This document shows, in pieces, positions 1 to 64,000 of a stretch of 64,000 bases of DNA; the stretch's first letter is position 1; each line of letters starts with the position of its first letter. A program made the translations under genes and the position numbers. The notes beneath the pieces are model-generated. The model saw only the letters and a list, made by a program, of their open reading frames with translations. It searched no databases and was not told the origin of the DNA. Origin of the DNA: Streptomyces sp. Ag109_O5-10 (GTDB lineage Bacteria; Actinomycetota; Actinomycetes; Streptomycetales; Streptomycetaceae); the NCBI RefSeq assembly GCF_900105755.1, contig NZ_FNTQ01000001.1:3844001-3908000 (forward strand), given 5' to 3'.

Positions 1-394
1 CCAAAAAGACCTGATCAGCCGTCCGCCCGCTGACAGCGAATGGCGCTGGCAGGCGCACACCATCTTCCGACTCTGGTCTGAGGCGATCCCGCGTACTCGT
101 CCAAGGCAGGGGCAGCACCGATCGTTGCTCCTCCGGGAACGACAAGCGAAGGTCGATCACCACGATGGGCTTGGCACCGGTGTTGTAGAGAACAAGGGGG
201 AATCGGAGCCGGGCTAGCTGCGGCGTGACCGCAGCAGCGAACGAGTGTGGCTCCCAGCTCCGCAGCTTTCCCTGCCGAGCATTGAGCCACCAGAAGGTAG
301 TTACGGTGAAGATCAAGGCGCAGGCCGCCACGACGGCAGCCGCGGGAAGCGAACCTGCGCTCTGTTGCCCCGCAGGACATGTCTGACCAACCAT
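1..394 (-). CDS. Membrane-anchored hypothetical protein, C-terminus cut by window edge
   Basis: Reading the minus strand from an ATG at 394 gives an open frame of 131 codons that runs off position 1. The protein starts MVGQTCPAGQQSAG, has one hydrophobic segment at about residues 17-36 (AAAVVAACALIFTVTTFWWL), then a hydrophilic part with motifs such as FPLVLYNTGAKPIVVIDLRL and RSVLPLPWTSTRDRLRPE. This looks like an N-terminal membrane anchor with an extracytoplasmic beta-rich domain. Further in-frame ATG codons lie upstream, so the start may be earlier. Two overlapping minus-strand frames in 15-654 are Arg/Cys/Ser-rich and look like shadows. The family is not recognised. Confidence 0.6.
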   Translation of the reverse strand, partial: MVGQTCPAGQQSAGSLPAAAVVAACALIFTVTTFWWLNARQGKLRSWEPHSFAAAVTPQLARLRFPLVLYNTGAKPIVVIDLRLSFPEEQRSVLPLPWTSTRDRLRPESEDGVRLPAPFAVSGRTADQVFL

Positions 395-717
395 CCGGCG
401 AGTGTGGCAGCGCATGGCGGCAGCGTGTACCCAGGAGTCGCCGAGCCCGCCGCCGCCCGCTCTTCAGGCCGTGTCCCGACAGGGCGGAACTGATCAGATC
501 CATGGCATAGGCGGCTGACCGGACACCATGCGGCATCGGAAGCGGGCCGCGGCACGCTCGGGTCGCTGACTGCCGTCATCTGTCGTCGCCGGTCCCCCTC
601 GGACGGCCCACAGACGGCCCAGCCACAGAAGAAGGCCTCTGCTCCTTTGGCCAACGCTATGCATCAACTGCGACTGACAGTACCCTGCCAACCACACGTC
701 GCCCTGTTCTCAGAAAG
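395..717. other. Gap with no supported gene
   Basis: Between the divergent partial gene and the next plus-strand gene I see no convincing frame. Open frames here are rich in Arg, Cys and Ser and overlap each other. The segment should hold the divergent promoters for both flanking genes, but I cannot place their boxes with confidence. Confidence 0.4.
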
Positions 718-1635
718 ATGCACCGCATGGCACGACACGCCTTCTCCCTTTACGAAGTAAAGATCCGCAAGTTTCGGTCGGATGAATACCTCCCCGTTGG
801 CGCATTTGGGCCGAACGACAGTGACCTGTTGGCGCTTTACTCAGAGTTCCTAGATTCGGAATTGAAAGGAAAGGGGAAGCGAATAGATAAGACCGAAAAA
901 TATCTCCGGCTCGAAAATTCAGAGGTAGACTTCCGAACCCTTTGGTTCACGGTCGAGTCCGGCAATTACGGGGTGACGGGAAAGGTTGTGGCGACTGACA
1001 CCGGTAGCGACTCGTACGATATACAGAAGTCAGACGCCGCATCATACCCAGTACGCCAAGCTCTAATTATCCCCACAGTAGGAGATTGCGCACTGTGGGC
1101 CAGTGAATTCGTAGGCCACACTTCCGCCTTTGGCGCCCTGTGCGCTTCATTCAAGGAATGGTTTCGCGAGAAGTTCCCTAACGAGCGGTACGTAATCGAG
1201 ATCAATCACTTCCAGGACACGAACGCTTGGAATGAATTCATCAATCATTCCAGTCTCAAAGAGATCACATATGTCGTCCATCAACAGGATTCTGATGGAG
1301 CAGTTGGAAGCCGAATTCAAGAGCATCGCGTGAAGGCAGCACGCAGGCGCTTTTTGCCGGCTGGCTGGATCAAGCAGGCAATGGAGAAGCGCCTCCCCTC
1401 GGACACGGTCTTCTCGGTCAGGGTCCCCGACGCCGACCAGGTGCGCATGCAGATTGAATCAGACGGGCGCTCCCGGACTATCGTCGTTGATCACGACCTG
1501 CCACGCTTCATGTACGAACTGGACAACGGGCCCGGCGGGACCCCCACGCCGGAAACCTTCAGGTCAGCAGTAGTGTCAGAGGCGGGTGCTTCACTTGACT
1601 ACATGCACGTCAGCAGACGTACGTGGCAGCAGTGA
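718..1635 (+). CDS. Hypothetical soluble protein, low-GC cargo, first gene of a two-gene unit
   Basis: A 305-residue protein without membrane segments or a signal peptide; no family is recognised. The N-terminal half has an alternating hydrophobic pattern with WFTVESGNYGVTG near residue 76. The middle contains the aromatic stretch SFKEWFREKFPNERYVIEINHF (split here only for description, residues about 142-163). The start may be ATG 718, or ATG 727, which is better spaced from AGAAAG at 712-717. The stop is followed after 23 bases by a membrane protein gene with a strong ribosome binding site, so the two are probably co-transcribed. Base composition is far from Streptomyces: positions 901-960 have 31 G/C of 60. 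That points to recent acquisition. Cargo or defence role is inferred from context only. Confidence 0.72.
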   Translation: MHRMARHAFSLYEVKIRKFRSDEYLPVGAFGPNDSDLLALYSEFLDSELKGKGKRIDKTEKYLRLENSEVDFRTLWFTVESGNYGVTGKVVATDTGSDSYDIQKSDAASYPVRQALIIPTVGDCALWASEFVGHTSAFGALCASFKEWFREKFPNERYVIEINHFQDTNAWNEFINHSSLKEITYVVHQQDSDGAVGSRIQEHRVKAARRRFLPAGWIKQAMEKRLPSDTVFSVRVPDADQVRMQIESDGRSRTIVVDHDLPRFMYELDNGPGGTPTPETFRSAVVSEAGASLDYMHVSRRTWQQ

Positions 1636-1658
1636 GCATGGAAGCCTGAGGGGGATTC

Positions 1659-2192
1659 GTGAGTGAAAAGTGGGATGTCCGCGATATCGCGAAAGCCCAC
1701 TTTCGAACCTACGTAGACGCAAAAACCCAAAAGAGGCGATTGGCAGATTTCGCGGCCTTCATCCTCTTCCCCTTGGCCGCGGGGGCCCTTACCTCGACGC
1801 TGCGACACTACGGCCATTTTGGCCTATACGACGTGTCCAAGTTCATCGGCGGGGTCGGAATCTTCACCGGCCTGCTATTCGGACTGTTGACCAACGTCTT
1901 CACACTCAGCCTACGTTTGCAGCGCGACGATCGACTCGGAGACGAAGAAGCAACAAAGTACATAAAAGAACTGTTCAATAACGTCAGTTGGGCGGTAGTT
2001 GTTGGGCTTTTCCTGATCGTCTCGCTCGTTACGTGCAGCACTGTCAGCGATCCGAAGAAGCCAGTTCACTGGGCATGGACCGGACTTCTGGTCGCTACCT
2101 TTCTTCACCTAGCGCTGACGGTATTGATGAGCCTAAAACGATTGTGGCTGGCTCATTCTAAAATTCCGCTTCTCCCCCCGAAGGTGAAATAG
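1659..2192 (+). CDS. Four-helix membrane protein, partner of the preceding gene
   Basis: A 177-residue protein starting at GTG 1659 behind a GAGGGGGAT ribosome binding site (1648-1655). Four hydrophobic segments are visible, at about residues 28-48 (FAAFILFPLAAGALTSTL), 62-83, 110-130 (VSWAVVVGLFLIVSLV) and 139-162. A charged loop (LQRDDRLGDEEATKYIKEL) separates helices 2 and 3. The N-terminus carries a basic amphipathic stretch before helix 1. It shares the low G/C content of the gene 23 bases upstream. A small 4-TM protein beside a ~300-residue soluble protein is an architecture seen in several phage-defence and abortive-infection pairs, but I recognise no specific family. Confidence 0.72.
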   Translation: MSEKWDVRDIAKAHFRTYVDAKTQKRRLADFAAFILFPLAAGALTSTLRHYGHFGLYDVSKFIGGVGIFTGLLFGLLTNVFTLSLRLQRDDRLGDEEATKYIKELFNNVSWAVVVGLFLIVSLVTCSTVSDPKKPVHWAWTGLLVATFLHLALTVLMSLKRLWLAHSKIPLLPPKVK

Positions 2193-2854
2193 CACGCCGC
2201 GAAACTCCGCCAAGTCAGCAGAGCCGCTTTGCCGCTCGTTCGAGTATGTCGAAAGCCCCAGTACTCAACGACCATGTGCGGCCTCTTGAATGAGAGGACC
2301 GAACGAGCGGAAATCTGGTGCCATGGTCACCTTTCTCCACCACAACCCTCCCGGCTCCCATCCCGTCTGCCGTCGGCCCACACACCGTGGAGCGGGCGTG
2401 GTTCATGGCGTCCAGGTGGAGCGCGCCACTGTACGAACGACCTGGACGCCATGGGCCGCGTCTGCTCGGCTCTGCCTGGGTCGATGGCAGACGGGATGGG
2501 AGCACCCCGCGCACGCCACTGTCCGCCGGCACTCGCGATCGGCGCCCCCGCCATCTCGGAGCCTGAGCGCCCCCGCCGGAGGCTGGCTGTGACCGGTGGC
2601 CGCCCTCTACGGTGATCGGCTCATGGCCCGGAGTTGTCCTCGTGGGCGCGCGTCGGCGCAGCGCGGGCGGAGCGGGCCGAAGGCAGGAGCGGCGCCCGGC
2701 GCCGAGCCGGGAGCGCGCCGGCGGAGCGGAGCGCAGCCGGCTCGACGAGGTGGGGAGATCTGTGGGCCGTGCCTGCCGGGGGGTGTGGCGAGCACGCCGT
2801 TGTGACACGCTGCTCCCGGCGAACACCGGACTTCACCGCGCAGGAGGGGGGAAC
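2193..2854. other. Non-coding stretch with large inverted repeats
   Basis: No reading frame here has convincing protein character. Several overlapping frames on both strands translate the same repeats. The left part carries a 150-nt nested inverted repeat (annotated separately). The right part (2640-2760) is very G/C-rich, with short repeats of the GCGGAGCGG/GCCGGC kind. A good ribosome binding site for the next gene ends the segment. Confidence 0.5.
2354..2503. repeat. 150-nt nested inverted repeat, MITE-like or structured RNA
   Basis: The outer arms GCTCCCATCCCGTCTGCC (2354-2371) and its exact complement (2486-2503) enclose inner arms CATGGCGTCCAGGT (2404-2417) and its exact complement (2440-2453). 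Between outer and inner arms the sequence is still partly complementary, so the whole could fold into one long imperfect hairpin with a ~22-nt loop. No gene crosses it. It could be a miniature inverted-repeat element remnant, a structured RNA or a recombination site. I saw no flanking target duplication. Confidence 0.7.
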
Positions 2855-3085
2855 ATGGCCGACCGCCGTGCGCCGTGGTGGCTGTGGGCTTTCATGGCGG
2901 CGTCCTTTCTCCTAGGCCTCAACGGCATCGCGGCTCCTCTGCTCAACCCCCACCCGTGGTGGTCCTGGTTGCCACACCTGCTGCTGGGCGTGGTCCTGGT
3001 CGTCAACGCCGGCTTCCTGTTCGCGGAAGTCCGCCAGGGTCGCCGACGGAGATGGAAGAAGAAGCACAGCCTCCCGCCGCTGTGA
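2855..3085 (+). CDS. Small two-helix membrane protein
   Basis: A 76-residue protein starting at ATG 2855 behind the strong ribosome binding site AGGAGGGGG (2842-2850). Helix 1 is about residues 8-26 (WLWAFMAASFLLGLNGI) and helix 2 about 38-58 (LPHLLLGVVLVVNAGFLF). The C-terminus is very basic (RQGRRRRWKKKH), which predicts a cytoplasmic tail. Tryptophan-rich short membrane proteins of this kind are frequent in Streptomyces, and no function is recognised. The frame upstream of this start stays open but is not protein-like. Confidence 0.6.
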   Translation: MADRRAPWWLWAFMAASFLLGLNGIAAPLLNPHPWWSWLPHLLLGVVLVVNAGFLFAEVRQGRRRRWKKKHSLPPL

Positions 3086-3299
3086 GGCAGTGGTTCCCGC
3101 CCGGCTACGGGGTCAGCCCTGCCTGGCTGGGAGCACAGCGGCTTTTCAAGACCAACCAGATTCCCATGGCCAGACGCGCTTTGACCTGAACCTTCGGGCG
3201 TTTTCGTCACTCGGTCCGGTCACTGCTGGCCGGAGGATGGCCGCCAGCGGGGTAAGGCGCGCAGCCGTCGCCGTGTGTGGTTGTGCGCCCACATTGATG

Positions 3300-3716
3300 T
3301 CAACGGCCCCCTCCTGACCGAGGAGGAGGCGGTCCCGGCTGGCTCGGTGCTGCGAGGTGTAGGAGCTGGAGACCGTACATCGCGGCGTGGAACGCGGCTC
3401 CGATCTCGCGTGCCCTCTCTTCGGTCTCAATCGGCCACATGGAGATGTAGTCAGCTCCGACGTTGGCCTGCTCCACAGTGCCGTCCAGTACGAGCGCTTC
3501 AGCCGCTGCTTGCAGGACGGTCATCGCCTGATCCGATACGTAGGGCCTGCGGCTGGCCATGGCATCAAGCTGCACCTTCCAACGCTGCCCCTGACGAGCA
3601 ATGCATACGAAGATCGCATCGTCGGCCTTGGCTGCTTTGTAGGCAGCGCGGTGGGCTTCCGGCTTGGTGCAGTCGGGAATGAGCGCGGCTTGGAGAGGCA
3701 TTCCAGGCTTCGGCAT
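3300..3716 (-). CDS. Hypothetical protein (MPKPGMPLQAAL...)
   Basis: A minus-strand frame whose most protein-like portion begins at ATG 3716 (138 residues). It contains the credible stretches AAYKAAKADDAIFVCIARQG and RRPYVSDQAMTVLQAAAEAL, followed by a Pro/Gly-rich tail. The frame stays open to an upstream ATG at 3854, but that extra part is less convincing. Composition is intermediate between the low-GC cargo and the element core. No family or motif is recognised, and the gene lies alone, convergent with the gene at 2855. Support is moderate: overlapping plus-strand frames exist but are Arg/Ser-rich. Confidence 0.42.
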   Translation of the reverse strand: MPKPGMPLQAALIPDCTKPEAHRAAYKAAKADDAIFVCIARQGQRWKVQLDAMASRRPYVSDQAMTVLQAAAEALVLDGTVEQANVGADYISMWPIETEERAREIGAAFHAAMYGLQLLHLAAPSQPGPPPPRSGGGR

Positions 3717-3951
3717 GACCACATCGTGGCAGGCGCTCACGCTGTTGATCAGGCGAATGCCACGACTGACCAATGTCAAGGATCGACACCAACCTGCCAG
3801 TACGAGCAGAGACTGAGTACTGGTGGGGCGCCAAGCAAGACGATAGGTTGGCATAGATTCGATCGCGTGTTCGGTTTACTTGAACGCGCCGCCATAGGGA
3901 TCCGGTTCATTTTTACGCACCACTTACTGAGATGAGGTAGAGTCATGCGGC

Positions 3952-4785
3952 ATGAGCGAACAGCAGGATGCGCTTGAGGACCTTGAGTCCAGTGGTGTTC
4001 TCGCGACCCTCACATGGGCTAGTGCGTCGGCCTACCGACGCACTATGGAGGACTACGACCCCGAAACGGGGCATGACCAGGGCTGGGTCGGATCTACCGC
4101 CCACAAGCTCTTCGTTGACCGACTGCACCGAGCGTTCTCCACAGGGAAGCACAGCGTGGACTCACTCGAGTCTGCCTCAGCCGGCCTGGACCTCGTGGCT
4201 GCCGGACTGGCCCCGGGCGAGCACCGCAAGATGCCCCTCATCGCCCCAGGCACAGTCGTCTGGTCTGACCTCAATCAGTCGCCGGGGTGGCGGTGTGGGG
4301 ATTGGCGGTTCCTGCTCACGTCGTTCGTGTTCGGGGAGAGCAATCGCATCCCGTGGCCCCGGAAGAGCCCCACCAAGCAGCGCGTTGCGTCTCAGGGGAA
4401 GCCGACAGGATGGCTGGACCCTCACCCCACCCTTTGGGAGGACGAGGCCGAGTCGCTCGCCGCCACCATCCAGGCTCTGAGGGAAGAGAACGCGGAGCTC
4501 AACGCGACAACGCTCATCGTCGCCCACAGCATCGAACGAGAGCTGAACATCCGAGAACTTTACTTGGGGCGCTCTCGTTTGAATCGTGGGGGCGGGGATG
4601 CCTGGTACTGGAAGCATGATCTACTTGCAGCCGAACCGGGTACTCCCACTTCGGTACCGATTCCCACTTCGCCCGACCCTCGTCCCGGATTGTCCGGCAT
4701 TCAGGACGCACCCGTTCGCCTTCGCCGTCAGTCGTCGGAAGGGAGCGGAGAGCGTCGCCTGACGTCGGGAGAGAACGACAAGTAA
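3952..4785 (+). CDS. Hypothetical protein coupled to an XRE/ImmA regulator
   Basis: A 277-residue soluble protein starting at ATG 3952. The first ~70 residues are acidic and helical. A Trp/Gly-containing core follows (SPGWRCGDWRFLLTSFVFGE, about residues 110-129). Residues about 165-200 look like a short coiled coil (EAESLAATIQALREENAELN). The C-terminal 50 residues are Pro/Ser/Arg-rich and probably disordered. It stops 12 bases before the XRE/ImmA gene, so the two form an operon. A partner of an ImmA/IrrE-type protease is often a toxin, substrate or regulated effector, and that role is possible here. I recognise no toxin fold or catalytic motif. Confidence 0.7.
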   Translation: MSEQQDALEDLESSGVLATLTWASASAYRRTMEDYDPETGHDQGWVGSTAHKLFVDRLHRAFSTGKHSVDSLESASAGLDLVAAGLAPGEHRKMPLIAPGTVVWSDLNQSPGWRCGDWRFLLTSFVFGESNRIPWPRKSPTKQRVASQGKPTGWLDPHPTLWEDEAESLAATIQALREENAELNATTLIVAHSIERELNIRELYLGRSRLNRGGGDAWYWKHDLLAAEPGTPTSVPIPTSPDPRPGLSGIQDAPVRLRRQSSEGSGERRLTSGENDK

Positions 4786-4797
4786 TGAAACGAGTGG

Positions 4798-5988
4798 ATG
4801 GTCATGGATTCCTCACGCCGCACAGATGTGCAGGTTAGTGACGCCTCTCGCCTCTTCGACGGACGACGTTTGACGCTCGCGCGACAACTGATCGGCCTCA
4901 GAAAGAACGCACTCGCCACGAAAATCGACAAAAGCGCTACCGCTGTCGCGGCATATGAAAACAACACGAAACGCCCAGCGCCCGCGACGGTTGCTCAGCT
5001 ATGCCTGACGCTTGGAGTGGATCCGGGTTTCTTCCTCCCTGGCCCTCACCAATCGACAGCCAGCGACTCCGTACCTCACTTTCGCTCGTTGCGTTCGACG
5101 ACGCAGTTGGCGCGAGACCAAGCCTTCGCCTACGGAGTTATCGCTGGAGATGTGGGCGCCGCTCTCGAACGGCACGTCGAGTTCCCGGAACCCAATCTGC
5201 CGCGGCTAAGCGTCGACGTAGAAGACGAGTCGAGCACGCTCCCCGAGGAGGCGGCTCGTCTTCTTCGCAAGCACTGGGGCATTGGCTCAGGGCCGGTTGG
5301 CCACCTGGTGCGCCTAGCAGAAAACCATGGCGTCGTGGTCGTGTTCAGCCCCGCGCAAACTGCCGCAGTTGACGCCTACTCTTTTGACGACGGCTACAGG
5401 CCGACGGTGGTATTGAATCCAGCCAAGGAAGATTACTATCGTCAGCGCTTCGACGTTGCCCACGAAATTGGGCATCTCGTGATGCACGTGGATGCTGAAC
5501 CGGGGAGCAAGGTCGTCGAGAACCAGGCGCACCGATTCGCGGCTGAACTCCTGCTCCCGGAGGATGAGTTGCGCGACCTTTTGCCCAGCAAGGCAGACTG
5601 GAGAATCCTCGCAACACTGAAGGAGACTTACGGGGTAAGCCTTCAGGCTCTCCTGTATCGCTCCAGGGCTCTCGGCATAATGAGTGACGTGACGTATCGC
5701 AACGCTGTCGCCTATTTGTCATCGAAGGGATGGCGCCGCCGAGAACCAGGAGAAATGCCTGCCGTAGAGCAACCGTCACTCTACCCCAAGGCGGTGGAAA
5801 TTCTGTCGAGCGTAGGTATGGACGAACTTTCACTGGCCAGAGAATCCCGGGTGACTCCGGGGATCTTTCGAACAGTGACAGCAAGGTCCCCCGTACGTGA
5901 GGATCTATTTCTTGAGCCTCAAGAAGTAGATAGCCAAGACGGGGTGATCCCCCTGTTTGGAAGCAAGATTGATAAGCCCGGGACCTAA
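4798..5988 (+). CDS. XRE-family transcriptional regulator with ImmA/IrrE metallopeptidase domain
   Basis: A 396-residue two-domain protein. Residues about 20-78 form an XRE helix-turn-helix (LTLARQLIGLRKNALATKI ... LCLTLGVDPGFFL). Residues about 195-265 form a COG2856 zinc peptidase with the HExxH motif in FDVAHEIGHLVMHV and the downstream ENQAHRFAAELLLP helix typical of ImmA/IrrE. Proteins with this fusion act as repressors or antitoxins that cleave themselves or a partner on a signal; ImmA of ICEBs1 derepresses element transfer this way. ATG 4798 and ATG 4804 are both possible starts. The protein could control the element, its cargo, or the product of the coupled upstream gene. The stop codon lies in the loop of a strong hairpin. 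Confidence 0.85.
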   Translation: MVMDSSRRTDVQVSDASRLFDGRRLTLARQLIGLRKNALATKIDKSATAVAAYENNTKRPAPATVAQLCLTLGVDPGFFLPGPHQSTASDSVPHFRSLRSTTQLARDQAFAYGVIAGDVGAALERHVEFPEPNLPRLSVDVEDESSTLPEEAARLLRKHWGIGSGPVGHLVRLAENHGVVVVFSPAQTAAVDAYSFDDGYRPTVVLNPAKEDYYRQRFDVAHEIGHLVMHVDAEPGSKVVENQAHRFAAELLLPEDELRDLLPSKADWRILATLKETYGVSLQALLYRSRALGIMSDVTYRNAVAYLSSKGWRRREPGEMPAVEQPSLYPKAVEILSSVGMDELSLARESRVTPGIFRTVTARSPVREDLFLEPQEVDSQDGVIPLFGSKIDKPGT

Positions 5989-5999
5989 GTCCCGGGCTT
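5974..5999. terminator. Hairpin between convergent genes
   Basis: Arms AAGCCCGGGAC (5974-5984) and its complement (5989-5999) form an 11-bp stem with loop CTAA that contains the stop codon of the XRE/ImmA gene. The methyltransferase gene ends from the other side at 6002. It is probably a bidirectional terminator. Confidence 0.75.
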
Positions 6000-6001
6000 G
6001 A

Positions 6002-6862
6002 TCAATTCCCCGTCTGGGCAGTCTGCGGCGCCATTGGCGCCGCAGACGACGCCGGGTAGGGAGCCCGCCCTACGGCCAGCAGATGCGAACTGGCGGCTAG
6101 CAGCTCTGGGTACGGCTCCGCCATGCGTGCTGCCTCCAAGGCAGACGCAATGAGGTCGTCCGTCGGCCCTTCGCCCGGCTGTTGCTCGGCTGCCTTCACG
6201 AGTGACCACGCAGGCCCTTCGATCCCGAAGACCTGCACGTCCTCCAGACCGGAGGCCACCAACTCCGCCACCAGCTCTTCAGCTCGGTGGAAGTACGACA
6301 GAGTGAACCCGCGTACCCCGTCGTAGACGGCCGTCTCAAGGATCTCGGAAACCGAATCCCGAATCCGCTCAGTGTGCAGGTGGGCGTACGTGACGTGCTC
6401 GAAGAGCGACGCGTACCGATTGATCGCCGCTGCAGCCACCAACCCGCCCGGCTTCACCACTCGGTTGGCTTCCGCCAACGCCCTAGTGCGGTCCTCGGGA
6501 TCGGGCAGGTGGTACAGAGGCCCAAGAAGCTGCACTACGTCAAAGCTGTCGTCCGGCTCGCGCAGATCACGAGCGTCCCCAACGATCGCCGAGCACACGG
6601 CTGAGGCGGTCTCCACATGCCGCGGCACCGGATCCACAAGCGTGACTTCGTAGCCGTCCTTAACGAGCCATTCGGCGTGAACCCCAGTCCCGCCTCCCAC
6701 GTCGAGGACGCGCGCCGGCGCGGGGGGCAAGAAGCGTCGGAGGAGCTCCTGCGTCCTGATCAACTCCATGCGCCCATCTGCCGACCTGCGCAGACGGCTG
6801 TCCTCGTTCACTGTCTCGCCGTAAAACCGCATCACGGAGGGAGCCAATTCGAGATTCGACAT
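6002..6862 (-). CDS. Class I SAM-dependent methyltransferase
   Basis: A 286-residue protein starting at ATG 6862 (MSNLELAPSVMRFYGE). The SAM-binding motif I is VLDVGGGTG at about residues 49-57, followed by TLVDPVPRHVE (motif II acidic position) and the post-motif DVVQLLGPLYHLPDPEDR, which resembles ubiquinone/menaquinone-type and small-molecule methyltransferases. The substrate cannot be told from sequence. The gene is divergent from a GntR regulator with only 50 bp between the starts, and a likely GntR operator fills that gap, so the two are probably co-controlled. Its role in the element is unknown; modification of a signal or of DNA-associated factors is conceivable but unsupported. Confidence 0.85.
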   Translation of the reverse strand: MSNLELAPSVMRFYGETVNEDSRLRRSADGRMELIRTQELLRRFLPPAPARVLDVGGGTGVHAEWLVKDGYEVTLVDPVPRHVETASAVCSAIVGDARDLREPDDSFDVVQLLGPLYHLPDPEDRTRALAEANRVVKPGGLVAAAAINRYASLFEHVTYAHLHTERIRDSVSEILETAVYDGVRGFTLSYFHRAEELVAELVASGLEDVQVFGIEGPAWSLVKAAEQQPGEGPTDDLIASALEAARMAEPYPELLAASSHLLAVGRAPYPASSAAPMAPQTAQTGN

Positions 6863-6876
6863 GCTCGCAGTATCGT

Positions 6877-6898
6877 GTGTACCGGTGGACCAGTCCAG
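6877..6898. promoter_or_regulatory. Operator O1 (probable GntR binding site)
   Basis: This lies between the divergent methyltransferase (start 6862) and GntR (start 6913) genes. On the minus strand it reads CTGGACTGGTCCACCGGT followed by ACAC. It matches two further copies at 7649-7670 and 7748-7769 at nearly every position. The placement fits autorepression of both divergent genes. Confidence 0.7.
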
Positions 6899-6912
6899 CG
6901 CGAGGGGAAGCC

Positions 6913-7629
6913 ATGGCTGTTCTGAAGTACGAAGAGATCGCCGAGTCTCTGCGCGCCCGCATCGCCGCTGGCGAGTTCGCTCCTGGGGACACCATCCCGT
7001 CCGGCCGTGACCTGGCTGAGCAGTGGGACGTGTCACGAGCCACTGCCATCAAGGCCGTGGACGTGCTGCGCAACGACGGCGTTGTAGTGGCCAAGCAAGG
7101 CACCGGTTTCGTCGTCACGGAGACGCCCGTAGCGCGTCCTGCCGGTGCCCGTCGTGCCGGATCGGCGCGCATCTTGGGCGGTATGCCGTTCTTGCGCCTC
7201 GGGGCACCCGACTGGTCAGAACCCCCCGCCCGAGTCGCCGCCGCCCTCAAGCTCCCCCCTGGGACGCAGGCACTTCGGCGCATCCGTGTTCTGCAGCTAC
7301 CCGACGGAACCCCGAATAGTTGCGTCGAAGCGTGGTTCCCTCCCGAGATCGCAGAGGCGTCTCCCCGTCTCGCCGACACCGCCCCCATTGCCGAAGGCAC
7401 GACACGCTACGTCCGTCGGCAGACCGGACGGTTTCCGGTCGAGGGGGTGGATGTGACCACAGTGCGGCTCGCCACAGACGAAGAAGCGGACCGGTTGGGC
7501 GTGCCGCCGGCAAGCGCAGTGGCGGTACTCCTTCACACCGCTTACGACCAGGAGGGTCGTCCGCTGGTCTGTGAGGAGGGAGTCACACCTTCCTCGCTCT
7601 TCGAGCAGGTGGACACCTACGCGATGTAG
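6913..7629 (+). CDS. GntR family regulator with UTRA domain
   Basis: A 238-residue protein starting at ATG 6913 after GAGGGGAAG. An upstream in-frame ATG at 6877 lies inside the operator and is unlikely. Residues about 3-65 are the GntR winged helix (LKYEEIAESLRARIAAGEF, then WDVSRATAIKAVDVLRNDG). The rest is a UTRA ligand-binding domain ending SLFEQVDTYAM. KorSA- and TraR-type GntR proteins repress transfer and replication in Streptomyces plasmids and AICEs, and this is the only obvious candidate for that role here. Three copies of a palindrome flank the gene, one in its promoter and two after its stop. Confidence 0.88.
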   Translation: MAVLKYEEIAESLRARIAAGEFAPGDTIPSGRDLAEQWDVSRATAIKAVDVLRNDGVVVAKQGTGFVVTETPVARPAGARRAGSARILGGMPFLRLGAPDWSEPPARVAAALKLPPGTQALRRIRVLQLPDGTPNSCVEAWFPPEIAEASPRLADTAPIAEGTTRYVRRQTGRFPVEGVDVTTVRLATDEEADRLGVPPASAVAVLLHTAYDQEGRPLVCEEGVTPSSLFEQVDTYAM

Positions 7630-7645
7630 AAAACACCGCCAAACG

Positions 7646-7677
7646 AAGCTGGACCGGTCCTCCGGTCCAGCTTTTTT
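7646..7677 (+). terminator. Rho-independent terminator that contains operator copy O2
   Basis: The arms AAGCTGGACCGG (7646-7657) and CCGGTCCAGCTT (7662-7673) make a perfect 12-bp stem with loop TCCT, followed by a T run, 17 bases after the GntR stop. The central 22 bp (7649-7670) differ from operator copy O3 at one position, so the element may serve both as RNA terminator and as DNA operator. Confidence 0.85.
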
Positions 7678-8467
7678 GACGCCTTTTTAGGCGCTCTGAG
7701 CTGCGGAGACTGTCCCTTCAATCCGCCAACTCTGCTTTCATCGCTTGACTGGACCGGTCCACCGGTCCAGTCTTGGATGCAACGCCGCCCGGCCTGTAAG
7801 GGGAGCGGCAGCACCACCCTTTGGCTGTCAGGTCGGAGGGGAGTGGCAGATGCAGTCCGTCGACTGTCAGACCCGGTGCGAACAACTTGGACAGCGGTCC
7901 ACGAGCGCGAAACCGAACTTCGCGGGCTCGTGAGTGCACGGCACTGAGACACCGAATCCCGAGCGAGGGCGACTCCCCGCGATGACCGGTCGGTGGATAG
8001 GACCGCGGCGACACAGCTTCCAAGTGTCGCCACGAACGGACTAGGCACTCCCTCACGTTGCGCGTGAGAGCCGAAACGGACGATGTCACCGGAGGAGATC
8101 ACGGACGCCTCGCTTCAAGCGCTGACGCGTCCGTCTTGCACTGCCACACCCTTGTTGACCTCAACCGATGGGATAGCCAGTGCACCAGCGAAGACCGTGG
8201 GCGTCGCCGTGATGGATCGGCCGGCGAGCGCCAGAACCCCTTCCCGGTCGGTGAGTGGAACGCACGCTCACGGCCAATCCGAGCCGCCCTCTACCTGCCA
8301 TCGCAGCGGCTAGCGCTGCGGCCGGTTGCCTCTCCTCGCCCGTCCGGCCCGCACCTGGGTGCGTCGCCTGTACGGGCGGGGCGGGGGGAGCCGGATAGTC
8401 CGGCCGTGAGCGGTCCCCCGGGGTGCGACCCGAGGGACCGCGTACAGGCACCTGGTTGGAGGCACCT
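7678..8467. other. Long leader/intergenic region before the transfer operon
   Basis: This 790-bp region has no convincing protein frame; open frames are Arg/Ser/Pro-rich. It carries operator copy O3 near its left end and an inverted repeat GCGGTCCC (8410-8417) / GGGACCGC (8434-8441) just before the first transfer-operon gene. It probably contains the operon promoter and a long leader, and could hide a non-coding RNA. Confidence 0.5.
7748..7769. promoter_or_regulatory. Operator O3 (probable GntR binding site)
   Basis: The palindrome runs CTGGACCGGTCC then ACCGGTCCAG, inside a longer stem GACTGGACCGG/CCGGTCCAGTC (7746-7771). It has no T run after it, unlike O2. A TTGACT hexamer at 7744-7749 overlaps its left edge and could be a -35 box, which would let the bound regulator block a rightward promoter. 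Confidence 0.65.
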
Positions 8468-8572
8468 GTGATCACCAGTCTGACAGACGCGGAGCGGGCC
8501 GAACTGGCCCGTAAGAACGCCGCCGCGAACAAGCAGAGCCAGGACAACGCCCGTGCCCGGGGCGGCCGTTGA
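8468..8572 (+). CDS. 34-residue small protein, first of a coupled micro-ORF run
   Basis: GTG 8468 follows the ribosome binding site GGAGG (8456-8460). The product starts MITSLTDAERAELARKNAA, is helical and polar, and ends RARGGR. Its stop overlaps the next ATG (TGATG). The tight coupling to two further tiny genes supports it being real. The function is unknown. Confidence 0.55.
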   Translation: MITSLTDAERAELARKNAAANKQSQDNARARGGR

Positions 8573-8688
8573 TGGCCGGTAGCGAGCACGAGAAGACGAA
8601 GGATCCGCTGCCGCCGCGTCCGCGTGGGCCGCACCCGTACCCGGCCGGTCACTCGGTCGCGTGCCCCGCGTTCGAGGGGGCGTGCTGA
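8572..8688 (+). CDS. 38-residue proline-rich small protein
   Basis: The start codon overlaps the previous stop and the stop overlaps the next start (TGATG both times). The product begins MAGSEHEKTKDPLPPRPRG and ends with CPAFEGAC, giving two cysteines six residues apart on the His/Pro-rich tail. Small ORFs of this type are common at this position in Streptomyces AICEs. No function is known to me. Confidence 0.55.
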   Translation: MAGSEHEKTKDPLPPRPRGPHPYPAGHSVACPAFEGAC

Positions 8689-8855
8689 TGGCGACCGATC
8701 CGGCGGCCTGGCACATGGAGGCCCGTGCGGACGCGTGGGCCGCTGACCTCGGTCGGCAGGACCCTGTGCCGGCCGCGGCTGAGCTGGCCTGGCAGCAGCA
8801 GGAGATCCGCAGCGCCTACGAGGACGCGGCTCACCTGACCGAGCAGCCCCGGTAG
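8688..8855 (+). CDS. 55-residue small acidic helical protein
   Basis: ATG 8688 overlaps the stop of the previous small gene. The product (MATDPAAWHMEARADAWAAD...) is acidic, Ala/Trp/Gln-rich and probably all-helical, ending EDAAHLTEQPR. An in-frame ATG further upstream at 8661 lies inside the preceding gene and is less likely. It is the third gene in a translationally coupled run. The function is unknown. Confidence 0.6.
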   Translation: MATDPAAWHMEARADAWAADLGRQDPVPAAAELAWQQQEIRSAYEDAAHLTEQPR

Positions 8856-8879
8856 CACCCACCCGTCACCACCTCTACA

Positions 8880-8929
8880 GCCCCGGTGACCAGCCGTGAT
8901 GGGCGCCGGATCGGATCCGGCCCGGGGCA
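8880..8929 (+). other. tRNA-like acceptor/T-arm structure 1
   Basis: GCCCCGG (8880-8886) pairs perfectly with CCGGGGC (8922-8928), followed by A at the discriminator position. Directly inside, GCCGG (8905-8909) pairs with CCGGC (8917-8921) around a 7-nt loop, ATCGGAT. This copies the 7-bp plus 5-bp stacking of a tRNA acceptor and T arm, but the D and anticodon arms are missing and the loop lacks TTCRA. It lies between two small genes. It may simply be a G/C-rich hairpin. Confidence 0.35.
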
Positions 8930-8968
8930 CGCACGACCACCTGTTCGCAGAGCTGAGAGGAACCCGGC

Positions 8969-9160
8969 ATGGGGAAGATCACTGACCGGATGCGGCGCCA
9001 GGCCGACGAGAACCGGCAGGCCGCCGAATGGGCGCGCGACCGCGGCAACGAGCAGCGGGCCAGGCAGTTGGAGGACCGCGCCGACGAACTGGAATCCGGC
9101 AACGTCACCGACGTCACCGACCAGCTCTCCGCGCTCACCCGCTGGGCCTTCCGCCGCTGA
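8969..9160 (+). CDS. 63-residue charged helical protein
   Basis: ATG 8969 follows GAGAGG (8955-8960). The product is nearly all charged or polar helix (MGKITDRMRRQADENRQAAE, then ARQLEDRADELES), probably a short coiled coil. It sits in the early part of the transfer operon, separated from neighbours by two tRNA-like hairpins. The function is unknown. Confidence 0.65.
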   Translation: MGKITDRMRRQADENRQAAEWARDRGNEQRARQLEDRADELESGNVTDVTDQLSALTRWAFRR

Positions 9161-9172
9161 CCCGCTTCAACC

Positions 9173-9215
9173 GCCCCGATGGTCGCAAGGCTGGGTTCGA
9201 CTCCCGGCCGGGGCA
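9173..9215 (+). other. tRNA-like acceptor/T-arm structure 2
   Basis: GCCCCGA (9173-9179) pairs at six of seven positions with CCGGGGC (9208-9214), followed by A. Inside, CTGGG (9191-9195) and CCCGG (9203-9207) close a canonical T loop TTCGACT. Only 11 bases separate the acceptor strand from the T arm, so the D and anticodon arms are absent. It could be a tRNA 3'-end relic from a former attachment site, a tRNA mimic or a terminator-like hairpin. It starts 12 bases after a stop codon. Confidence 0.45.
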
Positions 9216-9309
9216 CTGTGGCCCGCCGCACTCGGGTGGTGGCCGCCTACGCCGGACCGCCTGTTCCGCGGTCCCTGGCCTCTTCCTTCCCTTCGAGCTG
9301 GGAGCTCCC

Positions 9310-9603
9310 ATGCGTTCCTTCGTGTCTGGCCACCGGGCCGACAGTCCACAGGATTTCCTCGAACTCGCCCTCGGTACGCCCGTCGAACTCTGGCTCGGAG
9401 TGGAGGGCGAGAGCGAGATGGAGCGTGCGGCGCGCATGGACGCGGCCCGCGACATCCTGACCGACCCCGAGTTCGCGAGCGGGCCGGACGACCTGATCCG
9501 GCTGGCCGCGCAGGTCGTCGACGACCATCCGGAGCTGTTCAACGTGGTCCCGCTGCCCCGCCCCACCCGCCGCCGTCCGGTACGCCGGGGGGCCGCGGCA
9601 TGA
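9310..9603 (+). CDS. Hypothetical protein, 97 residues
   Basis: ATG 9310 starts MRSFVSGHRADSPQDFLELA. The body is acidic and helical (ESEMERAARMDAARDILTDP), with a basic C-terminus (PRPTRRRPVRRG). Its last codon overlaps the next start (ATGA), so it is coupled to the following gene. It belongs to the small conserved ORFs between the regulator and the spread genes of AICEs. The function is unknown. Confidence 0.65.
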   Translation: MRSFVSGHRADSPQDFLELALGTPVELWLGVEGESEMERAARMDAARDILTDPEFASGPDDLIRLAAQVVDDHPELFNVVPLPRPTRRRPVRRGAAA

Positions 9604-9926
9604 ACCAGGACCCGACGCTGGACTGCCTGGCCGTGCCGCTGCGCGTGCTGCGCCTGCTCGCCGTGGACTTCGGGCACCTGCCCGCCCCGGACATCGACGT
9701 GTCACCCCTGTACCCGAACCGGTTGCAGCTGAGGTTCCATGACGACCTGGCGCACTTCGAGACCTGGCGGGACGCCCTGGGCATCACCCCGGACGACGTC
9801 GCCTACGGCGAGCAGAGCGGCGACACCAGCGTGCTGAAGGCGTCCGTCGACTACGCGGGCGCCGTGCTGGAACTGACCGGCTTCGGCGACTTACCCGCCC
9901 CCGCGCCGGTCAAGGCCGCGGCCTGA
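9600..9926 (+). CDS. Hypothetical protein, 108 residues
   Basis: ATG 9600 overlaps the previous stop, and its own stop at 9926 overlaps the next start. The protein (MNQDPTLDCLAVPLRVLRLL...) looks like a small alpha/beta domain with an aromatic centre (LRFHDDLAHFETWRDALG) and no catalytic motif. It is part of the coupled small-gene string. The function is unknown. Confidence 0.65.
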   Translation: MNQDPTLDCLAVPLRVLRLLAVDFGHLPAPDIDVSPLYPNRLQLRFHDDLAHFETWRDALGITPDDVAYGEQSGDTSVLKASVDYAGAVLELTGFGDLPAPAPVKAAA

Positions 9927-10294
9927 TGGCGTCGTGGGGCAAGTGCTTCGACCCGAACGGCGCTCGGCACGGTATCCCCACCTACCCCTGGCACTGCGCC
10001 CCCGACGGGCTGGCGACCAGACGGCAGTTACGGGCCCGCGGGCTGCGTCCGGGTGGTCAGCCGGTGGCCGGGCAGATCCTGCGCCCGCGCTACCGGCGCG
10101 GCCCGTTGGTCGCCTATCTCTACCGGCTCGACAAGGCCCTCCCGGTTCGGCCGATGACGCCGGCCAGGCGGCGCGCGCTGGAGTGCGCGATGAAAGCGCG
10201 CCGCACCTGCCCGAAGTGCCGCACCGACGCCGGATACGTCATCCCCGCATCGCTGGGGGTCTGCGTCCCGTGCGCCTACCCCGATGACCAGTAG
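9926..10294 (+). CDS. RRQRL-type zinc-binding protein
   Basis: A 122-residue protein with the signature RRQLRARGLRPGGQP at about residues 32-46 and a C-terminal zinc ribbon, CPKC (about 97-100) and CVPC (about 114-117). This matches the family named RRQRL motif-containing zinc-binding protein, found almost only in actinobacterial mobile elements. The N-terminal part has HGIPTYPWHCAP, which may add a metal or nucleic-acid contact. The molecular role is unknown; a nucleic-acid-binding accessory in transfer is a reasonable guess. It overlaps the previous stop by one base and precedes the spread gene. Confidence 0.75.
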   Translation: MASWGKCFDPNGARHGIPTYPWHCAPDGLATRRQLRARGLRPGGQPVAGQILRPRYRRGPLVAYLYRLDKALPVRPMTPARRRALECAMKARRTCPKCRTDAGYVIPASLGVCVPCAYPDDQ

Positions 10295-10310
10295 AAACGG
10301 AGTGAAAAAC

Positions 10311-11321
10311 ATGGAAGCCAAGCACGTTGCCCGGCGGGCGGCTCACTGGAGCCTGCCGGTCGCGCTGACCGGCATGTCGCTCGGGTGGACCGTCTACGCC
10401 GTGGGGGAGATCCTCTCCCGCCAGGCCCCGACCGCACTCGCCATGACCGTGGCCGGGATCTACGACGCGGTATGGCTGTACGCCCTGGCCATGGAGACCG
10501 CGCACCGCCGCCAGGGCTCCAAAGGAACGCTGCCGGCCACGCTCGGCTGGGTGTTCCTGGTGGCCTCGGTCGGCGTGCTGTTCACCCACGGCCTGATGTA
10601 CGCCACCCCCGCCGTCGCCGTCATCGGCGCCGTCGTGCCCGCCGCCGCCAAGGCCACGCTCATCATGGCGGTGGAACGCGAGTCCACCCGGATCTCCCCT
10701 GCAGCGCAGCAGCAGATCGACGCCGTGCGCAGCGCGACGCGGGACCAGGTGGCCATCGGCCGGGCCGTCACCCGCGCCAAGACGGACCGGCACGAGACCG
10801 CGGCCGTGCTGGAGCGCGAGGAGCGCAAGGCCCGTGGCAAGGCACAGAAGGTCCGCCACGAGGCAGCCGAGGAACTCGCCAAGCTCACCACCGAGCACCC
10901 CGTCGACGACGACGTGCCCGAGGTCCCGGCGCTGTTCTCGGACGACGACCTGGCGCAGGTGCTGGGGCAGTGGACACAGGAGGGTGTGTCCCCGGGTGTG
11001 TCCCCCGTGTCCCCGCAGGTCGGCCCCGTGTCCCCGGCGCCGGAACTCCCCGCCCCGCACGGCGCGGGACACACCCCGCTCGACTGGGCGGCGCTGGCCG
11101 GAGTGGCGGCCGTGGCGGGTGTCGCGACGCCTCAGCCGGGCGAGCCGCTGACCGAGGAACAGCTCACGGTCGTGCTGCGGTGGCTTCGCCACTCGGAGAA
11201 CCCTCCGCTGTCCTACCGCAAGGCCCTGGCCGCGTACCGCGCAGCAGGGTTTCCCGCGAAGGAGGAGCGCGTGCGCAAGGCGTACGCCGCGCTGATCGAC
11301 GCGGAAGACGCACAGCCGTAA
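10311..11321 (+). CDS. Spd-type membrane protein (plasmid spread), 336 residues
   Basis: ATG 10311 is chosen over 10284 because ACGGAG lies at the right distance (about 10298-10303). Four hydrophobic segments fill residues about 8-110 (WSLPVALTGMSLGWTVYAVG, then AGIYDAVWLYALAM, LGWVFLVASVGVLF, AVAVIGAVVPAAAK). A charged helical region follows (VLEREERKARGKAQKVRHEA), then an acidic and Pro-rich linker and a C-terminal ~70-residue domain resembling a small helix-turn-helix (VVLRWLRHSENPPLSYRKAL). Spd proteins help conjugated DNA move across mycelial septa. A short DUF2637/SpdB-like assignment fits the topology but cannot be confirmed without a profile search. Confidence 0.7.
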   Translation: MEAKHVARRAAHWSLPVALTGMSLGWTVYAVGEILSRQAPTALAMTVAGIYDAVWLYALAMETAHRRQGSKGTLPATLGWVFLVASVGVLFTHGLMYATPAVAVIGAVVPAAAKATLIMAVERESTRISPAAQQQIDAVRSATRDQVAIGRAVTRAKTDRHETAAVLEREERKARGKAQKVRHEAAEELAKLTTEHPVDDDVPEVPALFSDDDLAQVLGQWTQEGVSPGVSPVSPQVGPVSPAPELPAPHGAGHTPLDWAALAGVAAVAGVATPQPGEPLTEEQLTVVLRWLRHSENPPLSYRKALAAYRAAGFPAKEERVRKAYAALIDAEDAQP

Positions 11322-11341
11322 CGCGTCCGGCACACACCAAT

Positions 11342-11374
11342 GACGGCCAGCCCACGGGAATTGGGCTGGCCGTC
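11342..11374. terminator. Hairpin after the first spread gene
   Basis: GACGGCCAGCCCA (11342-11354) and its exact complement (11362-11374) form a 13-bp stem with a 7-nt loop, followed by GTTG. It starts 20 bases after the stop and separates the early small-gene block from the large spread/traB block. Confidence 0.75.
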
Positions 11375-11552
11375 GTTGCGACTGCCGGAAGCAGTCGACC
11401 GAACCAGTGAAGCAGACCCGGTGAGCCCCGGCGAGCGGCACCCTCGCAGACCCGCGGGCAGACCCGGCGAGCTGACCCAACCGCTCCACACGGTGGCTCT
11501 CGCGAGCCGCCCGCACCGCGTCTGCGCTGCGGTTTCAGCCCCTCATCCGGCA

Positions 11553-11607
11553 GGCCCGGCCGGCAACTTCCTACGGCCCCGGCCGGGCCCTACTCCCCAA
11601 AAGGAGT
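11553..11607 (+). promoter_or_regulatory. Leader hairpins that may cover a ribosome binding site
   Basis: GGCCCGGCCGG (11553-11563) pairs with CCGGCCGGGCC (11579-11589). Next, ACTCC (11592-11596) can pair with GGAGT (11603-11607), which contains the AAGGAG used by the gene at 11617. The leader could therefore limit translation of the membrane protein upstream of traB. Confidence 0.4.
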
Positions 11608-11616
11608 GCTCCCAGC

Positions 11617-13185
11617 ATGACGGAACTCAGCACCGAGCCGGTAGCCATCGAGGCTGCCCCGACCACACCCCCGACACCACCCGACACCGCGCCGACCACG
11701 GCGAAGGACAGCAGGGAGGTAGAGCACACCCCGGGTGGGTGGCCTGTCGTGCCGCTCGCCCTGACCGGGGCGAACAGCACCGTCGGTATGGTCGCCGCCG
11801 CTTCCCTGGCGGGCGGCCCGATCGCCGCCATGGTCGCCGCTACCGGCATGGTGGTCCTCGGCACGGTCGCCGCCACCCGCTCCCGCAAGCCCAACGCCCG
11901 CCGCGTCACCCGCAGGCAAGCGGCCCGCGCCGCCGGCCGTGCTGCTGCCCGCAGCGCAGGCCTGCGCCACGGCGGCTTGACCGGCGGCGGGTCCGGGACC
12001 CGTTCGGCCGGCTCCCGTGCCAGTCGTGCGGGTGGCAGGTCGGGTGGTGTGCCGGGCCAGCACCGCCGTAGCAGTGGCCCGGCCGCCCGCCCCGCCAGCA
12101 CCGCCACCGGCTCGAAGACCCGCGGCACGACCGGTCCGGGTGCGTCCAAGCACTCGGCCGGTGGCGCGGGCAGGGTCGGGCAGATACGCGCCCTGCGCGC
12201 CGCGCAGCAGGCCGCCACCGGGACCCGTGCCGGACAGCGCACACAGACCACCAACGCACGGCGTGCGGTCGCCGACGCGCGCCGCAACGCCAACACCCCC
12301 GCCCGCAAGTCCGGGGTGGGCAAGCGTGCCGGTCTGACCGGCCGCCTGCTGGGCGGCACCGCCCGCAAAGCCCGCACCGCGCGCGATGCGGCGATCGCCA
12401 AACAGCGTGCTAAGCGCGACGCCAAGGCGGGCGCCACGGTGGCCGCGCAGCGGGCCGCGGTCCGCAAGGCGCCCGCGCGCAAGGCCGCCCGCAAGGCACT
12501 GCGCCGGTCCGCGGCCCGCTTCCACGGGCGACGCCTGCTCGCTGCCCTGCTCGCCCTGCCCGTGGGCCTGCTGGGCTGCCTGACCACCCCGATTGGCCGC
12601 AAGTTCGACATCCCGTGGCTGATGTACCCCGGCCGCCGCCTGTACTGGGCCATGGTCCGCACCGCCACGCAACAGCGCGCCGAACGCGACGAGATCACCC
12701 GCGAGGACCTGCGCGAGCAGGAAGCCGCCGCGGACGCGGAAGCCACCGAGGACGGCACCGAGGGCATCGCGGACAGTGTCGAACGGCCCGCCGCCAAGGT
12801 CCCCACCCCCACGATTCCCGAGGTCAGTGAAGGAGAGTACGTGTCCGGTTTCCGGTTCGAAGAGGCCGCTGCCGAGATGGAGCAGGCCGCCAACGCCTAC
12901 GAGCCCGAGAACGCCATGGAGATCCTCGCCATGGTCGAAGGGCTCCCGGCCGCGCTGAGCAGCGTGGCCAACGTGATGAAGATCCTCGCCGAGCGCTCCG
13001 ACAACGAGTTCCCGCTGGAGAAGGAGATCGCGGACGGCTTCAACGACATCTTCGGCGCCCTCATGAGCGCGGTTGCGGTCGCCGAGGACATGGGCCCGCT
13101 GTTCCGGCAGGTCCACGAGCAGGACATCGCCCGCCACGAGGACCCCCGCAACGGCCACGACGCTGAGAAGGGCTGGAACGTCTGA
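11617..13185 (+). CDS. Spd-type membrane protein with basic linker, 522 residues
   Basis: ATG 11617 follows AAGGAG. After an acidic Pro/Thr-rich start, hydrophobic segments lie at about residues 45-62 (VVPLALTGANSTVGMVAAAS) and 66-88. A ~210-residue Arg/Ala/Gly-rich stretch with scores of basic residues follows, then another hydrophobic segment (LLAALLALPVGLLGCL, about 308-325) and an acidic C-terminal domain with a helical end (MEILAMVEGLPAALSSVANV). The basic linker is likely to bind DNA. Its stop is 1 base before the traB start, typical of spdB2 partners of TraB, which are thought to form a septal pore with it. Confidence 0.7.
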   Translation: MTELSTEPVAIEAAPTTPPTPPDTAPTTAKDSREVEHTPGGWPVVPLALTGANSTVGMVAAASLAGGPIAAMVAATGMVVLGTVAATRSRKPNARRVTRRQAARAAGRAAARSAGLRHGGLTGGGSGTRSAGSRASRAGGRSGGVPGQHRRSSGPAARPASTATGSKTRGTTGPGASKHSAGGAGRVGQIRALRAAQQAATGTRAGQRTQTTNARRAVADARRNANTPARKSGVGKRAGLTGRLLGGTARKARTARDAAIAKQRAKRDAKAGATVAAQRAAVRKAPARKAARKALRRSAARFHGRRLLAALLALPVGLLGCLTTPIGRKFDIPWLMYPGRRLYWAMVRTATQQRAERDEITREDLREQEAAADAEATEDGTEGIADSVERPAAKVPTPTIPEVSEGEYVSGFRFEEAAAEMEQAANAYEPENAMEILAMVEGLPAALSSVANVMKILAERSDNEFPLEKEIADGFNDIFGALMSAVAVAEDMGPLFRQVHEQDIARHEDPRNGHDAEKGWNV

Positions 13186-13186
13186 G

Positions 13187-15301
13187 ATGAGCAGCACCGC
13201 CACCGCCAAGAAGCAGCAGAGCAGTGGCCCGGTGCTGGACTGGGCGGCCGGTCACGGACCCGTGACCGGCGCCCTGTCCGCGACCACCGGAGCCTTCGCC
13301 ATCGCCACCACCGGCGCCGCCACCCACATGCCCCCCGGCTGGGCCCTCGCCGTAGGTGCCGCGGGCGCCCTCGGACACACCGTCGTGGGCCTGCGGGTAC
13401 GCAACGCCGGCCGCACCCTGGCCACCCGCGCCGCATCCTGGCTCATCGGGGCGGGCTGGACCACCTGGGCCATGACCCACGGCCCGCTCACGTGGGCCGC
13501 GCTCGGATCCCTCGCCACCATCGGCGTCGGCATCGGCGCCGCCGCCCGATCCTCCGCCCTGTTCGAGGAGGCACGGGAAGAGGAGGCACTCGCCGCCGAA
13601 CATCGCCAGATCGCCCGCGAGCTGTCCGCAGAGCGCCGCGCGATCGCCGCGGAATGGGTCGAGCGCATCCAGCGGGTGTGCTCCCTCACCGTGCGCGTGC
13701 TCGGAGTGGAGATGTGGGAGACCGGCGCCGGCTACTCCATCGACGCCGAACTCCCTCCCGGCGGCGCCACCTGGAACAAGATCGCTGCCGAGTCGCCGCG
13801 ACTGTCTGCGGACGCCCGGTTGCCGCACGGCTGCACCGCCACCGCCTCCCCGGGCATCCACCAGGGGCGCGTCATCATTGACGTGACCACGGTCAACGTC
13901 CTGGAGGAGGAACGGACTTACCCGGCCGACTACAGCGTCCTGTCCCTGCACACGGGCATCCCGTGGGGCTACCGCACGAACGCGGAGAGCATCCTCGCCT
14001 ACCTGCGCGAGCAGTGCGCGTTGGTGGTCGGGCCGACTGGGTCGGGCAAGACGAACATGGTCCACGCGATCCTCGCTGGCTTCGCCCGCGCCGAAGACGT
14101 CCTGACCTGGGTGATCGACCTGAACGCCGGATCGGCCGGCCTGCCCTGGGTGCTGCCCGTCCTCAACCAGGAGATCGTGCGGGAGGACGGCAAGACCGTA
14201 CGGCCCGGCATCGACTGGCTCGCCGGCACGTTCGATGAGGCCATGGCCATGCTGGACACGGCCGTGCGGGTCGCCAAGCACCGCAAGACCAGCTATCAGG
14301 ACCTGCTCGCCAAGGCCAACACCGACCTGCTGCCGATCAGCCCCAAGATTCCTCAGATCATGCTGGTCATCGACGAGGGCGCGGAGATCCTGGCCAGCCC
14401 GGACCGGCAGATGCGCAAGCTCGCTGAGAAGATCCTCGAAGTCATCCGGATCGCCCGCGCCATGGGCCTGCGCACCGTGCTGACCGCGCTCGGGGCGACC
14501 GGCAGCGTGCTCGGCAACCTGATGATCCGCCGGGAAGCCAAGGTGCGCGTCGCGCTGACCGGCGGGGAGACCGAGGGCATGGACCTGGGCAAGATGTTCC
14601 CCGGCTCGCGCGGACTGCGCGTGGACCAGGCCCCGTTCAAGGGCGCCGGGTTCATGGGCACCCCCGAGTCCCCGGCCGCGCTGTTCAAAGCCTGGCGCAT
14701 CCTGCCGAACCAGATCCGGGACATCATCGCCGCTACCTCCGACCGGCACCCCGTCCTCGATGACGTGTCGGTCAAGGCTGCCGGGGCCGCCTACATCCGC
14801 CGCTGGGACAGCGAGCGCACCGCATGGATGCGCGAGCAGATCGTCCCCGACGACGAGCAGACGGACACCTCGGGCGGGGAGGCGCTGCGGCTGTCCGCGT
14901 TCCGCGACACGCAGGCGGCCGGACCTGAGATGGCGGAAGACGAGATGCTGCGCCGCTTCCGCGAGGAGATCGACGCACAGTTCGCCACCACCCCCGACCC
15001 GCACACCCCCGACACCCCGCCGCCCGCGGCGGGCGGGCTGAACCTGTCGGCACTGCGGGGCGAGCATGACAGCCCCGCGCAACAGGTTGCGCTCGCCCTG
15101 CTGCTCGCCGCCGGCCCGGACGGCACCGGCGCATCCGCCATCGCCCGCGCCCTCGCCGACGAGTACGGCACCACCCGTCAGACGGTGGTCGGCTGGCTCA
15201 AGACGTGGGTCAAGGACGGCACCGCCGTCCGCGTCGGGGAGGGCACCAAAGCCCGCTACGTCCACCACCGCCACGCACCCCAACAACCCCCCGAACACTG
15301 A
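13187..15301 (+). CDS. traB: TraB, FtsK/SpoIIIE-type conjugative DNA translocase
   Basis: A 704-residue hexameric-motor type ATPase that moves double-stranded DNA between mycelial compartments, the hallmark of Streptomyces conjugation. Two hydrophobic segments lie in the first ~120 residues. The FtsK-like motor follows, with Walker A GPTGSGKT at about residues 282-289 and Walker B IMLVIDEGAEIL at about 390-401. The last ~70 residues form a winged helix (ASAIARALADEYGTTRQTVVGW) corresponding to the domain that reads the clt repeats in known TraB proteins. A GACAAG repeat array begins four bases after the stop. It is translationally linked to the upstream membrane gene. Confidence 0.93.
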   Translation: MSSTATAKKQQSSGPVLDWAAGHGPVTGALSATTGAFAIATTGAATHMPPGWALAVGAAGALGHTVVGLRVRNAGRTLATRAASWLIGAGWTTWAMTHGPLTWAALGSLATIGVGIGAAARSSALFEEAREEEALAAEHRQIARELSAERRAIAAEWVERIQRVCSLTVRVLGVEMWETGAGYSIDAELPPGGATWNKIAAESPRLSADARLPHGCTATASPGIHQGRVIIDVTTVNVLEEERTYPADYSVLSLHTGIPWGYRTNAESILAYLREQCALVVGPTGSGKTNMVHAILAGFARAEDVLTWVIDLNAGSAGLPWVLPVLNQEIVREDGKTVRPGIDWLAGTFDEAMAMLDTAVRVAKHRKTSYQDLLAKANTDLLPISPKIPQIMLVIDEGAEILASPDRQMRKLAEKILEVIRIARAMGLRTVLTALGATGSVLGNLMIRREAKVRVALTGGETEGMDLGKMFPGSRGLRVDQAPFKGAGFMGTPESPAALFKAWRILPNQIRDIIAATSDRHPVLDDVSVKAAGAAYIRRWDSERTAWMREQIVPDDEQTDTSGGEALRLSAFRDTQAAGPEMAEDEMLRRFREEIDAQFATTPDPHTPDTPPPAAGGLNLSALRGEHDSPAQQVALALLLAAGPDGTGASAIARALADEYGTTRQTVVGWLKTWVKDGTAVRVGEGTKARYVHHRHAPQQPPEH

Positions 15302-15304
15302 TCA

Positions 15305-15451
15305 CTTGTCGCTTGTCACCCTGCCCCGACACATGCCGCCACGGCCGCCCCCAGGGGGCCGGAAACGGCTTGTGAGCTGGGAGGCGACAAGCGACAAGAC
15401 AAGACAAGCGACAAGCCGCACGACAAGACAGACGACAAGCAACGCGACAAG
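15305..15451. repeat. Candidate clt transfer locus: GACAAG repeat array
   Basis: Eight GACAAG copies on the plus strand begin at 15386, 15393, 15398, 15403, 15410, 15422, 15434 and 15446, and two inverted copies (CTTGTC) begin at 15305 and 15312. The last four plus copies are spaced exactly 12 bp apart. The array is non-coding and lies directly behind traB. In pSVH1 and related plasmids TraB recognises short direct repeats in a clt locus beside traB, so this is the obvious recognition site here, with a sequence different from the GACCCGGA type. Confidence 0.8.
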
Positions 15452-15513
15452 CCACCACACGGGCAGCACCACGGAAACGGGTGCTGCCCGCCTCGCTTTC
15501 CGGGAGGCCGCTC

Positions 15514-15705
15514 GTGATCGTGACCCTGTCCGCCGTCGCACTCTTCGGAGTGCTCGCCCTCGTCCTGCTGCGCGGCCGCTACCTCGGACCGTTCAGCGCC
15601 CTCGTGCTCTTCCTGTTCGGGTTCTTCACCGCCGGCACCGGCGCCGCCGGACCCGTCCGCGCCATGTGCCTCGCGCTCGCCGACGCCGCCCGCCACCTCA
15701 CCTGA
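15514..15705 (+). CDS. Small membrane protein, 63 residues
   Basis: GTG 15514 is preferred because GGGAGG lies at 15502-15507; the ATG at 15481 has no good site. The protein has two hydrophobic segments (VIVTLSAVALFGVLALVLL and FSALVLFLFGFFTAG) and a short polar tail. Small proteins of this kind accompany traB in AICEs and are grouped with the spread genes. The function is inferred from position only. Confidence 0.6.
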   Translation: MIVTLSAVALFGVLALVLLRGRYLGPFSALVLFLFGFFTAGTGAAGPVRAMCLALADAARHLT

Positions 15706-15726
15706 CCCCCGCCAGGAGCCACCGCC

Positions 15727-16230
15727 ATGCCCGAGTACGAGAACAGTGCGGCCTGGCAGCCGCGGATGACCGACGCCGAAGCCACCGCCGAAGCCCGCCG
15801 CATCATCGCCGACGCCTACCGGCCCACCCACCAGATGCCGACCGCCTACCGCGACACCAGCCCCCTGCCCGCCTACGGCACCACCCCGCCCGTCCCGCAG
15901 CCCGACCGGCGCATTGTCCCGGCATGGGCCGCGGGCACCGCCGTGGCCGGTATCGGCGTCGGCGCCACCTGCGTCGGACTCGGGTGCGGGATCTGGCTCG
16001 CCTGCCAGGGCTTCGCCGCCGTCACGCTCACCTCGGTCCTGTTCGTCACCCTCCCGATCGCTGGCGTGGCCGCGGTCGTCGCCGCCGTCGGATCGGCCCT
16101 GCGCTCCCTCCGAGGAGTCCGCACGGAGACCCACCACCACTACGCCGGGCCGGTCCGGCAGGAGACCAACACGATCACCACGCCCGCGTACGGGTTGATT
16201 GCCCGCAACCGCAACGAACTCCGCACCTGA
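15727..16230 (+). CDS. Small membrane protein, 167 residues, Spd-like position
   Basis: ATG 15727 follows CAGGAG (15714-15719). The N-terminal ~60 residues are soluble and Pro/Tyr-rich. Two hydrophobic segments lie at about 66-88 (AGTAVAGIGVGATCVGLGCG) and 92-122 (GFAAVTLTSVLFVTLPIAGV). A His-containing tail (THHHYAGP) is cytoplasmic or exposed. The position next to traB suggests a spread or membrane-complex role. No family is recognised. The next gene begins 14 bases downstream. Confidence 0.65.
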   Translation: MPEYENSAAWQPRMTDAEATAEARRIIADAYRPTHQMPTAYRDTSPLPAYGTTPPVPQPDRRIVPAWAAGTAVAGIGVGATCVGLGCGIWLACQGFAAVTLTSVLFVTLPIAGVAAVVAAVGSALRSLRGVRTETHHHYAGPVRQETNTITTPAYGLIARNRNELRT

Positions 16231-16244
16231 CCCCAGGAGCCGCC

Positions 16245-17039
16245 TTGCGCTTCTACCTGACCACCCACAAACGCCACTGGGTCCGGCTGACCCGGGTGCC
16301 GCTGTTCCTGAAGTCCGAGCACTTCGTGAAGGCGGCCAAACTGACTCCCGCGCTTGGTCCGTATGCCGTGGACTCCGGCGGGTTCTCGGAGCTCCAGCGC
16401 CACGGCGAGTGGACCCGCACCCCCCGCCAGTACGTGGACGACCTGCGCCGCATCTGGGAATGCGTCGGCCCCTACGACTGGGCAGCCCCGCAGGACTGGA
16501 TGTGCGAAGACCTCATCGTCCACGGTGGCACGGCCGGACCGAACGTGTTCGCCGGTACCCATCTCAGCGTGGAAGAGCACCAGCGCCGCACGGTGGCCAA
16601 CTTCCTCGAACTGCGCTCACGCGCCCCGGACCTGCGCATCGCGCCCGTCCTTCAAGGCGACAACGTGCCCGCCTACGAACGGTGCGCGGAGCTGTACGAG
16701 AAGGCCGGCGTGGACCTGCGGGCCGAACCGGTCGTCGGACTGGGCTCGGTATGCCGGCTCCAGTCCACGCAGAAGGGCGCCGCGATCGTCACCGCGATGG
16801 CCGCGCACGGCTTCAAACTGCACGGCTTCGGCTTCAAGACCCTGGGACTGGAGAAGGTGGGCCACCTGCTCGCCTCCGCGGACTCCGCGGCCTGGAGCTA
16901 TCACGCCCGCAAGAGACCCCCGATCGCTGGCCACACGCACAAGAACTGCGCCAACTGCCTGGAATACGCCCTGAGCTGGCGAACCCGCGTCCTGGCAGCC
17001 ATACCCGCCTGGCAACAGCCCCTGCTCAACGCTGCCTAA
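16245..17039 (+). CDS. Queuine tRNA-ribosyltransferase-like protein (DpdA-type, DUF7221)
   Basis: A 264-residue protein starting at TTG 16245 behind AGGAG (16235-16239). It keeps TGT/DpdA-type landmarks: VDSGGFSEL (about residues 43-51, base-recognition Asp), APQDWM, a QGD motif in IAPVLQGDN, the VVGLGSVCRL strand, ADSAAWSYHAR with a candidate catalytic Asp, and a C-terminal CANC. TGT enzymes exchange guanine for a deazapurine in tRNA; DpdA does so in DNA. No deazapurine synthesis genes (queC, D, E, folE) and no dpdB/C are in the window, so the substrate is open. The enzyme may modify element DNA or a tRNA using host precursors. Related proteins occur in Streptomyces AICEs. Confidence 0.8.
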   Translation: MRFYLTTHKRHWVRLTRVPLFLKSEHFVKAAKLTPALGPYAVDSGGFSELQRHGEWTRTPRQYVDDLRRIWECVGPYDWAAPQDWMCEDLIVHGGTAGPNVFAGTHLSVEEHQRRTVANFLELRSRAPDLRIAPVLQGDNVPAYERCAELYEKAGVDLRAEPVVGLGSVCRLQSTQKGAAIVTAMAAHGFKLHGFGFKTLGLEKVGHLLASADSAAWSYHARKRPPIAGHTHKNCANCLEYALSWRTRVLAAIPAWQQPLLNAA

Positions 17040-17062
17040 CTCACATCCAAGGAGACATCAGC

Positions 17063-17518
17063 ATGTCGTTCGGAGAGACCCCGATCACCCTCGTCGGCAA
17101 CCTGACCGACGACCCCGAGCTGAAGTTCACCGAAGGCGGCGCCGCGCTCGCCAAGTTCACCATCGCCGTCACCCCGCGCAGCTTCGACCGCACGTCGAAC
17201 CAGTGGAAGGACGGCACCACCGCCTTCTACCGCTGCGCCGCCTGGCGCACCCTCGCCGAACACGTCGCCGAATCCCTGACCAAGGGCTCACGCGTCGTCG
17301 CCACCGGCCGAATGCGCCAACACGACTGGACCACCGACCAGAACGAGAAGCGCTCCATGCTCGCCGTCGAAATCGACGACATCGGCGCGTCCGTCCGCTT
17401 CACCACCGTCACGGTCAACGCCAAGCGCGCTACCCAGAACGGCCCGGCCGGCGACAACCCGTGGGACAAGACCAGCGCCGCAGCCGGAGCCCAGTTCAGC
17501 GAAGAGCCCCCGTTCTAA
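17063..17518 (+). CDS. ssb: Single-stranded DNA-binding protein
   Basis: A 151-residue SSB starting at ATG 17063 after AAGGAG. The OB-fold core spans about residues 5-110 (ITLVGNLTDDPELKFTEGGA ... FYRCAAWRTLAEHVAESLTKG ... GRMRQHDW), and the C-terminus ends in the acidic-aromatic tail SEEPPF that recruits replication partners. It is shorter than the chromosomal SSB because the Gly-rich linker is reduced. It sits in the replication block upstream of the Prim-Pol gene, fitting a role in rolling-circle-like or replicative stages of the element. Confidence 0.93.
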   Translation: MSFGETPITLVGNLTDDPELKFTEGGAALAKFTIAVTPRSFDRTSNQWKDGTTAFYRCAAWRTLAEHVAESLTKGSRVVATGRMRQHDWTTDQNEKRSMLAVEIDDIGASVRFTTVTVNAKRATQNGPAGDNPWDKTSAAAGAQFSEEPPF

Positions 17519-17607
17519 CCACGCCCGGGGCGGTCGCCCGATCTCGCCAAAGACACGCGACCGCCCCGGCCAACCAGTCCACAACAGACCTGTTGGAGGA
17601 ATCCAGC

Positions 17608-18576
17608 ATGACCCACCTCACCGTCGTCCCGAAAGCGGACGACCGCAGCACAGACCAGCCGGTGACCGTGGCCCTGGAAAGCCTGCACCTGCTCGCCGCC
17701 GCCCTGCTGTCCGCTGAGCGCGGCTGGCCCGTCATCCCGCTGCACCCTGGAGCCAAACGCCCCTCCGGGCACCCCGAACGGGACTGCCCCCGAGCAGGCC
17801 GGTGCGCGGGCGGGCACCGCACCCCGGAACAGCGCGCCACCACCGACCCCGACCTGATCCACACGGCATGGGCCAGCCGCCCGTACAACGTGGGGATCGC
17901 GACCGGCCCGGCCGGTCTGCTCGTGGTCGACCTGGACGTGCCGAAGACAAAAGAGCAGGAAGGAGCGCCTGACGGCGCCACTACCTTCAACGCGCTCTGC
18001 GAGCGCGCCGGCCAGCCCTTCCCGCTCACCTACCGGGTGCGGACCCCCAGCGGGGGCCAGCACCTGTACTTCACCACCCCACCCGGCGTCCGGCTGAAGT
18101 GCACGGTGAAGAAGCTCGGTCCGCACATCGACACCCGGGCCTGGGGCGGCTACGTCGTCGCCGCGGGCAGCACCACCCCCCAAGGCACCTATGACGTCGC
18201 GGAAGCCGCCGTCGTGGCGCCCCTGCCCGGATGGCTGGCCGCCCTGCTCACCGAACCCGTGAAACCGGCGCAGGCGCCCGCCCTGGCGCCGGTCAGGGAC
18301 GGCACCAAGGCCGCCCGGACCGCGCTGGAACGCGAATGCGCGGTCGTGGCCGCCGCCAGCGAGGGCGGGCCCGTCGGCCGCAACAACACGCTGTACCGCA
18401 GCGCCTGCAAGGTGGCCCGGTTCGTGGCCTGGGGACACATCTCCCGGCACACGGTCGAAGAGGCAATCCAGGCGGCGGGGGAATCGACGGGCCTGTCGGC
18501 TGCCGAGTGCCGCACGACGATCCGCAGCGCCATGGAGTGGATCACCGCCCACGCCACACCGCGGGAAGCCGTATGA
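17608..18576 (+). CDS. Bifunctional DNA primase/polymerase (Prim-Pol)
   Basis: A 322-residue protein starting at ATG 17608 after TTGGAGGA. Prim-Pol landmarks are GWPVIPLHPGAKRP (about residues 39-52), the metal-binding VVDLDVPK (about 107-114) and the SGGQHLYF motif (about 147-154). A C-terminal helical region (NNTLYRSACKVARFVAWG ... AAECRTTIRSAMEW) follows. This is the replication initiator or primase of RepPP-type AICEs. Its stop overlaps the start of a small ORF. It works with the SSB just upstream and the DUF3631 AAA-like gene downstream. Confidence 0.9.
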   Translation: MTHLTVVPKADDRSTDQPVTVALESLHLLAAALLSAERGWPVIPLHPGAKRPSGHPERDCPRAGRCAGGHRTPEQRATTDPDLIHTAWASRPYNVGIATGPAGLLVVDLDVPKTKEQEGAPDGATTFNALCERAGQPFPLTYRVRTPSGGQHLYFTTPPGVRLKCTVKKLGPHIDTRAWGGYVVAAGSTTPQGTYDVAEAAVVAPLPGWLAALLTEPVKPAQAPALAPVRDGTKAARTALERECAVVAAASEGGPVGRNNTLYRSACKVARFVAWGHISRHTVEEAIQAAGESTGLSAAECRTTIRSAMEWITAHATPREAV

Positions 18577-18770
18577 ACGCCGCCCGCTCCCCCCACCTGG
18601 ATTGCCTCCCTCCCAACCCCTACGGCCCGCGCTGCGCGCTGCTCGCTCGCAGCGTGAGGACCGTGGGCGGCCGACAGAAGGTCGCCCGAAGGGCGTCCTT
18701 TCAGCTCTTCCCCCCGACTCACCGCACCGTGCGCCTGCTGCCCCACTTCGAAGGGAGGACCGCCGCATGA
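18573..18770 (+). CDS. 65-residue small protein between Prim-Pol and DUF3631 genes
   Basis: Both ends overlap neighbours: ATG 18573 sits on the Prim-Pol stop and TGA 18768-18770 overlaps the next ATG at 18767. The product (MNAARSPHLDCLPPNPYGPR...) is basic and Arg-rich with no motif. It may be a genuine coupled gene or only a translational bridge that brings ribosomes to the next start. Support comes from the double ATGA overlap alone. Confidence 0.4.
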   Translation: MNAARSPHLDCLPPNPYGPRCALLARSVRTVGGRQKVARRASFQLFPPTHRTVRLLPHFEGRTAA

Positions 18771-20032
18771 CCAGCACCACCCCACCCGAGCCGTCCATCG
18801 ACGGCGCCGCCCTGCTTGACGAGGTCGAAGCCTTCCACCGCCGCTTCAACGTTTTCCCCACCGAGCACGCCTACGTCGCCGTCGCGTTGTGGGACGCGCA
18901 CGCGCACCTGATGGACGCGCTTGACAGCACCGCCCGCATCGCCTTCCTCAGCCCCGAACCGGGCTCGGGGAAGTCACGGGCACTGGAGATCATCGAGACC
19001 CTCACCCCGCGCTCCGCGACCACCGTCAACGCCTCCGCCAACGCCTTGTTCCGGCTCGTCTCGGCTGACGAGGGCACCCCAACGCTGCTGTTCGACGAGA
19101 TCGACACCGTCTTCGGCCCGAAAGCAGGCGGGAACGAGGAAGTCCGCGGGTTCCTCAACTCCGGCTACCGGCGCGGCGCCAAGTCCCTGCGCTGCATCGG
19201 GGACGGATCCGACCAGAAAGCCGCGTTCCTCCCGTCGTTCTGCGCGGTCGCGATGGCCGGACTCGGCTCGCTTCCGGACACGATCCTGACCCGCTCCGTC
19301 ATCATCCGCATGCGCAAGAAGGCGCCCAACGAGAAGTGCGAGCCCTACCGGCGCCGCGTCCACGAGAAGCAGGGCCACGCCCTGCGCGACCGGCTCGCCG
19401 ACTGGGCAGCCCCCCTGCACGACCAGATCGCGAACGCCTGGCCCGACATGCCCGAAGGAGTCACCGACCGGCCGGCCGACGTGTGGGAACCCCTGCTCGC
19501 GGTGGCCGACGCGGCCGGCGGGCACTGGCCCGAACGCGCCCGCGCCGCCTGCGTCGCCCTCATCAAGGCCGCACGGGAAGGCGACGAGGCCTCCCTCGGG
19601 GTGCGGCTGCTGACCGACCTGCGCGACCGCGTGTTCTGCGGAGTCGACAAGCTGCCCACCGCCGCCATCCTCGAAGTCCTCCTCAGCATCGACGACGCGC
19701 CGTGGGCCGACATGAGCGAGGACGGGCAGCAGATCAAGCCGCTCACCGCCCGCGCCATGGCCAAGCTCCTGAGCCAATACGTCCGCCCCGACAACACCCC
19801 GATCAAGCCCAAGGGAATCCGCGTCGGCAGCACCACCCCGAAGGGCTACTACGCGGAGGACCTCAGCGACGCGTGGGCCCGCTACTGCCCCCCTCCCCCC
19901 GGAGAATCCGCAACATCCGCAACAGCCGCAACACCGCAGGTCAACGAGGGTGAATCTGTGGCGGATACCCCTTCCGAGACCCGCCACATGTTCGCGGAAT
20001 CCGACACACGCACCCTTCGCAGCGTCGGCTGA
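18767..20032 (+). CDS. DUF3631 protein, AAA-like helicase partner of Prim-Pol
   Basis: A 421-residue protein starting at ATG 18767 after GGGAGG. Walker A is SPEPGSGKSR (about residues 64-73) and Walker B is LLFDEIDTVFG (about 107-117). A sensor-like DTILTRSVIIRM follows near 168-179. The C-terminal third (DLRDRVFCGVDKLPTAAILE ... GYYAEDLSDAWARYC) is the DUF3631 module. Such proteins accompany Prim-Pol replication genes and probably load or act as the replicative helicase. The final ~55 residues are disordered, and their DNA carries ATCCGCAACA iterons, so the end of the gene doubles as a repeat region. Confidence 0.85.
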   Translation: MTSTTPPEPSIDGAALLDEVEAFHRRFNVFPTEHAYVAVALWDAHAHLMDALDSTARIAFLSPEPGSGKSRALEIIETLTPRSATTVNASANALFRLVSADEGTPTLLFDEIDTVFGPKAGGNEEVRGFLNSGYRRGAKSLRCIGDGSDQKAAFLPSFCAVAMAGLGSLPDTILTRSVIIRMRKKAPNEKCEPYRRRVHEKQGHALRDRLADWAAPLHDQIANAWPDMPEGVTDRPADVWEPLLAVADAAGGHWPERARAACVALIKAAREGDEASLGVRLLTDLRDRVFCGVDKLPTAAILEVLLSIDDAPWADMSEDGQQIKPLTARAMAKLLSQYVRPDNTPIKPKGIRVGSTTPKGYYAEDLSDAWARYCPPPPGESATSATAATPQVNEGESVADTPSETRHMFAESDTRTLRSVG

Positions 20033-20158
20033 CCAGCTACACCCCACGGTGCCGCCGCGTGCCCCGCGCGGCGGCACCTATCCGCAACAGAAACGGCATC
20101 CGCCACAGATTCAAGCCGCTGACCAGCAATGTTGCGGCGTGGCGGATGTTGCGGATTC
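19904..20158. repeat. Nested inverted repeats with ATCCGCAACA iterons; candidate origin or Xis site
   Basis: The outer pair is GAATCCGCAACATCCGC (19904-19920) with its exact 17-bp complement at 20142-20158. The inner pair is GAATCTGTGGCGGAT (19952-19966) with its exact 15-bp complement at 20098-20112. ATCCGCAACA occurs directly at 19906, 19915 and 20080 and inverted at 20147-20156, with one-off variants at 19925 and 20130. The centre holds the 20048-20078 hairpin. Such symmetry flanking a replication gene fits an origin, or excisionase/regulator binding upstream of xis. Confidence 0.75.
20048..20078. terminator. Hairpin after the DUF3631 gene
   Basis: GGTGCCGCCGCG (20048-20059) and its exact complement (20067-20078) form a 12-bp stem with a 7-nt loop, 16 bases after the stop. 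No T run follows. It lies at the centre of the nested inverted repeats, so it could also be an extruded origin hairpin. Confidence 0.65.
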
Positions 20159-20188
20159 CCCAGAAGGCCAAGACGAGGAGTCGCAACG

Positions 20189-20377
20189 ATGGCTCGCCCC
20201 AAGATGCTCAAGCTCCCCGAAGTCCTCGAAGAGATCGAGATGAGCCGCGCCGCCTTCTACCGCATGCGTGCCCGCGGCAAGGCGCCCAAGCTCATCAAGC
20301 TCCCCAATGGTCAACTCCGTTGTCGGCGCTCCGACCTGGACGCGTGGTGGGCGTCCATGGAAGACACCGCCGCCTAA
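20189..20377 (+). CDS. xis: Excisionase (Xis), small winged-helix DNA-binding protein
   Basis: A 62-residue protein starting at ATG 20189 after GACGAGGAG. It has the excisionase/MerR-like pattern: a helix-turn-helix (LPEVLEEIEMSRAAFYRMRA) then a beta wing (GKAPKLIKLPNGQLRCRRSD) and closing helix (LDAWWASMED). It is placed directly before the integrase gene, where it would bend attachment-site DNA for excision. A hairpin separates it from int, so the two may be unequal in expression. The binding targets may include the repeats just upstream. Confidence 0.88.
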   Translation: MARPKMLKLPEVLEEIEMSRAAFYRMRARGKAPKLIKLPNGQLRCRRSDLDAWWASMEDTAA

Positions 20378-20401
20378 CTCCTCCCGGTACCCACGAGACA
20401 C

Positions 20402-20427
20402 GAGGGGCCCGCTTTAGCGGGCCCCTC
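20402..20427. terminator. Hairpin between xis and int
   Basis: GAGGGGCCCGC (20402-20412) pairs exactly with GCGGGCCCCTC (20417-20427) around TTTA. It ends 10 bases before the integrase start and sits where a ribosome binding site is expected. It may terminate xis transcripts or lower int translation. Confidence 0.75.
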
Positions 20428-20437
20428 TGGAGTTCGC

Positions 20438-21817
20438 ATGTCACTGACCTACGACGTTCGCCTCTACGCCATCGAGGTCCGCAAGGACCGCCCGAAGCCA
20501 TATCGCCTCCGTTGGCTGGTCGGGGAGCGCAAGCACTCCAAGAGCTACACGCTCAAAGCGCAGGCTGAGGGCCGCCGTTCGGAACTGATGTCCGCTGTGC
20601 GGCGCGGCGACCAGTTCGACGAGGAGACGGGGCTTCCTGTCTCCGAGCTGCGCGCGAGACTGGGCTCCGTCACCTGGTACGAGCACACCCGTACGTACGT
20701 CGGCCGCAAGTGGGCCTTGGCGCCGGCCAAGTCGCGCAAGAACTACGCCGACGCGCTCGCCACCATCACCCCCGCGCTCGTGAAGACGAAGGCCGGCATG
20801 CCCGATCCGGCGCTTCTGCGACGCGCTCTCTACGGGTGGGCGTACAACCGGAACCGCTGGAACGAGACTGCACCGGACGACGTGGCCCGCGCCCTGGAGT
20901 GGATCGCCAAGCACTCCATGCCGGTTTCTGCGCTGGAAGACCCGGCCACCGTCCGACTGGCCTTGGACGCTCTCGCCCTGAGACTGGACGGGAAGGAGGC
21001 TTCGCCGCGTACCGCGAAGCGAAAGCGGGCGTGCCTGAGCGACGTTCTCGGACTGGCTGTCGAAGAGCAGTACTTCAGCATGCCGGTCAACCCGCTCTCG
21101 GCCGTGAAGTGGACGGCTCCGAAGTCAGTTGAGGCGGTGGACCCCGAGAGCGTCGCCAACCCTCGCCAGGTTCGCGCGCTACTGGCGGGAGTCCGCGAGC
21201 AGGGGGCGCGCGGGCGGCACCTGGAAGCGTTCTTCGGGTGCCTGTACTACGCGGCCATGCGTCCGGCTGAGGCTGCCGGACTGCGCGCGGATCAGTGCCA
21301 CCTCCCGGAGACGGGATGGGGGATGCTCACCCTCCGGCAGGGCATCGTCCGGGCAGGGCGGAGCTGGACGAACGACGGGGCGGCACACGAGACCCGCCAC
21401 CTGAAAGCGCGCGCCAAGAAGGACTCCCGTCCGGTGCCGATCCCGCCGCACTTCGTCCGCATGCTGCGGGAGCACATCGCCGCACACGGTACGGCGCCGG
21501 ACGGCCGGCTGTTCAGGACAAGCCGCAACGGCCTACTTCAGGAGACCGGCTATGGGGAGGTGTGGGCAAAGGCTCGACAAAATGTCCTGAGCGAGGCGGA
21601 GACGTCCTCACTGCTCGCCCGCCGCCCCTACGACCTGCGGCACGCCGGTGTGTCGTTCTGGCTCAGTTCCGGCGTGGACGCCATGGAGTGCGCCCGGCGG
21701 GCAGGGCACAGCATCGCAGTCCTGCACAAGGTGTACGCCAAGGTGCTGGACCAGACCCGGGAGCGTGCCAACAGTCGGATCGATGCGGCACTTCGGGAGT
21801 GGAATGGGCCCGAGTGA
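20438..21817 (+). CDS. int: Site-specific tyrosine recombinase (integrase)
   Basis: A 459-residue integrase. An N-terminal arm-binding region (YRLRWLVGERKHSKSYTLKA) and a SAM-like core-binding domain precede the catalytic domain. The first catalytic Arg is in AAMRPAEAAGLR (about residue 272), the box II Arg-His in PYDLRHAGVS (about 398-404, with Tyr where many enzymes have His), the third in AGHSIAVLHK, and the nucleophile is Tyr in KVYAKVL (about 432). It recombines the element with the tRNA-Tyr gene, whose 3' end lies 174 bp beyond the stop. The lack of a clear ribosome binding site and the hairpin upstream suggest limited translation. Confidence 0.95.
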   Translation: MSLTYDVRLYAIEVRKDRPKPYRLRWLVGERKHSKSYTLKAQAEGRRSELMSAVRRGDQFDEETGLPVSELRARLGSVTWYEHTRTYVGRKWALAPAKSRKNYADALATITPALVKTKAGMPDPALLRRALYGWAYNRNRWNETAPDDVARALEWIAKHSMPVSALEDPATVRLALDALALRLDGKEASPRTAKRKRACLSDVLGLAVEEQYFSMPVNPLSAVKWTAPKSVEAVDPESVANPRQVRALLAGVREQGARGRHLEAFFGCLYYAAMRPAEAAGLRADQCHLPETGWGMLTLRQGIVRAGRSWTNDGAAHETRHLKARAKKDSRPVPIPPHFVRMLREHIAAHGTAPDGRLFRTSRNGLLQETGYGEVWAKARQNVLSEAETSSLLARRPYDLRHAGVSFWLSSGVDAMECARRAGHSIAVLHKVYAKVLDQTRERANSRIDAALREWNGPE

Positions 21818-21939
21818 TCATGCTCACCCCCGGGGGACACCTGGGGGACACGCACTGACCGACAGTGAGATTTGGGCGGTACGGGGTGAGACACGTCCAC
21901 GTCCCGTCCACGCCGAATCGAACGGGGCCGATCAACGAG

Positions 21940-21982
21940 AAACCCCCTCTGACCAGGCTAAGAACCTGGTCAGAGGGGGTTT
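21940..21982. terminator. Bidirectional terminator of int and tRNA-Tyr
   Basis: AAACCCCCTCTGACCAGG (21940-21957) and its exact complement (21965-21982) form an 18-bp stem with a 7-nt loop. It ends 9 bases from the tRNA 3' end and would stop the minus-strand tRNA transcript and the plus-strand integrase transcript. Confidence 0.88.
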
Positions 21983-21991
21983 TCCCCAGTG

Positions 21992-22040
21992 TGGCGGCGC
22001 CAGGATTCGAACCTGGGAAGGCTGAGCCGGCAGATTTACA
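21992..22040. other. Probable attachment site (attR) in the tRNA-Tyr 3' half
   Basis: The tRNA gene is complete here although the integrase lies against its 3' end, so the element must carry the 3' portion that restores it. The crossover probably lies in the anticodon-to-3' segment, as for SLP1. The exact core cannot be set without the left junction, which is not in the window. Confidence 0.55.
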
Positions 22041-22073
22041 GTCTGCTCCCTTTGGCCGCTCGGGCACACCGCC
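21992..22073 (-). tRNA. tRNA-Tyr (anticodon GTA)
   Basis: Read on the minus strand, GGCGGTG (22073-22067) pairs with CGCCGCC (ending 21993) with one G-T pair, followed by discriminator A at 21992. The anticodon loop CTGTAAA gives GTA (complement of 22037-22039). A long variable arm (class II) and a perfect T arm CCAGG-TTCGAAT-CCTGG are present. No CCA is encoded. The length of 82 nt fits bacterial tRNA-Tyr. Confidence 0.97.
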
Positions 22074-22299
22074 GGGGTTTTGCCGCCAGACCGAACCGCC
22101 TTTCGGCGGTGCTCCCTGGCAACGACGTAAACAATACCCGATCCGCAGGGGTGCTCCGCCACCCGATTGATCGCCGCCCACGGGACGCGGGGTGGCTAGG
22201 CTGGTGCGGATGCGGCCCGGTCCCCACCCCGGGCTCGGCGGCTGCCGTTGCGCGCCGCGACGCATCCCGTCACACCCCCGATACAAGGAGCCACAGGAC

Positions 22300-22788
22300 A
22301 TGGCCGACTCCAGTTTCGACATCGTCTCGAAGGTCGAGCGGCAGGAGGTCGACAACGCCCTCAACCAGGCCGCCAAGGAGGTCTCGCAGCGTTACGACTT
22401 CAAGGGCGTGGACGCCTCGATCGCCTGGTCCGGCGAGAAGATCCTGATGCAGGCGAACTCCGAGGAACGGGTCAAGGCGATCCTCGACGTCTTCCAGTCG
22501 AAGCTGATCAAGCGTGGCATCTCGCTCAAGGCGCTGGACGCGGGTGAGCCGCAGCTCTCCGGCAAGGAGTACAAGATCTTCGCGTCGATCGAGGAGGGCA
22601 TCTCCCAGGAGAACGCGAAGAAGGTCGCGAAGATCATCCGCGACGAGGGGCCCAAGGGCGTGAAGGCCCAGGTGCAGGGCGACGAACTGCGGGTCAGCTC
22701 CAAGAGCCGCGACGACCTCCAGGCCGTGATCGCGCTCCTGAAGGGCCAGGACTTCGACTTCGCGCTCCAGTTCGTGAACTACCGGTAG
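22300..22788 (+). CDS. YajQ family cyclic di-GMP-binding protein
   Basis: A 162-residue protein starting at ATG 22300 after AAGGAG. It is typical in length and sequence for the UPF0234/YajQ family, with two ferredoxin-like halves ([20 protein letters not shown] and [20 protein letters not shown]) and the conserved end [13 protein letters not shown]. Family members bind nucleic acid, and one in Xanthomonas binds cyclic di-GMP with a transcription factor. Its role in Streptomyces is not established. It is the first chromosomal gene beside the tRNA-Tyr site. Confidence 0.93.
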
Positions 22789-22800
22789 GCGGCGCCTTCG

Positions 22801-22848
22801 AAGTACGAGGAGGGCGGGCACCACGTGGTGCCCGCCCTCCTCGTACTT
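22801..22848. terminator. 48-bp perfect palindrome, bidirectional terminator
   Basis: AAGTACGAGGAGGGCGGGCA at 22801-22820 continues to a centre at 22824/22825, and the right half is the exact complement to 22848, with no loop. It lies between convergent yajQ and glsB-type genes and should end transcription from both sides. Confidence 0.9.
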
Positions 22849-22885
22849 GCTCGCTCACTAGTGCGACGGGACCGGCCGGGGATGG

Positions 22886-23152
22886 TCAGTCACGCGAGTT
22901 GCCGAACAGGATGCGGTAGGCGATCAGCAGGACCAGGGAGCCGCCGATCGCCGCCACCCAGGTCGCGCCGTCGTAGAAGTTCTTGGTGACCGGGTGGTCC
23001 AGCCAGCGGGCCGATATCCAGCCGCCGAGGAACGCACCCACGATGCCGATGAGGGTCGTACCGATGAAGCCGCCCGGGTCGCGTCCGGGCAGCAGGATTT
23101 TGGCGATGGCGCCGGCCAACAGTCCCAGGATGATCCAGCTGATGATGCCCAT
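22886..23152 (-). CDS. GlsB/YeaQ/YmgE family membrane protein
   Basis: An 88-residue protein starting at ATG 23152 (MGIISWIILGLLAGAIAKIL). It has three hydrophobic segments and the family's glycine pattern (GRDPGGFIGTTLIGIVGAFL). Longer in-frame extensions upstream are basic and unlike the family. Members are small stress-induced inner-membrane proteins described as transglycosylase-associated, with no known biochemical activity. It is convergent with yajQ. Confidence 0.9.
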   Translation of the reverse strand: MGIISWIILGLLAGAIAKILLPGRDPGGFIGTTLIGIVGAFLGGWISARWLDHPVTKNFYDGATWVAAIGGSLVLLIAYRILFGNSRD

Positions 23153-23345
23153 GACCTGAACCTGCCCTTCCGCGCTGTGTTCGCACTGTTCCGGCCCTGT
23201 GATTTCGGTCCGGGCCGGCTGTGCCGGACCGGTGGTGCCGGACAGGCCGTCCGGCACGTCCGTGTGTGTCCGTCGCGCGTGTGTTCGTGCCTTGTCGATG
23301 ACGAGGACGCCTGGGCGATACCGCACGGTTGCATTGATCAGTAGG

Positions 23346-24602
23346 GTGCGCCGGGTGGTCCCTCCTCCTTCCTCCGGTCTGCGGCGCACGCTGGGCGTGC
23401 GCGACGCGGTGATCGTCGGTCTCGGCTCGATGGTCGGGGCCGGCGTGTTCTCCGCGCTCGGCCCCGCCGCCCGCGCCGCAGGGTCGGGGCTGCTGCCGGC
23501 TCTCGCCGTCGCCGCCCTGGTCGCCTACTGCAACGCCATGTCCTCGGCACGCCTGGCCGCCCGGTACCCGCAGTCGGGCGGTACCTACGTGTACGGGCGG
23601 GAGCGGCTCGGCGCCTTCTGGGGATACCTCGCGGGCTGGGCGTTCGTCGTCGGCAAGACGGCGTCCTGCGCCGCGATGGCGCTCACCGTGGGCGCGTACG
23701 TCTGGCCGGGGCAGGCGCACGCGGTGGCGGTGGCCGCCGTGGTGGCCCTGACCGCCGTGAACTACGGCGGCATCCAGAAGTCTGCCTGGCTGACGCGGGT
23801 GATCGTGGCCGTGGTGCTGGCGGTCCTCGCGACCGTGGTGGTGGTGTGCCTGACGTCCGGGGCGGCGGACGCGGGGCGGCTGGACGTCGGACTGCCGACG
23901 GGCGTGGGCGGGGTGCTTGAGGCGGCTGGTCTGCTGTTCTTCGCGTTCGCCGGGTACGCGCGGATCGCGACCCTCGGCGAGGAGGTCCGGGACCCTGTGC
24001 GCACCATTCCGCGTGCGATCCCGCTGGCTCTGGGGATCACGCTGGTGGTGTACGCGTGCGTGGCGGTGGCCGCGGTCTCGGTGCTGGGCGCGGACGGGCT
24101 CGGGCGGGCGGCCGCGCCGCTGGCCGACGCGGTGCGGGCGGCCGGGGTACCGGGGCTGGTGCCCGTGGTGCGGGTGGGGGCCGCGGTGGCCGCGCTCGGC
24201 TCGCTGCTGGCCCTGATCCTGGGGGTGTCGCGGACGACGCTGGCCATGGCCCGCGACGGTCATCTGCCGCCGGCGCTGGCTGCCGTGCACCCCCGTTTCC
24301 AGGTCCCGCACCGCGCGGAGCTGGCCGTCGGCGCGGTGGTCGCCGTGGTGGCGGCGACCACGGACGTACGGGGTGCCATCGGTTTCTCCTCCTTCGGGGT
24401 GCTGGCGTACTACGCCGTGGCCAACGCCTCGGCGTGGACGCTGGATCCGGCGCTGCGCGCTCGGACGGTACCGGCGGTGGGACTGCTGGGGTGTGTGGTC
24501 CTCGCTTTCGCGCTGCCGGTGATCTCGGTGGTCGTGGGGGCGGCCGTACTGGCGGTGGGTGCGGCGGCGTACGCCGTACGGCGGTGGGTGGTGGCCCGGT
24601 AG
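23346..24602 (+). CDS. APC-family amino acid permease
   Basis: About 418 residues with 11-12 hydrophobic segments. The first segment carries the APC signature VIVGLGSMVGAGVFSALGPA, and the helix-6-like region reads LLFFAFAGYARIATLGEEVR. It imports or exchanges amino acids or amines at the cytoplasmic membrane. GTG 23346 is chosen because homologues begin just before the RRTLGVRDAV segment; GTG 23355 and an upstream ATG (23298) are alternatives. The C-terminus ends soon after the last helix (VVGAAVLAVGAAAYAVRRW). The substrate is unknown. Confidence 0.88.
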   Translation: MRRVVPPPSSGLRRTLGVRDAVIVGLGSMVGAGVFSALGPAARAAGSGLLPALAVAALVAYCNAMSSARLAARYPQSGGTYVYGRERLGAFWGYLAGWAFVVGKTASCAAMALTVGAYVWPGQAHAVAVAAVVALTAVNYGGIQKSAWLTRVIVAVVLAVLATVVVVCLTSGAADAGRLDVGLPTGVGGVLEAAGLLFFAFAGYARIATLGEEVRDPVRTIPRAIPLALGITLVVYACVAVAAVSVLGADGLGRAAAPLADAVRAAGVPGLVPVVRVGAAVAALGSLLALILGVSRTTLAMARDGHLPPALAAVHPRFQVPHRAELAVGAVVAVVAATTDVRGAIGFSSFGVLAYYAVANASAWTLDPALRARTVPAVGLLGCVVLAFALPVISVVVGAAVLAVGAAAYAVRRWVVAR

Positions 24603-24687
24603 CAACGGTGGCCGCCACGATGGCAGCCACCGCGACCGCGGGCTGCGGCGTGCGACCGCGACGGTCGCGCTCGGCAGGCGCCGTCCT

Positions 24688-25254
24688 TCAAAGGGCCCGC
24701 TCCGGGGCCGTGCGGGTCCGGAAACCGGCCCAGAGCGCCAGATCAGTGCCCTCGTCGGTCTCCTCGTACCAGCCCGTGCCCTCCAGCCAGACGCGCAGCC
24801 AGTCGGTGAGGCTGGGCGCGTCCACGAACCAGGCGCCGTCGGCGCCGTCGGCGTTGGGATCGTAGAGCAGGACCGCGGCCTGCGGGTCCCTGCAGTCCAC
24901 GCACGCGTACATGCCGCAGCCCCAGTGGGATATCGGCAGGACGCCCTCGGGCCAGGGCCGGTCCGGGTTCTTGCGGCCGTACTCGCGGTTGGTGAGGTAC
25001 TGGGTGACGGCGGCCGGTTCCCCCGAGGGCGCGGAGTCGAGCAGGGGCAGCAGGCCGTACGACGGACCGAAACCGCCGTCGCCCACTCGCTCGTAGAGCG
25101 CCGCGAGGAGAGGTGGCAGCGGGAAGCCGAGGGTCTGCCCGGCGCGGTCGAGCGTGGTGGCGTCGACGGGCGCGGGAAGTGAAGGCCAGCCCCACGGACG
25201 GGAGTTGCAGGCCTGTGCGGTCACCCGTGTCAGCAACTGCTCGATCTCGGTCAT
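24688..25254 (-). CDS. SMI1/KNR4 family protein
   Basis: A 188-residue soluble protein starting at ATG 25254. The SMI1/KNR4 (SUKH) pattern is visible in the aligned helix LGFPLPPLLAALYERVGDGG followed by FGPSYGLLPL and the later WGCGMYACVDCRDPQAAVLL. Family members include immunity proteins against contact-dependent toxins as well as general regulators, but no toxin gene lies next to it. It forms a minus-strand group with yccF and htpX although a 132-bp gap with two DnaA-like boxes separates it from yccF. Confidence 0.85.
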   Translation of the reverse strand: MTEIEQLLTRVTAQACNSRPWGWPSLPAPVDATTLDRAGQTLGFPLPPLLAALYERVGDGGFGPSYGLLPLLDSAPSGEPAAVTQYLTNREYGRKNPDRPWPEGVLPISHWGCGMYACVDCRDPQAAVLLYDPNADGADGAWFVDAPSLTDWLRVWLEGTGWYEETDEGTDLALWAGFRTRTAPERAL

Positions 25255-25294
25255 GGCTTCATGATGCAGGCCGCCACTGACATCCGCGCCGGCC

Positions 25295-25345
25295 TGTGGA
25301 CAACCTGCGGCCGAACGCTCCGGCCCCGCCCCCGCCTGTGGACAA
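25295..25345. promoter_or_regulatory. Two DnaA-box consensus matches
   Basis: TGTGGACAA occurs at 25295-25303 and 25337-25345, same orientation, 42 bp apart; the complement TTGTCCACA is the Streptomyces DnaA box consensus. Each lies in a CCTGTGGACAAC context between the SMI1 start and the yccF end. They could titrate DnaA or affect the SMI1 gene promoter. Confidence 0.45.
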
Positions 25346-25386
25346 CTCGTGGCCGGAGACGCCGGGTCGGGTCGGGCGAAGTGCGG

Positions 25387-25779
25387 TCAGCGGGTCGCGA
25401 ACGGCTGGTCCGTGGGGACGATCTCGCGTCCGAGCGGAAGCAGGGAGACCGGGATCAGCTTGAAGTTGGCGATGCCGAACGGGATGCCGATGATCGTCAG
25501 GCACATCGCGATGCCGGTGACGATGTGGGCGAGGGCCAGCCACCAGCCCGCGAGGACCAGCCACAGCACGTTGCCGACACAGGAAGGGGCACCCGCGTCG
25601 CGGCGCTCCACGGTCGTGTATCCGAAGGGCCACAGGGCGTACACGCCGATACGGAAAGCGGCCAGGCCGAAGGGAATGCCGATGATCGTGACGCACAGGA
25701 TCACGCCGGCGAGCAGATAGCCGAGGAACAGCCAGAAGCCGCTCAGGACGAGCCAAACGATGTTCAGGATGGTCTTCAC
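25387..25779 (-). CDS. yccF: YccF domain-containing membrane protein
   Basis: A 130-residue protein starting at GTG 25779, which overlaps the htpX stop by 4 bases. It holds two copies of the YccF repeat ([20 protein letters not shown] ... [15 protein letters not shown] and [20 protein letters not shown] ... [15 protein letters not shown]), each two hydrophobic helices. The family is widespread and of unknown function. Coupling to HtpX suggests an envelope stress role. Confidence 0.9.
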
Positions 25780-26639
25780 CGAGGGCGACCTGCCATCTTC
25801 TCTAGCCGGGCGATCCGTTCCGCCATGGGCGGGTGCGTCGAGAACATCTTGGACAGTCCCTGGCCCGGGCGGAAGGGGTTCGCGATCATCATGTGGCTCG
25901 CGGTCTCGATCCTGGGCTCGGGAGGCAGCGGGAGCTGTTTGGTGCCGGCGTCCAGCTTGCGCAGGGCGCCGGCGAGGGCGAGCGGGTCGCCGGTGAGCTG
26001 GGCGCCGGAGGCGTCCGCCTCGTACTCCCGGGAGCGGCTGATGGCGAGCTGGATGAGGCTGGCGGCGAGCGGGCCCAGGATCATGATCAGCAGCAGGCCG
26101 AGGAAGCCGGGGCCGTCGTCGTCGTCCGAACGGCCGACCGGGATCAGCCAGGCGAAGTTGACCAGGAACATGATCACCGAGGCGAGGGCGCCGGCGACCG
26201 ACGAGATGAGGATGTCGCGGTTGTAGACGTGGCTGAGTTCGTGGCCGATGACGCCGCGCAGTTCCCGCTCGTCCAGGAGGCGCAGGATGCCCTCCGTGCA
26301 GCACACGGCGGCGTTGCGGGGATTGCGGCCCGTGGCGAAGGCGTTCGGTGCCTCGGTCGGGGAGATGTACAGGCGGGGCATGGGCTGGCGGGCCTGGGTG
26401 GAGAGCTCGCGGACCATCCGGTACAGGGCCGGTGCCTCGAACTCGCTCACCGGGCGGGCGCGCATCGCGCGTAGCGCCAGTTTGTCGCTGTTCCAGTACG
26501 CGTACGCGTTCGTGCCGAGGGCGACGAGGACCGCGACGATCAGACCCGTCCGGCCGAAGAAGCTGCCGATGACGATGATGAGTGCCGACAGTCCCCCGAG
26601 GAGAACTGCGGTCCTGAGCCCGTTGTGCCGGCGGTGCAC
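25776..26639 (-). CDS. htpX: HtpX-type membrane zinc metalloprotease (M48)
   Basis: A 287-residue protein. Two N-terminal hydrophobic segments ([18 protein letters not shown] and [14 protein letters not shown]) precede the peptidase domain with HELSH at residues 133-137 and the downstream third zinc ligand region [13 protein letters not shown]. Two more hydrophobic segments follow the active site. HtpX degrades misfolded membrane proteins and is heat- or envelope-stress-linked. The length matches the family. Its stop overlaps the yccF start, so the two form an operon. Confidence 0.95.
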
Positions 26640-26846
26640 GGTACGCCCTCCAAGTCGTGCGGCAGGGGAACCCTTTGCCTGCGGTGCTGCCTTCCGATCT
26701 GCGATGCCACCGGTGTCGTGGTGTCACGTCCAGTGGACCCTCCCGCACTGGTCAACGCCAGGCGACGGCCACTAGTTCCCTTGTGCCCGCTGTGCGCGGG
26801 GTGAGCCGTCCGGGTGAGGGGCCTTGCCCTGCGGGCGGGCGGACGG

Positions 26847-26866
26847 CCTGCACGCGCGCGTGCAGG
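26847..26866. terminator. Palindromic hairpin after nuoN
   Basis: CCTGCACGCG and its complement meet without a loop, 12 bases past the end of the minus-strand nuo operon. A possible terminator of that operon; no U run is visible. Confidence 0.5.
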
Positions 26867-26878
26867 CGCGCGACGGCG

Positions 26879-28402
26879 TCAGAACAGGCCGGAGGTGGCG
26901 AAGCGGAGTACCAGCTGGGGAGCGCCGGAGAGGACGACGCCGAGGGTGCCGGTGAGGGCGAGCGCGGCCGTGAGAGGGGCGGGGAGGCGGTGCCTGGCGG
27001 GCTCGCCCTCGGGCGTTCGGAACAGGAGGGCCGCCCACTGGAGGTAGTAGTAGAGGGCGATCACCACGTTGACGGCCATGACGACGGCGAGCCAGCCGAG
27101 GCCGGCGTCGACGGCGGCAGAGAAGACGGTGACCTTCGCGAACAGGCCGATGACGCCGGGCGGGAGTCCGGCGAGGCAGAGCAGGAAGAACGCGAGGAGC
27201 AGGGCGGTGAGCGGGTTCCTGGCGTACAGGCCGCGGTAGTCGGAGATCCGGTTGAGCCGCTCGGTTCGGGCGACTGCCGCGGCCACGGCGAAGGCGCCGA
27301 GGTTCACCGCGGCGTACATGAGGGCGTAGGCGACGGTGGACCCGACGGCCTTCCGGGCGTCCGCGCTGTATCCGGCGGCTGCGATCGGCACCAGCAGATA
27401 GCCGGCCTGTCCCACCGACGACCAGGCCAGCAGCCGTACCGCGCTGTACGCGCGCGTGGCCCGCTGGCGCAGGGCGGCCGCGTTGCCGACGGTCATGGTG
27501 AGTGCGGCGAGGGCGGCGAGCGCGGGGCCCCAGACGTCGGCGTACGACGGGAAGGCGACGACGGTGACCAGGATCAGTCCGGAGAACCCGACGGCTTTGC
27601 CGACGACGGACAGGTAGGCGGCGATCGGGAGCGGCGCGCCGACGTAGGTGTCGGGCACCCAGAAGTGGAAGGGAACGGCGGCCGTCTTGAACGCGAAACC
27701 CACGAGGGTGAGCACGACGCCCGTCTGGGCGAGCGTGTGCAGTTGTCCGTCGACGTGCTGGATCCGGTCCGCGACCTGGGTGAGGTAGAGGCTGCCCGTG
27801 GTGGCGTACACGAAGCTGATGCCCATGAGGCTGACGGCGGTCGCGGTCACCGAGGACAGGAAGAACTTCAGGGCCGCTTCGGAGGATTTCTTGTCGCCGT
27901 GCCGGATGCCGACGAGGGCGAAGGCGGGCAGGGAGGCCACCTCCAGGGCGACGACCAGCGTGGCGAGGTCCCGGGAGGCGGGCAGGAGGGCGGCACCGGC
28001 GGCCGAGGAGAGCAGCAGGAACCAGAACTCGCCCTGGGGGTAGCGGCGGTCGCCGTCCTTCAGGGTCGTGACGGACAGCAGAGCGGTGAGCAGGGCGCCG
28101 CCGAGGACGAGGAACTGTACGACCAGGGTGAACCGGTCGGCTGTGTAGCTGCACGCGCGCGTGGCACCGGCGAGGCAGAAGGTGCTGCGGTCGTGGCCGA
28201 GGAGCGGGAGCAGCAGGAGGGCGGCCGCGGCGAGTCCGGCGACCGAGATCCAGCCGAGGAGCGGCTTCCTCGCCTCGGGTACGAACAGGTCGGCGACCAG
28301 GACGGCCAGGCCGACAGCCGCGGTGAGGGTGGGCGGAGCGATGGCGAGCCAGTCGACGGACTGGACGAGGTCAGCGGCCAGTGGCTGGGCCAGGGCGCTC
28401 AT
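26879..28402 (-). CDS. nuoN: NADH-quinone oxidoreductase subunit N (second, partial complex I)
   Basis: A 507-residue antiporter-like membrane subunit starting at ATG 28402, overlapping the nuoM stop by 4 bases (MSALAQPLAADLVQSVDWL). About 14 hydrophobic segments are present. The Mrp-like core has FKTAAVPFHFWVPDTYVGAP (conserved Lys plus HFW(L/V)PD motif). NuoN forms one of the three proton channels in the membrane arm. It is the last gene of the ABCHIJKLMN operon. Confidence 0.95.
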   Translation of the reverse strand: MSALAQPLAADLVQSVDWLAIAPPTLTAAVGLAVLVADLFVPEARKPLLGWISVAGLAAAALLLLPLLGHDRSTFCLAGATRACSYTADRFTLVVQFLVLGGALLTALLSVTTLKDGDRRYPQGEFWFLLLSSAAGAALLPASRDLATLVVALEVASLPAFALVGIRHGDKKSSEAALKFFLSSVTATAVSLMGISFVYATTGSLYLTQVADRIQHVDGQLHTLAQTGVVLTLVGFAFKTAAVPFHFWVPDTYVGAPLPIAAYLSVVGKAVGFSGLILVTVVAFPSYADVWGPALAALAALTMTVGNAAALRQRATRAYSAVRLLAWSSVGQAGYLLVPIAAAGYSADARKAVGSTVAYALMYAAVNLGAFAVAAAVARTERLNRISDYRGLYARNPLTALLLAFFLLCLAGLPPGVIGLFAKVTVFSAAVDAGLGWLAVVMAVNVVIALYYYLQWAALLFRTPEGEPARHRLPAPLTAALALTGTLGVVLSGAPQLVLRFATSGLF

Positions 28403-29973
28403 CGGGTGCCTCCTGCGAGGAGCTGCTGCACGGCCGGGTCGGTCAGACCGAGCAGGGCCTTCGGCCACAGTCCGGCGACGACGGTGAGGACGACGAGCGG
28501 GGTCCAGGCCGCGAACTCGTAGTTGCGGACGTCGGCGAGCTCGGGCACTTCCTGTGATGCGGCGCCCATGCAGACGCGGCGGACCACGGCCAGCATGTAC
28601 GCGGCCGTCAGCAGGGTGCCGAAGGCGGCGATCGCCATGAAGGTCAGGAAGGCCGGGCGGCTGAGGCCGGCGGCGGGCTTGAACGCGCCGAACAGGGCCA
28701 GCATCTCGCCCCAGAACCCGGCGAGCCCGGGCAACCCCAGCGAGGCGACGGCGGCGAACGCGAGCAGGCCGCCGAGGCGCGGTGCCTTGCCGTACAGCGC
28801 GGCCCCCGTCTCCTCGGCGAGGGTGTCCAGGTCGGTCGTGCCGGTGCGGTCCTTGAGGCCGCCGACCAGGAAGAAGAGCAGACCGGTGATGAGACCGTGG
28901 GCGATGTTGGCGAACAGGGCGCCGTTGACGCCGGTCGGCGTCATGGTGGCGATGCCGAGCAGGACGAAGCCCATGTGGCCGACGGAGGAGTAGGCGATCA
29001 GACGCTTGAGATCGCCCCGCGCGCCTCGCTTGGCGAGGTTCAGGCAGGCCAGGGACCCGTAGATGATCCCGACAACCGCGAAGGCTGCGAGGTACGGCGC
29101 GAAGGTACGGAACCCGTCCGGCGCGACCGGCAGCAGGATCCGGACGAACCCGTACGTGCCCATCTTCAGCAGGACACCGGCCAGCAGTACCGAGCCGACG
29201 GTCGGCGCGGCGGTGTGGGCGTCCGGCAGCCAGCTGTGCAGCGGCCACATCGGGGTCTTGACCGCGAGCCCGATCCCGATCGCCAGAACGGCGATGACCT
29301 GCACGGATGTGGTCAGCGACCGGCCGTTGTCAGTGGCGAGTGCCACCATGTCGAACGTGCCCGCCTTGATTCCGATCAAGAGCAGGCCGAGCAGCATGAC
29401 GACGGATCCGAGCAGCGTGAAGAGGATGAACTTCCAGGCGGCCCGGGTCCGTCCCGCACCGCCCCAGCGGGCGATGAGGAAGTACATCGGGACGAGCACC
29501 GTCTCGAAGGCGAGGAAGAACAGCAGCAGGTCGAGGACGGCGAAGCTCGCGAGGACGCCGCACTCCAGGACGAGCAGCAGGGCGACGAAGGCCTTCGGGG
29601 ACGGTCCCGCGGGCGGGTTGAAGTACGAGTAGAGCGCGCAGAGGAAGGTCAGCAGCGCGGTCAGGACCACGAGGGGGAGGGAGATGCCGTCGATGCCGAG
29701 GTGGATGCGCACGTCGAGTGCGGGGATCCAGCTGATGTCGGTCGTGGCCTGCATCCTGGACGGATGGTCGTGGTCGAAGCCGAGCGCGAGGACGATCGCG
29801 GCGGCGAGGATCGCGCCGGTCACGGTCACGCCGTGCCGGAGTACGGCCTGCTCGGGCGACTTCCCCTTCAGCCCGGGCGGGGCGGGCAGCAGGGCGGCGA
29901 CGGCGCCGAGCAGCGGGCCTACGACGATCAGTGCCAGAAGAACTTGCATCACGGACTCGCTGATATCGATCAC
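28399..29973 (-). CDS. nuoM: NADH-quinone oxidoreductase subunit M
   Basis: A 524-residue antiporter-like subunit. Conserved features include VKTPMWPLHSWLPDAHTAAP with channel Lys and His, and the essential Glu region FFLAFETVLVPMYFLIARWG. ATG 29973 is annotated; a methionine at 29949 (MQVLLALIVVG) is also plausible. Its stop overlaps nuoN. It pumps protons in the distal membrane arm of complex I. Confidence 0.95.
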   Translation of the reverse strand: MIDISESVMQVLLALIVVGPLLGAVAALLPAPPGLKGKSPEQAVLRHGVTVTGAILAAAIVLALGFDHDHPSRMQATTDISWIPALDVRIHLGIDGISLPLVVLTALLTFLCALYSYFNPPAGPSPKAFVALLLVLECGVLASFAVLDLLLFFLAFETVLVPMYFLIARWGGAGRTRAAWKFILFTLLGSVVMLLGLLLIGIKAGTFDMVALATDNGRSLTTSVQVIAVLAIGIGLAVKTPMWPLHSWLPDAHTAAPTVGSVLLAGVLLKMGTYGFVRILLPVAPDGFRTFAPYLAAFAVVGIIYGSLACLNLAKRGARGDLKRLIAYSSVGHMGFVLLGIATMTPTGVNGALFANIAHGLITGLLFFLVGGLKDRTGTTDLDTLAEETGAALYGKAPRLGGLLAFAAVASLGLPGLAGFWGEMLALFGAFKPAAGLSRPAFLTFMAIAAFGTLLTAAYMLAVVRRVCMGAASQEVPELADVRNYEFAAWTPLVVLTVVAGLWPKALLGLTDPAVQQLLAGGTR

Positions 29974-29979
29974 GCCTGC

Positions 29980-31974
29980 TCACGCTCCCGTGGCGACGAG
30001 GAGGACGGCGACCGCCAGGACGACGGTGCCGGCGAGCAGCGCGCTCACATAGGTCTGGACGTTGCCGGTCTGGGCGCGCCGTACGGCGGCGCCGAGCAGG
30101 CGGGGCAGTGCGCCTGCCCCACGGACGTAGGTGTCGACGACCTCGCGGTCGAGGAACTGGACGAGGCTCGCCGCGGCCAGGACCGGGCGGACGAACAGCG
30201 CGTCGTAGACGGCGTCCAGGTGGAAGCCCTCGGCCGCGTGCCGGTGCAGCGGGCCGAGCAGCAGCCTGCCGGGGTCCGCCGGGTCGGGCGCGTAGGCCAC
30301 GTCGCCGAACGCGGGCTCGTGCGTGGCGATGGCCTCGGCCTCGACCAGTCCGGCGTCGCCCTCCGGGTGGGCGGCGACGGCGCCCAGCGGGGTGCGGGCG
30401 GCCCGTGTTCTGGTGCGCTGCCAGGCGCCGTAGGTGACGAGTCCGCCGACGAGCGCGACGCCGGTGCCGAGGACCGAGGTGGTCAGGGTCGGGGTGAGGG
30501 CGCGGCCGTCGAACCAGCCGGGCAGCGACCGGTAGGCGAACCCGCCGAAAGCGAGGGACGGCACGGCCAGGACCCACAGCACCACGGTCATGGGCAGCGG
30601 CTGCCTGCCGTGGTCCGGTGCCTCGGCCCCCCGGCCCCGGAAGGTGAGCAGCCACAACCGGGTCGCGTAGGCGGCGGTGAGCAAGGCGGTCACCAGGCCC
30701 GCGACCAGGACGATCCAGCCGGCGCTGCCGGGGGCGTGCTCGGTGTGGCCGGTGGCGGCGTGCTCGGCGGCGCCGAGGACGGACTCCTTCGAGAAGAACC
30801 CGCTGAACGGCGGGATCGCGGCGAGCGCGAGCAGCGCAACGGTCATCGTCCAGTAGGCGTCCGGGACACGGTCGCGCAGGCCGGAGGTGCGGGACATGAC
30901 GGCCAGCGAGTTGGTGCCGGAGGCGTGGATGATCACGCCTGCCGCGAGGAACAGCAGCGCCTTGAAGGCGCCGTGGGACAGGAGGTGGAAGACGGCGGCA
31001 CCCCGGTCGCCGACGGCGAGGGCGCCCGTCATGTATCCGAGCTGGCCGATCGTCGAGTAGGCGAGGACGCGCTTGATGTCGTCCTGGGCGAGCGCGGCGA
31101 GGGCAGAACCGACCATCGTGACGGCGCCCATGACGGCGAGCACGACCATCACGGCCGCGCTGGCCTCGAAGACCGGAAGGAGACGGGCGACGAAGTAGAC
31201 ACCGGCGGCGACCATCGTCGCGGCATGGATCAGCGCGGAGACGGGAGTGGGACCGGCCATCGCGTCGGGGAGCCAGGTGTGCAGGGGGAACTGCGCGGAC
31301 TTGCCGGCCACTCCGCACAGGAGCAGCAGCCCGACCAGGGTGGGGTGGTGCAGCCCGCCGTTCGCGACGGCGCCGAGGACCGTCGTGATGCGGAACGACC
31401 CGGCGTCGGTGGCCAGCGCGAACAGGCCGATCAGGAACGGCACGTCGCCGAGCTTGGTGACCAGGAAGGCCTTGATGGAGGCGGCACGCGCCTCGGGGGT
31501 CTCCCAGTAGTGGCCGACCAGGAAGTAGGAGCAGATGCCCATGACTTCCCAGCCGACCAGCAGCACGATCAGGTCGCCGGAGTAGACGACCAACAGCATC
31601 GCGGAGGTGAACAGGGAGACGAGGGCGGCGTACGAGGGGTAGCGCGGGTCGTCCCGGAGGTAGCCGGTCGAGTAGATCTGCACGCAGGCCGCTACGAAGG
31701 CGACCAGGACGGCGACGAGGGCGGCGAAGCCGTCGATGTGCAGGGCGAGTTCGATTGGGACCGAACCGGTCGGAGTGAGCTCGGTGTGGGCGTCGACGGA
31801 CCGGCCGCCCCCCTGGTCGGCGGCGACCGTGCAGGCGAGGGCCAGCGCGGCGAGCGTCGGCAGGACCGCCAGCGGGCGGACGAAACCGGGAGCGGTGCGC
31901 CCCAGAAGAAGACCGGCGGCGGCACCGAGGAACGGCAGGAGCGGGACGAGAACGCCGAGGGTGGTCGTGGTCAC
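29980..31974 (-). CDS. nuoL: NADH-quinone oxidoreductase subunit L
   Basis: A 664-residue subunit, the largest of the antiporter-like set, with about 16 hydrophobic segments. [20 protein letters not shown] carries the Lys and HTWLPDAM motif, and the long C-terminal amphipathic helix region is present (residues about 520-640, including [15 protein letters not shown]). NuoL caps the membrane arm. The start ATG 31974 overlaps the nuoK stop. Confidence 0.95.
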
Positions 31975-32348
31975 GCGGTGGCCTCAGCCTTCTCGTCGGC
32001 CGCCCCGTCCGTGGGCGTGCCGTCCTCATGGCCCTCGGCGGTGTCGCGGAGCCGGTCGATGTCGGAGGTGCCGCGGTTGCGGTAGACGGCGAGGACGATC
32101 GCCAGGCCGATGCCGATCTCGGCCGCTGCGATGGTGATGGTGAACAGGGTCAGGGCCTGACCGGAGTGCAGGGTGTCCCGGGCGGCCTTGCTCAGCCAGA
32201 CGTCGAAGGCGACGAGGTTCAGGTTGACGGCGTTGAGCATCAGCTCGACCGACATCAGGACCAGGATCGCGTTGCGGCGGGCGAGGACGCCGTACAGGCC
32301 GGTGCAGAAGAGAAGAACGGAGAGAACGGCGGGATAGGCGAGGTGCAT
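31971..32348 (-). CDS. nuoK: NADH-quinone oxidoreductase subunit K
   Basis: A 125-residue three-helix subunit starting at ATG 32348. The typical core [19 protein letters not shown] carries the conserved membrane Glu, followed by [20 protein letters not shown] with the second Glu. The C-terminus is extended by ~25 acidic residues ([20 protein letters not shown]) beyond the family norm. It overlaps nuoL and nuoJ. Confidence 0.95.
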
Positions 32349-33037
32349 CAGCGGGCGCCTTCCTGCTCGGAGGTCTGCTCGTTCTCCTGATCGCCTTCCT
32401 GATCGCTTTCCTTCTCGATCGGGTGAATCCCGGAATCCGCGACCGAAGGGGAACTCTGCGTGACGGCCCGGCCGTTCACAGGGGGCGGGGCCTGATCCGC
32501 CTTCGCCTTCCGGGACAGGACGATCGCCCCGACCAGGGCCGCCAGGAGGAGGACGGAGAGGGCCTCGAAGGGCAGCACCCAGTTCTGGAAGAGACTCGCC
32601 CCGGTGACCTTCGTCGAGCCGGCGGCGGCGCCGTCCAGGTCGATCCAGGTGGTGCGGAAGGCGTCCACGACCACCCAGACCAGAGCGGCCGCGGCGGCCA
32701 CGGCGACGGCCACCGCGACCCAGCGGTTTCCGGAGTCGGCATCCGGGGAGCGGCCGATCGGTGCCCTGGTGAGCATCAGACCGAACAGAAGGAGGACGAC
32801 GACGGAACCCACATAGATGAGGACCTGTACCCAGGCGATGAACTCGGCGGTGAGCAGGAGGTATTCGACCGCGAGCCCGCCGAGGGCGACCACCAGCCAC
32901 AGGGCGGCGTGCACCAGCTGGCGGGTGGTGACCGTGACGAGGGCGGCGCCGAAGGTGACCAGGCCGACGAGCACGAAGGCGATCTCCACGCCGGTCGGGG
33001 ACAGGAAGCCGTGCGGCGCCTGGGCGAGCGGGCTCAC
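32348..33037 (-). CDS. nuoJ: NADH-quinone oxidoreductase subunit J
   Basis: A 229-residue protein starting at GTG 33037, overlapping the nuoI stop. Five hydrophobic segments are present, including the conserved helix [20 protein letters not shown] with the pi-bulge region that links quinone reduction to proton movement. The last ~45 residues are hydrophilic, Glu/Gln-rich and probably cytoplasmic ([20 protein letters not shown]), an extension not needed by the fold. Confidence 0.93.
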
Positions 33038-33624
33038 GCCTCCCCCTCCCCCGGCTCGAACCGGTCGGTGGTCTGCTCGGCCTCGGCGGCCTCGGCGGCC
33101 CGGGCCGCAGCGAGTTTCTCGGCGGACTTGCGGGCGGCGGCGAGTTCCTTCGGTTCCTCCGCGCCGGGGTCGAGGGCGGGCGGGGCCGGGACCGTCCACA
33201 TCCACTCGCGGAGCTTGTCGCGCTCGTGGGTGAGCTCGCGGATGTCGGTCTCGGCGTACTCGAACTCCGGGGACCAGAACAGGGCGTCGAAAGGACAGAC
33301 CTCGATGCAGATACCGCAGTACATGCACAGGGAGAAGTCGATGGCGAAGCGGTCCAGGACGTTGCGACTGCGTTCACGGCCGCCCGGGGCCGCCGCCGGG
33401 ACGGTCTCCTTGTGGGAGTCGATGTAGATGCACCAGTCGGGGCACTCACGGGCGCAGAGCATGCAGACCGTGCAGTTCTCCTCGAACAGCCCGATCACAC
33501 CCCGGGTGCGGGGCGGAAGGTCGGGAAGGGCGTCCGGGTACTGCTCGGTGACCGACTTCCGGGTCATCGTACGCAGGGTGACGGCCAGGCCCTTGGCCAG
33601 GCCCGAGCCGGGGATGGGGGCCAT
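33034..33624 (-). CDS. nuoI: NADH-quinone oxidoreductase subunit I, 2x[4Fe-4S] ferredoxin-like
   Basis: A 196-residue protein with two [4Fe-4S] motifs, [12 protein letters not shown] (about residues 51-62) and [12 protein letters not shown] (about 99-110). It passes electrons along the peripheral arm to NuoB. The last ~50 residues are Ala/Glu-rich and helical. Because the operon lacks NuoE, F and G, NuoI is the likely point where an external ferredoxin could enter. It overlaps nuoH and nuoJ. Confidence 0.95.
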
Positions 33625-34592
33625 TAGGAGATCACCACCTTGACGATGCCGGTGAGGGCGATCTGGGCGAGAGAAAGGGGGACGAGCAAGGTCCAGGAGA
33701 ACTTCTGCAACTGGTCCTCACGCAACCGGGGATAGGTCACGCGGAGCCAGATCACGACGAAGGCGAGGAGCGCCGTCTTCAGGAGGGTCCACAGCCAGCC
33801 GAGGCCGTCAGCACCCCACGGGCCGTGCCAGCCGCCCAGGAAGAGGACGGTGGTCAGGCCGCACAGGACGACGATCCCGGCGTACTCGGCGAGCAGGAAC
33901 AGCGCGAAACGCAACCCGGTGTACTCGGTGTACGCGCCGAAGATGATCTCCGAGTCGGCGACGGGCATGTCGAACGGGGGCCGCTGGAGTTCCGCGAGGC
34001 CGGCGACGAAGAAGACGAGGCCGCCGGTGATCTGCCAGGGCAGCCACCACCAGTGGAAGGAGCCGACGATGCCCGGCAGGGAGACGGTACCGGCCGCCAT
34101 CGCCACGGAGGCGGCGGCGAGCAGCATCGGGAGTTCGTAGGCGAGGAGTTGGGCGGCGGTACGCAGGCCGCCGAGGAGGGAGAACTTGTTGGCACTGGCC
34201 CAGCCGGCCATGAGCGAGCCGAGGACGCCGACGCCCATCACGGCCAGCACGAAGAACACACCCGCGTCCAGGGCCTGGCCGACCGCGCCCTCGCCGGGGC
34301 CGATCGGGATGGCGAGCAGCACGAGCAGATACGGGAGGAGGGCCACCGCGGGGGCCAGCTGGAAGACACGGCGGTCCGCGCCCGCCGGGACCACGTCCTC
34401 CTTCTGCGCGAACTTCACGCCGTCGGCGATCAGCTGGGCCCAGCCGTGGAACCCGCCGGCGTACATCGGGCCGAGGCGGCCCTGCATGTGGGCCATCACC
34501 TTGTGCTCGGTCTGACCGACGATCAGGGGGAAGGTGAGGAAGACGACGAACACGACGAGGAGTCGCAGGGCGACGTCCAGAGCGTCGTTCAC
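33624..34592 (-). CDS. nuoH: NADH-quinone oxidoreductase subunit H
   Basis: A 322-residue membrane subunit that forms the quinone chamber entrance. Visible family features include [20 protein letters not shown] (early loop), [20 protein letters not shown] and [26 protein letters not shown] split at the acidic cluster. About eight helices are present. The start overlaps the end of nuoC. Confidence 0.95.
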
Positions 34593-36094
34593 TGCGGGCC
34601 TCCTGGGGGGTCGTCGGGGTGGGCGGAGTGTTCGGGGACGATGTCGTCGGGGGGCGGGGTTTCAAGGGTGTGCGCGGGGGTGGAGGCCTCTGCAGGGTTC
34701 GGCTCGGACTCCTCGGACTCCTCGGACTCCTCGGGCCCCTCGGGCTCGTCAGACGTGGCGGGGCTTGACTCGGCCGACCCCGGCTCCTCCCCCGACCTCG
34801 TCGGCTCGGGTCCGGTCGGCTCCGGTCCGGTCGGCTCCGGTGCCGTCGGCTCCGCGGCGGGCGCCGTGGATGCGTTCGGCTCCCCCGCGCCCGGCTCCCC
34901 CGCACCCGGCTCCTCGGCCTTGGTTCCGGCCGCGTCGGCTGCCTCCGGCGGGACGGCCGACGTGCCGGCAGCTGATCCCCCGTCCGCAGTTTCGTCGAAG
35001 GCGGGGCGGGCGTGGTGCCAGGGCGCGTCCGAGCTGCGGGGGGTTGCGGGGCGGCCCGGGGTGGCCGGTACCGCCGGTGTGCCCGTGTCCGTCTCCTGCG
35101 CACGCTGGGAAGCGGAGCCGCCCGAGGCGGTACGCGTCCGGCGAGGCCCCCGGGGAGCAGCCGACGGCCCCGTCGCCGCAGCGGTCTCTTCCGCAGCCGC
35201 TCCCTCCGTGCCGGTGCCGTCCGCAATGGCATTCTCGGTGGGCGCGCCCTGCGCACCGGAGTTCGCCCGTTGCGAAGCCGACCCTCCGGTCGCACTGCGT
35301 GCCCGGCGAGGAGTGGCCGCCGGCGCTGCCGCGCCCGGTGCCTCGGTCGCCTCGGTCGCCCTGGTGGCGCCGGTGGCGCCGGCAGCTTGGCTCGCCGAGC
35401 CCTCCGCGGCCGTGCGGGAGCGGCGCGCCGGGCGCTCGTCGGTTCCGCGGGCCGGGCGGGGCGGGCGGTCGCCGGCCGTGCGGCCTGCCGCGGTGCGGGC
35501 CGGGCGGGCGGGGGCGGCCGGGAGTTGGCCCTTGAGGGGGCCCCACTCGTTCGGGTCGGGGACGCCCGGGGGAAGCATCTGACGGCGCTTGGGGCCGCCG
35601 TGGTCGGACTCGCCCGGTTCCTTGGCGCCGGGCCAGGCCTTGGCGACGCGGGCGGCGAGCACGAAGTCCTTGCGGAGGGGGTGGCCTTCGAAGGTTTCCG
35701 GGAGGAGGAGGTGGTCCAGGCCGGGGTGGCCGGTGAAGAGGACGCCGAACATCTCGTGGGTCTCGCGTTCGTGCCAGCGGGCGCCCGCGTAGACGCCGAC
35801 GGCGGACGGGAGTTCGGGGGCGGTGTGCGGGACGGTCGTGCGCAGGAGCAGGCGGCGGACCGGGGCGAGGGCGACGACGTGGGCCGAGACGCGGAAGCCG
35901 GTGCCGGGTTCGTCGACGGCGCTCAGCCAGTCGAAGTAGGTGCAGGTGAGAGTCGTACGGGCGATCTCCAGGGCGGCGAGCCAGGAGGAGGGAGGGACGT
36001 CGACCGTAAGGACATCGTAGGACTCGTCGGCCGTGGCGTCCGGGCCGAAGAGTTCCTCGACGGGGGCCGGGAGCCAGCCGGCCGGGGTCTTCAT
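34589..36094 (-). CDS. nuoC: NADH-quinone oxidoreductase subunit C with ~290-residue low-complexity tail
   Basis: A 501-residue protein. The NuoC fold occupies about residues 1-190 and ends in the signature [20 protein letters not shown] and [20 protein letters not shown]. After a [12 protein letters not shown] segment the rest is Ala/Pro/Glu/Ser-rich and disordered, with imperfect repeats such as [25 protein letters not shown] and [13 protein letters not shown] and then strings of GAGEP and GPEPT. Usual NuoC proteins are ~200-250 residues. The tail is not NuoD: no NuoD motifs are seen. The operon lacks nuoD, so how the quinone site is completed is unclear. Confidence 0.88.
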
Positions 36095-36714
36095 CGCGCG
36101 TCTCCTTCGCGCTCGGCCTCGATGCGGGCCGGGGGACGGACCAGGTCGCTCTGGAGGGCCGCGGCGGACGGGCGGGGGGTGCCGTAGCGCTCGCCCAGGG
36201 ATTCCGTCGCGATCTTCTCCTGGAGTTTGAGGATGCCCTGGAGGAGCGCCTCGGGGCGCGGCGGGCAGCCGGGGACGTAGACGTCGACGGGGATGATCTG
36301 GTCGACGCCCTTGGTGACGGAGTAGGAGTCCCAGTAGGGACCGCCGCAGTTCGAGCAGGCGCCGAAGGAGATGACGTACTTCGGTTCGGGCATCTGCTCG
36401 TACAGGCGCTTGACCGCCGGGGCCATCTTGTCCGTGACCGTGCCCGAGACCACCATCAGGTCGGCCTGGCGGGGGCCCGGCGCGAAGGGGATCACGCCGA
36501 GGCGGATGAAGTCGTGGCGGGCCATCGACGCGGCGATGAACTCGATCGCACAGCAGGCGAGGCCGAAGTTGAAGACCCAGAGCGAGTAACGGCGGCCCCA
36601 GTTGAGGACGACCTTCATCGGTTCGGGGGCGAGGCGGGCGAGCGTGCCCAGCCTCTTCGGCTCCGGCAGCGGCACGGGCTCCGGCGTCGGCACGGGCTCC
36701 GGCGTCACGTCCAT
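36091..36714 (-). CDS. nuoB: NADH-quinone oxidoreductase subunit B
   Basis: A 207-residue subunit that carries the terminal cluster N2. Cluster ligands are visible in [10 protein letters not shown] (tandem Cys), [19 protein letters not shown] and [16 protein letters not shown]. The N-terminus has a short Pro/Glu repeat ([16 protein letters not shown]). ATG 36714 overlaps the nuoA stop by 10 bases. Confidence 0.95.
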
Positions 36715-37115
36715 GTCAGGACGCCCTTCTTGTATGCGTACAGCAGGCCGACGGCGAGGAAGCCGAGGAAGACGAACATCTCCACGAGCGTGGTCGCGCC
36801 GTAGCCGGGGGCGGCGAAGACCGTCGCCCAGGGGAACAGGAAGATCGAGTCGACGGCGAAGATGACGTAGAGGAAGGCGTAGACGTAGTAGCGGACCTGG
36901 GTGTGGGCCCAGCCCTCGCCGACGGGATCGACACCGCACTCGTAGGTGAGGAGTTTCTCGGGCGTGGGGACCACCGGGCGCAGCAGCCGGCCGGCGCCGA
37001 AGGCGACGGCGACGAAGACCACGCCGACCAGCGTCAGCAGTCCCACGACCGAGTAGGACGCGAAGTAGTCCGCGGCGAGGACCGCGGTCGGTCCACCGCC
37101 CACCGTCTCCCGCAT
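36705..37115 (-). CDS. nuoA: NADH-quinone oxidoreductase subunit A
   Basis: A 136-residue three-helix subunit starting at ATG 37115. The conserved loop [16 protein letters not shown] and the helix [20 protein letters not shown] are present. It is the first gene of the operon, so the promoter lies in 37116-37364, shared with the divergent kinase gene. Its presence with B, C, H-N and absence of D, E, F, G matches the second nuo cluster of S. coelicolor as I remember it. Confidence 0.95.
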
Positions 37116-37290
37116 CGCCCGTCCCTCACTCCCTCGACAGACCACCGGCCCGACCCGGCCCGGTGCCGTGACCTCAGTCAACTCTTGATTCGACGATCTG
37201 TACGCACGGGAGTCTAGGCCCTGATAAAGACACGGTAAGCAGGCCGTCACACGGCGGGACAGGGTGGGAGACGGGACCGGGGCCGCTTGG

Positions 37291-37304
37291 TGGGGTTTTC
37301 CCCA
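37291..37304. promoter_or_regulatory. TGGGGTTTTCCCCA motif upstream of kinase 1
   Basis: A G4-T4-C4 block with flanking T/A lies 60 bp before the first kinase start, in the region shared with the divergent nuo operon. The reverse-complement core GGGGAAAACCCC occurs again upstream of kinase 2. It may be the target of the response regulator encoded in this cluster. Confidence 0.4.
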
Positions 37305-37364
37305 GGGTGACCCGGGCGGGGAACTCCATGGCGTCGCGCCCCGGCACGCGGCACGCTGGCGCAT

Positions 37365-38555
37365 ATGACCGCACCAGCACCCCGATCCCCCGGCTACGCC
37401 GACGCCGGCGAGGACCGCGAGCGACTGCCGCCCGTGCGCTTCGCCTTCGAAAGCCACACCTGGAAGGAGATCGCACACCTCCTCCTGAATCTGCCGATGT
37501 CGTTGTTCGGCTTCGTCTACGTCGTCACGACGGTGTGGGTGAGCGGTGTGCTGACGCTGACGGTGATCGGCATCCCCCTGCTCGCCGCGACCCTGCTGGG
37601 CGCCCGCCAGCTGGGGAAGCTGGAGCGGGCACGGGCGCGTGCGCTGCTCGGGGTGCGGGTGGAGGAGCCGACCCCGTTGCCGTGGACCAGGCGCGGCGCG
37701 GGCTACGGGCGGTTGTGGATGACCTTGAAGGATCCGGTGGGCTGGCGGACGCTGCTGTACGACTTCATCCGGCTGCCGTGGGGCGTCCTCACCTTCTGCG
37801 TCACGCTGGTCTCGCTGTTCGTGCTGTGGCCGGTGCTGCCGTTCGTCGCGCGCGGGCTGTCGAACGTGGACCGGGCGATGGTGCGCGGCCTGTTGTCGCC
37901 CTCCGACGAGCTGGAGCGCCGTATCGCCGAACTGGAGTCGGACCGGGGGGTGGTCGTCGACACGGCCGCCGCCGACCTGCGGCGCATCGAGCGGGATCTG
38001 CACGACGGGGCGCAGGCGCGGCTCGTCAGCCTGGCGATGGGGCTCGGCCTGGCGAAGGAGAAGCTGCTGGAGGACCCCGACGCCGCCGCCGCGATGGTCG
38101 AGGAGGCGCACGGCGAGGTCAAACTGGCGCTGCAGGAGCTCAGGGACCTCGCCCGCGGCATCCATCCGGCGGTGCTGACCGACCGGGGGCTGGACGCGGC
38201 GCTGTCGTCGGTCGCCTCGCGCTGCACGGTGCCGGTCCAGGTGACCGCCGACCTGCCGTCCAGACCGGCGCCCGCGATCGAGGGCATCGCCTACTTCACC
38301 GTCTCCGAGCTGCTGCAGAACGTCAGCAAGCACAGCGGGGCGCGTACCGCCTCGGTGGACGTGTGGCGGGCCGACGACCGGCTGCTGATCCAGGTGCGGG
38401 ACGACGGGCGCGGCGGGGCCAGCCTGGACGGCGGCTCCGGGATGCGCGGGCTCGCGGACCGGCTGGGCGCGGTCGACGGCCTGTTCGTCGTCGACTCACC
38501 GGCCGGCGGCCCCACGACGGTCACCGCCGAGCTGCCCTGGCGCGACCGGCCGTAG
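37365..38555 (+). CDS. Membrane sensor histidine kinase 1 (HisKA_3 type)
   Basis: A 396-residue kinase. Hydrophobic segments in residues about 35-165 form a sensor module with the repeat-like LNLPMSLFGFVYVVTTVWVS and LPWGVLTFCVTLVSLFVLWP. The phosphoacceptor is His in RIERDLHDGAQARLVSLAMG (about residue 213), followed by a HATPase with RDDGRGGASLDGGSGMRGLA. It phosphorylates a NarL/LuxR-type regulator, probably the one at 40625. The C-terminal half is almost the same as kinase 2. Confidence 0.92.
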   Translation: MTAPAPRSPGYADAGEDRERLPPVRFAFESHTWKEIAHLLLNLPMSLFGFVYVVTTVWVSGVLTLTVIGIPLLAATLLGARQLGKLERARARALLGVRVEEPTPLPWTRRGAGYGRLWMTLKDPVGWRTLLYDFIRLPWGVLTFCVTLVSLFVLWPVLPFVARGLSNVDRAMVRGLLSPSDELERRIAELESDRGVVVDTAAADLRRIERDLHDGAQARLVSLAMGLGLAKEKLLEDPDAAAAMVEEAHGEVKLALQELRDLARGIHPAVLTDRGLDAALSSVASRCTVPVQVTADLPSRPAPAIEGIAYFTVSELLQNVSKHSGARTASVDVWRADDRLLIQVRDDGRGGASLDGGSGMRGLADRLGAVDGLFVVDSPAGGPTTVTAELPWRDRP

Positions 38556-38571
38556 CGGCAGTGCCGGAGGG

Positions 38572-38586
38572 TGGGGAAAACCCCCC
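38572..38586. promoter_or_regulatory. TGGGGAAAACCCCCC motif upstream of kinase 2
   Basis: This is the inverted counterpart of the motif at 37291, 105 bp before the kinase 2 start and 16 bp after the kinase 1 stop. A shared regulator is possible. Confidence 0.4.
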
Positions 38587-38691
38587 TTCCGAGACGCCGA
38601 CGGACTCCATGGTTCCGCGACCTGCGACAGCGCAGGGTGGAGATACGGCAGGACAGGGCCGACGAGGCTGGGAGAGGACGGGACGGCGCCG

Positions 38692-40083
38692 ATGGCCACG
38701 GAGTACGGACACGAGTACCGGCACGAGTACGGGCACGGGCAGGACCACGGGCAGGACCACGGGCATGGCTACGGATACGGCTACGGGCCGTACGGCGGGC
38801 GCCGGCATCGGGTGCCGGCGGTGTTGCGAGCGCCGTTCGAGGCGCGCAGCTGGCGCGAGTTCGGCTATGTCCTGCTCGGCCTGCCGGTCGGCGTCACGCT
38901 GTTCGTGTGGGCCGTGACGATGCTCTCCCTCGGTGTCGGTCTGCTGGTGACCTTCATCGGGATCCCGCTGCTGGCGGTGGCCCTCGCCGGGTGCCGTGGC
39001 TTCGGGGCGCTGGAACGGGCACGCGCGCGTGGGCTGCTCAAGCTGGAGGTGGCCGACCCGGAGCCGCTGCGGATGCGCAAGCCGGGGTTCTTCGCCTGGG
39101 TCGGCGCGGTGCTGAAGAGCGGCACGTCCTGGCGTCACCTGCTGTACGCGGTCCTGCAGTTCCCCTGGTCGATGTTCTCCTTCGTCGTCGCCCTCAACTT
39201 CTGGGCGTACGGCTGGGCCCTGTTGACGTATCCGCTGTGGTTCTGGGTGTTCCCCATGTGGGCCGGGCAGGGCGGGATCCAGCTCTACGGCGACGCGCAC
39301 CACAGCGTCTACCTCGACAACCCGTTCGAGATCACCGTGACCGCGCTGGTGGGGCTGCTGTTCACGCTGGCCACGCCGTGGATCGTCCGGGCACTGACGC
39401 TGGTGGACCGGGTGATGGTGAACGGGCTGCTGGGGCCGTCGAAGCTGGCTTCGCGGGTGGTGGAGCTGGAATCGGACCGGGGGGTGGTCGTGGACACGGC
39501 CGCCGCCGACCTGCGGCGCATCGAGCGGGATCTGCACGACGGGGCGCAGGCGCGGCTGGTGGCGCTGGCCATGGATCTGGGGCTGGCGAAGGAGAAGCTG
39601 CGGGAGGATCCGCAGGTCGCGGCGCGGATGGTGGACGAGGCGCACGGTGAGGTGAAGACCGCGCTGCAGGAGTTGCGGGACCTGGCCCGTGGGATCCATC
39701 CGGCCGTGCTGACCGACCGCGGACTGGATGCGGCGCTGTCCTCGGTGGCGTCGCGGTGCACGGTGCCGGTGCGGGTGGAGGTCGACCTGGCGGAGCGGCC
39801 GGCGGCGGCGATCGAGGGGATCGCGTACTTCACGGTGTCCGAGCTGCTGCAGAACATCAGCAAGCACGCGCGGGCGAGTGAGGCGGCGGTCGATGTGTGG
39901 CGGACTGCGGACCGGTTGATGCTGCAGGTCGTGGACGACGGGGTGGGGGGTGCGGACACGGCGCGGGGGTCGGGGCTGGCGGGGCTGGCCGAGCGGCTGG
40001 ACGCGGTCGACGGGATCCTGGTGGTGGACTCGCCGGTGGGTGGGCCCACGCGGGTGACGGCGGAGCTGCCCTGGCGGGGCTGA
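38692..40083 (+). CDS. Membrane sensor histidine kinase 2 with His/Gly/Tyr-rich N-terminus
   Basis: A 463-residue paralogue of kinase 1. Residues 1-40 are a run of Gly, His and Tyr with repeats like EYGHEYRHEYGHG and HGYGYGYG, a composition that could bind metal ions. The sensor module then resembles kinase 1 but has an extra loop (GGIQLYGDAHHSVYLDN). The phosphoacceptor is in RIERDLHDGAQARLVALAMD (His about 281) and the HATPase ends VDDGVGGADTARGSGLAGLA. The HisKA region is nearly base-for-base that of kinase 1, pointing to recent duplication or conversion. Confidence 0.92.
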   Translation: MATEYGHEYRHEYGHGQDHGQDHGHGYGYGYGPYGGRRHRVPAVLRAPFEARSWREFGYVLLGLPVGVTLFVWAVTMLSLGVGLLVTFIGIPLLAVALAGCRGFGALERARARGLLKLEVADPEPLRMRKPGFFAWVGAVLKSGTSWRHLLYAVLQFPWSMFSFVVALNFWAYGWALLTYPLWFWVFPMWAGQGGIQLYGDAHHSVYLDNPFEITVTALVGLLFTLATPWIVRALTLVDRVMVNGLLGPSKLASRVVELESDRGVVVDTAAADLRRIERDLHDGAQARLVALAMDLGLAKEKLREDPQVAARMVDEAHGEVKTALQELRDLARGIHPAVLTDRGLDAALSSVASRCTVPVRVEVDLAERPAAAIEGIAYFTVSELLQNISKHARASEAAVDVWRTADRLMLQVVDDGVGGADTARGSGLAGLAERLDAVDGILVVDSPVGGPTRVTAELPWRG

Positions 40084-40200
40084 GGACGGGTTCTTCGCCC
40101 CCGCCGCCCCTACCCGTCCCGTCCTTCCAGGGGGTGGGCCCCCTTCGACCGCCCGTTTCGGGGGCTGCCGCCCCCGGACCCCCGCATCGGCCTCCGGCCT

Positions 40201-40490
40201 CGTCCTCAAACGCCGGACGGGCTGGAGGGTGGGGGCGGGCCGGTCGTCGTCCTCGAACGCCGGACGGGCTGAGATGGAGGGCCGCCCGGTCGTCGTCCTC
40301 AAACGCCGGACGGGCTGAGATAGGGGGCCGGGGTCTTCGTCCTCGAACGCCGAACGGGCTCAGATAGGGGGGCCGGCCGGTCCCCGTCCTCGAACGCCGG
40401 ACGGGGTGGAGGGGGGGCGGCCCCGGTCGTCGTCAGGCGCCGGACGTGGTGGAGGGGGCGGCTCCGGTCGTCGTCGTCAGGCGCCGGAGG
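40201..40490. repeat. Tandem ~46-bp intergenic repeat array
   Basis: The core CGTCCTCRAACGCCGGACGG recurs from 40201, 40248, 40294, 40338 (one mismatch) and 40385, at 44-47 bp spacing, with two shorter decayed copies near 40428 and 40472 (CGTCAGGCGCCGGA). Each is followed by GGCT and a G-rich block. No gene crosses it. This sequence type is scattered through many Streptomyces intergenic regions. Confidence 0.85.
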
Positions 40491-40624
40491 GACTGTGGTC
40501 GGGCGGCCTGATTTGGTTCGCGTCCTCTCGTTACCCGCACGCGCTTCGATCCGAATGCTGGAATGCTGGACTTTCGGACAGGGCAGGCATGTACGCCGGA
40601 CGGGGTGTGGGGGGCCGGGAGATC

Positions 40625-41296
40625 GTGGAGGACAGGGTGCGGGTGGTCATCGCCGAGGATTCCGTGCTGCTCAGAGAGGGGCTGACCCGGCTGCTGACCG
40701 ACCGGGGGCATGACGTCGTCGCGGGTGTCGGGGACGCGGAGGCGCTGGTCAAGACCATCGCCGACCTGGATGCCCAGGACGCGCTGCCGGACGTCGTCGT
40801 CGCGGACGTGCGGATGCCGCCGACACACACCGACGAGGGCGTACGGGCCGCCGTACGGCTGCGGAAGGCGCATCCAGGACTCGGGGTGCTGGTGCTGTCG
40901 CAGTACGTGGAGGAGCGCTACGCCACCGAACTGCTGGCCGGTTCCAGCCGGGGCGTGGGATATCTGCTGAAGGACCGGGTCGCCGAGGTGCGGGAGTTCG
41001 TGGACGCGGTGGTGCGGGTCGCCGAAGGGGGTACGGCGCTCGACCCGGAGGTCGTCGCCCAGTTGCTCGGACGGAGCCGGAAGCAGGACGTTCTCGCGGG
41101 CCTCACCCCGCGGGAGCGGGAGGTGCTGGGGCTGATGGCCGAGGGACGGACGAACTCGGCGATCGCCCGGCAGCTGGTCGTGAGCGACGGCGCCGTCGAG
41201 AAGCACGTCAGCAACATCTTCCTCAAACTGGGGCTCTCCCAGAGCGACGGTGACCACCGGCGTGTTCTGGCCGTTCTGACGTATCTGAACTCCTGA
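40625..41296 (+). CDS. LuxR/NarL-type response regulator
   Basis: A 223-residue regulator starting at GTG 40625 (MEDRVRVVIAEDSVLLREGL as translated) with GGGAG four bases ahead; an upstream ATG at 40589 is less likely. The receiver domain has the acidic pair ED near residue 11 and phospho-acceptor Asp 61 in VVVADVRMPP. The output domain is a LuxR helix-turn-helix (LTPREREVLGLMAEGRTNSA ... VEKHVSNIFLKLGL). It is probably the partner of the two kinases upstream, separated from them by a repeat array. Confidence 0.92.
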   Translation: MEDRVRVVIAEDSVLLREGLTRLLTDRGHDVVAGVGDAEALVKTIADLDAQDALPDVVVADVRMPPTHTDEGVRAAVRLRKAHPGLGVLVLSQYVEERYATELLAGSSRGVGYLLKDRVAEVREFVDAVVRVAEGGTALDPEVVAQLLGRSRKQDVLAGLTPREREVLGLMAEGRTNSAIARQLVVSDGAVEKHVSNIFLKLGLSQSDGDHRRVLAVLTYLNS

Positions 41297-41498
41297 CGGG
41301 CCGACGGCACCGTGTCGGCACCGGAAGGCGGCCAGGGGGAGGGAAAATCATGACAAGTCAGGGCGACAGGTCGTCTCAGAACTCTGTCCAGTATGCGAGC
41401 GGGCACGGGAAGGCGACCCTAACCGACGTAGGGTTGATTGCGGGATGGACCGTGGGACGGCCACCCCCGGACAGCCGCCTCGAAGGAGGTCCAGTTCA

Positions 41499-43427
41499 GT
41501 GACCAGCCAGGTCAGCAGGACAACGGAACAGGCCGACGGAACCGTCGTGGGAGAGCAGCGCAAGCCGGGCGGTGTGAAGGCCGTCCGGCGCCTGGATCGG
41601 GTGATCATCCGGTTCGCGGGGGACTCGGGTGACGGTATGCAGCTCACCGGTGACCGGTTCACATCGGAGACCGCGTCCTTCGGCAACGATCTGTCGACCC
41701 TGCCGAACTTCCCCGCCGAGATCCGGGCCCCCGCAGGCACTCTGCCGGGGGTCTCTTCGTTCCAGCTGCACTTCGCCGACCACGACATCCTCACCCCGGG
41801 TGACGCGCCGAACGTGCTGGTCGCGATGAACCCGGCCGCGTTGAAGGCGAACATCGGGGACCTGCCGCGCGGCGCGGAGATCATCGTCAACACGGACGAG
41901 TTCACCAAACGGGCGATGCAGAAGGTCGGCTACGACACCTCGCCCCTGGAGGACGGTTCACTCGACGGCTACAGCCTCCATCCGGTGCCGCTGACCACGC
42001 TGACCGTGGAGGCACTGAAGGAATTCGACCTCAGCCGCAAGGAGGCCGAGCGCAGCAAGAACATGTTCGCGCTCGGCCTCCTGTCGTGGATGTACCACCG
42101 GCCGACCGAGGGCACGGAGAGATTCCTCCAGCAGAAGTTCGCCCGCAAGCCCGAGGTCATGAAGGCCAACCTGGTCGCCTTCCGCGCGGGCTGGAACTTC
42201 GGCGAGACGACGGAGGACTTCGCCGTCTCCTACGAGATCGCCCCGGCGACGACCGCCTTCCCGGTCGGCACCTACCGGAACATCTCCGGGAACCTGGCCC
42301 TCGCCTACGGCCTGGTCACCGCGTCCCGGCAGGCGGATCTGCCGCTGTTCCTCGGGTCGTACCCGATCACCCCGGCCTCGGACATCCTGCACGAGCTGTC
42401 CAAGCACAAGAACTTCGGTGTGCGGACCTTCCAGGCGGAGGACGAGATCGCCGGCATCGGCGCGGCCCTGGGGGCGGCGTTCGGCGGCTCGCTGGCGGTG
42501 ACGACGACCTCCGGCCCCGGTGTCGCCCTGAAGGCGGAGACGGTCGGGCTCGCGGTCTCGCTGGAGCTGCCGCTGCTGGTCGTCGACATCCAGCGGGGCG
42601 GGCCGTCCACCGGGCTGCCCACCAAGACCGAGCAGGCGGACCTGCTGCAGGCGATGTACGGCCGCAACGGCGAGGCGCCCGTCCCTGTGATCGCCCCGCG
42701 AACGCCGGCCGACTGCTTCGACGCGGCGCTTGAGGCGGCCCGGATCGCGCTGACCTACCGGACACCCGTGATGCTGCTCTCCGACGGCTACCTGGCCAAC
42801 GGCAGCGAGCCCTGGCGGATCCCGGAGCTGGAGGAGCTTCCCGACCTGCGGGTGCAGTTCGCGAGCGGCCCCAACCACACCCTGGAGGACGGGACCGAGG
42901 TCTTCTGGCCGTACAAGCGGGATCCACAGACCCTCGCCCGGCCCTGGGCGGTCCCCGGCACGCCCGGCCTCGAACACCGCATCGGCGGCATCGAGAAGCA
43001 GGACGGCACGGGCAACATCTCCTACGACCCCGCCAACCACGACTTCATGGTCCGCACCCGGCAGGCGAAGATCGACGGCATCGTCGTCCCCGACATCGAG
43101 GTGGACGACCCGGACGGCGCCGAAACCCTGGTGCTGGGCTGGGGGTCGACGTACGGGCCGATCACGGCGGCGGTACGGCGGCTGCGCGCGGCCGGGGAGC
43201 CGATCGCGCAGGCGCATCTGCGGCACCTCAATCCGTTCCCGCGCAATCTCGGCACCGTGCTGAAGCAGTACGACAAGGTGGTGATCCCGGAAATGAACCT
43301 GGGTCAGCTCGCCACCCTCATCCGGGCGAAGTACCTGGTGGACGCGCATTCGTACAACCAGGTCAACGGCATGCCGTTCAAGGCCGAGCAGCTCGCCACG
43401 GCGCTCAAGGAGGCCATCCATGACTGA
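41499..43427 (+). CDS. korA: 2-oxoacid:ferredoxin oxidoreductase, alpha subunit with fused gamma domain
   Basis: A 642-residue protein starting at GTG 41499 after GAAGGAGG (41482-41489). Residues about 30-200 are the gamma domain (IIRFAGDSGDGMQLTGDRF). The alpha pyrimidine-binding domain follows (FLGSYPITPASDILHEL, FQAEDEIAGIGAALGAAF, TTSGPGVALKAETVGLAVS). With KorB it oxidises 2-oxoglutarate (or another 2-oxoacid) with CoA and TPP, reducing ferredoxin. It overlaps korB by 8 bases. Reduced ferredoxin could feed the nearby partial complex I. Confidence 0.93.
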   Translation: MTSQVSRTTEQADGTVVGEQRKPGGVKAVRRLDRVIIRFAGDSGDGMQLTGDRFTSETASFGNDLSTLPNFPAEIRAPAGTLPGVSSFQLHFADHDILTPGDAPNVLVAMNPAALKANIGDLPRGAEIIVNTDEFTKRAMQKVGYDTSPLEDGSLDGYSLHPVPLTTLTVEALKEFDLSRKEAERSKNMFALGLLSWMYHRPTEGTERFLQQKFARKPEVMKANLVAFRAGWNFGETTEDFAVSYEIAPATTAFPVGTYRNISGNLALAYGLVTASRQADLPLFLGSYPITPASDILHELSKHKNFGVRTFQAEDEIAGIGAALGAAFGGSLAVTTTSGPGVALKAETVGLAVSLELPLLVVDIQRGGPSTGLPTKTEQADLLQAMYGRNGEAPVPVIAPRTPADCFDAALEAARIALTYRTPVMLLSDGYLANGSEPWRIPELEELPDLRVQFASGPNHTLEDGTEVFWPYKRDPQTLARPWAVPGTPGLEHRIGGIEKQDGTGNISYDPANHDFMVRTRQAKIDGIVVPDIEVDDPDGAETLVLGWGSTYGPITAAVRRLRAAGEPIAQAHLRHLNPFPRNLGTVLKQYDKVVIPEMNLGQLATLIRAKYLVDAHSYNQVNGMPFKAEQLATALKEAIHD

Positions 43428-44553
43428 CGCCATGACCGACGCCACGACGGACGCCGGAACCGACGCGGGAACCGACGCAGGGGCCGGCACCGGGACCCAC
43501 GCCGCCGACGGACTGCTGCAGCTCGTTCCCAAGGCCGAGGCCAAGCAGTCCATGAAGGACTTCAAGTCCGACCAGGAGGTGCGCTGGTGCCCGGGCTGCG
43601 GTGACTACGCGATCCTCGCCGCCGTCCAGGGGTTCATGCCGGAGCTGGGGCTGGCGAAGGAGAACATCGTCTTCGTCTCGGGCATCGGCTGCTCGTCGCG
43701 CTTCCCGTACTACATGAACACGTACGGCATGCACTCCATCCACGGCCGCGCCCCGGCGATCGCGACCGGGCTGGCAACGAGCAGGCGTGACCTGTCGGTG
43801 TGGGTGGTGACCGGTGACGGTGACGCGCTGTCCATCGGGGGCAACCACCTCATCCACGCCCTGCGCCGCAACGTCAACCTGAAGATCCTCCTCTTCAACA
43901 ACCGCATCTACGGGTTGACGAAGGGGCAGTACTCACCGACCTCCGAGGTCGGCAAAATCACCAAGTCGACACCGATGGGCTCGCTGGACGCCCCGTTCAA
44001 CCCGGTGTCGCTGGCGATCGGCGCGGAGGCGTCCTTCGTCGCCCGCACGATCGACTCCGACCGCAAGCACCTCACCGAGGTCCTGCGCGCGGCCGCCGCC
44101 CACCCGGGCACGGCCCTGATCGAGATCTACCAGAACTGCAACATCTTCAACGACGGCGCCTTCGACGCCCTCAAGGACAAGCAGTCGGCCGAGGAGGCGC
44201 TGATCCGCCTGGAGCACGGGAAGCCCGTCCGCTTCGGCGCGGACGGCGCGCGCGGTGTCGTACGCGACCGGCTCACCGGCGACCTGAAGGTGGTCGACGT
44301 GACCGCGGACAACGAGTCCGAGGTCATCGTCCACGACGCCCACTCCCCCTCCCCCACCACGGCCTTCGCGCTGTCCCGCCTGGCCGACCCCGACACCCTG
44401 CACCACACTCCCGTCGGTGTCTTCCGTTCGGTGGAACGGCCCGTCTACGACGTCCAGATGTCCGGGCAGCTGGACACCGCGGTCGAACAGCACGGCAAGG
44501 GCGACCTCGCGGCGCTGCTGGCCGGCGGGGACACCTGGACGGTCGTCGGCTGA
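43420..44553 (+). CDS. korB: 2-oxoacid:ferredoxin oxidoreductase, beta subunit
   Basis: A 377-residue TPP-binding subunit. The first ~30 residues are a Thr-Asp-Ala-Gly repeat (MTDAMTDATTDAGTDAGTDA) without a fold. Cluster-binding Cys pattern WCPGCGDYAIL starts the domain, with further Cys in SGIGCSSRFPY and QNCNIFND. The TPP/magnesium motif is VTGDGDALSIGGNHL ... LFNNRIYGLTKGQ. It pairs with korA. A strong terminator follows. Confidence 0.94.
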   Translation: MTDAMTDATTDAGTDAGTDAGAGTGTHAADGLLQLVPKAEAKQSMKDFKSDQEVRWCPGCGDYAILAAVQGFMPELGLAKENIVFVSGIGCSSRFPYYMNTYGMHSIHGRAPAIATGLATSRRDLSVWVVTGDGDALSIGGNHLIHALRRNVNLKILLFNNRIYGLTKGQYSPTSEVGKITKSTPMGSLDAPFNPVSLAIGAEASFVARTIDSDRKHLTEVLRAAAAHPGTALIEIYQNCNIFNDGAFDALKDKQSAEEALIRLEHGKPVRFGADGARGVVRDRLTGDLKVVDVTADNESEVIVHDAHSPSPTTAFALSRLADPDTLHHTPVGVFRSVERPVYDVQMSGQLDTAVEQHGKGDLAALLAGGDTWTVVG

Positions 44554-44574
44554 CCCGGCACCGAGTGAACCCTG

Positions 44575-44607
44575 AGCGGGGCCCGGACGATGCGTCCGGG
44601 CCCCGCT
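44575..44607. terminator. Terminator after korB
   Basis: AGCGGGGCCCGGAC (44575-44588) pairs exactly with its complement (44594-44607) around GATGC, 22 bases after the korB stop and 47 bases before the end of the convergent regulator gene. Probably bidirectional. Confidence 0.85.
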
Positions 44608-44653
44608 CGCGCTCCCGGAGCGCAGGAGGCTCGGAAAGGCTCGGTCGGCGGCC

Positions 44654-45100
44654 TCAGCGGCGCTTCGCCTCGTCGTACGCCTCCCTGGCCCGCTCCACGT
44701 CCGCCATCCGCCGCTCGGTCCACAGCGCCAGCTCCCGCACCTGCTCAGCGGCCTCACGGCCGAGATCGGTGAGGGAGTAGTCGACCCGGGGCGGGATCAC
44801 GGGCTTGGCGTCGCGGTGGACGAGGCCGTCGCGTTCCAGGGTCTGCAGGGTCTGGGTGAGCATCTTCTCGCTGACCCTGCCGATCGCGCGGCGCAGCTCG
44901 CTGAAGCGGTGGGGGCGGTCGAGGAGCTCGATCAGGACCAGGACACCCCAGCGGCTGGTGACGTGCTCCAGAACCAGGCGGTACGGGCACATCTCCACGC
45001 CGACGAGGTACTTCGCGGCCTTCGCGGCCGTAGCGGCCGTAGCGGCCGTAGCCGCCGTAGCGGCCTTGGGCGGATCGGCTTCGGCTGCACTTACGGTCAT
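44654..45100 (-). CDS. HxlR family transcriptional regulator (QorR-like)
   Basis: A 148-residue regulator. The winged helix covers about residues 35-125 (LEHVTSRWGVLVLIELLDRP, then FSELRRAIGRVSEKMLTQTL). The conserved Cys in VEMCPYRLVLE is the redox or electrophile-sensing position of many HxlR proteins. Residues about 10-30 are an Ala/Thr repeat encoded by ~five 9-bp units (45014-45066), an unusual tail that may vary in copy number. A palindromic operator lies 4 bases before its start, and the quinone oxidoreductase gene is divergent, matching QorR-QorB-type regulation. Confidence 0.9.
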   Translation of the reverse strand: MTVSAAEADPPKAATAATAATAATAAKAAKYLVGVEMCPYRLVLEHVTSRWGVLVLIELLDRPHRFSELRRAIGRVSEKMLTQTLQTLERDGLVHRDAKPVIPPRVDYSLTDLGREAAEQVRELALWTERRMADVERAREAYDEAKRR

Positions 45101-45103
45101 GCC

Positions 45104-45128
45104 AGTACCTTACTTCAAAGTGGGTACT
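45104..45128. promoter_or_regulatory. HxlR operator
   Basis: Half-sites AGTACC (45104-45109) and GGTACT (45123-45128) enclose a second symmetric element ACTTCAAAGT (45112-45121). It lies between the divergent regulator and oxidoreductase genes and abuts the regulator start codon, so binding would repress both. Confidence 0.75.
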
Positions 45129-45191
45129 TTCCTATAGTTAGCGCTCCCCCTAGGGTTAGTGCATCGGAACCCCACAAGGAGATCGCACACC

Positions 45192-46043
45192 ATGAGCATC
45201 GTCGTCACCGGAGCCACCGGACACCTCGGCCGTCACGTCGTGACGCAACTGCTGGAGAAGGTCCCGGCCGAACAGATCACCGCCGTCGTGCGCGACGAGG
45301 CCAAGGCCGCCGACTTCGCCGCCGCGGGCGTGACGATCGCCGTCGCGGACTACAACGCCCCCGAGACCTTCGACGGCCTCTTCGCCGCCGGCGACAAGGT
45401 GCTGCTGATCTCCGGCAACGAGTTCGACAAGGGCCGGCCCGGCCAGCACAAGGTCGTCATCGACGCCGCCAAGGCGGCCGGCGTGGCCCTGCTGGCGTAC
45501 ACCAGCGCCCCCGGCAGCCTGCACGCCTCGCTGGTGGACGACCACCGCGCCACCGAGGAGGTGCTGCTCGCCTCCGGCCTGCCGTACGCCCTGCTGCGCA
45601 ACGGCTGGTACCACGAGAACTACACCGAGAACCTCGCCCCGGTCCTGGCGCACGACGCCGTCGTCGCCGCCGCCGGCGAGGGCCGGGTCTCCTCGGCCTC
45701 CCGCGCCGACTACGCGGCCGCCGCGGTCGCCGTGCTGACCGGCGAGGGCCACGAGAACCGGACGTACGAGCTCGGCGGCGACACCGCCTGGAGCTTCGCC
45801 GAGTACGCGGCCGAGATCGGGCGGCAGACCGGCAGGGAGATCGCCTACAACTCCGTGCCCGGCGAGGTGCTGCAAGGCATCCTGACCGACGCCGGCGTGC
45901 CGGAGATGTTCGCCGCGGTCCTGGTCGACGTCGACGCGTCGATCGCCAAGGGCGAGCTGGTCGTCGACTCCGGCGACCTCTCCCGCCTGGCCGGACGCCC
46001 GACCTCCCCGATCTCCGAGGCGATCGCCGCCGCCCTCAAGTAG
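45192..46043 (+). CDS. NAD(P)H:quinone oxidoreductase, NmrA/SDR family (QorB/YtfG-like)
   Basis: A 283-residue protein starting at ATG 45192 after AAGGAG. The N-terminal Rossmann motif is VVTGATGHLGRHVV (about residues 4-17), with later KVLLISGNEFDKGRPGQHK and the substrate-site region LRNGWYHENYTEN, characteristic of the NmrA-like QorB/azoreductase branch. It reduces quinones or similar electrophiles and detoxifies them. Divergent from the HxlR regulator, which probably controls it through the operator in the shared intergenic region. Confidence 0.92.
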   Translation: MSIVVTGATGHLGRHVVTQLLEKVPAEQITAVVRDEAKAADFAAAGVTIAVADYNAPETFDGLFAAGDKVLLISGNEFDKGRPGQHKVVIDAAKAAGVALLAYTSAPGSLHASLVDDHRATEEVLLASGLPYALLRNGWYHENYTENLAPVLAHDAVVAAAGEGRVSSASRADYAAAAVAVLTGEGHENRTYELGGDTAWSFAEYAAEIGRQTGREIAYNSVPGEVLQGILTDAGVPEMFAAVLVDVDASIAKGELVVDSGDLSRLAGRPTSPISEAIAAALK

Positions 46044-46059
46044 ACCGGCAGAAACGACC

Positions 46060-46111
46060 CACCCCGGTCTGTCATGACCGTATGCCGATACGGCCATGAC
46101 AGACCGGGGTG
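46060..46111. terminator. Terminator after the quinone oxidoreductase gene
   Basis: CACCCCGGTCTGTCATG (46060-46076) pairs exactly with its complement at 46095-46111; the inside (CCGTAT/ATACGG) adds more pairs around GCCG. It starts 17 bases after the stop. Confidence 0.88.
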
Positions 46112-46162
46112 CTCGGCGCTACCTTCGTCCCGGCGTGCTGAAGCTGGGTGTGAGGAGGGCCG

Positions 46163-47128
46163 GTGGCCGGCATATCGAAGGGTGAGCGGCGGACAGGACT
46201 GGTGAACGGCTTCGCGGCCTACGGGATGTGGGGGCTGGTCCCCCTGTTCTGGCCGCTGCTGAAGCCCGCCGGGTCGGTGGAGATCCTGGCCCACCGGATG
46301 GTGTGGTCCCTCGCGTTCGTCGCCGTCGCACTCGTCTTCGTGCGGCGCTGGGCCTGGGCGGGCGAGCTGCTGCGCCAGCCGCGCCGGCTGGCTCTCGTGA
46401 CGGTCGCCGCCGCCGTGATCACCGTCAACTGGGGCGTCTACATCTGGGCCGTGAACGCCGGGCACGTCGTCGAGGCCTCCCTCGGCTACTTCATCAACCC
46501 CCTGGTGACCATCGCCATGGGCGTGCTGCTGCTGAAGGAACGGCTGCGGCCCGCGCAGTGGGCGGCGGTGGGCGTCGGATTCGCCGCAGTCGTCGTCCTG
46601 GCCGTCGGCTACGGGCAGCCGCCTTGGATCTCCCTCGTCCTCGCCTTCTCCTTCGCCACCTACGGGCTCGTCAAGAAGAAGGTCAACCTCGGCGGCATCG
46701 AGTCACTCGCGGCGGAGACCGCGATCCAGTTCCTGCCGGCACTCGGCTATCTGCTGTGGCTGTCCGGCCAGGGCGAGTCCAGCTTCGTCAACCACGGCGC
46801 GGGACATGCCGCCCTGCTGGCCTCCACCGGCATCGTCACCGCCGTCCCGCTGGTCTGCTTCGGCGCCGCCGCGATCCGCGTGCCGCTCTCCACGCTGGGC
46901 CTGCTGCAGTACCTCGCGCCGGTCTTCCAGTTCCTGCTGGGCATCCTCTACTTCCACGAGGCGATGCCGCCCGAGCGCTGGGCAGGCTTCGTCCTGGTCT
47001 GGCTCGCCCTCGCCCTGCTCACCTGGGACGCGCTGCGCACCGCCCGCCGGGGCGCGCGGGCGCTCGCGGCGGCGCCCCTACCACGGCCGGCCGCCCCCGT
47101 CTCGGAGACTCCCGCAAGTCAGGTGTGA
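46163..47128 (+). CDS. rarD: RarD/EamA family transporter
   Basis: A 321-residue membrane protein starting at GTG 46163 after GAGGAGG. Ten hydrophobic segments in two EamA halves are seen, with the RarD signature GFAAYGMWGLVPLFWPLLKP at the start and LGLLQYLAPVFQFLLGILYF in the second half. RarD proteins are drug/metabolite-superfamily permeases of uncertain substrate. Length and motifs fit. It stands alone with no operon partner. Confidence 0.93.
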   Translation: MAGISKGERRTGLVNGFAAYGMWGLVPLFWPLLKPAGSVEILAHRMVWSLAFVAVALVFVRRWAWAGELLRQPRRLALVTVAAAVITVNWGVYIWAVNAGHVVEASLGYFINPLVTIAMGVLLLKERLRPAQWAAVGVGFAAVVVLAVGYGQPPWISLVLAFSFATYGLVKKKVNLGGIESLAAETAIQFLPALGYLLWLSGQGESSFVNHGAGHAALLASTGIVTAVPLVCFGAAAIRVPLSTLGLLQYLAPVFQFLLGILYFHEAMPPERWAGFVLVWLALALLTWDALRTARRGARALAAAPLPRPAAPVSETPASQV

Positions 47129-47159
47129 CTGTCGGAACCGTCGGCTATAAGTGGGCGGC

Positions 47160-47624
47160 ATGACGCAGACGCCAGCACCCCTGCACTGGAAACTCGTCGT
47201 CGACGCCCGTGACCCGCACGCGCAGGCCGACTTCTGGGCCGCGGCGCTGCACTACGTGGCCGAGGACAACAGCGCGTTCGTGGCACGGCTCCTCGAGCTG
47301 GGCGCGCTGCCGGACGCGGCCACCCTGGAGTACCACGGCCGTGCCGCCTTCCGGGACCTGATCGCCGTACGGCACCCGGACGACCCGTACGACGAGGAGC
47401 GCGGGACGGGACTGGGGCGGCGGCTGCTGTTCCAGCGGGTGCCGGAGGCGAAGTCCGGCAAGAACAGGCTCCACATCGACCTGCACGCCGGAGAGGGGAG
47501 GCGGGCGGACGAGGTGGCTCGCCTGGAGGCGCTGGGCGCTGCCGTGGTGCGGCACGTCTCCGAGCCCTCCGGGGCGTGGACCGTGATGGCCGACCCGGAG
47601 GGCAACGACTTCTGCGTGCAGTGA
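47160..47624 (+). CDS. VOC superfamily (glyoxalase-like) protein
   Basis: A 154-residue protein. ATG 47160 is preferred; GTG 47151 is in frame nine bases upstream. It has two betaalphabetabetabeta units of the glyoxalase_6 type (LHWKLVVDARDPHAQADFWA ... NRLHIDLHAGEGRRADEVAR ... WTVMADPEGNDFCVQ). The conserved end DPEGNDFCV and the metal-site candidates His and Glu are seen. The substrate is unknown; such genes often give resistance or catabolic functions. Confidence 0.88.
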   Translation: MTQTPAPLHWKLVVDARDPHAQADFWAAALHYVAEDNSAFVARLLELGALPDAATLEYHGRAAFRDLIAVRHPDDPYDEERGTGLGRRLLFQRVPEAKSGKNRLHIDLHAGEGRRADEVARLEALGAAVVRHVSEPSGAWTVMADPEGNDFCVQ

Positions 47625-47658
47625 CGAGTTCCGCGGGCGGTGGCGGCGACGGCGACGC

Positions 47659-48969
47659 TCAGGTGTTCCCGGCCGCGCGGCGGGCGCGTTCCGTGAGGCG
47701 GGCCATCCGGGCGCGGGCCGACTCCAGTTCCTCTTCCTCGGCGACGTCGGCCGCCGGGCCCTCCTCGGTGGCGAGCCGCGCCCACAGGTCGATCAGCTCG
47801 CGGCCCAGGCGCAACCCGTGCTCGGGGTCGCGCACCCCGCGCCAGGCGGTCGCCGCGCTCCGCACGTTCCCGTACGCCGCCTCGCCGTCCCCCGCATTCC
47901 GGCGCTGCCGGGCCAGGTCGAGGGAGAGGTGGAAGGCCCGCACCGGGTCGCCCGCCAGGTAGGAGATGTAGGCGGTCAGCTCGCCCAGGTGCAGTACCTC
48001 GGTGTGGTCGGCGCCGAGGACCGCGGCGGCCTCGGCGACGGTGCGCTCCGCGAGTTCGGCCGCCGCTTCGATACGGCCCGTCCGGACGGCCTCGTTGATC
48101 CGCGCCACCGGCTCGGTGAGCAGCGCGGCCCCTTCCGCCGTCAGCGTCACGGGCTCGTCCCCGAGCACCTCCTCGGCGACCGCGTCGAACCCGCGGGCGG
48201 GGGTGGGCGTGGGGATGTGGGTGGAGCGGAGGTCGGGGTCCGGGTTCGGGTACCGGTCGGCCGCCGGCTCTTCGCGGGCGGGCGCGGGGGCGGCGGCAGG
48301 GGCCGGAGCGGGGGTAGGGGCAGGGGCCGGAGGGGTGGCAGGGGCCGTAGGGGTGGCAGGGGGGCTCATGACGGGCGGCGGGCCGAAGACGCCGGTGGGC
48401 GGGCGCACGGTACCGGGCGCGGGCGGCAGCGGCGGGGCCAGGGCTGATGGGGCCGACGGCATGGGCGGGACCGGCGGGGCGGCGGGCGGTTGCGGTACCG
48501 CGTGCAATGCCTGCCGGGGGAACGTCGGGGCCGCCGCCTGCATCGGTTGGGCCGGCGCGGGTTGGGCGGGTGCGGGATGGGCGGGTGCGGGATGGGCGGG
48601 CGCGGGTTGGGCGGGTGCCGGTTCGGTCGGTGCGGGTGCCTTCGGCTCGGGCTGTTCCTTCGGCTCGGGGGCCGGTGCCGCCAGTCGAACCGGGTCACCG
48701 GTGAAGCTGCTGGAGCCGTCCAGGTTCACCTGAAGGGGGACGACGTAGCCGATGCGGGTGTCGTGGACGGTGGCGAGGACCGGGCGGCCGGTGGCGCGGG
48801 CGAGGCGCTGGAGGTGGTTGAGGACCGCCTGCTGGGGTTCCTCACCGGGGCCGGGGAGCAGCGGTACGCCGTCCACGGAAGCGGCCGCGCCCGCCACCCG
48901 GACGTCGATCGGTGCCAGGCGTCCCTCCTGCTGGACTTCCCGCTTCTCCTCGCGGCTGAGTCGGGACAT
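47659..48969 (-). CDS. Proline-rich protein with C-terminal TPR-like region
   Basis: A 436-residue protein. Residues 1-90 form a small domain (VDGVPLLPGPGEEPQQAVLN, VLATVHDTRIGYVVPLQVNL). Residues about 95-255 are a Pro/Ala-rich disordered linker with repeats (APAQPAPAHPAPAHPAPA). The C-terminal 170 residues are helical repeats resembling TPRs (EAVRTGRIEAAAELAERTVA ... AGDPVRAFHLSLDLARQRRN). It looks like an actinobacterial scaffold or regulator of unknown role. It is a single gene convergent with the VOC gene. Confidence 0.75.
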   Translation of the reverse strand: MSRLSREEKREVQQEGRLAPIDVRVAGAAASVDGVPLLPGPGEEPQQAVLNHLQRLARATGRPVLATVHDTRIGYVVPLQVNLDGSSSFTGDPVRLAAPAPEPKEQPEPKAPAPTEPAPAQPAPAHPAPAHPAPAQPAPAQPMQAAAPTFPRQALHAVPQPPAAPPVPPMPSAPSALAPPLPPAPGTVRPPTGVFGPPPVMSPPATPTAPATPPAPAPTPAPAPAAAPAPAREEPAADRYPNPDPDLRSTHIPTPTPARGFDAVAEEVLGDEPVTLTAEGAALLTEPVARINEAVRTGRIEAAAELAERTVAEAAAVLGADHTEVLHLGELTAYISYLAGDPVRAFHLSLDLARQRRNAGDGEAAYGNVRSAATAWRGVRDPEHGLRLGRELIDLWARLATEEGPAADVAEEEELESARARMARLTERARRAAGNT

Positions 48970-49171
48970 CGGCCCTCATTCCCCCGGCGTCACCATCCGG
49001 TCGTACCCAGGTCGTACTCGTGCGTACGATCCAGTGTCTCCGTTCGCAACGACTCGCGCGTCACCACGACGTCACAGCCTCGCACCAGGAAGGAGCCTTC
49101 GGCGGGGCGCGGCGGGACCGGGGCGCGGGCGCACCGGGACTCGGGCCGAGGCCGGGGTGGTGCGGGCGCAG

Positions 49172-50059
49172 TTAGGCGGTGATGTCCCTCGTCGTGAACC
49201 GTGCCCAGGCCGCCGATCCGAACACCGCCGTGTACAGGGCCTGCAGCTCCAGGTTCTTGACCAGGTCGTCCCAGTAGACGGGGTCGCGCATCAGGTCGGC
49301 GAAGGACAGCCAGTAGTGGGAGAAGAAGTACGGCTGCAGCGCGTGCAGCTGGGGTATCTGGTCGAGGATCTGGACCGTGATGACCAGGCCCACGGTCGTC
49401 GCCATCGCCGCGATGCCGCTATTGGTCAGGGTGGACACGAACAGACCGAGGGCGGCGACGCCGGCCAGGGACGCGGCGACCACCAGGGCGATCAGCAGGG
49501 CGCGGCCGAAGCCGTCGGCGAAGGAGATCCGGGTGCCGGAGATCGTTGTCAGGTCGCCGAGCGGGAAGAGGAGCGCACCGACGGCGAGCGCGGAAGCCGC
49601 CACCACCAGGGTCGCGACCAGGCAGAAGGCCATCGTCGTCGCGTACTTGGCGAGCAGGAGGCGGGTGCGGCCCGCCGGGGCGACCAGGAGATAGCGCAGG
49701 GTGCCGGCGTCGGCCTCGCCCGCGACCGCGTCCCCGGCGACCACCCCGACGGCCATCGGCAGGAAGAACGGGAGGGTCGCGGCCAGCGCCGTGAACACCA
49801 GGAACAGCCCGTTGTTGGTGACCTGGCTGATGAACGCCGGGCCTTCGCCGCCGCCCCGGCCGACCTGCCCGCCGCCCCGCGTCTCGATCCTGACGGCGAA
49901 CCCGACGAGGATCGGCACGGCCGCCAGCACGCCGAGCAGAGCGAGGGTGCGCCAGCGACGGAACGTGGTGACGAGCTCGCTGCGCAGCAGGCCGAGGCTC
50001 CACAGCGGGTTCGGCCGCGGGGCCGCTGCGTCCACGACGGCCAGGTCAGCCCGCGACAT
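49172..50059 (-). CDS. ABC-2 type transporter permease
   Basis: A 295-residue permease with six hydrophobic segments (LALLGVLAAVPILVGFAVRI, LFLVFTALAATLPFFLPMAV, ATTMAFCLVATLVVAASALA, LLIALVVAASLAGVAALGLF and others). It forms an exporter with the ATPase encoded by the overlapping upstream gene (14 bp). The substrate is unknown; ABC-2 exporters move lipids, drugs or peptides. Next in the minus-strand order is a LolA-like protein gene, which may belong to the same system. Confidence 0.9.
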   Translation of the reverse strand: MSRADLAVVDAAAPRPNPLWSLGLLRSELVTTFRRWRTLALLGVLAAVPILVGFAVRIETRGGGQVGRGGGEGPAFISQVTNNGLFLVFTALAATLPFFLPMAVGVVAGDAVAGEADAGTLRYLLVAPAGRTRLLLAKYATTMAFCLVATLVVAASALAVGALLFPLGDLTTISGTRISFADGFGRALLIALVVAASLAGVAALGLFVSTLTNSGIAAMATTVGLVITVQILDQIPQLHALQPYFFSHYWLSFADLMRDPVYWDDLVKNLELQALYTAVFGSAAWARFTTRDITA

Positions 50060-51056
50060 CGAAGCCCTCTCCGGTCAGTGCCACGAACGCGTCCTCCAGG
50101 GAGGCCCGTTCCACGGTGAAGCCGCGGACCCGGACGCCCGCCGTGACGAGCGCCGCGTTGACCTCGGCGAGGTCGCGCTCGGGCGGCTCGCCGGTCACCC
50201 GGTCCTCGGCGGCGACGACGTCCGCGACGCCCTGTTCCTTGAGCACCCGGGCCGCCTCCCCCGGATCCGGGGTGGTCACCACGAGCCGACCGCGCGCCCC
50301 GGCCGCCAGGTCGGCCACCGCGCCCTGGGCGATCAGCCGACCCTGCGCCATCACGGCCGCGTGGGTGCAGACCTGCTCGATCTCGTCGAGGAGATGGGAG
50401 GAGAGGAACACGGTCGTGCCGTCCCCGGCCAGTTCCCGCACCAGGGAGCGGATCTCCCGCATGCCCTGCGGGTCGAGGCCGTTCGTCGGCTCGTCCAGAA
50501 CCAGCAGCCTGCGGGGCTGGAGCAGCGCGGCTGCGAGGCCCAGGCGCTGCTTCATGCCGAGGGAGTAGGCCTTCGCCTTCTTCGCGGCGGCGGCTCCGAG
50601 TCCCACCCGGTCCAGCGCGGCCTCCACGCGGGCGCGCCGGGTGCGCGGGTCGGCGGCCGGGTCGGCGGCGTCGTACCGCAGCAGGTTGTCGCGGCCGGAG
50701 AGGAAGCCGTACAGCGCCGGGCCCTCGATGAGGGCGCCGACGTGCGGCAGTACGACGCGTGAGGCGCGCGGCATCGGGTGGCCGAGGACGCGGGCGGTGC
50801 CCGAGGTGGGTGCGATCAGGCCCATCAGCATGCGGATGGTGGTGGTCTTGCCGGAGCCGTTCGGGCCGAGGAAGCCGAAGACGCTGCCCGCGGGGACGGT
50901 CAGGTCCAGACCGTCCACGGCGAGCTGTCCGCCGTGGTAGCGCTTGGTGAGGCCGCGGGTGTCGATGACACCCGCGGCCACCTGCGCGTCGTCCCCCAGG
51001 TCCCCGGGGTGCCCGGAGTCCTCCGGTTCCCGCTCCGTGGCGGACGGTCGGTCCAT
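50046..51056 (-). CDS. ABC transporter ATP-binding protein
   Basis: A 336-residue ATPase. Walker A is GPNGSGKTTT (about residues 64-73), the ABC signature region is YSLGMKQRLGLAAALLQPRR and Walker B is LLVLDEPTNGLDPQG. An N-terminal ~28-residue polar extension precedes the domain. The C-terminal ~100 residues (EAARVLKEQGVADVVAAEDR) match the accessory domain of ABC-2 exporter ATPases. It overlaps the permease gene. Confidence 0.94.
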   Translation of the reverse strand: MDRPSATEREPEDSGHPGDLGDDAQVAAGVIDTRGLTKRYHGGQLAVDGLDLTVPAGSVFGFLGPNGSGKTTTIRMLMGLIAPTSGTARVLGHPMPRASRVVLPHVGALIEGPALYGFLSGRDNLLRYDAADPAADPRTRRARVEAALDRVGLGAAAAKKAKAYSLGMKQRLGLAAALLQPRRLLVLDEPTNGLDPQGMREIRSLVRELAGDGTTVFLSSHLLDEIEQVCTHAAVMAQGRLIAQGAVADLAAGARGRLVVTTPDPGEAARVLKEQGVADVVAAEDRVTGEPPERDLAEVNAALVTAGVRVRGFTVERASLEDAFVALTGEGFDVAG

Positions 51057-51113
51057 CGGCTCCCTCGATTCGTCGTGCGGCAGAGGCTGGCCACCGCACC
51101 CGCGCTGCCCCTG

Positions 51114-52382
51114 TCAGCCGGCGTTGGCCGCCTTCACCAGTGCGGCCTTGTCCACGGCACCGACGTACACCTTGCCGTCGTCCGTCATCAGGGCGTTGAT
51201 CAGCCGGGTGGAGAAGACGGTGCCCTTGCCGAACTTGCCGGAGACGGGGTCACCGAGCGAGCCGAGGAAGCCGCTCAGGTTGCCGCCGCCGGAGGCGGAG
51301 CCGGTGGGCACGCCGCCCTTGCTGCCGGTGTCGAGGACCGCTATGGAGTTCCAGCCCTTGCCGAGGACGTGGAAGCCGGACTTGTCGAGGCCCTTGGCGG
51401 AGCCGTCGCCGGGGGTCTTGGAGGTCTTGCCGCCCTGGTCCGTCCCGTACCTGGTGCCCCCAGCCGCCTTGCCGGCCTTGCCCGCATGGTCGCCCTCGGT
51501 GACCTTGGCACCCTTGGGCGGGGTGAAGTCGAAGGTGGAGGCGGCCGGCTTCGCGAAGCTGACCTGGGTGTAACCGGCGTCGACGACAGCCGCGCCGCCG
51601 CTGGACGGAGTGAGCGTGAACTTCAGCGGCGTACCGGTCTTCGCGTCCACCGCGATGCTGATCGCGCCGACCGTCGTACCGGACTGCTTGGGCTTGACCA
51701 CGAGCCGGTAGGCGTCCCGGCCGCCCACCTGGGCGGTGCCGTCGACCGTCACCGACGTGGTGTCGTCGACCGACTTGAGGACCTCGTCGGCGAAGTCCTT
51801 GGGCGTGGCCGGGGTTTCGTGCCGCTCGGCCTTGCCGGAGTCGGCGGCGGTGGAGTGGTAGACCTCGTTGGACTTGCTGTCGTAGCCCCACACGTCGGTG
51901 CCGTTGTGGATGAGGCTGTACTCGGCGCCGCTCTCCAGCACCGACACCTTCTGCTTCTCGGGGCCGTCGGCGGCCACCCGCAGGGTGTGCGTGCCGGAGG
52001 CCAGCTCGGTGAGCTTGCTGGTCGGGTCGGCGGACGAACCGTCGCCGCTGCCCTGCGCCGCACCGGACATCAGGCTGCTCTCCAGACCGCCGAGGTCGGG
52101 CAGGCCGAGGTCCGTACTGATCTTCACGGTGCCGGAGAGCTGCTGCACGTCCGACTTGGCGATCTTGTCGATGAGTTCCTGCGCGGTGATCTTCGGCAGG
52201 TCGGGGTCGCCGGAATTGGCGAGCGCCGGGACCAGGCCGATGGTGGCCGCGGCCACGCCCACCACCGCGACGGGGACGACGTATCGTGCGGCCTTGCGCC
52301 GTCGCTCGGCGCGCAACTCGTCGCGCGGCTCGTCGCCGGCCTGCGCGGCCCCCGTGCTGTCGTCGGATTCGTACGGTGCCAT
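51114..52382 (-). CDS. LolA/RseB-like secreted or membrane-anchored protein
   Basis: A 422-residue protein starting at ATG 52382 (MAPYESDDSTGAAQ...), preferred over an upstream ATG at 52451. One hydrophobic segment (about residues 33-52, ARYVVPVAVVGVAAATIGLV) anchors or exports it. The rest is a LolA/RseB-type beta fold (LSGTVKISTDLGLPDLGG, GTHTLRVAADGPEKQKVSVL, GGRDAYRLVVKPKQSG). In Gram-positive bacteria such proteins handle lipids or sense envelope state. It lies 57 bp from an ABC exporter pair on the same strand, so a common function is plausible. Confidence 0.8.
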   Translation of the reverse strand: MAPYESDDSTGAAQAGDEPRDELRAERRRKAARYVVPVAVVGVAAATIGLVPALANSGDPDLPKITAQELIDKIAKSDVQQLSGTVKISTDLGLPDLGGLESSLMSGAAQGSGDGSSADPTSKLTELASGTHTLRVAADGPEKQKVSVLESGAEYSLIHNGTDVWGYDSKSNEVYHSTAADSGKAERHETPATPKDFADEVLKSVDDTTSVTVDGTAQVGGRDAYRLVVKPKQSGTTVGAISIAVDAKTGTPLKFTLTPSSGGAAVVDAGYTQVSFAKPAASTFDFTPPKGAKVTEGDHAGKAGKAAGGTRYGTDQGGKTSKTPGDGSAKGLDKSGFHVLGKGWNSIAVLDTGSKGGVPTGSASGGGNLSGFLGSLGDPVSGKFGKGTVFSTRLINALMTDDGKVYVGAVDKAALVKAANAG

Positions 52383-52840
52383 GTGTGCCCTACCTCCGTC
52401 GTCGGCGGCGGCCGTCCTCGCACGTGTCCCACCCTGAGCCGCCATTCTCACCCGAATCGGTGAGTGGTGGTGATTTCCGTGGCTTCCATCTCACCAAATC
52501 GGGGGCGGGTAAGCGTCAGACCACGGAGCCAACTCCGCGTACACCTGCGGTATGACACAGGGGTGGAGACGCCTCCCCCGACCCGTAGGGGTCGTGCGGT
52601 GAAGAGGCCTCCCGTCACGGTCCGTGTCCGTCCGGCCAGCCGGCCGTATCCGGTTGGTCCGCGTGCCGTGTCCACTCCGATCGGTGCCGCACGATTACCT
52701 GGTCCGCCCAACGGGGGACGCCCATGTGGTCCGCCCGGCAGAGGGTGCCCACGTGGTCCGCCCGGCAGGGGATGCCGACGACGGCAGCCGGGGTGCGGGA
52801 GCCGGCAGCCGGGGCGTGGGAGCGGGAGCGGCCGGAAGGC
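52383..52840. other. Intergenic region with promoter and tandem repeats
   Basis: It separates the LolA-like start from the end of the polyprenyl synthase gene, both on the minus strand. No good protein frame is visible. The right part has the 27-bp tandem repeat. The left part, lower in G/C (52455-52510), probably holds the promoter. Confidence 0.5.
52700..52780. repeat. 27-bp tandem repeat, three units
   Basis: Units at 52700-52726, 52727-52753 and 52754-52780 share TGGTCCGCCC at their start and a G/C-rich remainder. A minus-strand frame reads AGRTTWAP-like nonapeptides, but no start or gene context supports translation. Confidence 0.8.
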
Positions 52841-53851
52841 CTATCCGGCTCGGTGCACCACCGCGTCGCACAGCTCCACGAGCGCCGCCTTCGGGACGCA
52901 TTCCGGCAGCGGGCTCAGCGCGGCCCGCGCCTCCTCCGCGTACCGGACCGCGTCCCGGCGGGCCTGCTCCAGCGCCGGATGCGCCCGCAGCGCCGTCAGG
53001 GCCTCCGCGTGCCGCGCGTCGTCCGTGAGGTCGGAGTCGAGCAGCTCGCACAGAGCGATGTCCTCGGCCAGCCCCAGCCGGGCCGCCCGCTCCCGCAGCC
53101 GCAGCACCGGAAGCGTGGGCACACCCTCGCGGAGGTCCGTCCCCGGGGTCTTCCCGGACTCGTGCGAGTCGGAGGCGATGTCCAGGACGTCGTCGGCGAG
53201 CTGGAAGGCGACGCCGAGCCGTTCGCCGTACTGCGTGAGGACGTCGACGACCGTCTCGTCGGCACCGGACAGCATCGCGCCGAAGCGGCAGGAGACCGCG
53301 ACCAGCGAGCCGGTCTTGCCGCTGAGCACGTCGAGGTAGTGCTCGACCGGGTCACGGCCGTCCGACGGGCCTGCCGTCTCCAGGATCTGCCCGGTCACCA
53401 GCCGTTCGAACGCGAGGGCCTGGACCCGGACCGCCTCGGGGCCGAGGTCGGCGAGGATCTGGGAGGCCCGGGCGAAGAGGAAGTCGCCGGTGAGGACCGC
53501 CAGCGAATTGCCCCAGCGGGTGTTGGCGCTGTCGACACCGCGGCGCACGGCGGCCTCGTCCATGACGTCGTCGTGGTACAGCGTGGCCAGGTGGGTGAGC
53601 TCGACGACGACGGCCGACGGCACGACCCCGGGCGCGTACGGGTCGCCGAACTGCGCGGCGAGCATCACCAGCAGCGGACGGAACCGCTTCCCCCCGGCCC
53701 GCACGAGGTGCTGCGCGGCCTCCGTGATGAACGGGACCTCGCTCTTGGTGGCGTCTAGCAAGCCTTCCTCGACAGCCGTCAATCCGGCCTGGACATCGGC
53801 TTCCAGAGCCTGGTCCCGCACGCTCAGCCCGAACGGCCCGACGACGGTCAC
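52841..53851 (-). CDS. Polyprenyl diphosphate synthase (trans-prenyl chain)
   Basis: A 336-residue enzyme of the trans-isoprenyl diphosphate synthase family. The first Asp-rich motif is LYHDDVMDEAAVRRG (DDVMD near residues 93-97), the GK(R)FRP start motif is AGGKRFRPLLVML, and the second Asp motif is FQLADDVLDIASD. It makes the long side chain of menaquinone. In S. coelicolor a homologue lies in the same neighbourhood by memory. The chain length cannot be told from these motifs alone. Confidence 0.93.
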   Translation of the reverse strand: MTVVGPFGLSVRDQALEADVQAGLTAVEEGLLDATKSEVPFITEAAQHLVRAGGKRFRPLLVMLAAQFGDPYAPGVVPSAVVVELTHLATLYHDDVMDEAAVRRGVDSANTRWGNSLAVLTGDFLFARASQILADLGPEAVRVQALAFERLVTGQILETAGPSDGRDPVEHYLDVLSGKTGSLVAVSCRFGAMLSGADETVVDVLTQYGERLGVAFQLADDVLDIASDSHESGKTPGTDLREGVPTLPVLRLRERAARLGLAEDIALCELLDSDLTDDARHAEALTALRAHPALEQARRDAVRYAEEARAALSPLPECVPKAALVELCDAVVHRAG

Positions 53852-55061
53852 GAGGGGTCTCCTGTCTGCTGGTGTCTACTGGCGATTACACGGTTTGTCG
53901 ATAGGTCGCTGCCATCACTCAAGTCAGCGTATCCGGTCAGGTTTCGATCACCGATAGCGCCCACGGTTACACCCCGGGCGCTATCGGATCACGACCGTTA
54001 TGTTCTTGATCAGCTGATACGACCTGACATCTACTGACTTAACAGGAAGTGCGGCCAGTTGTCCCGAACCGAGGCCCAGCTCGTGTCCCGCACCGGCCCC
54101 CGCGCCGGGCCCTGATCCGGGGCGGTGCTCCGGATCCGTCCGGCAACGAACCCTCCGGACAGCCGCCGCGCGGACAGGGCCCCGCTCCCCCCGTCCGGCG
54201 CCACTTGCCCGGGTGTACCCCTCTCCGCCGCCCCCCACTCGGGCCGACGGGGACACCCGGCGCACGAACGGCGGCATCCCGCACCCGTCCGCACACCCTT
54301 CCTCCACGGGTCCACGCACGACGACCTCCGCGTTCCGCCGACCCGCATCCCTCGGCCTGCGACTCCTGTATGCGCGCCTGCCCGACCGCCATCCCGCCGG
54401 CCGACGGAACGGCACCCCTACGCGCGCACGGGATGCCCGCCCTTCCCCCCGTCGGCCCGCAGGGACATCGCACACCCGGGTCCCCGCCCAGGCTGCCGTC
54501 ATGTCAACGACTCGCACCGCCGCGGAGGTTCCGTCCTCACGACGGACACGCGCACCGGCGATCCCCGATGCCCCTGACACCCTTCCCCCGACGTGATGAG
54601 AATCACGCACATATCGATCTTCGACACACCCCGGCCCGGGCCCCCAACCAGCCTCCCCGCCTGCGTCATTGAGCCCGACCGGCGACACTCGCCCCCCTCA
54701 CCCGCCCCCTATCGGCCAGAAATCCACAGGATCTATCAATTCGGACTAATCTCTCCAATCACCCATATAGGCACACCTCGGGGCGCAATTCCAACCAATG
54801 CGAGCTGGACGGTATTCCGCCGAACCGGGAAAAGGAGGATTCCGATAGTCCATAATGTCCGCTTTGCCATTATTGCCGTTTCGTGAAATGGGTCACGTGA
54901 GCCCCGACACCACAAGGGTTGTTAGGTGACCCTTCCTTCCCTTTTCCAGTGGGCCAGTTGAGGATTGGCGACCGCAAAGGATCAAGCGCCCCATACGGCA
55001 CAGATCAAGGTCAATCGGCATTTGTATGAATCAGGCTCTTGTTTCGGACATGTGCTCTCGC
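53852..55061. other. 1.2-kb region with no supported gene
   Basis: Frames in 54049-54690 on both strands are Pro/Arg/Thr- or Gly/Arg-rich and overlap each other, so none is called. From about 54720 the G/C content drops visibly, with several A/T-rich pieces (for example ATCTATCAATTCGG at 54733-54746), and stays lower to about 55060. That suggests regulatory DNA or an unrecognised RNA upstream of the riboswitch gene. Confidence 0.5.
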
Positions 55062-55237
55062 ATACGTTCCGGCTCGCCGGGCGGACGCCGAATCCTGCCG
55101 CCGCCCGTAGTGACCCATCAACGAGTTCATTCGCATGGCAGGAGCGGGGGACCCAGGTAAGTCGCCGGACCGGGCGGCCGACGTCACAGAACAGACGTCG
55201 TTCCGGAACGGCTAGGGGTGAAGTCGTACCGCCTTCG
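55062..55237 (+). promoter_or_regulatory. ydaO/yuaA-type cyclic di-AMP riboswitch
   Basis: The conserved blocks are present in order: CCGAATCCTGCCG (from 55089), GTGACCCATC, GGCAGGAGCGGGGGACCCA (55137-55155) and GGGGTGAAGTCG near the end (55215-55226). These are the paired segments and core of the c-di-AMP aptamer as found before Streptomyces cell wall hydrolase genes. A UUCG tetraloop hairpin (55225-55246) overlaps its 3' edge and could be the expression platform. It would control the transglycosylase gene at 55311. The 5' limit is approximate. Confidence 0.85.
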
Positions 55238-55310
55238 GGCGGTACGGCCGGGAACTCCCCGGGCCCGAACCCGACAGCTCACCTCGCAGGCGACGGAGAG
55301 GAACCTCGCC

Positions 55311-55790
55311 ATGCCCGCTGCCCCCCAGCACCGCCGTAACCACATCGTCCGCACGCTCGCCGTCATCGGCACCGGTGCCGCCGTCCTCGCCCTCCCGCTC
55401 ATCGGGGCGACGGCCGCGTCCGCCGCCTCCTCCACCACCACGACGGCCTCCACGACCCTCGCCGGGTACCCGAACAACCTCGACGGCTGGATCCGCGAGT
55501 CGCTCGCGATCATGGCGGAGAAGAAGATCCCGGGCACCTACAACGGCATCTACCGCAACCTGATGCGCGAGTCCTCCGGCAACCCGCGGGCGATCAACCT
55601 CTGGGACTCCAACGCGGCCAAGGGCATCCCGTCCAAGGGCCTGCTCCAGGTCATCGACCCGACGTTCAAGGCCTACCACGTGGACGGCACGTCGTTCGAC
55701 ATCTACGACCCGGTCGCGAACATCACCGCCGCCTGCAACTACGCCGCCGCGCGGTACGGCTCGATCGACAACGTCAACGGCGCGTACTGA
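55311..55790 (+). CDS. Secreted lytic transglycosylase (SLT domain)
   Basis: A 159-residue protein starting at ATG 55311 after CGGAGAGG. The signal peptide covers about residues 1-38 (IVRTLAVIGTGAAVLALPLI ... ATAASA). The SLT domain includes the catalytic Glu in NLMRESSGNPRAIN, the GLLQVIDPTF motif and the final NYAAARYGSIDNVNGAY. It cuts peptidoglycan between MurNAc and GlcNAc outside the cell, as in spore germination or growth. The upstream cyclic di-AMP riboswitch probably regulates it. Confidence 0.95.
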   Translation: MPAAPQHRRNHIVRTLAVIGTGAAVLALPLIGATAASAASSTTTTASTTLAGYPNNLDGWIRESLAIMAEKKIPGTYNGIYRNLMRESSGNPRAINLWDSNAAKGIPSKGLLQVIDPTFKAYHVDGTSFDIYDPVANITAACNYAAARYGSIDNVNGAY

Positions 55791-55808
55791 CCTGACCGAC
55801 GCCTCGCG

Positions 55809-56615
55809 TCAGTCGAAGAGTCCTTCGAGGACGACGGCGATGCCGTCGTCCTCGTTCGACGTGGTGATCTCGTCGGCCACAGCCCTGAGTTCGGGGTGGG
55901 CGTTGGCCATCGCCACCCCGTGGGCCGCCCACTCGAACATCGGGATGTCATTGGGCATGTCGCCGAAGGCGATGGCCCGTCCGGGGGTCAGCCCCAGCCG
56001 GTCGGCGGCCAGCGCGAGTCCGGTCGCCTTGGTCACGCCGCACGGCTGCAGTTCGACGGTGCCCGGCCCCGACATGGTGACCGTGGCCAGTGATCCGACG
56101 ACCGAGCGGGCGATCGTCGCCAGTTCGTCGTCGGAGAGGGTGTGGTGGCGCAGCAGTACCTTGCTGATCGGCGCGCACCACAGGTCGTCGCGCCGGGCGA
56201 CGCGCAGCGCGGGCAGCGTGGGATGGGGCATCAGATAGCCCGGCTCGATGAGCGTGAGCCCGTCCACGCCGTCCTGGTCGACCGCCGCGTACACCTGGCC
56301 GACCTCGGCCTCGATCTTCCCGAGGGCGGTCTCCGCCAGCTCCCGGTCCAGGGTGACCGACCACAGCATCCGGTGCGCGCCGGCGTCGTACACCTGCGCG
56401 CCCTGGCCGCAGACCGCGAGCCCCGTGCAGCCGAGGTCGTCGAGGAGCGGCCGCACTCTCGGGGCCGGGCGGCCGGTCACCACGAGGTGCTGGGCACCGG
56501 CCCGGCGGGCTCGCCCGAGCGCGGCGAGCGACCGTTCCGACAGGGTGTCGTCGCCGCGCAGCAGCGTGCCGTCCAAGTCGGTGGCGATCAGTGAGTACGG
56601 GGAGGGTGCGACCAT
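55809..56615 (-). CDS. HAD family (Cof-type) hydrolase
   Basis: A 268-residue HAD-IIB phosphatase. Motif I is LIATDLDGTLL (about residues 8-18), the motif II Thr is in HLVVTGRPAPR, the motif III Lys is in GVTKATGLALAA, and motif IV is FGDMPNDIPMFEWA. A Cof-type cap lies between. It dephosphorylates small metabolites such as sugar phosphates or flavin phosphates; the substrate is unknown. Convergent with the transglycosylase gene. Confidence 0.93.
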   Translation of the reverse strand: MVAPSPYSLIATDLDGTLLRGDDTLSERSLAALGRARRAGAQHLVVTGRPAPRVRPLLDDLGCTGLAVCGQGAQVYDAGAHRMLWSVTLDRELAETALGKIEAEVGQVYAAVDQDGVDGLTLIEPGYLMPHPTLPALRVARRDDLWCAPISKVLLRHHTLSDDELATIARSVVGSLATVTMSGPGTVELQPCGVTKATGLALAADRLGLTPGRAIAFGDMPNDIPMFEWAAHGVAMANAHPELRAVADEITTSNEDDGIAVVLEGLFD

Positions 56616-57105
56616 GATCAGAGAATACGGACAGCACGGCCGTGGGACTCACGTGCGTTTCGGCCTCAAGTGGCGGCCGTCGCCTTCGTGATGGGGCCGT
56701 TGCCGGTGGCGAGCGTCCGGTTTCCCGAGACGCTCGGCACCTGTCCCCCGAGGACCCGGCCGGCGACGCGCTGCACGTCGGGGAGTTCCGACGGCTCGGA
56801 CTCCGGTTCGACGGGGACGGCGACGCAGTCGAACCGGACGCCGCGCACGAGCCGTTGGGGCGGCGCTGCGCCGACGTGGACGGCACGGCCTTGGGGTGCA
56901 GGGCGTGCGCCGGCGGCGACAGGTGCCTGACCAGGGCCGAGGAAGCCCGTCGCGCCGGTGTCCACGCGGTTGCCGCCGGCGGCCATGACGTGGTCGGCGG
57001 CGGCCATGACGTGGTCTGCGGCGAGGCGATCGGTGCGCCGTCGTCACGGCCCGCGGACGGTGAGGACGGGACCGCCGCCGAAGGCGTCGGTGCCGGTCAC
57101 GGCGG
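56616..57105. other. Region of uncertain coding, with a short tandem repeat
   Basis: A plus frame at 56642-57166 and a minus frame at 56666-57007 are both open but neither has a recognisable fold, and fragments look protein-like in different frames, so a decayed gene is possible. A direct repeat (GGCCATGACGTGGTC with a GGCGGC spacer) occurs at 56981 and 57002. Confidence 0.35.
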
Positions 57106-58380
57106 CTACGGCGCCTGCTTCGTGGCGTTGCCGGAGCCGCGGCGGTTGGTGCGCCACAGCTGGTAGAGGTGCCGCGCACCCGGACGCACGAAACGGGCGA
57201 GCATGGTGACGAACGGCAGTGGGTCGTCACCCGCCAGCCAGGCCAGCTCGGTCCCGCTCGGCCGCTTCGGCGCATGCGGTGTCGTGTAGCCGCTGCGGCG
57301 GTAGGCGAGGAGGGCGGGCAAATCGATGTTCTCCACCACGTAACGGTGGCCGGTGCGCTGTTCCCCCTCCGGAACGCGGCGCCCCGTCAGGTCCAGATGC
57401 ATGGCACGGACGACGTCCACCCCCGACTCGCTCTCGAAGAGCCGGAACTGGGCGCCCATCCGCGGGTTGAAGTCGAGCAGCTTGTACTGACCGTCGCGCC
57501 GGTCGAAGCGCAGGTCGAGATCGATGACTCCGGTGAAGCCGATCTGCTTGATGAAACGCGCAGCGAGGTCGGCGAGTTCCGGGTTGTCGACGACGTACGC
57601 GTTCGCGGTCATGCCGGCGTGCGGCGGCCAGGAGCGGACCTTGACCCCGGTGAACAGAGCGCGCGGAGTGGAGTCGGCGTCGAAATAGGCGTGCACGATC
57701 CAGTCCTCGGCCTCCTCCCTCGGGAGGTACTCCTGGAGGATGACACCCGGATGGGTGCCCCAGTCACGGGCGAGGGCGAGCAGTCCCTCCCTGGTGGCGA
57801 TCCGCGTCGTTCCGTTGACGGCGGGCTGCTTGCGCCGGACGAACGCCTCACGGTTCTTGGCGACGATCGGGAAGCGGGCCTTCTCCGCGAAGTCCGCGAT
57901 CTCGTCGTACGAGTCGGGGAAAGCGGCCGCCGGGCTCGGGATGCCGTGTTCCAGGCACAGTTCGTGCAGGCCCTGCTTGCTCGCCAGCCGGCGGGGCAGT
58001 TCCGGGTCCACGCGCGGAAAGAGGAAACGGTCGCCGAGCGCGTCCTGGTGCTCGGCGATCAGGACGGCGGCCTCCTCGTCGGTGGGGATCAGCACCGTCG
58101 GACGGCCGATGCGGCGGCCGATGCGCAACAGCCCCTCGACGAGATGGTCCGGTTCCTCGGCGCCTGTCGTCGGCCACACGAACGCCCGCTTGAGATAGCG
58201 GGACGAAGCCGCCGGCGTGTACGCGTCCTCCGTGATCGCGTACATGGGAACGCCCAGGCGGCCCAGACTGCGAATCGCACCGACCCCGCCGTGATGCAGC
58301 GGATAGTCGCCGAACTTGACGATCAGGCCCGGCACGTCGCGGTCCGCCTCGAACGGCACGCTGACGGCATTCCTGGCCAC
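57106..58380 (-). CDS. ATP-grasp domain protein (carboxylate-amine ligase type)
   Basis: A 424-residue protein starting at GTG 58380 behind GGGGGGA. An upstream ATG (58437) is less likely. Residues about 110-330 form the ATP-grasp fold (FPIVAKNREAFVRRK, VILQEYLPREEAEDW, GVIDLDLRFDRRDGQYKLLD, FNPRMGAQFRLFE with metal-binding Asn/Glu). It resembles actinobacterial ligases that join a carboxylate to an amine, such as peptide or cell-wall modifying enzymes. The substrate is unknown. The C-terminus includes AWLAGDDPLPFVTML and a basic tail. Confidence 0.88.
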   Translation of the reverse strand: MARNAVSVPFEADRDVPGLIVKFGDYPLHHGGVGAIRSLGRLGVPMYAITEDAYTPAASSRYLKRAFVWPTTGAEEPDHLVEGLLRIGRRIGRPTVLIPTDEEAAVLIAEHQDALGDRFLFPRVDPELPRRLASKQGLHELCLEHGIPSPAAAFPDSYDEIADFAEKARFPIVAKNREAFVRRKQPAVNGTTRIATREGLLALARDWGTHPGVILQEYLPREEAEDWIVHAYFDADSTPRALFTGVKVRSWPPHAGMTANAYVVDNPELADLAARFIKQIGFTGVIDLDLRFDRRDGQYKLLDFNPRMGAQFRLFESESGVDVVRAMHLDLTGRRVPEGEQRTGHRYVVENIDLPALLAYRRSGYTTPHAPKRPSGTELAWLAGDDPLPFVTMLARFVRPGARHLYQLWRTNRRGSGNATKQAP

Positions 58381-58627
58381 GGGTCCCCCCACGTGTCCCC
58401 CTCTACGGACCGGATCCACCCCGTCCGTGTCCCCCAAAGGACGCTAAGCCGGAATTGCCTACTCCGACAAGGCCTATTAGGACATTGCGAACTCTTTAGA
58501 CACTGTCACGACAGCCAACTCACCCGTAACGTGTGGCGCGACCACATGGAATGCCGCGCAACGCCATAGTGACGTCGCCACATGGCCGTCCCCCGCGCGG
58601 CACGGATGAGAGCGAGGCAGCCACCCC

Positions 58628-59848
58628 ATGCCCTCCTTGCCCCCCTTCGAGGTCCCCGAGGGTGACCCCTTCGGCCCGAACAACCTTCCCTATGGCGTGT
58701 TCTCGACCTCCGAGAGCTCGGACCGGAGGGTCGGCGTGCGCCTCGGCGACCACGTCCTCGACGCGGGCGCCGCGGCCGTCGCGCTCGGCTCCCCCTACGC
58801 CTCCCTGCTCGCCCGGCCGACCCTCAACCCGCTGCTGGCCGCCGGCCGCACCGCCTGGTCGGACGTACGGCGCGCGCTGACCGCCTGGGTGACCGTGCCC
58901 GCGCACCGGGAGGCCCTCGCCCCCCTCCTGCACCCGCTGGCCGAGGTGACCCTGCACCTGCCCTTCGAGGTCGCCGACTACGTCGACTTCTACGCCTCCG
59001 AGAACCACGCCCGAAACGCCGGCCGCATCTTCCGCCCCGACGCCGCCGAACCGCTCACCCCCAACTGGAAGCACCTGCCGATCGGTTATCACGGCCGCGC
59101 GGGCACGGTCGTGGTGTCCGGCACGGACGTCGTACGGCCCTCGGGGCAGCGGAAGGCACCCTCGGACCCGGCACCGGTGTTCGGCCCGTCGGTACGGCTG
59201 GACATCGAGGCCGAGGTCGGCTTCGTCGTCGGCACGCCCTCACCCCAGGGCAGCCCGGTGGCACTCGCCGACTTCAGGGAGCACGTGTTCGGCCTCTGCC
59301 TGCTGAACGACTGGTCGGCGCGGGACATCCAGGCCTGGGAGTACGTCCCGCTCGGCCCGTTCCTCGGCAAGTCGTTCGCCACCTCGGTCTCGGCCTGGAT
59401 CACCCCGCTCGACGCGCTGGAAGAGGCCCGGGTCGCCCCGCCGCGTCGGACGCATCCGCTGCTGCCGTACCTCGACGACGCCGCGGAGGAACCCGCCGGC
59501 TACGACCTGCGGATCTCCATCGCGATCAACGGGCAGACGGTGTCCGAGCCGCCGTTCTCCACCATGTACTGGACCGCCGCCCAGCAACTCGCCCACCTGA
59601 CGGTCAACGGCGCCTCCCTGCGCACCGGCGACCTGTACGGCTCCGGCACGGTGAGCGGTGCGGAGCCCGGACAGCGCGGGTCCCTGCTGGAGCTGACCTG
59701 GAACGGAAGCGAGCCGCTCGAACTGCCGGACGGAAAGCGGACGTACCTGGAGGACGGCGACGTGGTGACGCTGTCGGGCTGGGCTCCGGGGCCGGGCGGC
59801 AGCCGGGTGGGGCTCGGGGAGGTCAGCGGGCGGGTCGTGGCGGGGTGA
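58628..59848 (+). CDS. fahA: Fumarylacetoacetase
   Basis: A 406-residue enzyme, the last step of tyrosine and homogentisate breakdown (fumarylacetoacetate to fumarate and acetoacetate). The active-site region includes VADYVDFYASENHARNAG (metal Asp and catalytic His), PIGYHGRAGTVVVSGTDVVR, LDIEAEVGFVVG (two Glu) and LLNDWSARDIQAWEYVPLG. The length and sequence fit the family. No other tyrosine-degradation gene lies beside it in the window. Confidence 0.95.
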   Translation: MPSLPPFEVPEGDPFGPNNLPYGVFSTSESSDRRVGVRLGDHVLDAGAAAVALGSPYASLLARPTLNPLLAAGRTAWSDVRRALTAWVTVPAHREALAPLLHPLAEVTLHLPFEVADYVDFYASENHARNAGRIFRPDAAEPLTPNWKHLPIGYHGRAGTVVVSGTDVVRPSGQRKAPSDPAPVFGPSVRLDIEAEVGFVVGTPSPQGSPVALADFREHVFGLCLLNDWSARDIQAWEYVPLGPFLGKSFATSVSAWITPLDALEEARVAPPRRTHPLLPYLDDAAEEPAGYDLRISIAINGQTVSEPPFSTMYWTAAQQLAHLTVNGASLRTGDLYGSGTVSGAEPGQRGSLLELTWNGSEPLELPDGKRTYLEDGDVVTLSGWAPGPGGSRVGLGEVSGRVVAG

Positions 59849-60091
59849 GGGGGACGCCCGGCCGGTGAACGGAAGGGTGTGCCCGGATCGCCGTCGACAC
59901 CTGACTCGGGGCACCCGGCACCGTCATACTGACGGGACACGCACCATGCGATGCGCCCGCACGCGCACCATGCGAGGCGTCGGCGCGCGCACCACGGGAC
60001 ACGCCGGCGCGCGCCAGGTCACGCGGCGGCGTACCGCCCCCGCACCAGCCGCCACCCGCACGCATCTCCGATCAGGAAACGGAGCCCCGGC

Positions 60092-61030
60092 ATGACCGTC
60101 TGCCTGCTCCTGCTGACCGTCGTCGCCCTGACGGCCGCGGTGCCCGCGCCGCGTGCCCTGGTGCGGTCCCTGTGGCCGGAGCGGGAACCGGTGGTCGCGC
60201 TGTGGGTGTGGCAGTGTCTGGTCGCCACCGTGCTGATGTGCTGCCTGGCCGCGCTCACCCTGGGCGCGGCGGCCGTCTTCCACACCGTGCGCGACCGGGT
60301 GTTCGCGCCGGCGCCACCGGCGGTCACCGCCGCGTACGACCTCTCCGTCGCGCCCCCCTGGGCGGTCGTCCTCACCGTGCTGCTGGCGTCCGGGGCCGCG
60401 TGGACGACGGCGATGCTCGCCCGCGAACTCGTCGAGGCCCGGCGCCGCCGCGACCGGACCCGCGCACACCTGCGCGAGCGGGCACCGGAACTGCCGGCCG
60501 GGCTCCCCGCGGCACGCGGCCCGATGCTGGTGCTGGAGGACGAGTACCCGGACGCCTGGTGGATGCCGGGCCATCCACCGCAGCTGGTCGTGACGACGGG
60601 GGCACTGCACCGCCTCACCGACCACCAGCTCGACGCCGTACTCACCCACGAACGAGGCCATGCCCGCGCCCATCACGACTGGCTGCTCCACCTGTCCAGC
60701 GCCCTGGCCACGGGCTTCCCGCGCGTGCCGCTCTTCTCCCACTTCTGCGACCAGACCCACCGGCTCGTCGAACTCGCCGCCGACGACACGGCGTCCCGCC
60801 GCTGCGGCCATCTCACCACCGCCCTGGCACTGATCGAACTGAACCAGCACCGCGGGGTCCTCTCCTGCGCGTCGAGCCGCCGCCTGCTGGGCGAGCGCGT
60901 CGACCGCCTGCTGGAACCGCCACCACGGCTGCTGCGCCGCCAGCGGGCCCTGACGACGACGATGGCCGCCCTGGTCCCCCTGCTGCCCCTCCTCATCGCG
61001 TTCGCACCGGGGCTGACGGCACTCGGCTAG
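60092..61030 (+). CDS. M56 family membrane metallopeptidase (BlaR1-like)
   Basis: A 312-residue protein starting at ATG 60092 after ACGGAG. Helices lie at about residues 4-20, 35-65 and 88-110. The zinc site is HERGH (186-190) in DAVLTHERGHARAHHDW, with a third ligand likely in ELAADDTASRRCG. The last segment (about 290-308) is hydrophobic. Such proteins are common in Streptomyces next to BlaI-type repressors, but none is seen in the flanks. The target is unknown. Confidence 0.9.
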   Translation: MTVCLLLLTVVALTAAVPAPRALVRSLWPEREPVVALWVWQCLVATVLMCCLAALTLGAAAVFHTVRDRVFAPAPPAVTAAYDLSVAPPWAVVLTVLLASGAAWTTAMLARELVEARRRRDRTRAHLRERAPELPAGLPAARGPMLVLEDEYPDAWWMPGHPPQLVVTTGALHRLTDHQLDAVLTHERGHARAHHDWLLHLSSALATGFPRVPLFSHFCDQTHRLVELAADDTASRRCGHLTTALALIELNQHRGVLSCASSRRLLGERVDRLLEPPPRLLRRQRALTTTMAALVPLLPLLIAFAPGLTALG

Positions 61031-61186
61031 ATCGACCGCCTCGAGCAACCCGCCTGGAGCGACCACCGCCGGACCGCGGACGGCAGGAGCCGGAGAGCCC
61101 CCTCAACAATTGTTCGGCTCCTTGCGGCGAGCGCGGCATAGCCTTGGCACTGTCGTTCGTCCGGCAGGAAAGACAGGGGGCTGCTG

Positions 61187-61834
61187 ATGCAAGAGCAGGA
61201 CTGGGTCGTGCAGGCGGAAGAACTCTTCGAAGCGGCGATGTTCGGCGGGGACACGTCCGCGCTGGACCGGTCCGACGACGTACTGGACGCGGTCGAGGCG
61301 CGGCTTTCCATGGCGCGCGGCAAGGTACTGCACGTGCGTTTCCTCAACGATCGCGAGGAGAACAGCCGGGAACTGATGCTCTTCGAGCGCGCGGCGGAGT
61401 TGTACCGACGACTGGAAGACGCGTCGGGTGAGGCGCACGCGTTGTTCTGGATCGGCTGCTGGCACCAGGTGGTGAAGGGCGACGGGGCCACCGGCAGACC
61501 GTACTTCGAGCAGTCGTACGCGCTGGCGGAATCCGTCGGCGACCGGTTGACGATGTCATACGCGGTGCGCCATCTCGGCTTCACCGACAAGGACGCGGGC
61601 CGACCGGACCTGGCCAGGGAGCGGCTGACCGAGTCGGTGGCGCTGCGCCGGGAGATCGGCTTCAGACCCGGGGAAGCGGCCGGCCTGGTGGCCCTGGCCT
61701 ACCTCGCGGTCGAGACCGGTGACCTACCGGCGGCGCACCAGTACCTCGACGAGGCCGAGTCGGTTGCCCAGAGTTGTGGCGCAAAGACGGTTTCGGGGTG
61801 GGTCGAACAAGCCCGCGCGTCCATGCGCGCGTAG
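61187..61834 (+). CDS. Tetratricopeptide repeat protein
   Basis: A 215-residue soluble protein starting at ATG 61187 with GGGGG ahead. Helical TPR-like units run from about residue 60 (ERAAELYRRLEDASGEAHAL, RPYFEQSYALAESVGDRLTM, ARERLTESVALRREIGF, AHQYLDEAESVAQSCG). It could be a scaffold or regulator. No partner gene is linked. An almost identical TPR pattern is common in Streptomyces transcription-factor C-termini, but there is no DNA-binding domain here. Confidence 0.85.
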   Translation: MQEQDWVVQAEELFEAAMFGGDTSALDRSDDVLDAVEARLSMARGKVLHVRFLNDREENSRELMLFERAAELYRRLEDASGEAHALFWIGCWHQVVKGDGATGRPYFEQSYALAESVGDRLTMSYAVRHLGFTDKDAGRPDLARERLTESVALRREIGFRPGEAAGLVALAYLAVETGDLPAAHQYLDEAESVAQSCGAKTVSGWVEQARASMRA

Positions 61835-62280
61835 TCGTCGGGCGGGCCGGGTGCCCGTCGCGACCGCCTGGTCGCCGTTCCCCACGAACGTGATCGTCCA
61901 AGACCGCCCGGCGGCCGGGACCGGCTTGCCTGCACGCTGCGGGTACGCGGGTGAACAGACCCGCGCGCTGGTGGCAGATCTTTCCGACACTGTGGAAAAA
62001 ACCCAGCTCAGCGGGGTGCGAACGGCTCCTCAAGTGGCGCAGTATTTCCGCAACACCCCTTTCCCCACTCCATCGGTATGGTTCCAGCCACGCCACCCGC
62101 CGACCGCCGCATCCGCGACCACTCCGGTCAGGGCGCCGCGACTACCGTCGCCGCCCACCGGACACGTCGTCGGCTGCGCGCGGACCAGGCCACGGCGACG
62201 GCCGATCCGGACGCGGACGTCAGGGCGTATGCGGCGAGGGGCTGTAAGCGGCGGGTCCCCCGCCGTCACCGCGGGCGGCC
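61835..62280. other. Gap with no supported gene
   Basis: 446 bp between the TPR gene and the end of recQ, both of which point into it. Open frames are Pro/Arg/Thr-rich. A short A-rich piece (TGGAAAAAACCC at 61993-62004) may belong to a terminator or promoter, but no clear hairpin is seen. Confidence 0.4.

Positions 62281-64000
<1,720 letters not shown>

Follow-up and report, generated by a model that had tools for sequence, protein, structure and literature searches.

AICEs (actinomycete integrative and conjugative elements) carry genes between antibiotic-producing bacteria. The available parts of PMC3218068 equate DUF3631 with RepAM, the initiator of pMEA300, find RepAM immediately adjoining Prim-Pol in 12 of 40 Prim-Pol AICEs, and, with reference to te Poele et al. 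2008, class RepAM among the predicted initiators of rolling-circle replication. In SaPI and SCCmec islands, the initiator is a helicase whose C-terminal domain attaches to iterons immediately downstream of the gene that encodes it (PMC7581432 and PMC6092414, in their accessible text). Neither an iteron array nor an origin is described for RepAM/DUF3631 replicons in the literature searched, as far as its accessible parts go, and older subscription papers on pMEA300 may differ. Here, in a 64-kb window (the whole stretch of DNA that was analyzed) with a conjugative element of Streptomyces, we found a mirrored iteron array at the 3′ end of a DUF3631 gene. Judged from sequence, the array is probably (roughly 80%) the replication origin of the excised element, on which DUF3631 would load at the iterons and Prim-Pol would prime.

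The genes of the element are arranged in the order Tra (FtsK-like), SSB, Prim-Pol, DUF3631, array, xis, integrase, and tRNA-Tyr (Table 1). The AICE make-up of integrase, FtsK-like Tra, and Rep/Prim-Pol is therefore present, with the Int and Tra matches being significant and below the curated cut-offs. The DUF3631 frame is open from a TTG at 18602, and a further in-frame ATG of xis lies at 20129, within the array. The tRNA-Tyr gene (window 21991-22073), located 173 bp past int, was the sole Rfam match at gathering scores, and a search of the left 12.5 kb (1-12500) for another att copy gave none, the best match being 18 of 24 bp. Between xis and int there is a perfect 12-bp inverted repeat with a 2-bp loop (20402-20427) and no T run after it. 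Between int and tRNA-Tyr, a 43-bp near-palindrome (21940-21982), probably a terminator, contains CTGACCAGG/CCTGGTCAG, the word of the array's box. Tra, Prim-Pol, DUF3631, and the array also occur together with a helix-turn-helix gene and an integrase on two circular plasmid records (NZ_CP108827.1 and NZ_CP108973.1), which fit, without being proof of, an excised replicating form.

Table 1. Coordinates of genes, codons, and array features in the window
Feature	Position	Strand	Evidence or remark
FtsK/SpoIIIE-like Tra	13073..15301	+	Pfam PF01580 E 4.9e-5, just below curated cut-off
Single-strand binding protein (SSB) gene	17075..17518	+	Pfam PF00436 E 7.5e-27
Prim-Pol ORF, proposed primase, start uncertain	17203..18576	+	Pfam PF09250 E 2.2e-43; domain residues 168-344
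DUF3631 (RepAM-type) gene	18767..20032, ATG used here	+	Pfam PF12307 E 3.5e-60
Codon of R352, proposed reader of last iteron base (R: A/G; K: C)	19820..19822	+	
Codon of T357, proposed reader of base N (T: A/C; F: C; V/I/L: T)	19835..19837	+	
Left triple, direct iterons L1-L3	19906..19933, starts 19906, 19915, 19924	+	In-frame SAT-SAT-AAT codons
Left core box GCAGGTCA	19936..19943	+	Sequence, consensus, enrichment
Inner inverted iteron of left half (TGTGGCGGAT)	19957..19966	-	
Degenerate iteron ACCCGCCACA	19979..19988	+	
Central 12-bp hairpin, arms 20048-20059 / 20067-20078	20048..20078	.	Clade-specific, stem sequence varies
Two direct iterons of right half	20080..20107, starts 20080 and 20098, 18 bp apart	+	
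Right core box TGACCAGC, mirror of left box	20120..20127	-	Sequence, consensus, enrichment
Right triple, inverted iterons R1-R3	20130..20156, starts 20130, 20138, 20147	-	
xis (HTH_17/AlpA-like), likely ATG	20189..20377	+	Query used began one codon earlier, 20186
Tyrosine integrase	20438..21817	+	Pfam PF00589 E 1.2e-4, below curated cut-off

The array is a mirror-symmetric set of 9-bp iterons (CCGCNACN) that begins within the 3′-terminal part of the DUF3631 (RepAM) gene and stops 32 bp short of xis. Three direct iterons are followed by a GCAGGTCA box and an inverted iteron, and this order is then repeated as its mirror image. The initial annotation of this interval had listed inverted pairs of 17, 15, and 12 bp, nested in one another. 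The nesting, the perfect 17-bp pair (19904-19920/20142-20158), and the 12-bp pair were borne out, and the 15-bp pair turned out to be a perfect pair of 16 bp (19951-19966/20098-20113). Its account of a repeat occurring three times directly and once inverted was likewise correct, since ATCCGCAACA is found exactly at 19906, 19915, and 20080 (+) and at 20147 (-), and these are its only exact copies in the 64-kb window. So was the placement of the outer left arm within the coding end of DUF3631, the ORF of which ends at 20032. Beyond that earlier description, we recognized about 10 iteron-like copies, the mirror geometry, and one box (GCAGGTCA/TGACCAGC) per half. Copies of ATCCGCAACA with one mismatch are located in the array at 19924 (+), 19957 (-), and 20098 (+), and elsewhere in the window at 22202, 58121, and 62046; copies with two mismatches are located in the array at 19979 and 19999 (+) and at 20130 and 20138 (-). 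The CCGCMACRTCCGCMACR pattern occurs twice in the 9.46-Mb genome, both times within the array.

The array repeats are genuine and exceed chance. In 300 dinucleotide shuffles of the 301-bp segment 19880-20180, an inverted pair of at least 15 bp never appeared, the longest being 12 bp, and none of 300 such shuffles produced four copies of the 10-mer. When exact 7-mers were counted, CCGCAAC was present six times in 420 bp, a number reached by 0 of 100 shuffles and by 3 of 110 control stretches from the element and its flanks; by this count the window array is not unique because it mixes A and C iterons. The DnaA-box consensus is TTGTCCACA/TTATCCACA as it is commonly given, and no site within one mismatch of either form exists in 19881-20180.

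Conserved symmetry among relatives was the check that the initial annotation had itself proposed. A scan of GTDB genomes yielded 222 relatives, of which the best 80 were kept, and the set was extended with full-length loci drawn from samples at phylum and class level and their extra regions, from plasmid records, and from a single phage record. Five partial DUF3631 loci (L002, L099, L100, L104, and L105) stand outside the resulting 148. One of them, L002, is a second DUF3631 match in the window's own genome (C1:5361432-5361593) covering model positions 1-54 only; its open frame of 691 aa shares roughly 40% identity with the window protein across residues 10-228, and it would be a divergent or rearranged DUF3631 copy. 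A record named Pseudomonas phage Phipami28 (L108, PV029746.1) has a DUF3631 gene noted as "Rv2655c" with TGTCGCGG repeats at its 3′ end, and its organism label merits a check.

Repeats past the DUF3631 gene proved to be general. In the 420 bp past the end of the C-terminal domain, the best exact 7-mer occurred in a mean of 7.9 copies versus 2.5 in shuffles. None of 100 shuffles came up to that count in any of the 81 close loci (the window plus the 80 best relatives out of 222). The same held for 46 of 65 other DUF3631 loci, from which L147, too short for the test, and L001, the window's own copy, were excluded. In the other 19 of the 65 (L084, L086, L091, L093-L096, L098, L115, L121, L125, L126, L133, L138, L140, L143, L144, L150, and L151), at least 1 of 100 shuffles reached the count. 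The same statistic lay above every control window in 63 of 81 close and 43 of 65 other loci, the window itself not being among them. Iteron sequences vary by lineage (CCGCAAC, CCGCCAC, CCGCTAC, AGCCGTA, CCGTCCC, CGGAACA, CGTGACA, and more), and yet direct left and inverted right copies recur in many lineages despite the changed iteron sequence.

The geometry was then compared among the 94 loci of the CCGCNAC type, 68 of which keep the whole pattern, in agreement with the symmetry anticipated earlier. All 94 have a right half with two direct iterons 17-19 bp apart and an inverted one 30/31 bp on, and the right triple is spaced 8/9 bp in 90. On the left, the triple is spaced 9-9 bp in 70 loci and the step from direct to inverted iterons measures 30-32 bp in 86; the array centre is variable in length. 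At least two iterons lie inside the DUF3631 3′ end in 93 of the 94. The box recurs in both spacers, as GCAGGTCA in the left one and mirrored in the right one, and at least two CWGGTCA boxes are present in 77 of 94 arrays versus 2.8% of control windows. Among other DUF3631 loci, at least one CWGGTCA was found in 31 of 52 (versus 17%) and at least two in 15 of 52 (versus 1.5%). Moreover, in all 69 loci with both triples, base N is identical between L1, which is coding, and R3, which is non-coding.

The array centre behaves differently. A central stem of at least 9 bp was found in 44 of 58 scored loci of classes A and C, with many different stem sequences, versus 1 of 32 loci of the T classes, and the central 12-bp hairpin was therefore ruled out as the organizing feature. 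In the window, the hairpin begins 16 bp past the DUF3631 stop and may be a terminator. An AT-rich centre was not found across 83 loci (30.1% AT versus 29.8% for the loci as a whole); the spacer from the last direct iteron to the right triple is above its locus in AT content in 74 of the 83.

Iteron distance correlated with DUF3631 distance (Mantel r 0.64; 3403 pairs from 83 loci) and not with the distances of Tra (0.08), Prim-Pol (0.06), Xis (0.09), Int (0.06), and SSB (-0.12), which were detected in 39, 74, 33, 33, and 34 of the 83 loci, respectively. Iterons stayed similar in pairs with alike DUF3631 and swapped partner genes, and they were not similar in the few pairs with alike partner genes and different DUF3631. 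Among 471 pairs with DUF3631 more than 85% alike, identity stood at 0.95-0.98 across the last iterons and fell to about 0.3 once 20 bp past them, in an ungapped profile in which small insertions sharpen the apparent drop. The DUF3631 correlation and the end of homology after the array indicated, therefore, that the array belongs to the DUF3631 module, around which xis-int is exchanged. Adjacency alone could link array type to DUF3631, and co-transfer of a short stretch of DNA could yield part of the tie, residue 357 being about 70 bp from the first iteron. The residue-to-base code described below, which bears in part on the question of linkage, covers chemically similar, different residues (V, I, and L), counter to pure co-transfer.

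Residue 357 was the best DUF3631 column for base N of CCGC-N-AC in the 94 loci: T occurred with A (mixed with C) in 46 of 46, F with C in 13 of 13, and V, I, or L with T in 35 of 35. This rule was fixed on these training loci before new loci were retrieved. The hold-out comprised 139 loci (L153-L291) among the matches listed; 6 without the wing motif by the pattern used, 24 that were at least 98% DNA-identical to training loci, and 23 with Q357, which have few CCGCNAC copies, were excluded, leaving 86. L287 is without a CCGCNAC array, and L242 was unclassed for the last base. New loci were assigned to class A with at least two iterons carrying A, to class C with more than 80% C, and to class T with more than 70% T. 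They belong to the same genus and are mostly 78-96% DNA-identical to a training locus.

Among the matches listed, T went with A in 15 of 15 new loci, F with C in 7 of 7, and V or I with T in 63 of 63, such that residue 357 predicted base N in 94/94 training and 85/85 new scorable loci. Residue 352 predicted the last iteron base (R: A/G; K: C) in 94/94 training and, among the matches listed, 84/84 new scorable loci. When the mapping learned in training was applied to the new loci, again among the matches listed, the next columns scored 81/85 versus 85/85 for residue 357 and 78 versus 84/84 for residue 352. Over all loci, residue 357 made 0 errors in 179 (next best column, 22), and residue 352 made 0 in 178 (next best, 9). 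A tree built from the AAA+ part places 17 changes at base N and 9 at the last base; on its well-supported branches, independent switches number at least 5, 4, and 6 (sign tests, p 0.06, 0.13, and 0.03). The joint switching of residues and bases along this tree is a consequence of the zero errors and does not count as additional proof.

In three of the four iteron classes (A, C, and TA), base N mostly falls at the wobble position of an Ala codon, within a peptide that for the most part remains S/A-A-T; in class TC, this left-half DNA is mostly translated in a different frame. Given this mostly synonymous left-half variation and the frame change, selection seems to act on the array DNA. Among 69 loci compared with the window array (19906-20156), those with T357 have a two-tiered array, with A mostly at L1, R1, and R3 and C mostly at R2 and the inner iterons; the tiers may be sites of high and low strength. 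Another common DUF3631 type of Streptomyces (L083, L111, and L153-L180) has Q357 and 0-2 CCGCNAC copies, and the best repeat in L083 and L111 is TGCCGTC, with other spacings.

A reading of far lineages, anchored on the box, gave a recurring 8-mer in 20 of 77 loci examined, with T and A together in 3 of 5, V and T in 2 of 2, and Q and C in 6 of 9, plus single cases of R with G, S with A, A with A, and K with C. One of the V cases, L087, has other letters at two further sites. Made after the rule was known, these readings are suggestive. The CGGTTACA iterons of L287 also have T at N with V357, and the code appears to extend to L087 (47% identical) and L287, and perhaps to Q with C and R with G at residue 357.

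The DUF3631 protein is laid out as an N-terminal AAA+ ATPase, the DUF3631 domain, a winged-helix-like C-terminal domain, and an iteron-coding tail. Its Walker A (SPEPGSGKS) and Walker B (LLFDEID) motifs are invariant in 59 sequences. Structures were modeled from alignment A1 (59 of 81 DUF3631 sequences) and alignment A2 (65 of 81 C-terminal domains). The full model was modest (mean pLDDT of 66 with 59 sequences). It best matched MCM AAA+ domains (Z 13.2, 4.5 A, 235 residues), with further matches to the staphylococcal-island protein PriRep1 (7pds_A; E 1.7e-4), ASFV PrimPol, and vaccinia D5. The protein thus models as a predicted MCM-like AAA+ ATPase; NCBIfam, PHROGs, and a PDB sequence search returned nothing for DUF3631. 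For the isolated C-terminal domain, no match in the PDB reached significance: the top Foldseek rows were forkhead winged-helix proteins at E 0.44 or above, with unrelated rows among them, and the best VIA-align rows were EF-hand proteins (Z of at most 5.4). "Winged helix" is accordingly used here as a prediction based on the order of secondary-structure elements. In the predicted domain, residues 352 and 357 lie in the stretch separating the final two strand segments, which is where the wing would be.

These data can be set against other roles for the array. The initial annotation had offered, beside an origin, a regulated switch for excision, that is, an operator of xis-int bound by Xis or DUF3631. 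The right triple does end 32 bp before the likely xis ATG, and Xis is an AlpA-like DNA-binding protein, but array type is uncorrelated with Xis (r 0.09) and Int (0.06), homology stops just past the array, and at least two iterons sit within the upstream gene in 93 of 94 loci. Furthermore, no match to this Xis was found in 49 of 80 loci (the 80 best relatives out of 222; one of these 49, L003, lies on a contig that breaks off about 300 bp past the DUF3631 stop), and the array is present in all of them. A scan of 19850-20500, which misses other promoter types, gave no sigma-70-like promoter. We therefore set the switch aside as quite unlikely, a side effect of the array on xis transcription being possible. 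Recognition repeats are also a feature of the clt loci of Streptomyces TraB plasmids, and the array consists of short repeated sites in a conjugative element whose FtsK-like Tra looks winged-helix-like at its C terminus when the translation is inspected by eye. A clt locus recognized by Tra is nevertheless highly improbable, as iteron type and Tra are uncorrelated (r 0.08, partial 0.01, 39 loci), DUF3631 residues predict the iteron, and 22 pairs with DUF3631 more than 85% alike and Tra less than 55% alike have a mean iteron distance of 0.44 versus 1.86 overall.

The remaining alternatives accept DUF3631 as the partner of the array. According to the accessible text of PMC3218068, RCR initiation is predicted for RepAM proteins, which have putative pC194-like nick sites, and the array might then be a double-strand origin for rolling-circle replication, nicked by RepAM. 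This is very unlikely, since the protein is modeled as an MCM-like AAA+ ATPase and its Walker motifs are invariant. AAA+ proteins are the best among the fold matches listed, and a lack of other matches there says nothing against an HUH/tyrosine nickase fold. The pC194-type nick word, CTTGWTA as usually given, occurs in 0 of 94 arrays and is absent from window 11501-22000. HUH motifs sit on a strand; the H45-A46-H47 of DUF3631, although invariant, is at the end of, and just past, a predicted helix. Iterons can also act in the copy control of iteron plasmids, and evidence of recognition is no proof of initiation. The array could then be a copy-control or incompatibility site bound by DUF3631, with the true origin elsewhere. 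We regard this as unlikely, since the window has no other exact copy of the 10-mer and the genome no other tandem pattern, and the site is directly 3′ of an AAA+ initiator-like gene, as in the phage-inducible island origins described in the available parts of PMC6092414 and PMC7581432.

Taken together, the array with its symmetry and largely fixed geometry, its tie to the lineage of the initiator-like DUF3631, the residue-to-base matching, and the predicted AAA+ fold strongly support the candidate replication origin first suggested in the initial annotation. From these we infer DNA binding, helicase loading, origin activity, and priming, which could proceed as follows. The winged-helix-like C-terminal domain of DUF3631 would bind the iterons, with wing residue 352 reading the last iteron base and residue 357 reading base N. 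Each mirrored half-array would gather one helicase ring, such that two rings would face each other head to head over the centre. Single strands exposed by ATP-driven opening would then be primed by the adjacent Prim-Pol, and a host polymerase would finish. On balance, we lean toward a wing code in DUF3631 that shifts initiator and mirror-image cis-origin together, by which compatibility groups could be predicted, or reprogrammed, from two residues, and which would bring an island-type origin, an MCM-like helicase on mirrored iterons, into conjugative elements. Such a code would allow simple prediction of the elements that compete for the same initiator.

The RepAM replicons of AICEs such as pMEA300 resemble this locus in having DUF3631 as RepAM and in the adjacency of Prim-Pol; they differ in that a rolling-circle mode is predicted and that neither an iteron array nor recognition residues are named in the accessible text of PMC3218068. 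The SCCmec Cch2 origin, as described in the available parts of PMC7581432, is alike in its initiator helicase, its direct repeats downstream of the initiator's own gene, binding through the C-terminal domain, and a primase activity beside it. It is unlike in its three 5-nt iterons, in belonging to the D5/primase C-terminal helicase family, and in a primase formed by an A-family polymerase pair. The rep-ori of SaPIs and other phage-inducible islands comes closest in layout, with a primase gene, a helicase-type initiator, and two iteron sets directly 3′ (PMC6092414 and PMC7581432, accessible parts), and the corresponding features here are an AAA+ helicase-type initiator by fold prediction, Prim-Pol directly upstream, and two opposed iteron sets 3′. 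The islands mapped by PMC6092414, in its accessible text, have an AT-rich stretch between the sets, which this array lacks, and we place the array beside rather than among island-type origins because that AT-rich centre was looked for and not found. Unlike the island replicons, moreover, the element is conjugative and not a phage satellite, its initiator is of the DUF3631 family, the left iteron set is inside coding sequence, and each half has a GCAGGTCA box and an inverted inner iteron. By analogy, our best reading is that the array works like the island origins.
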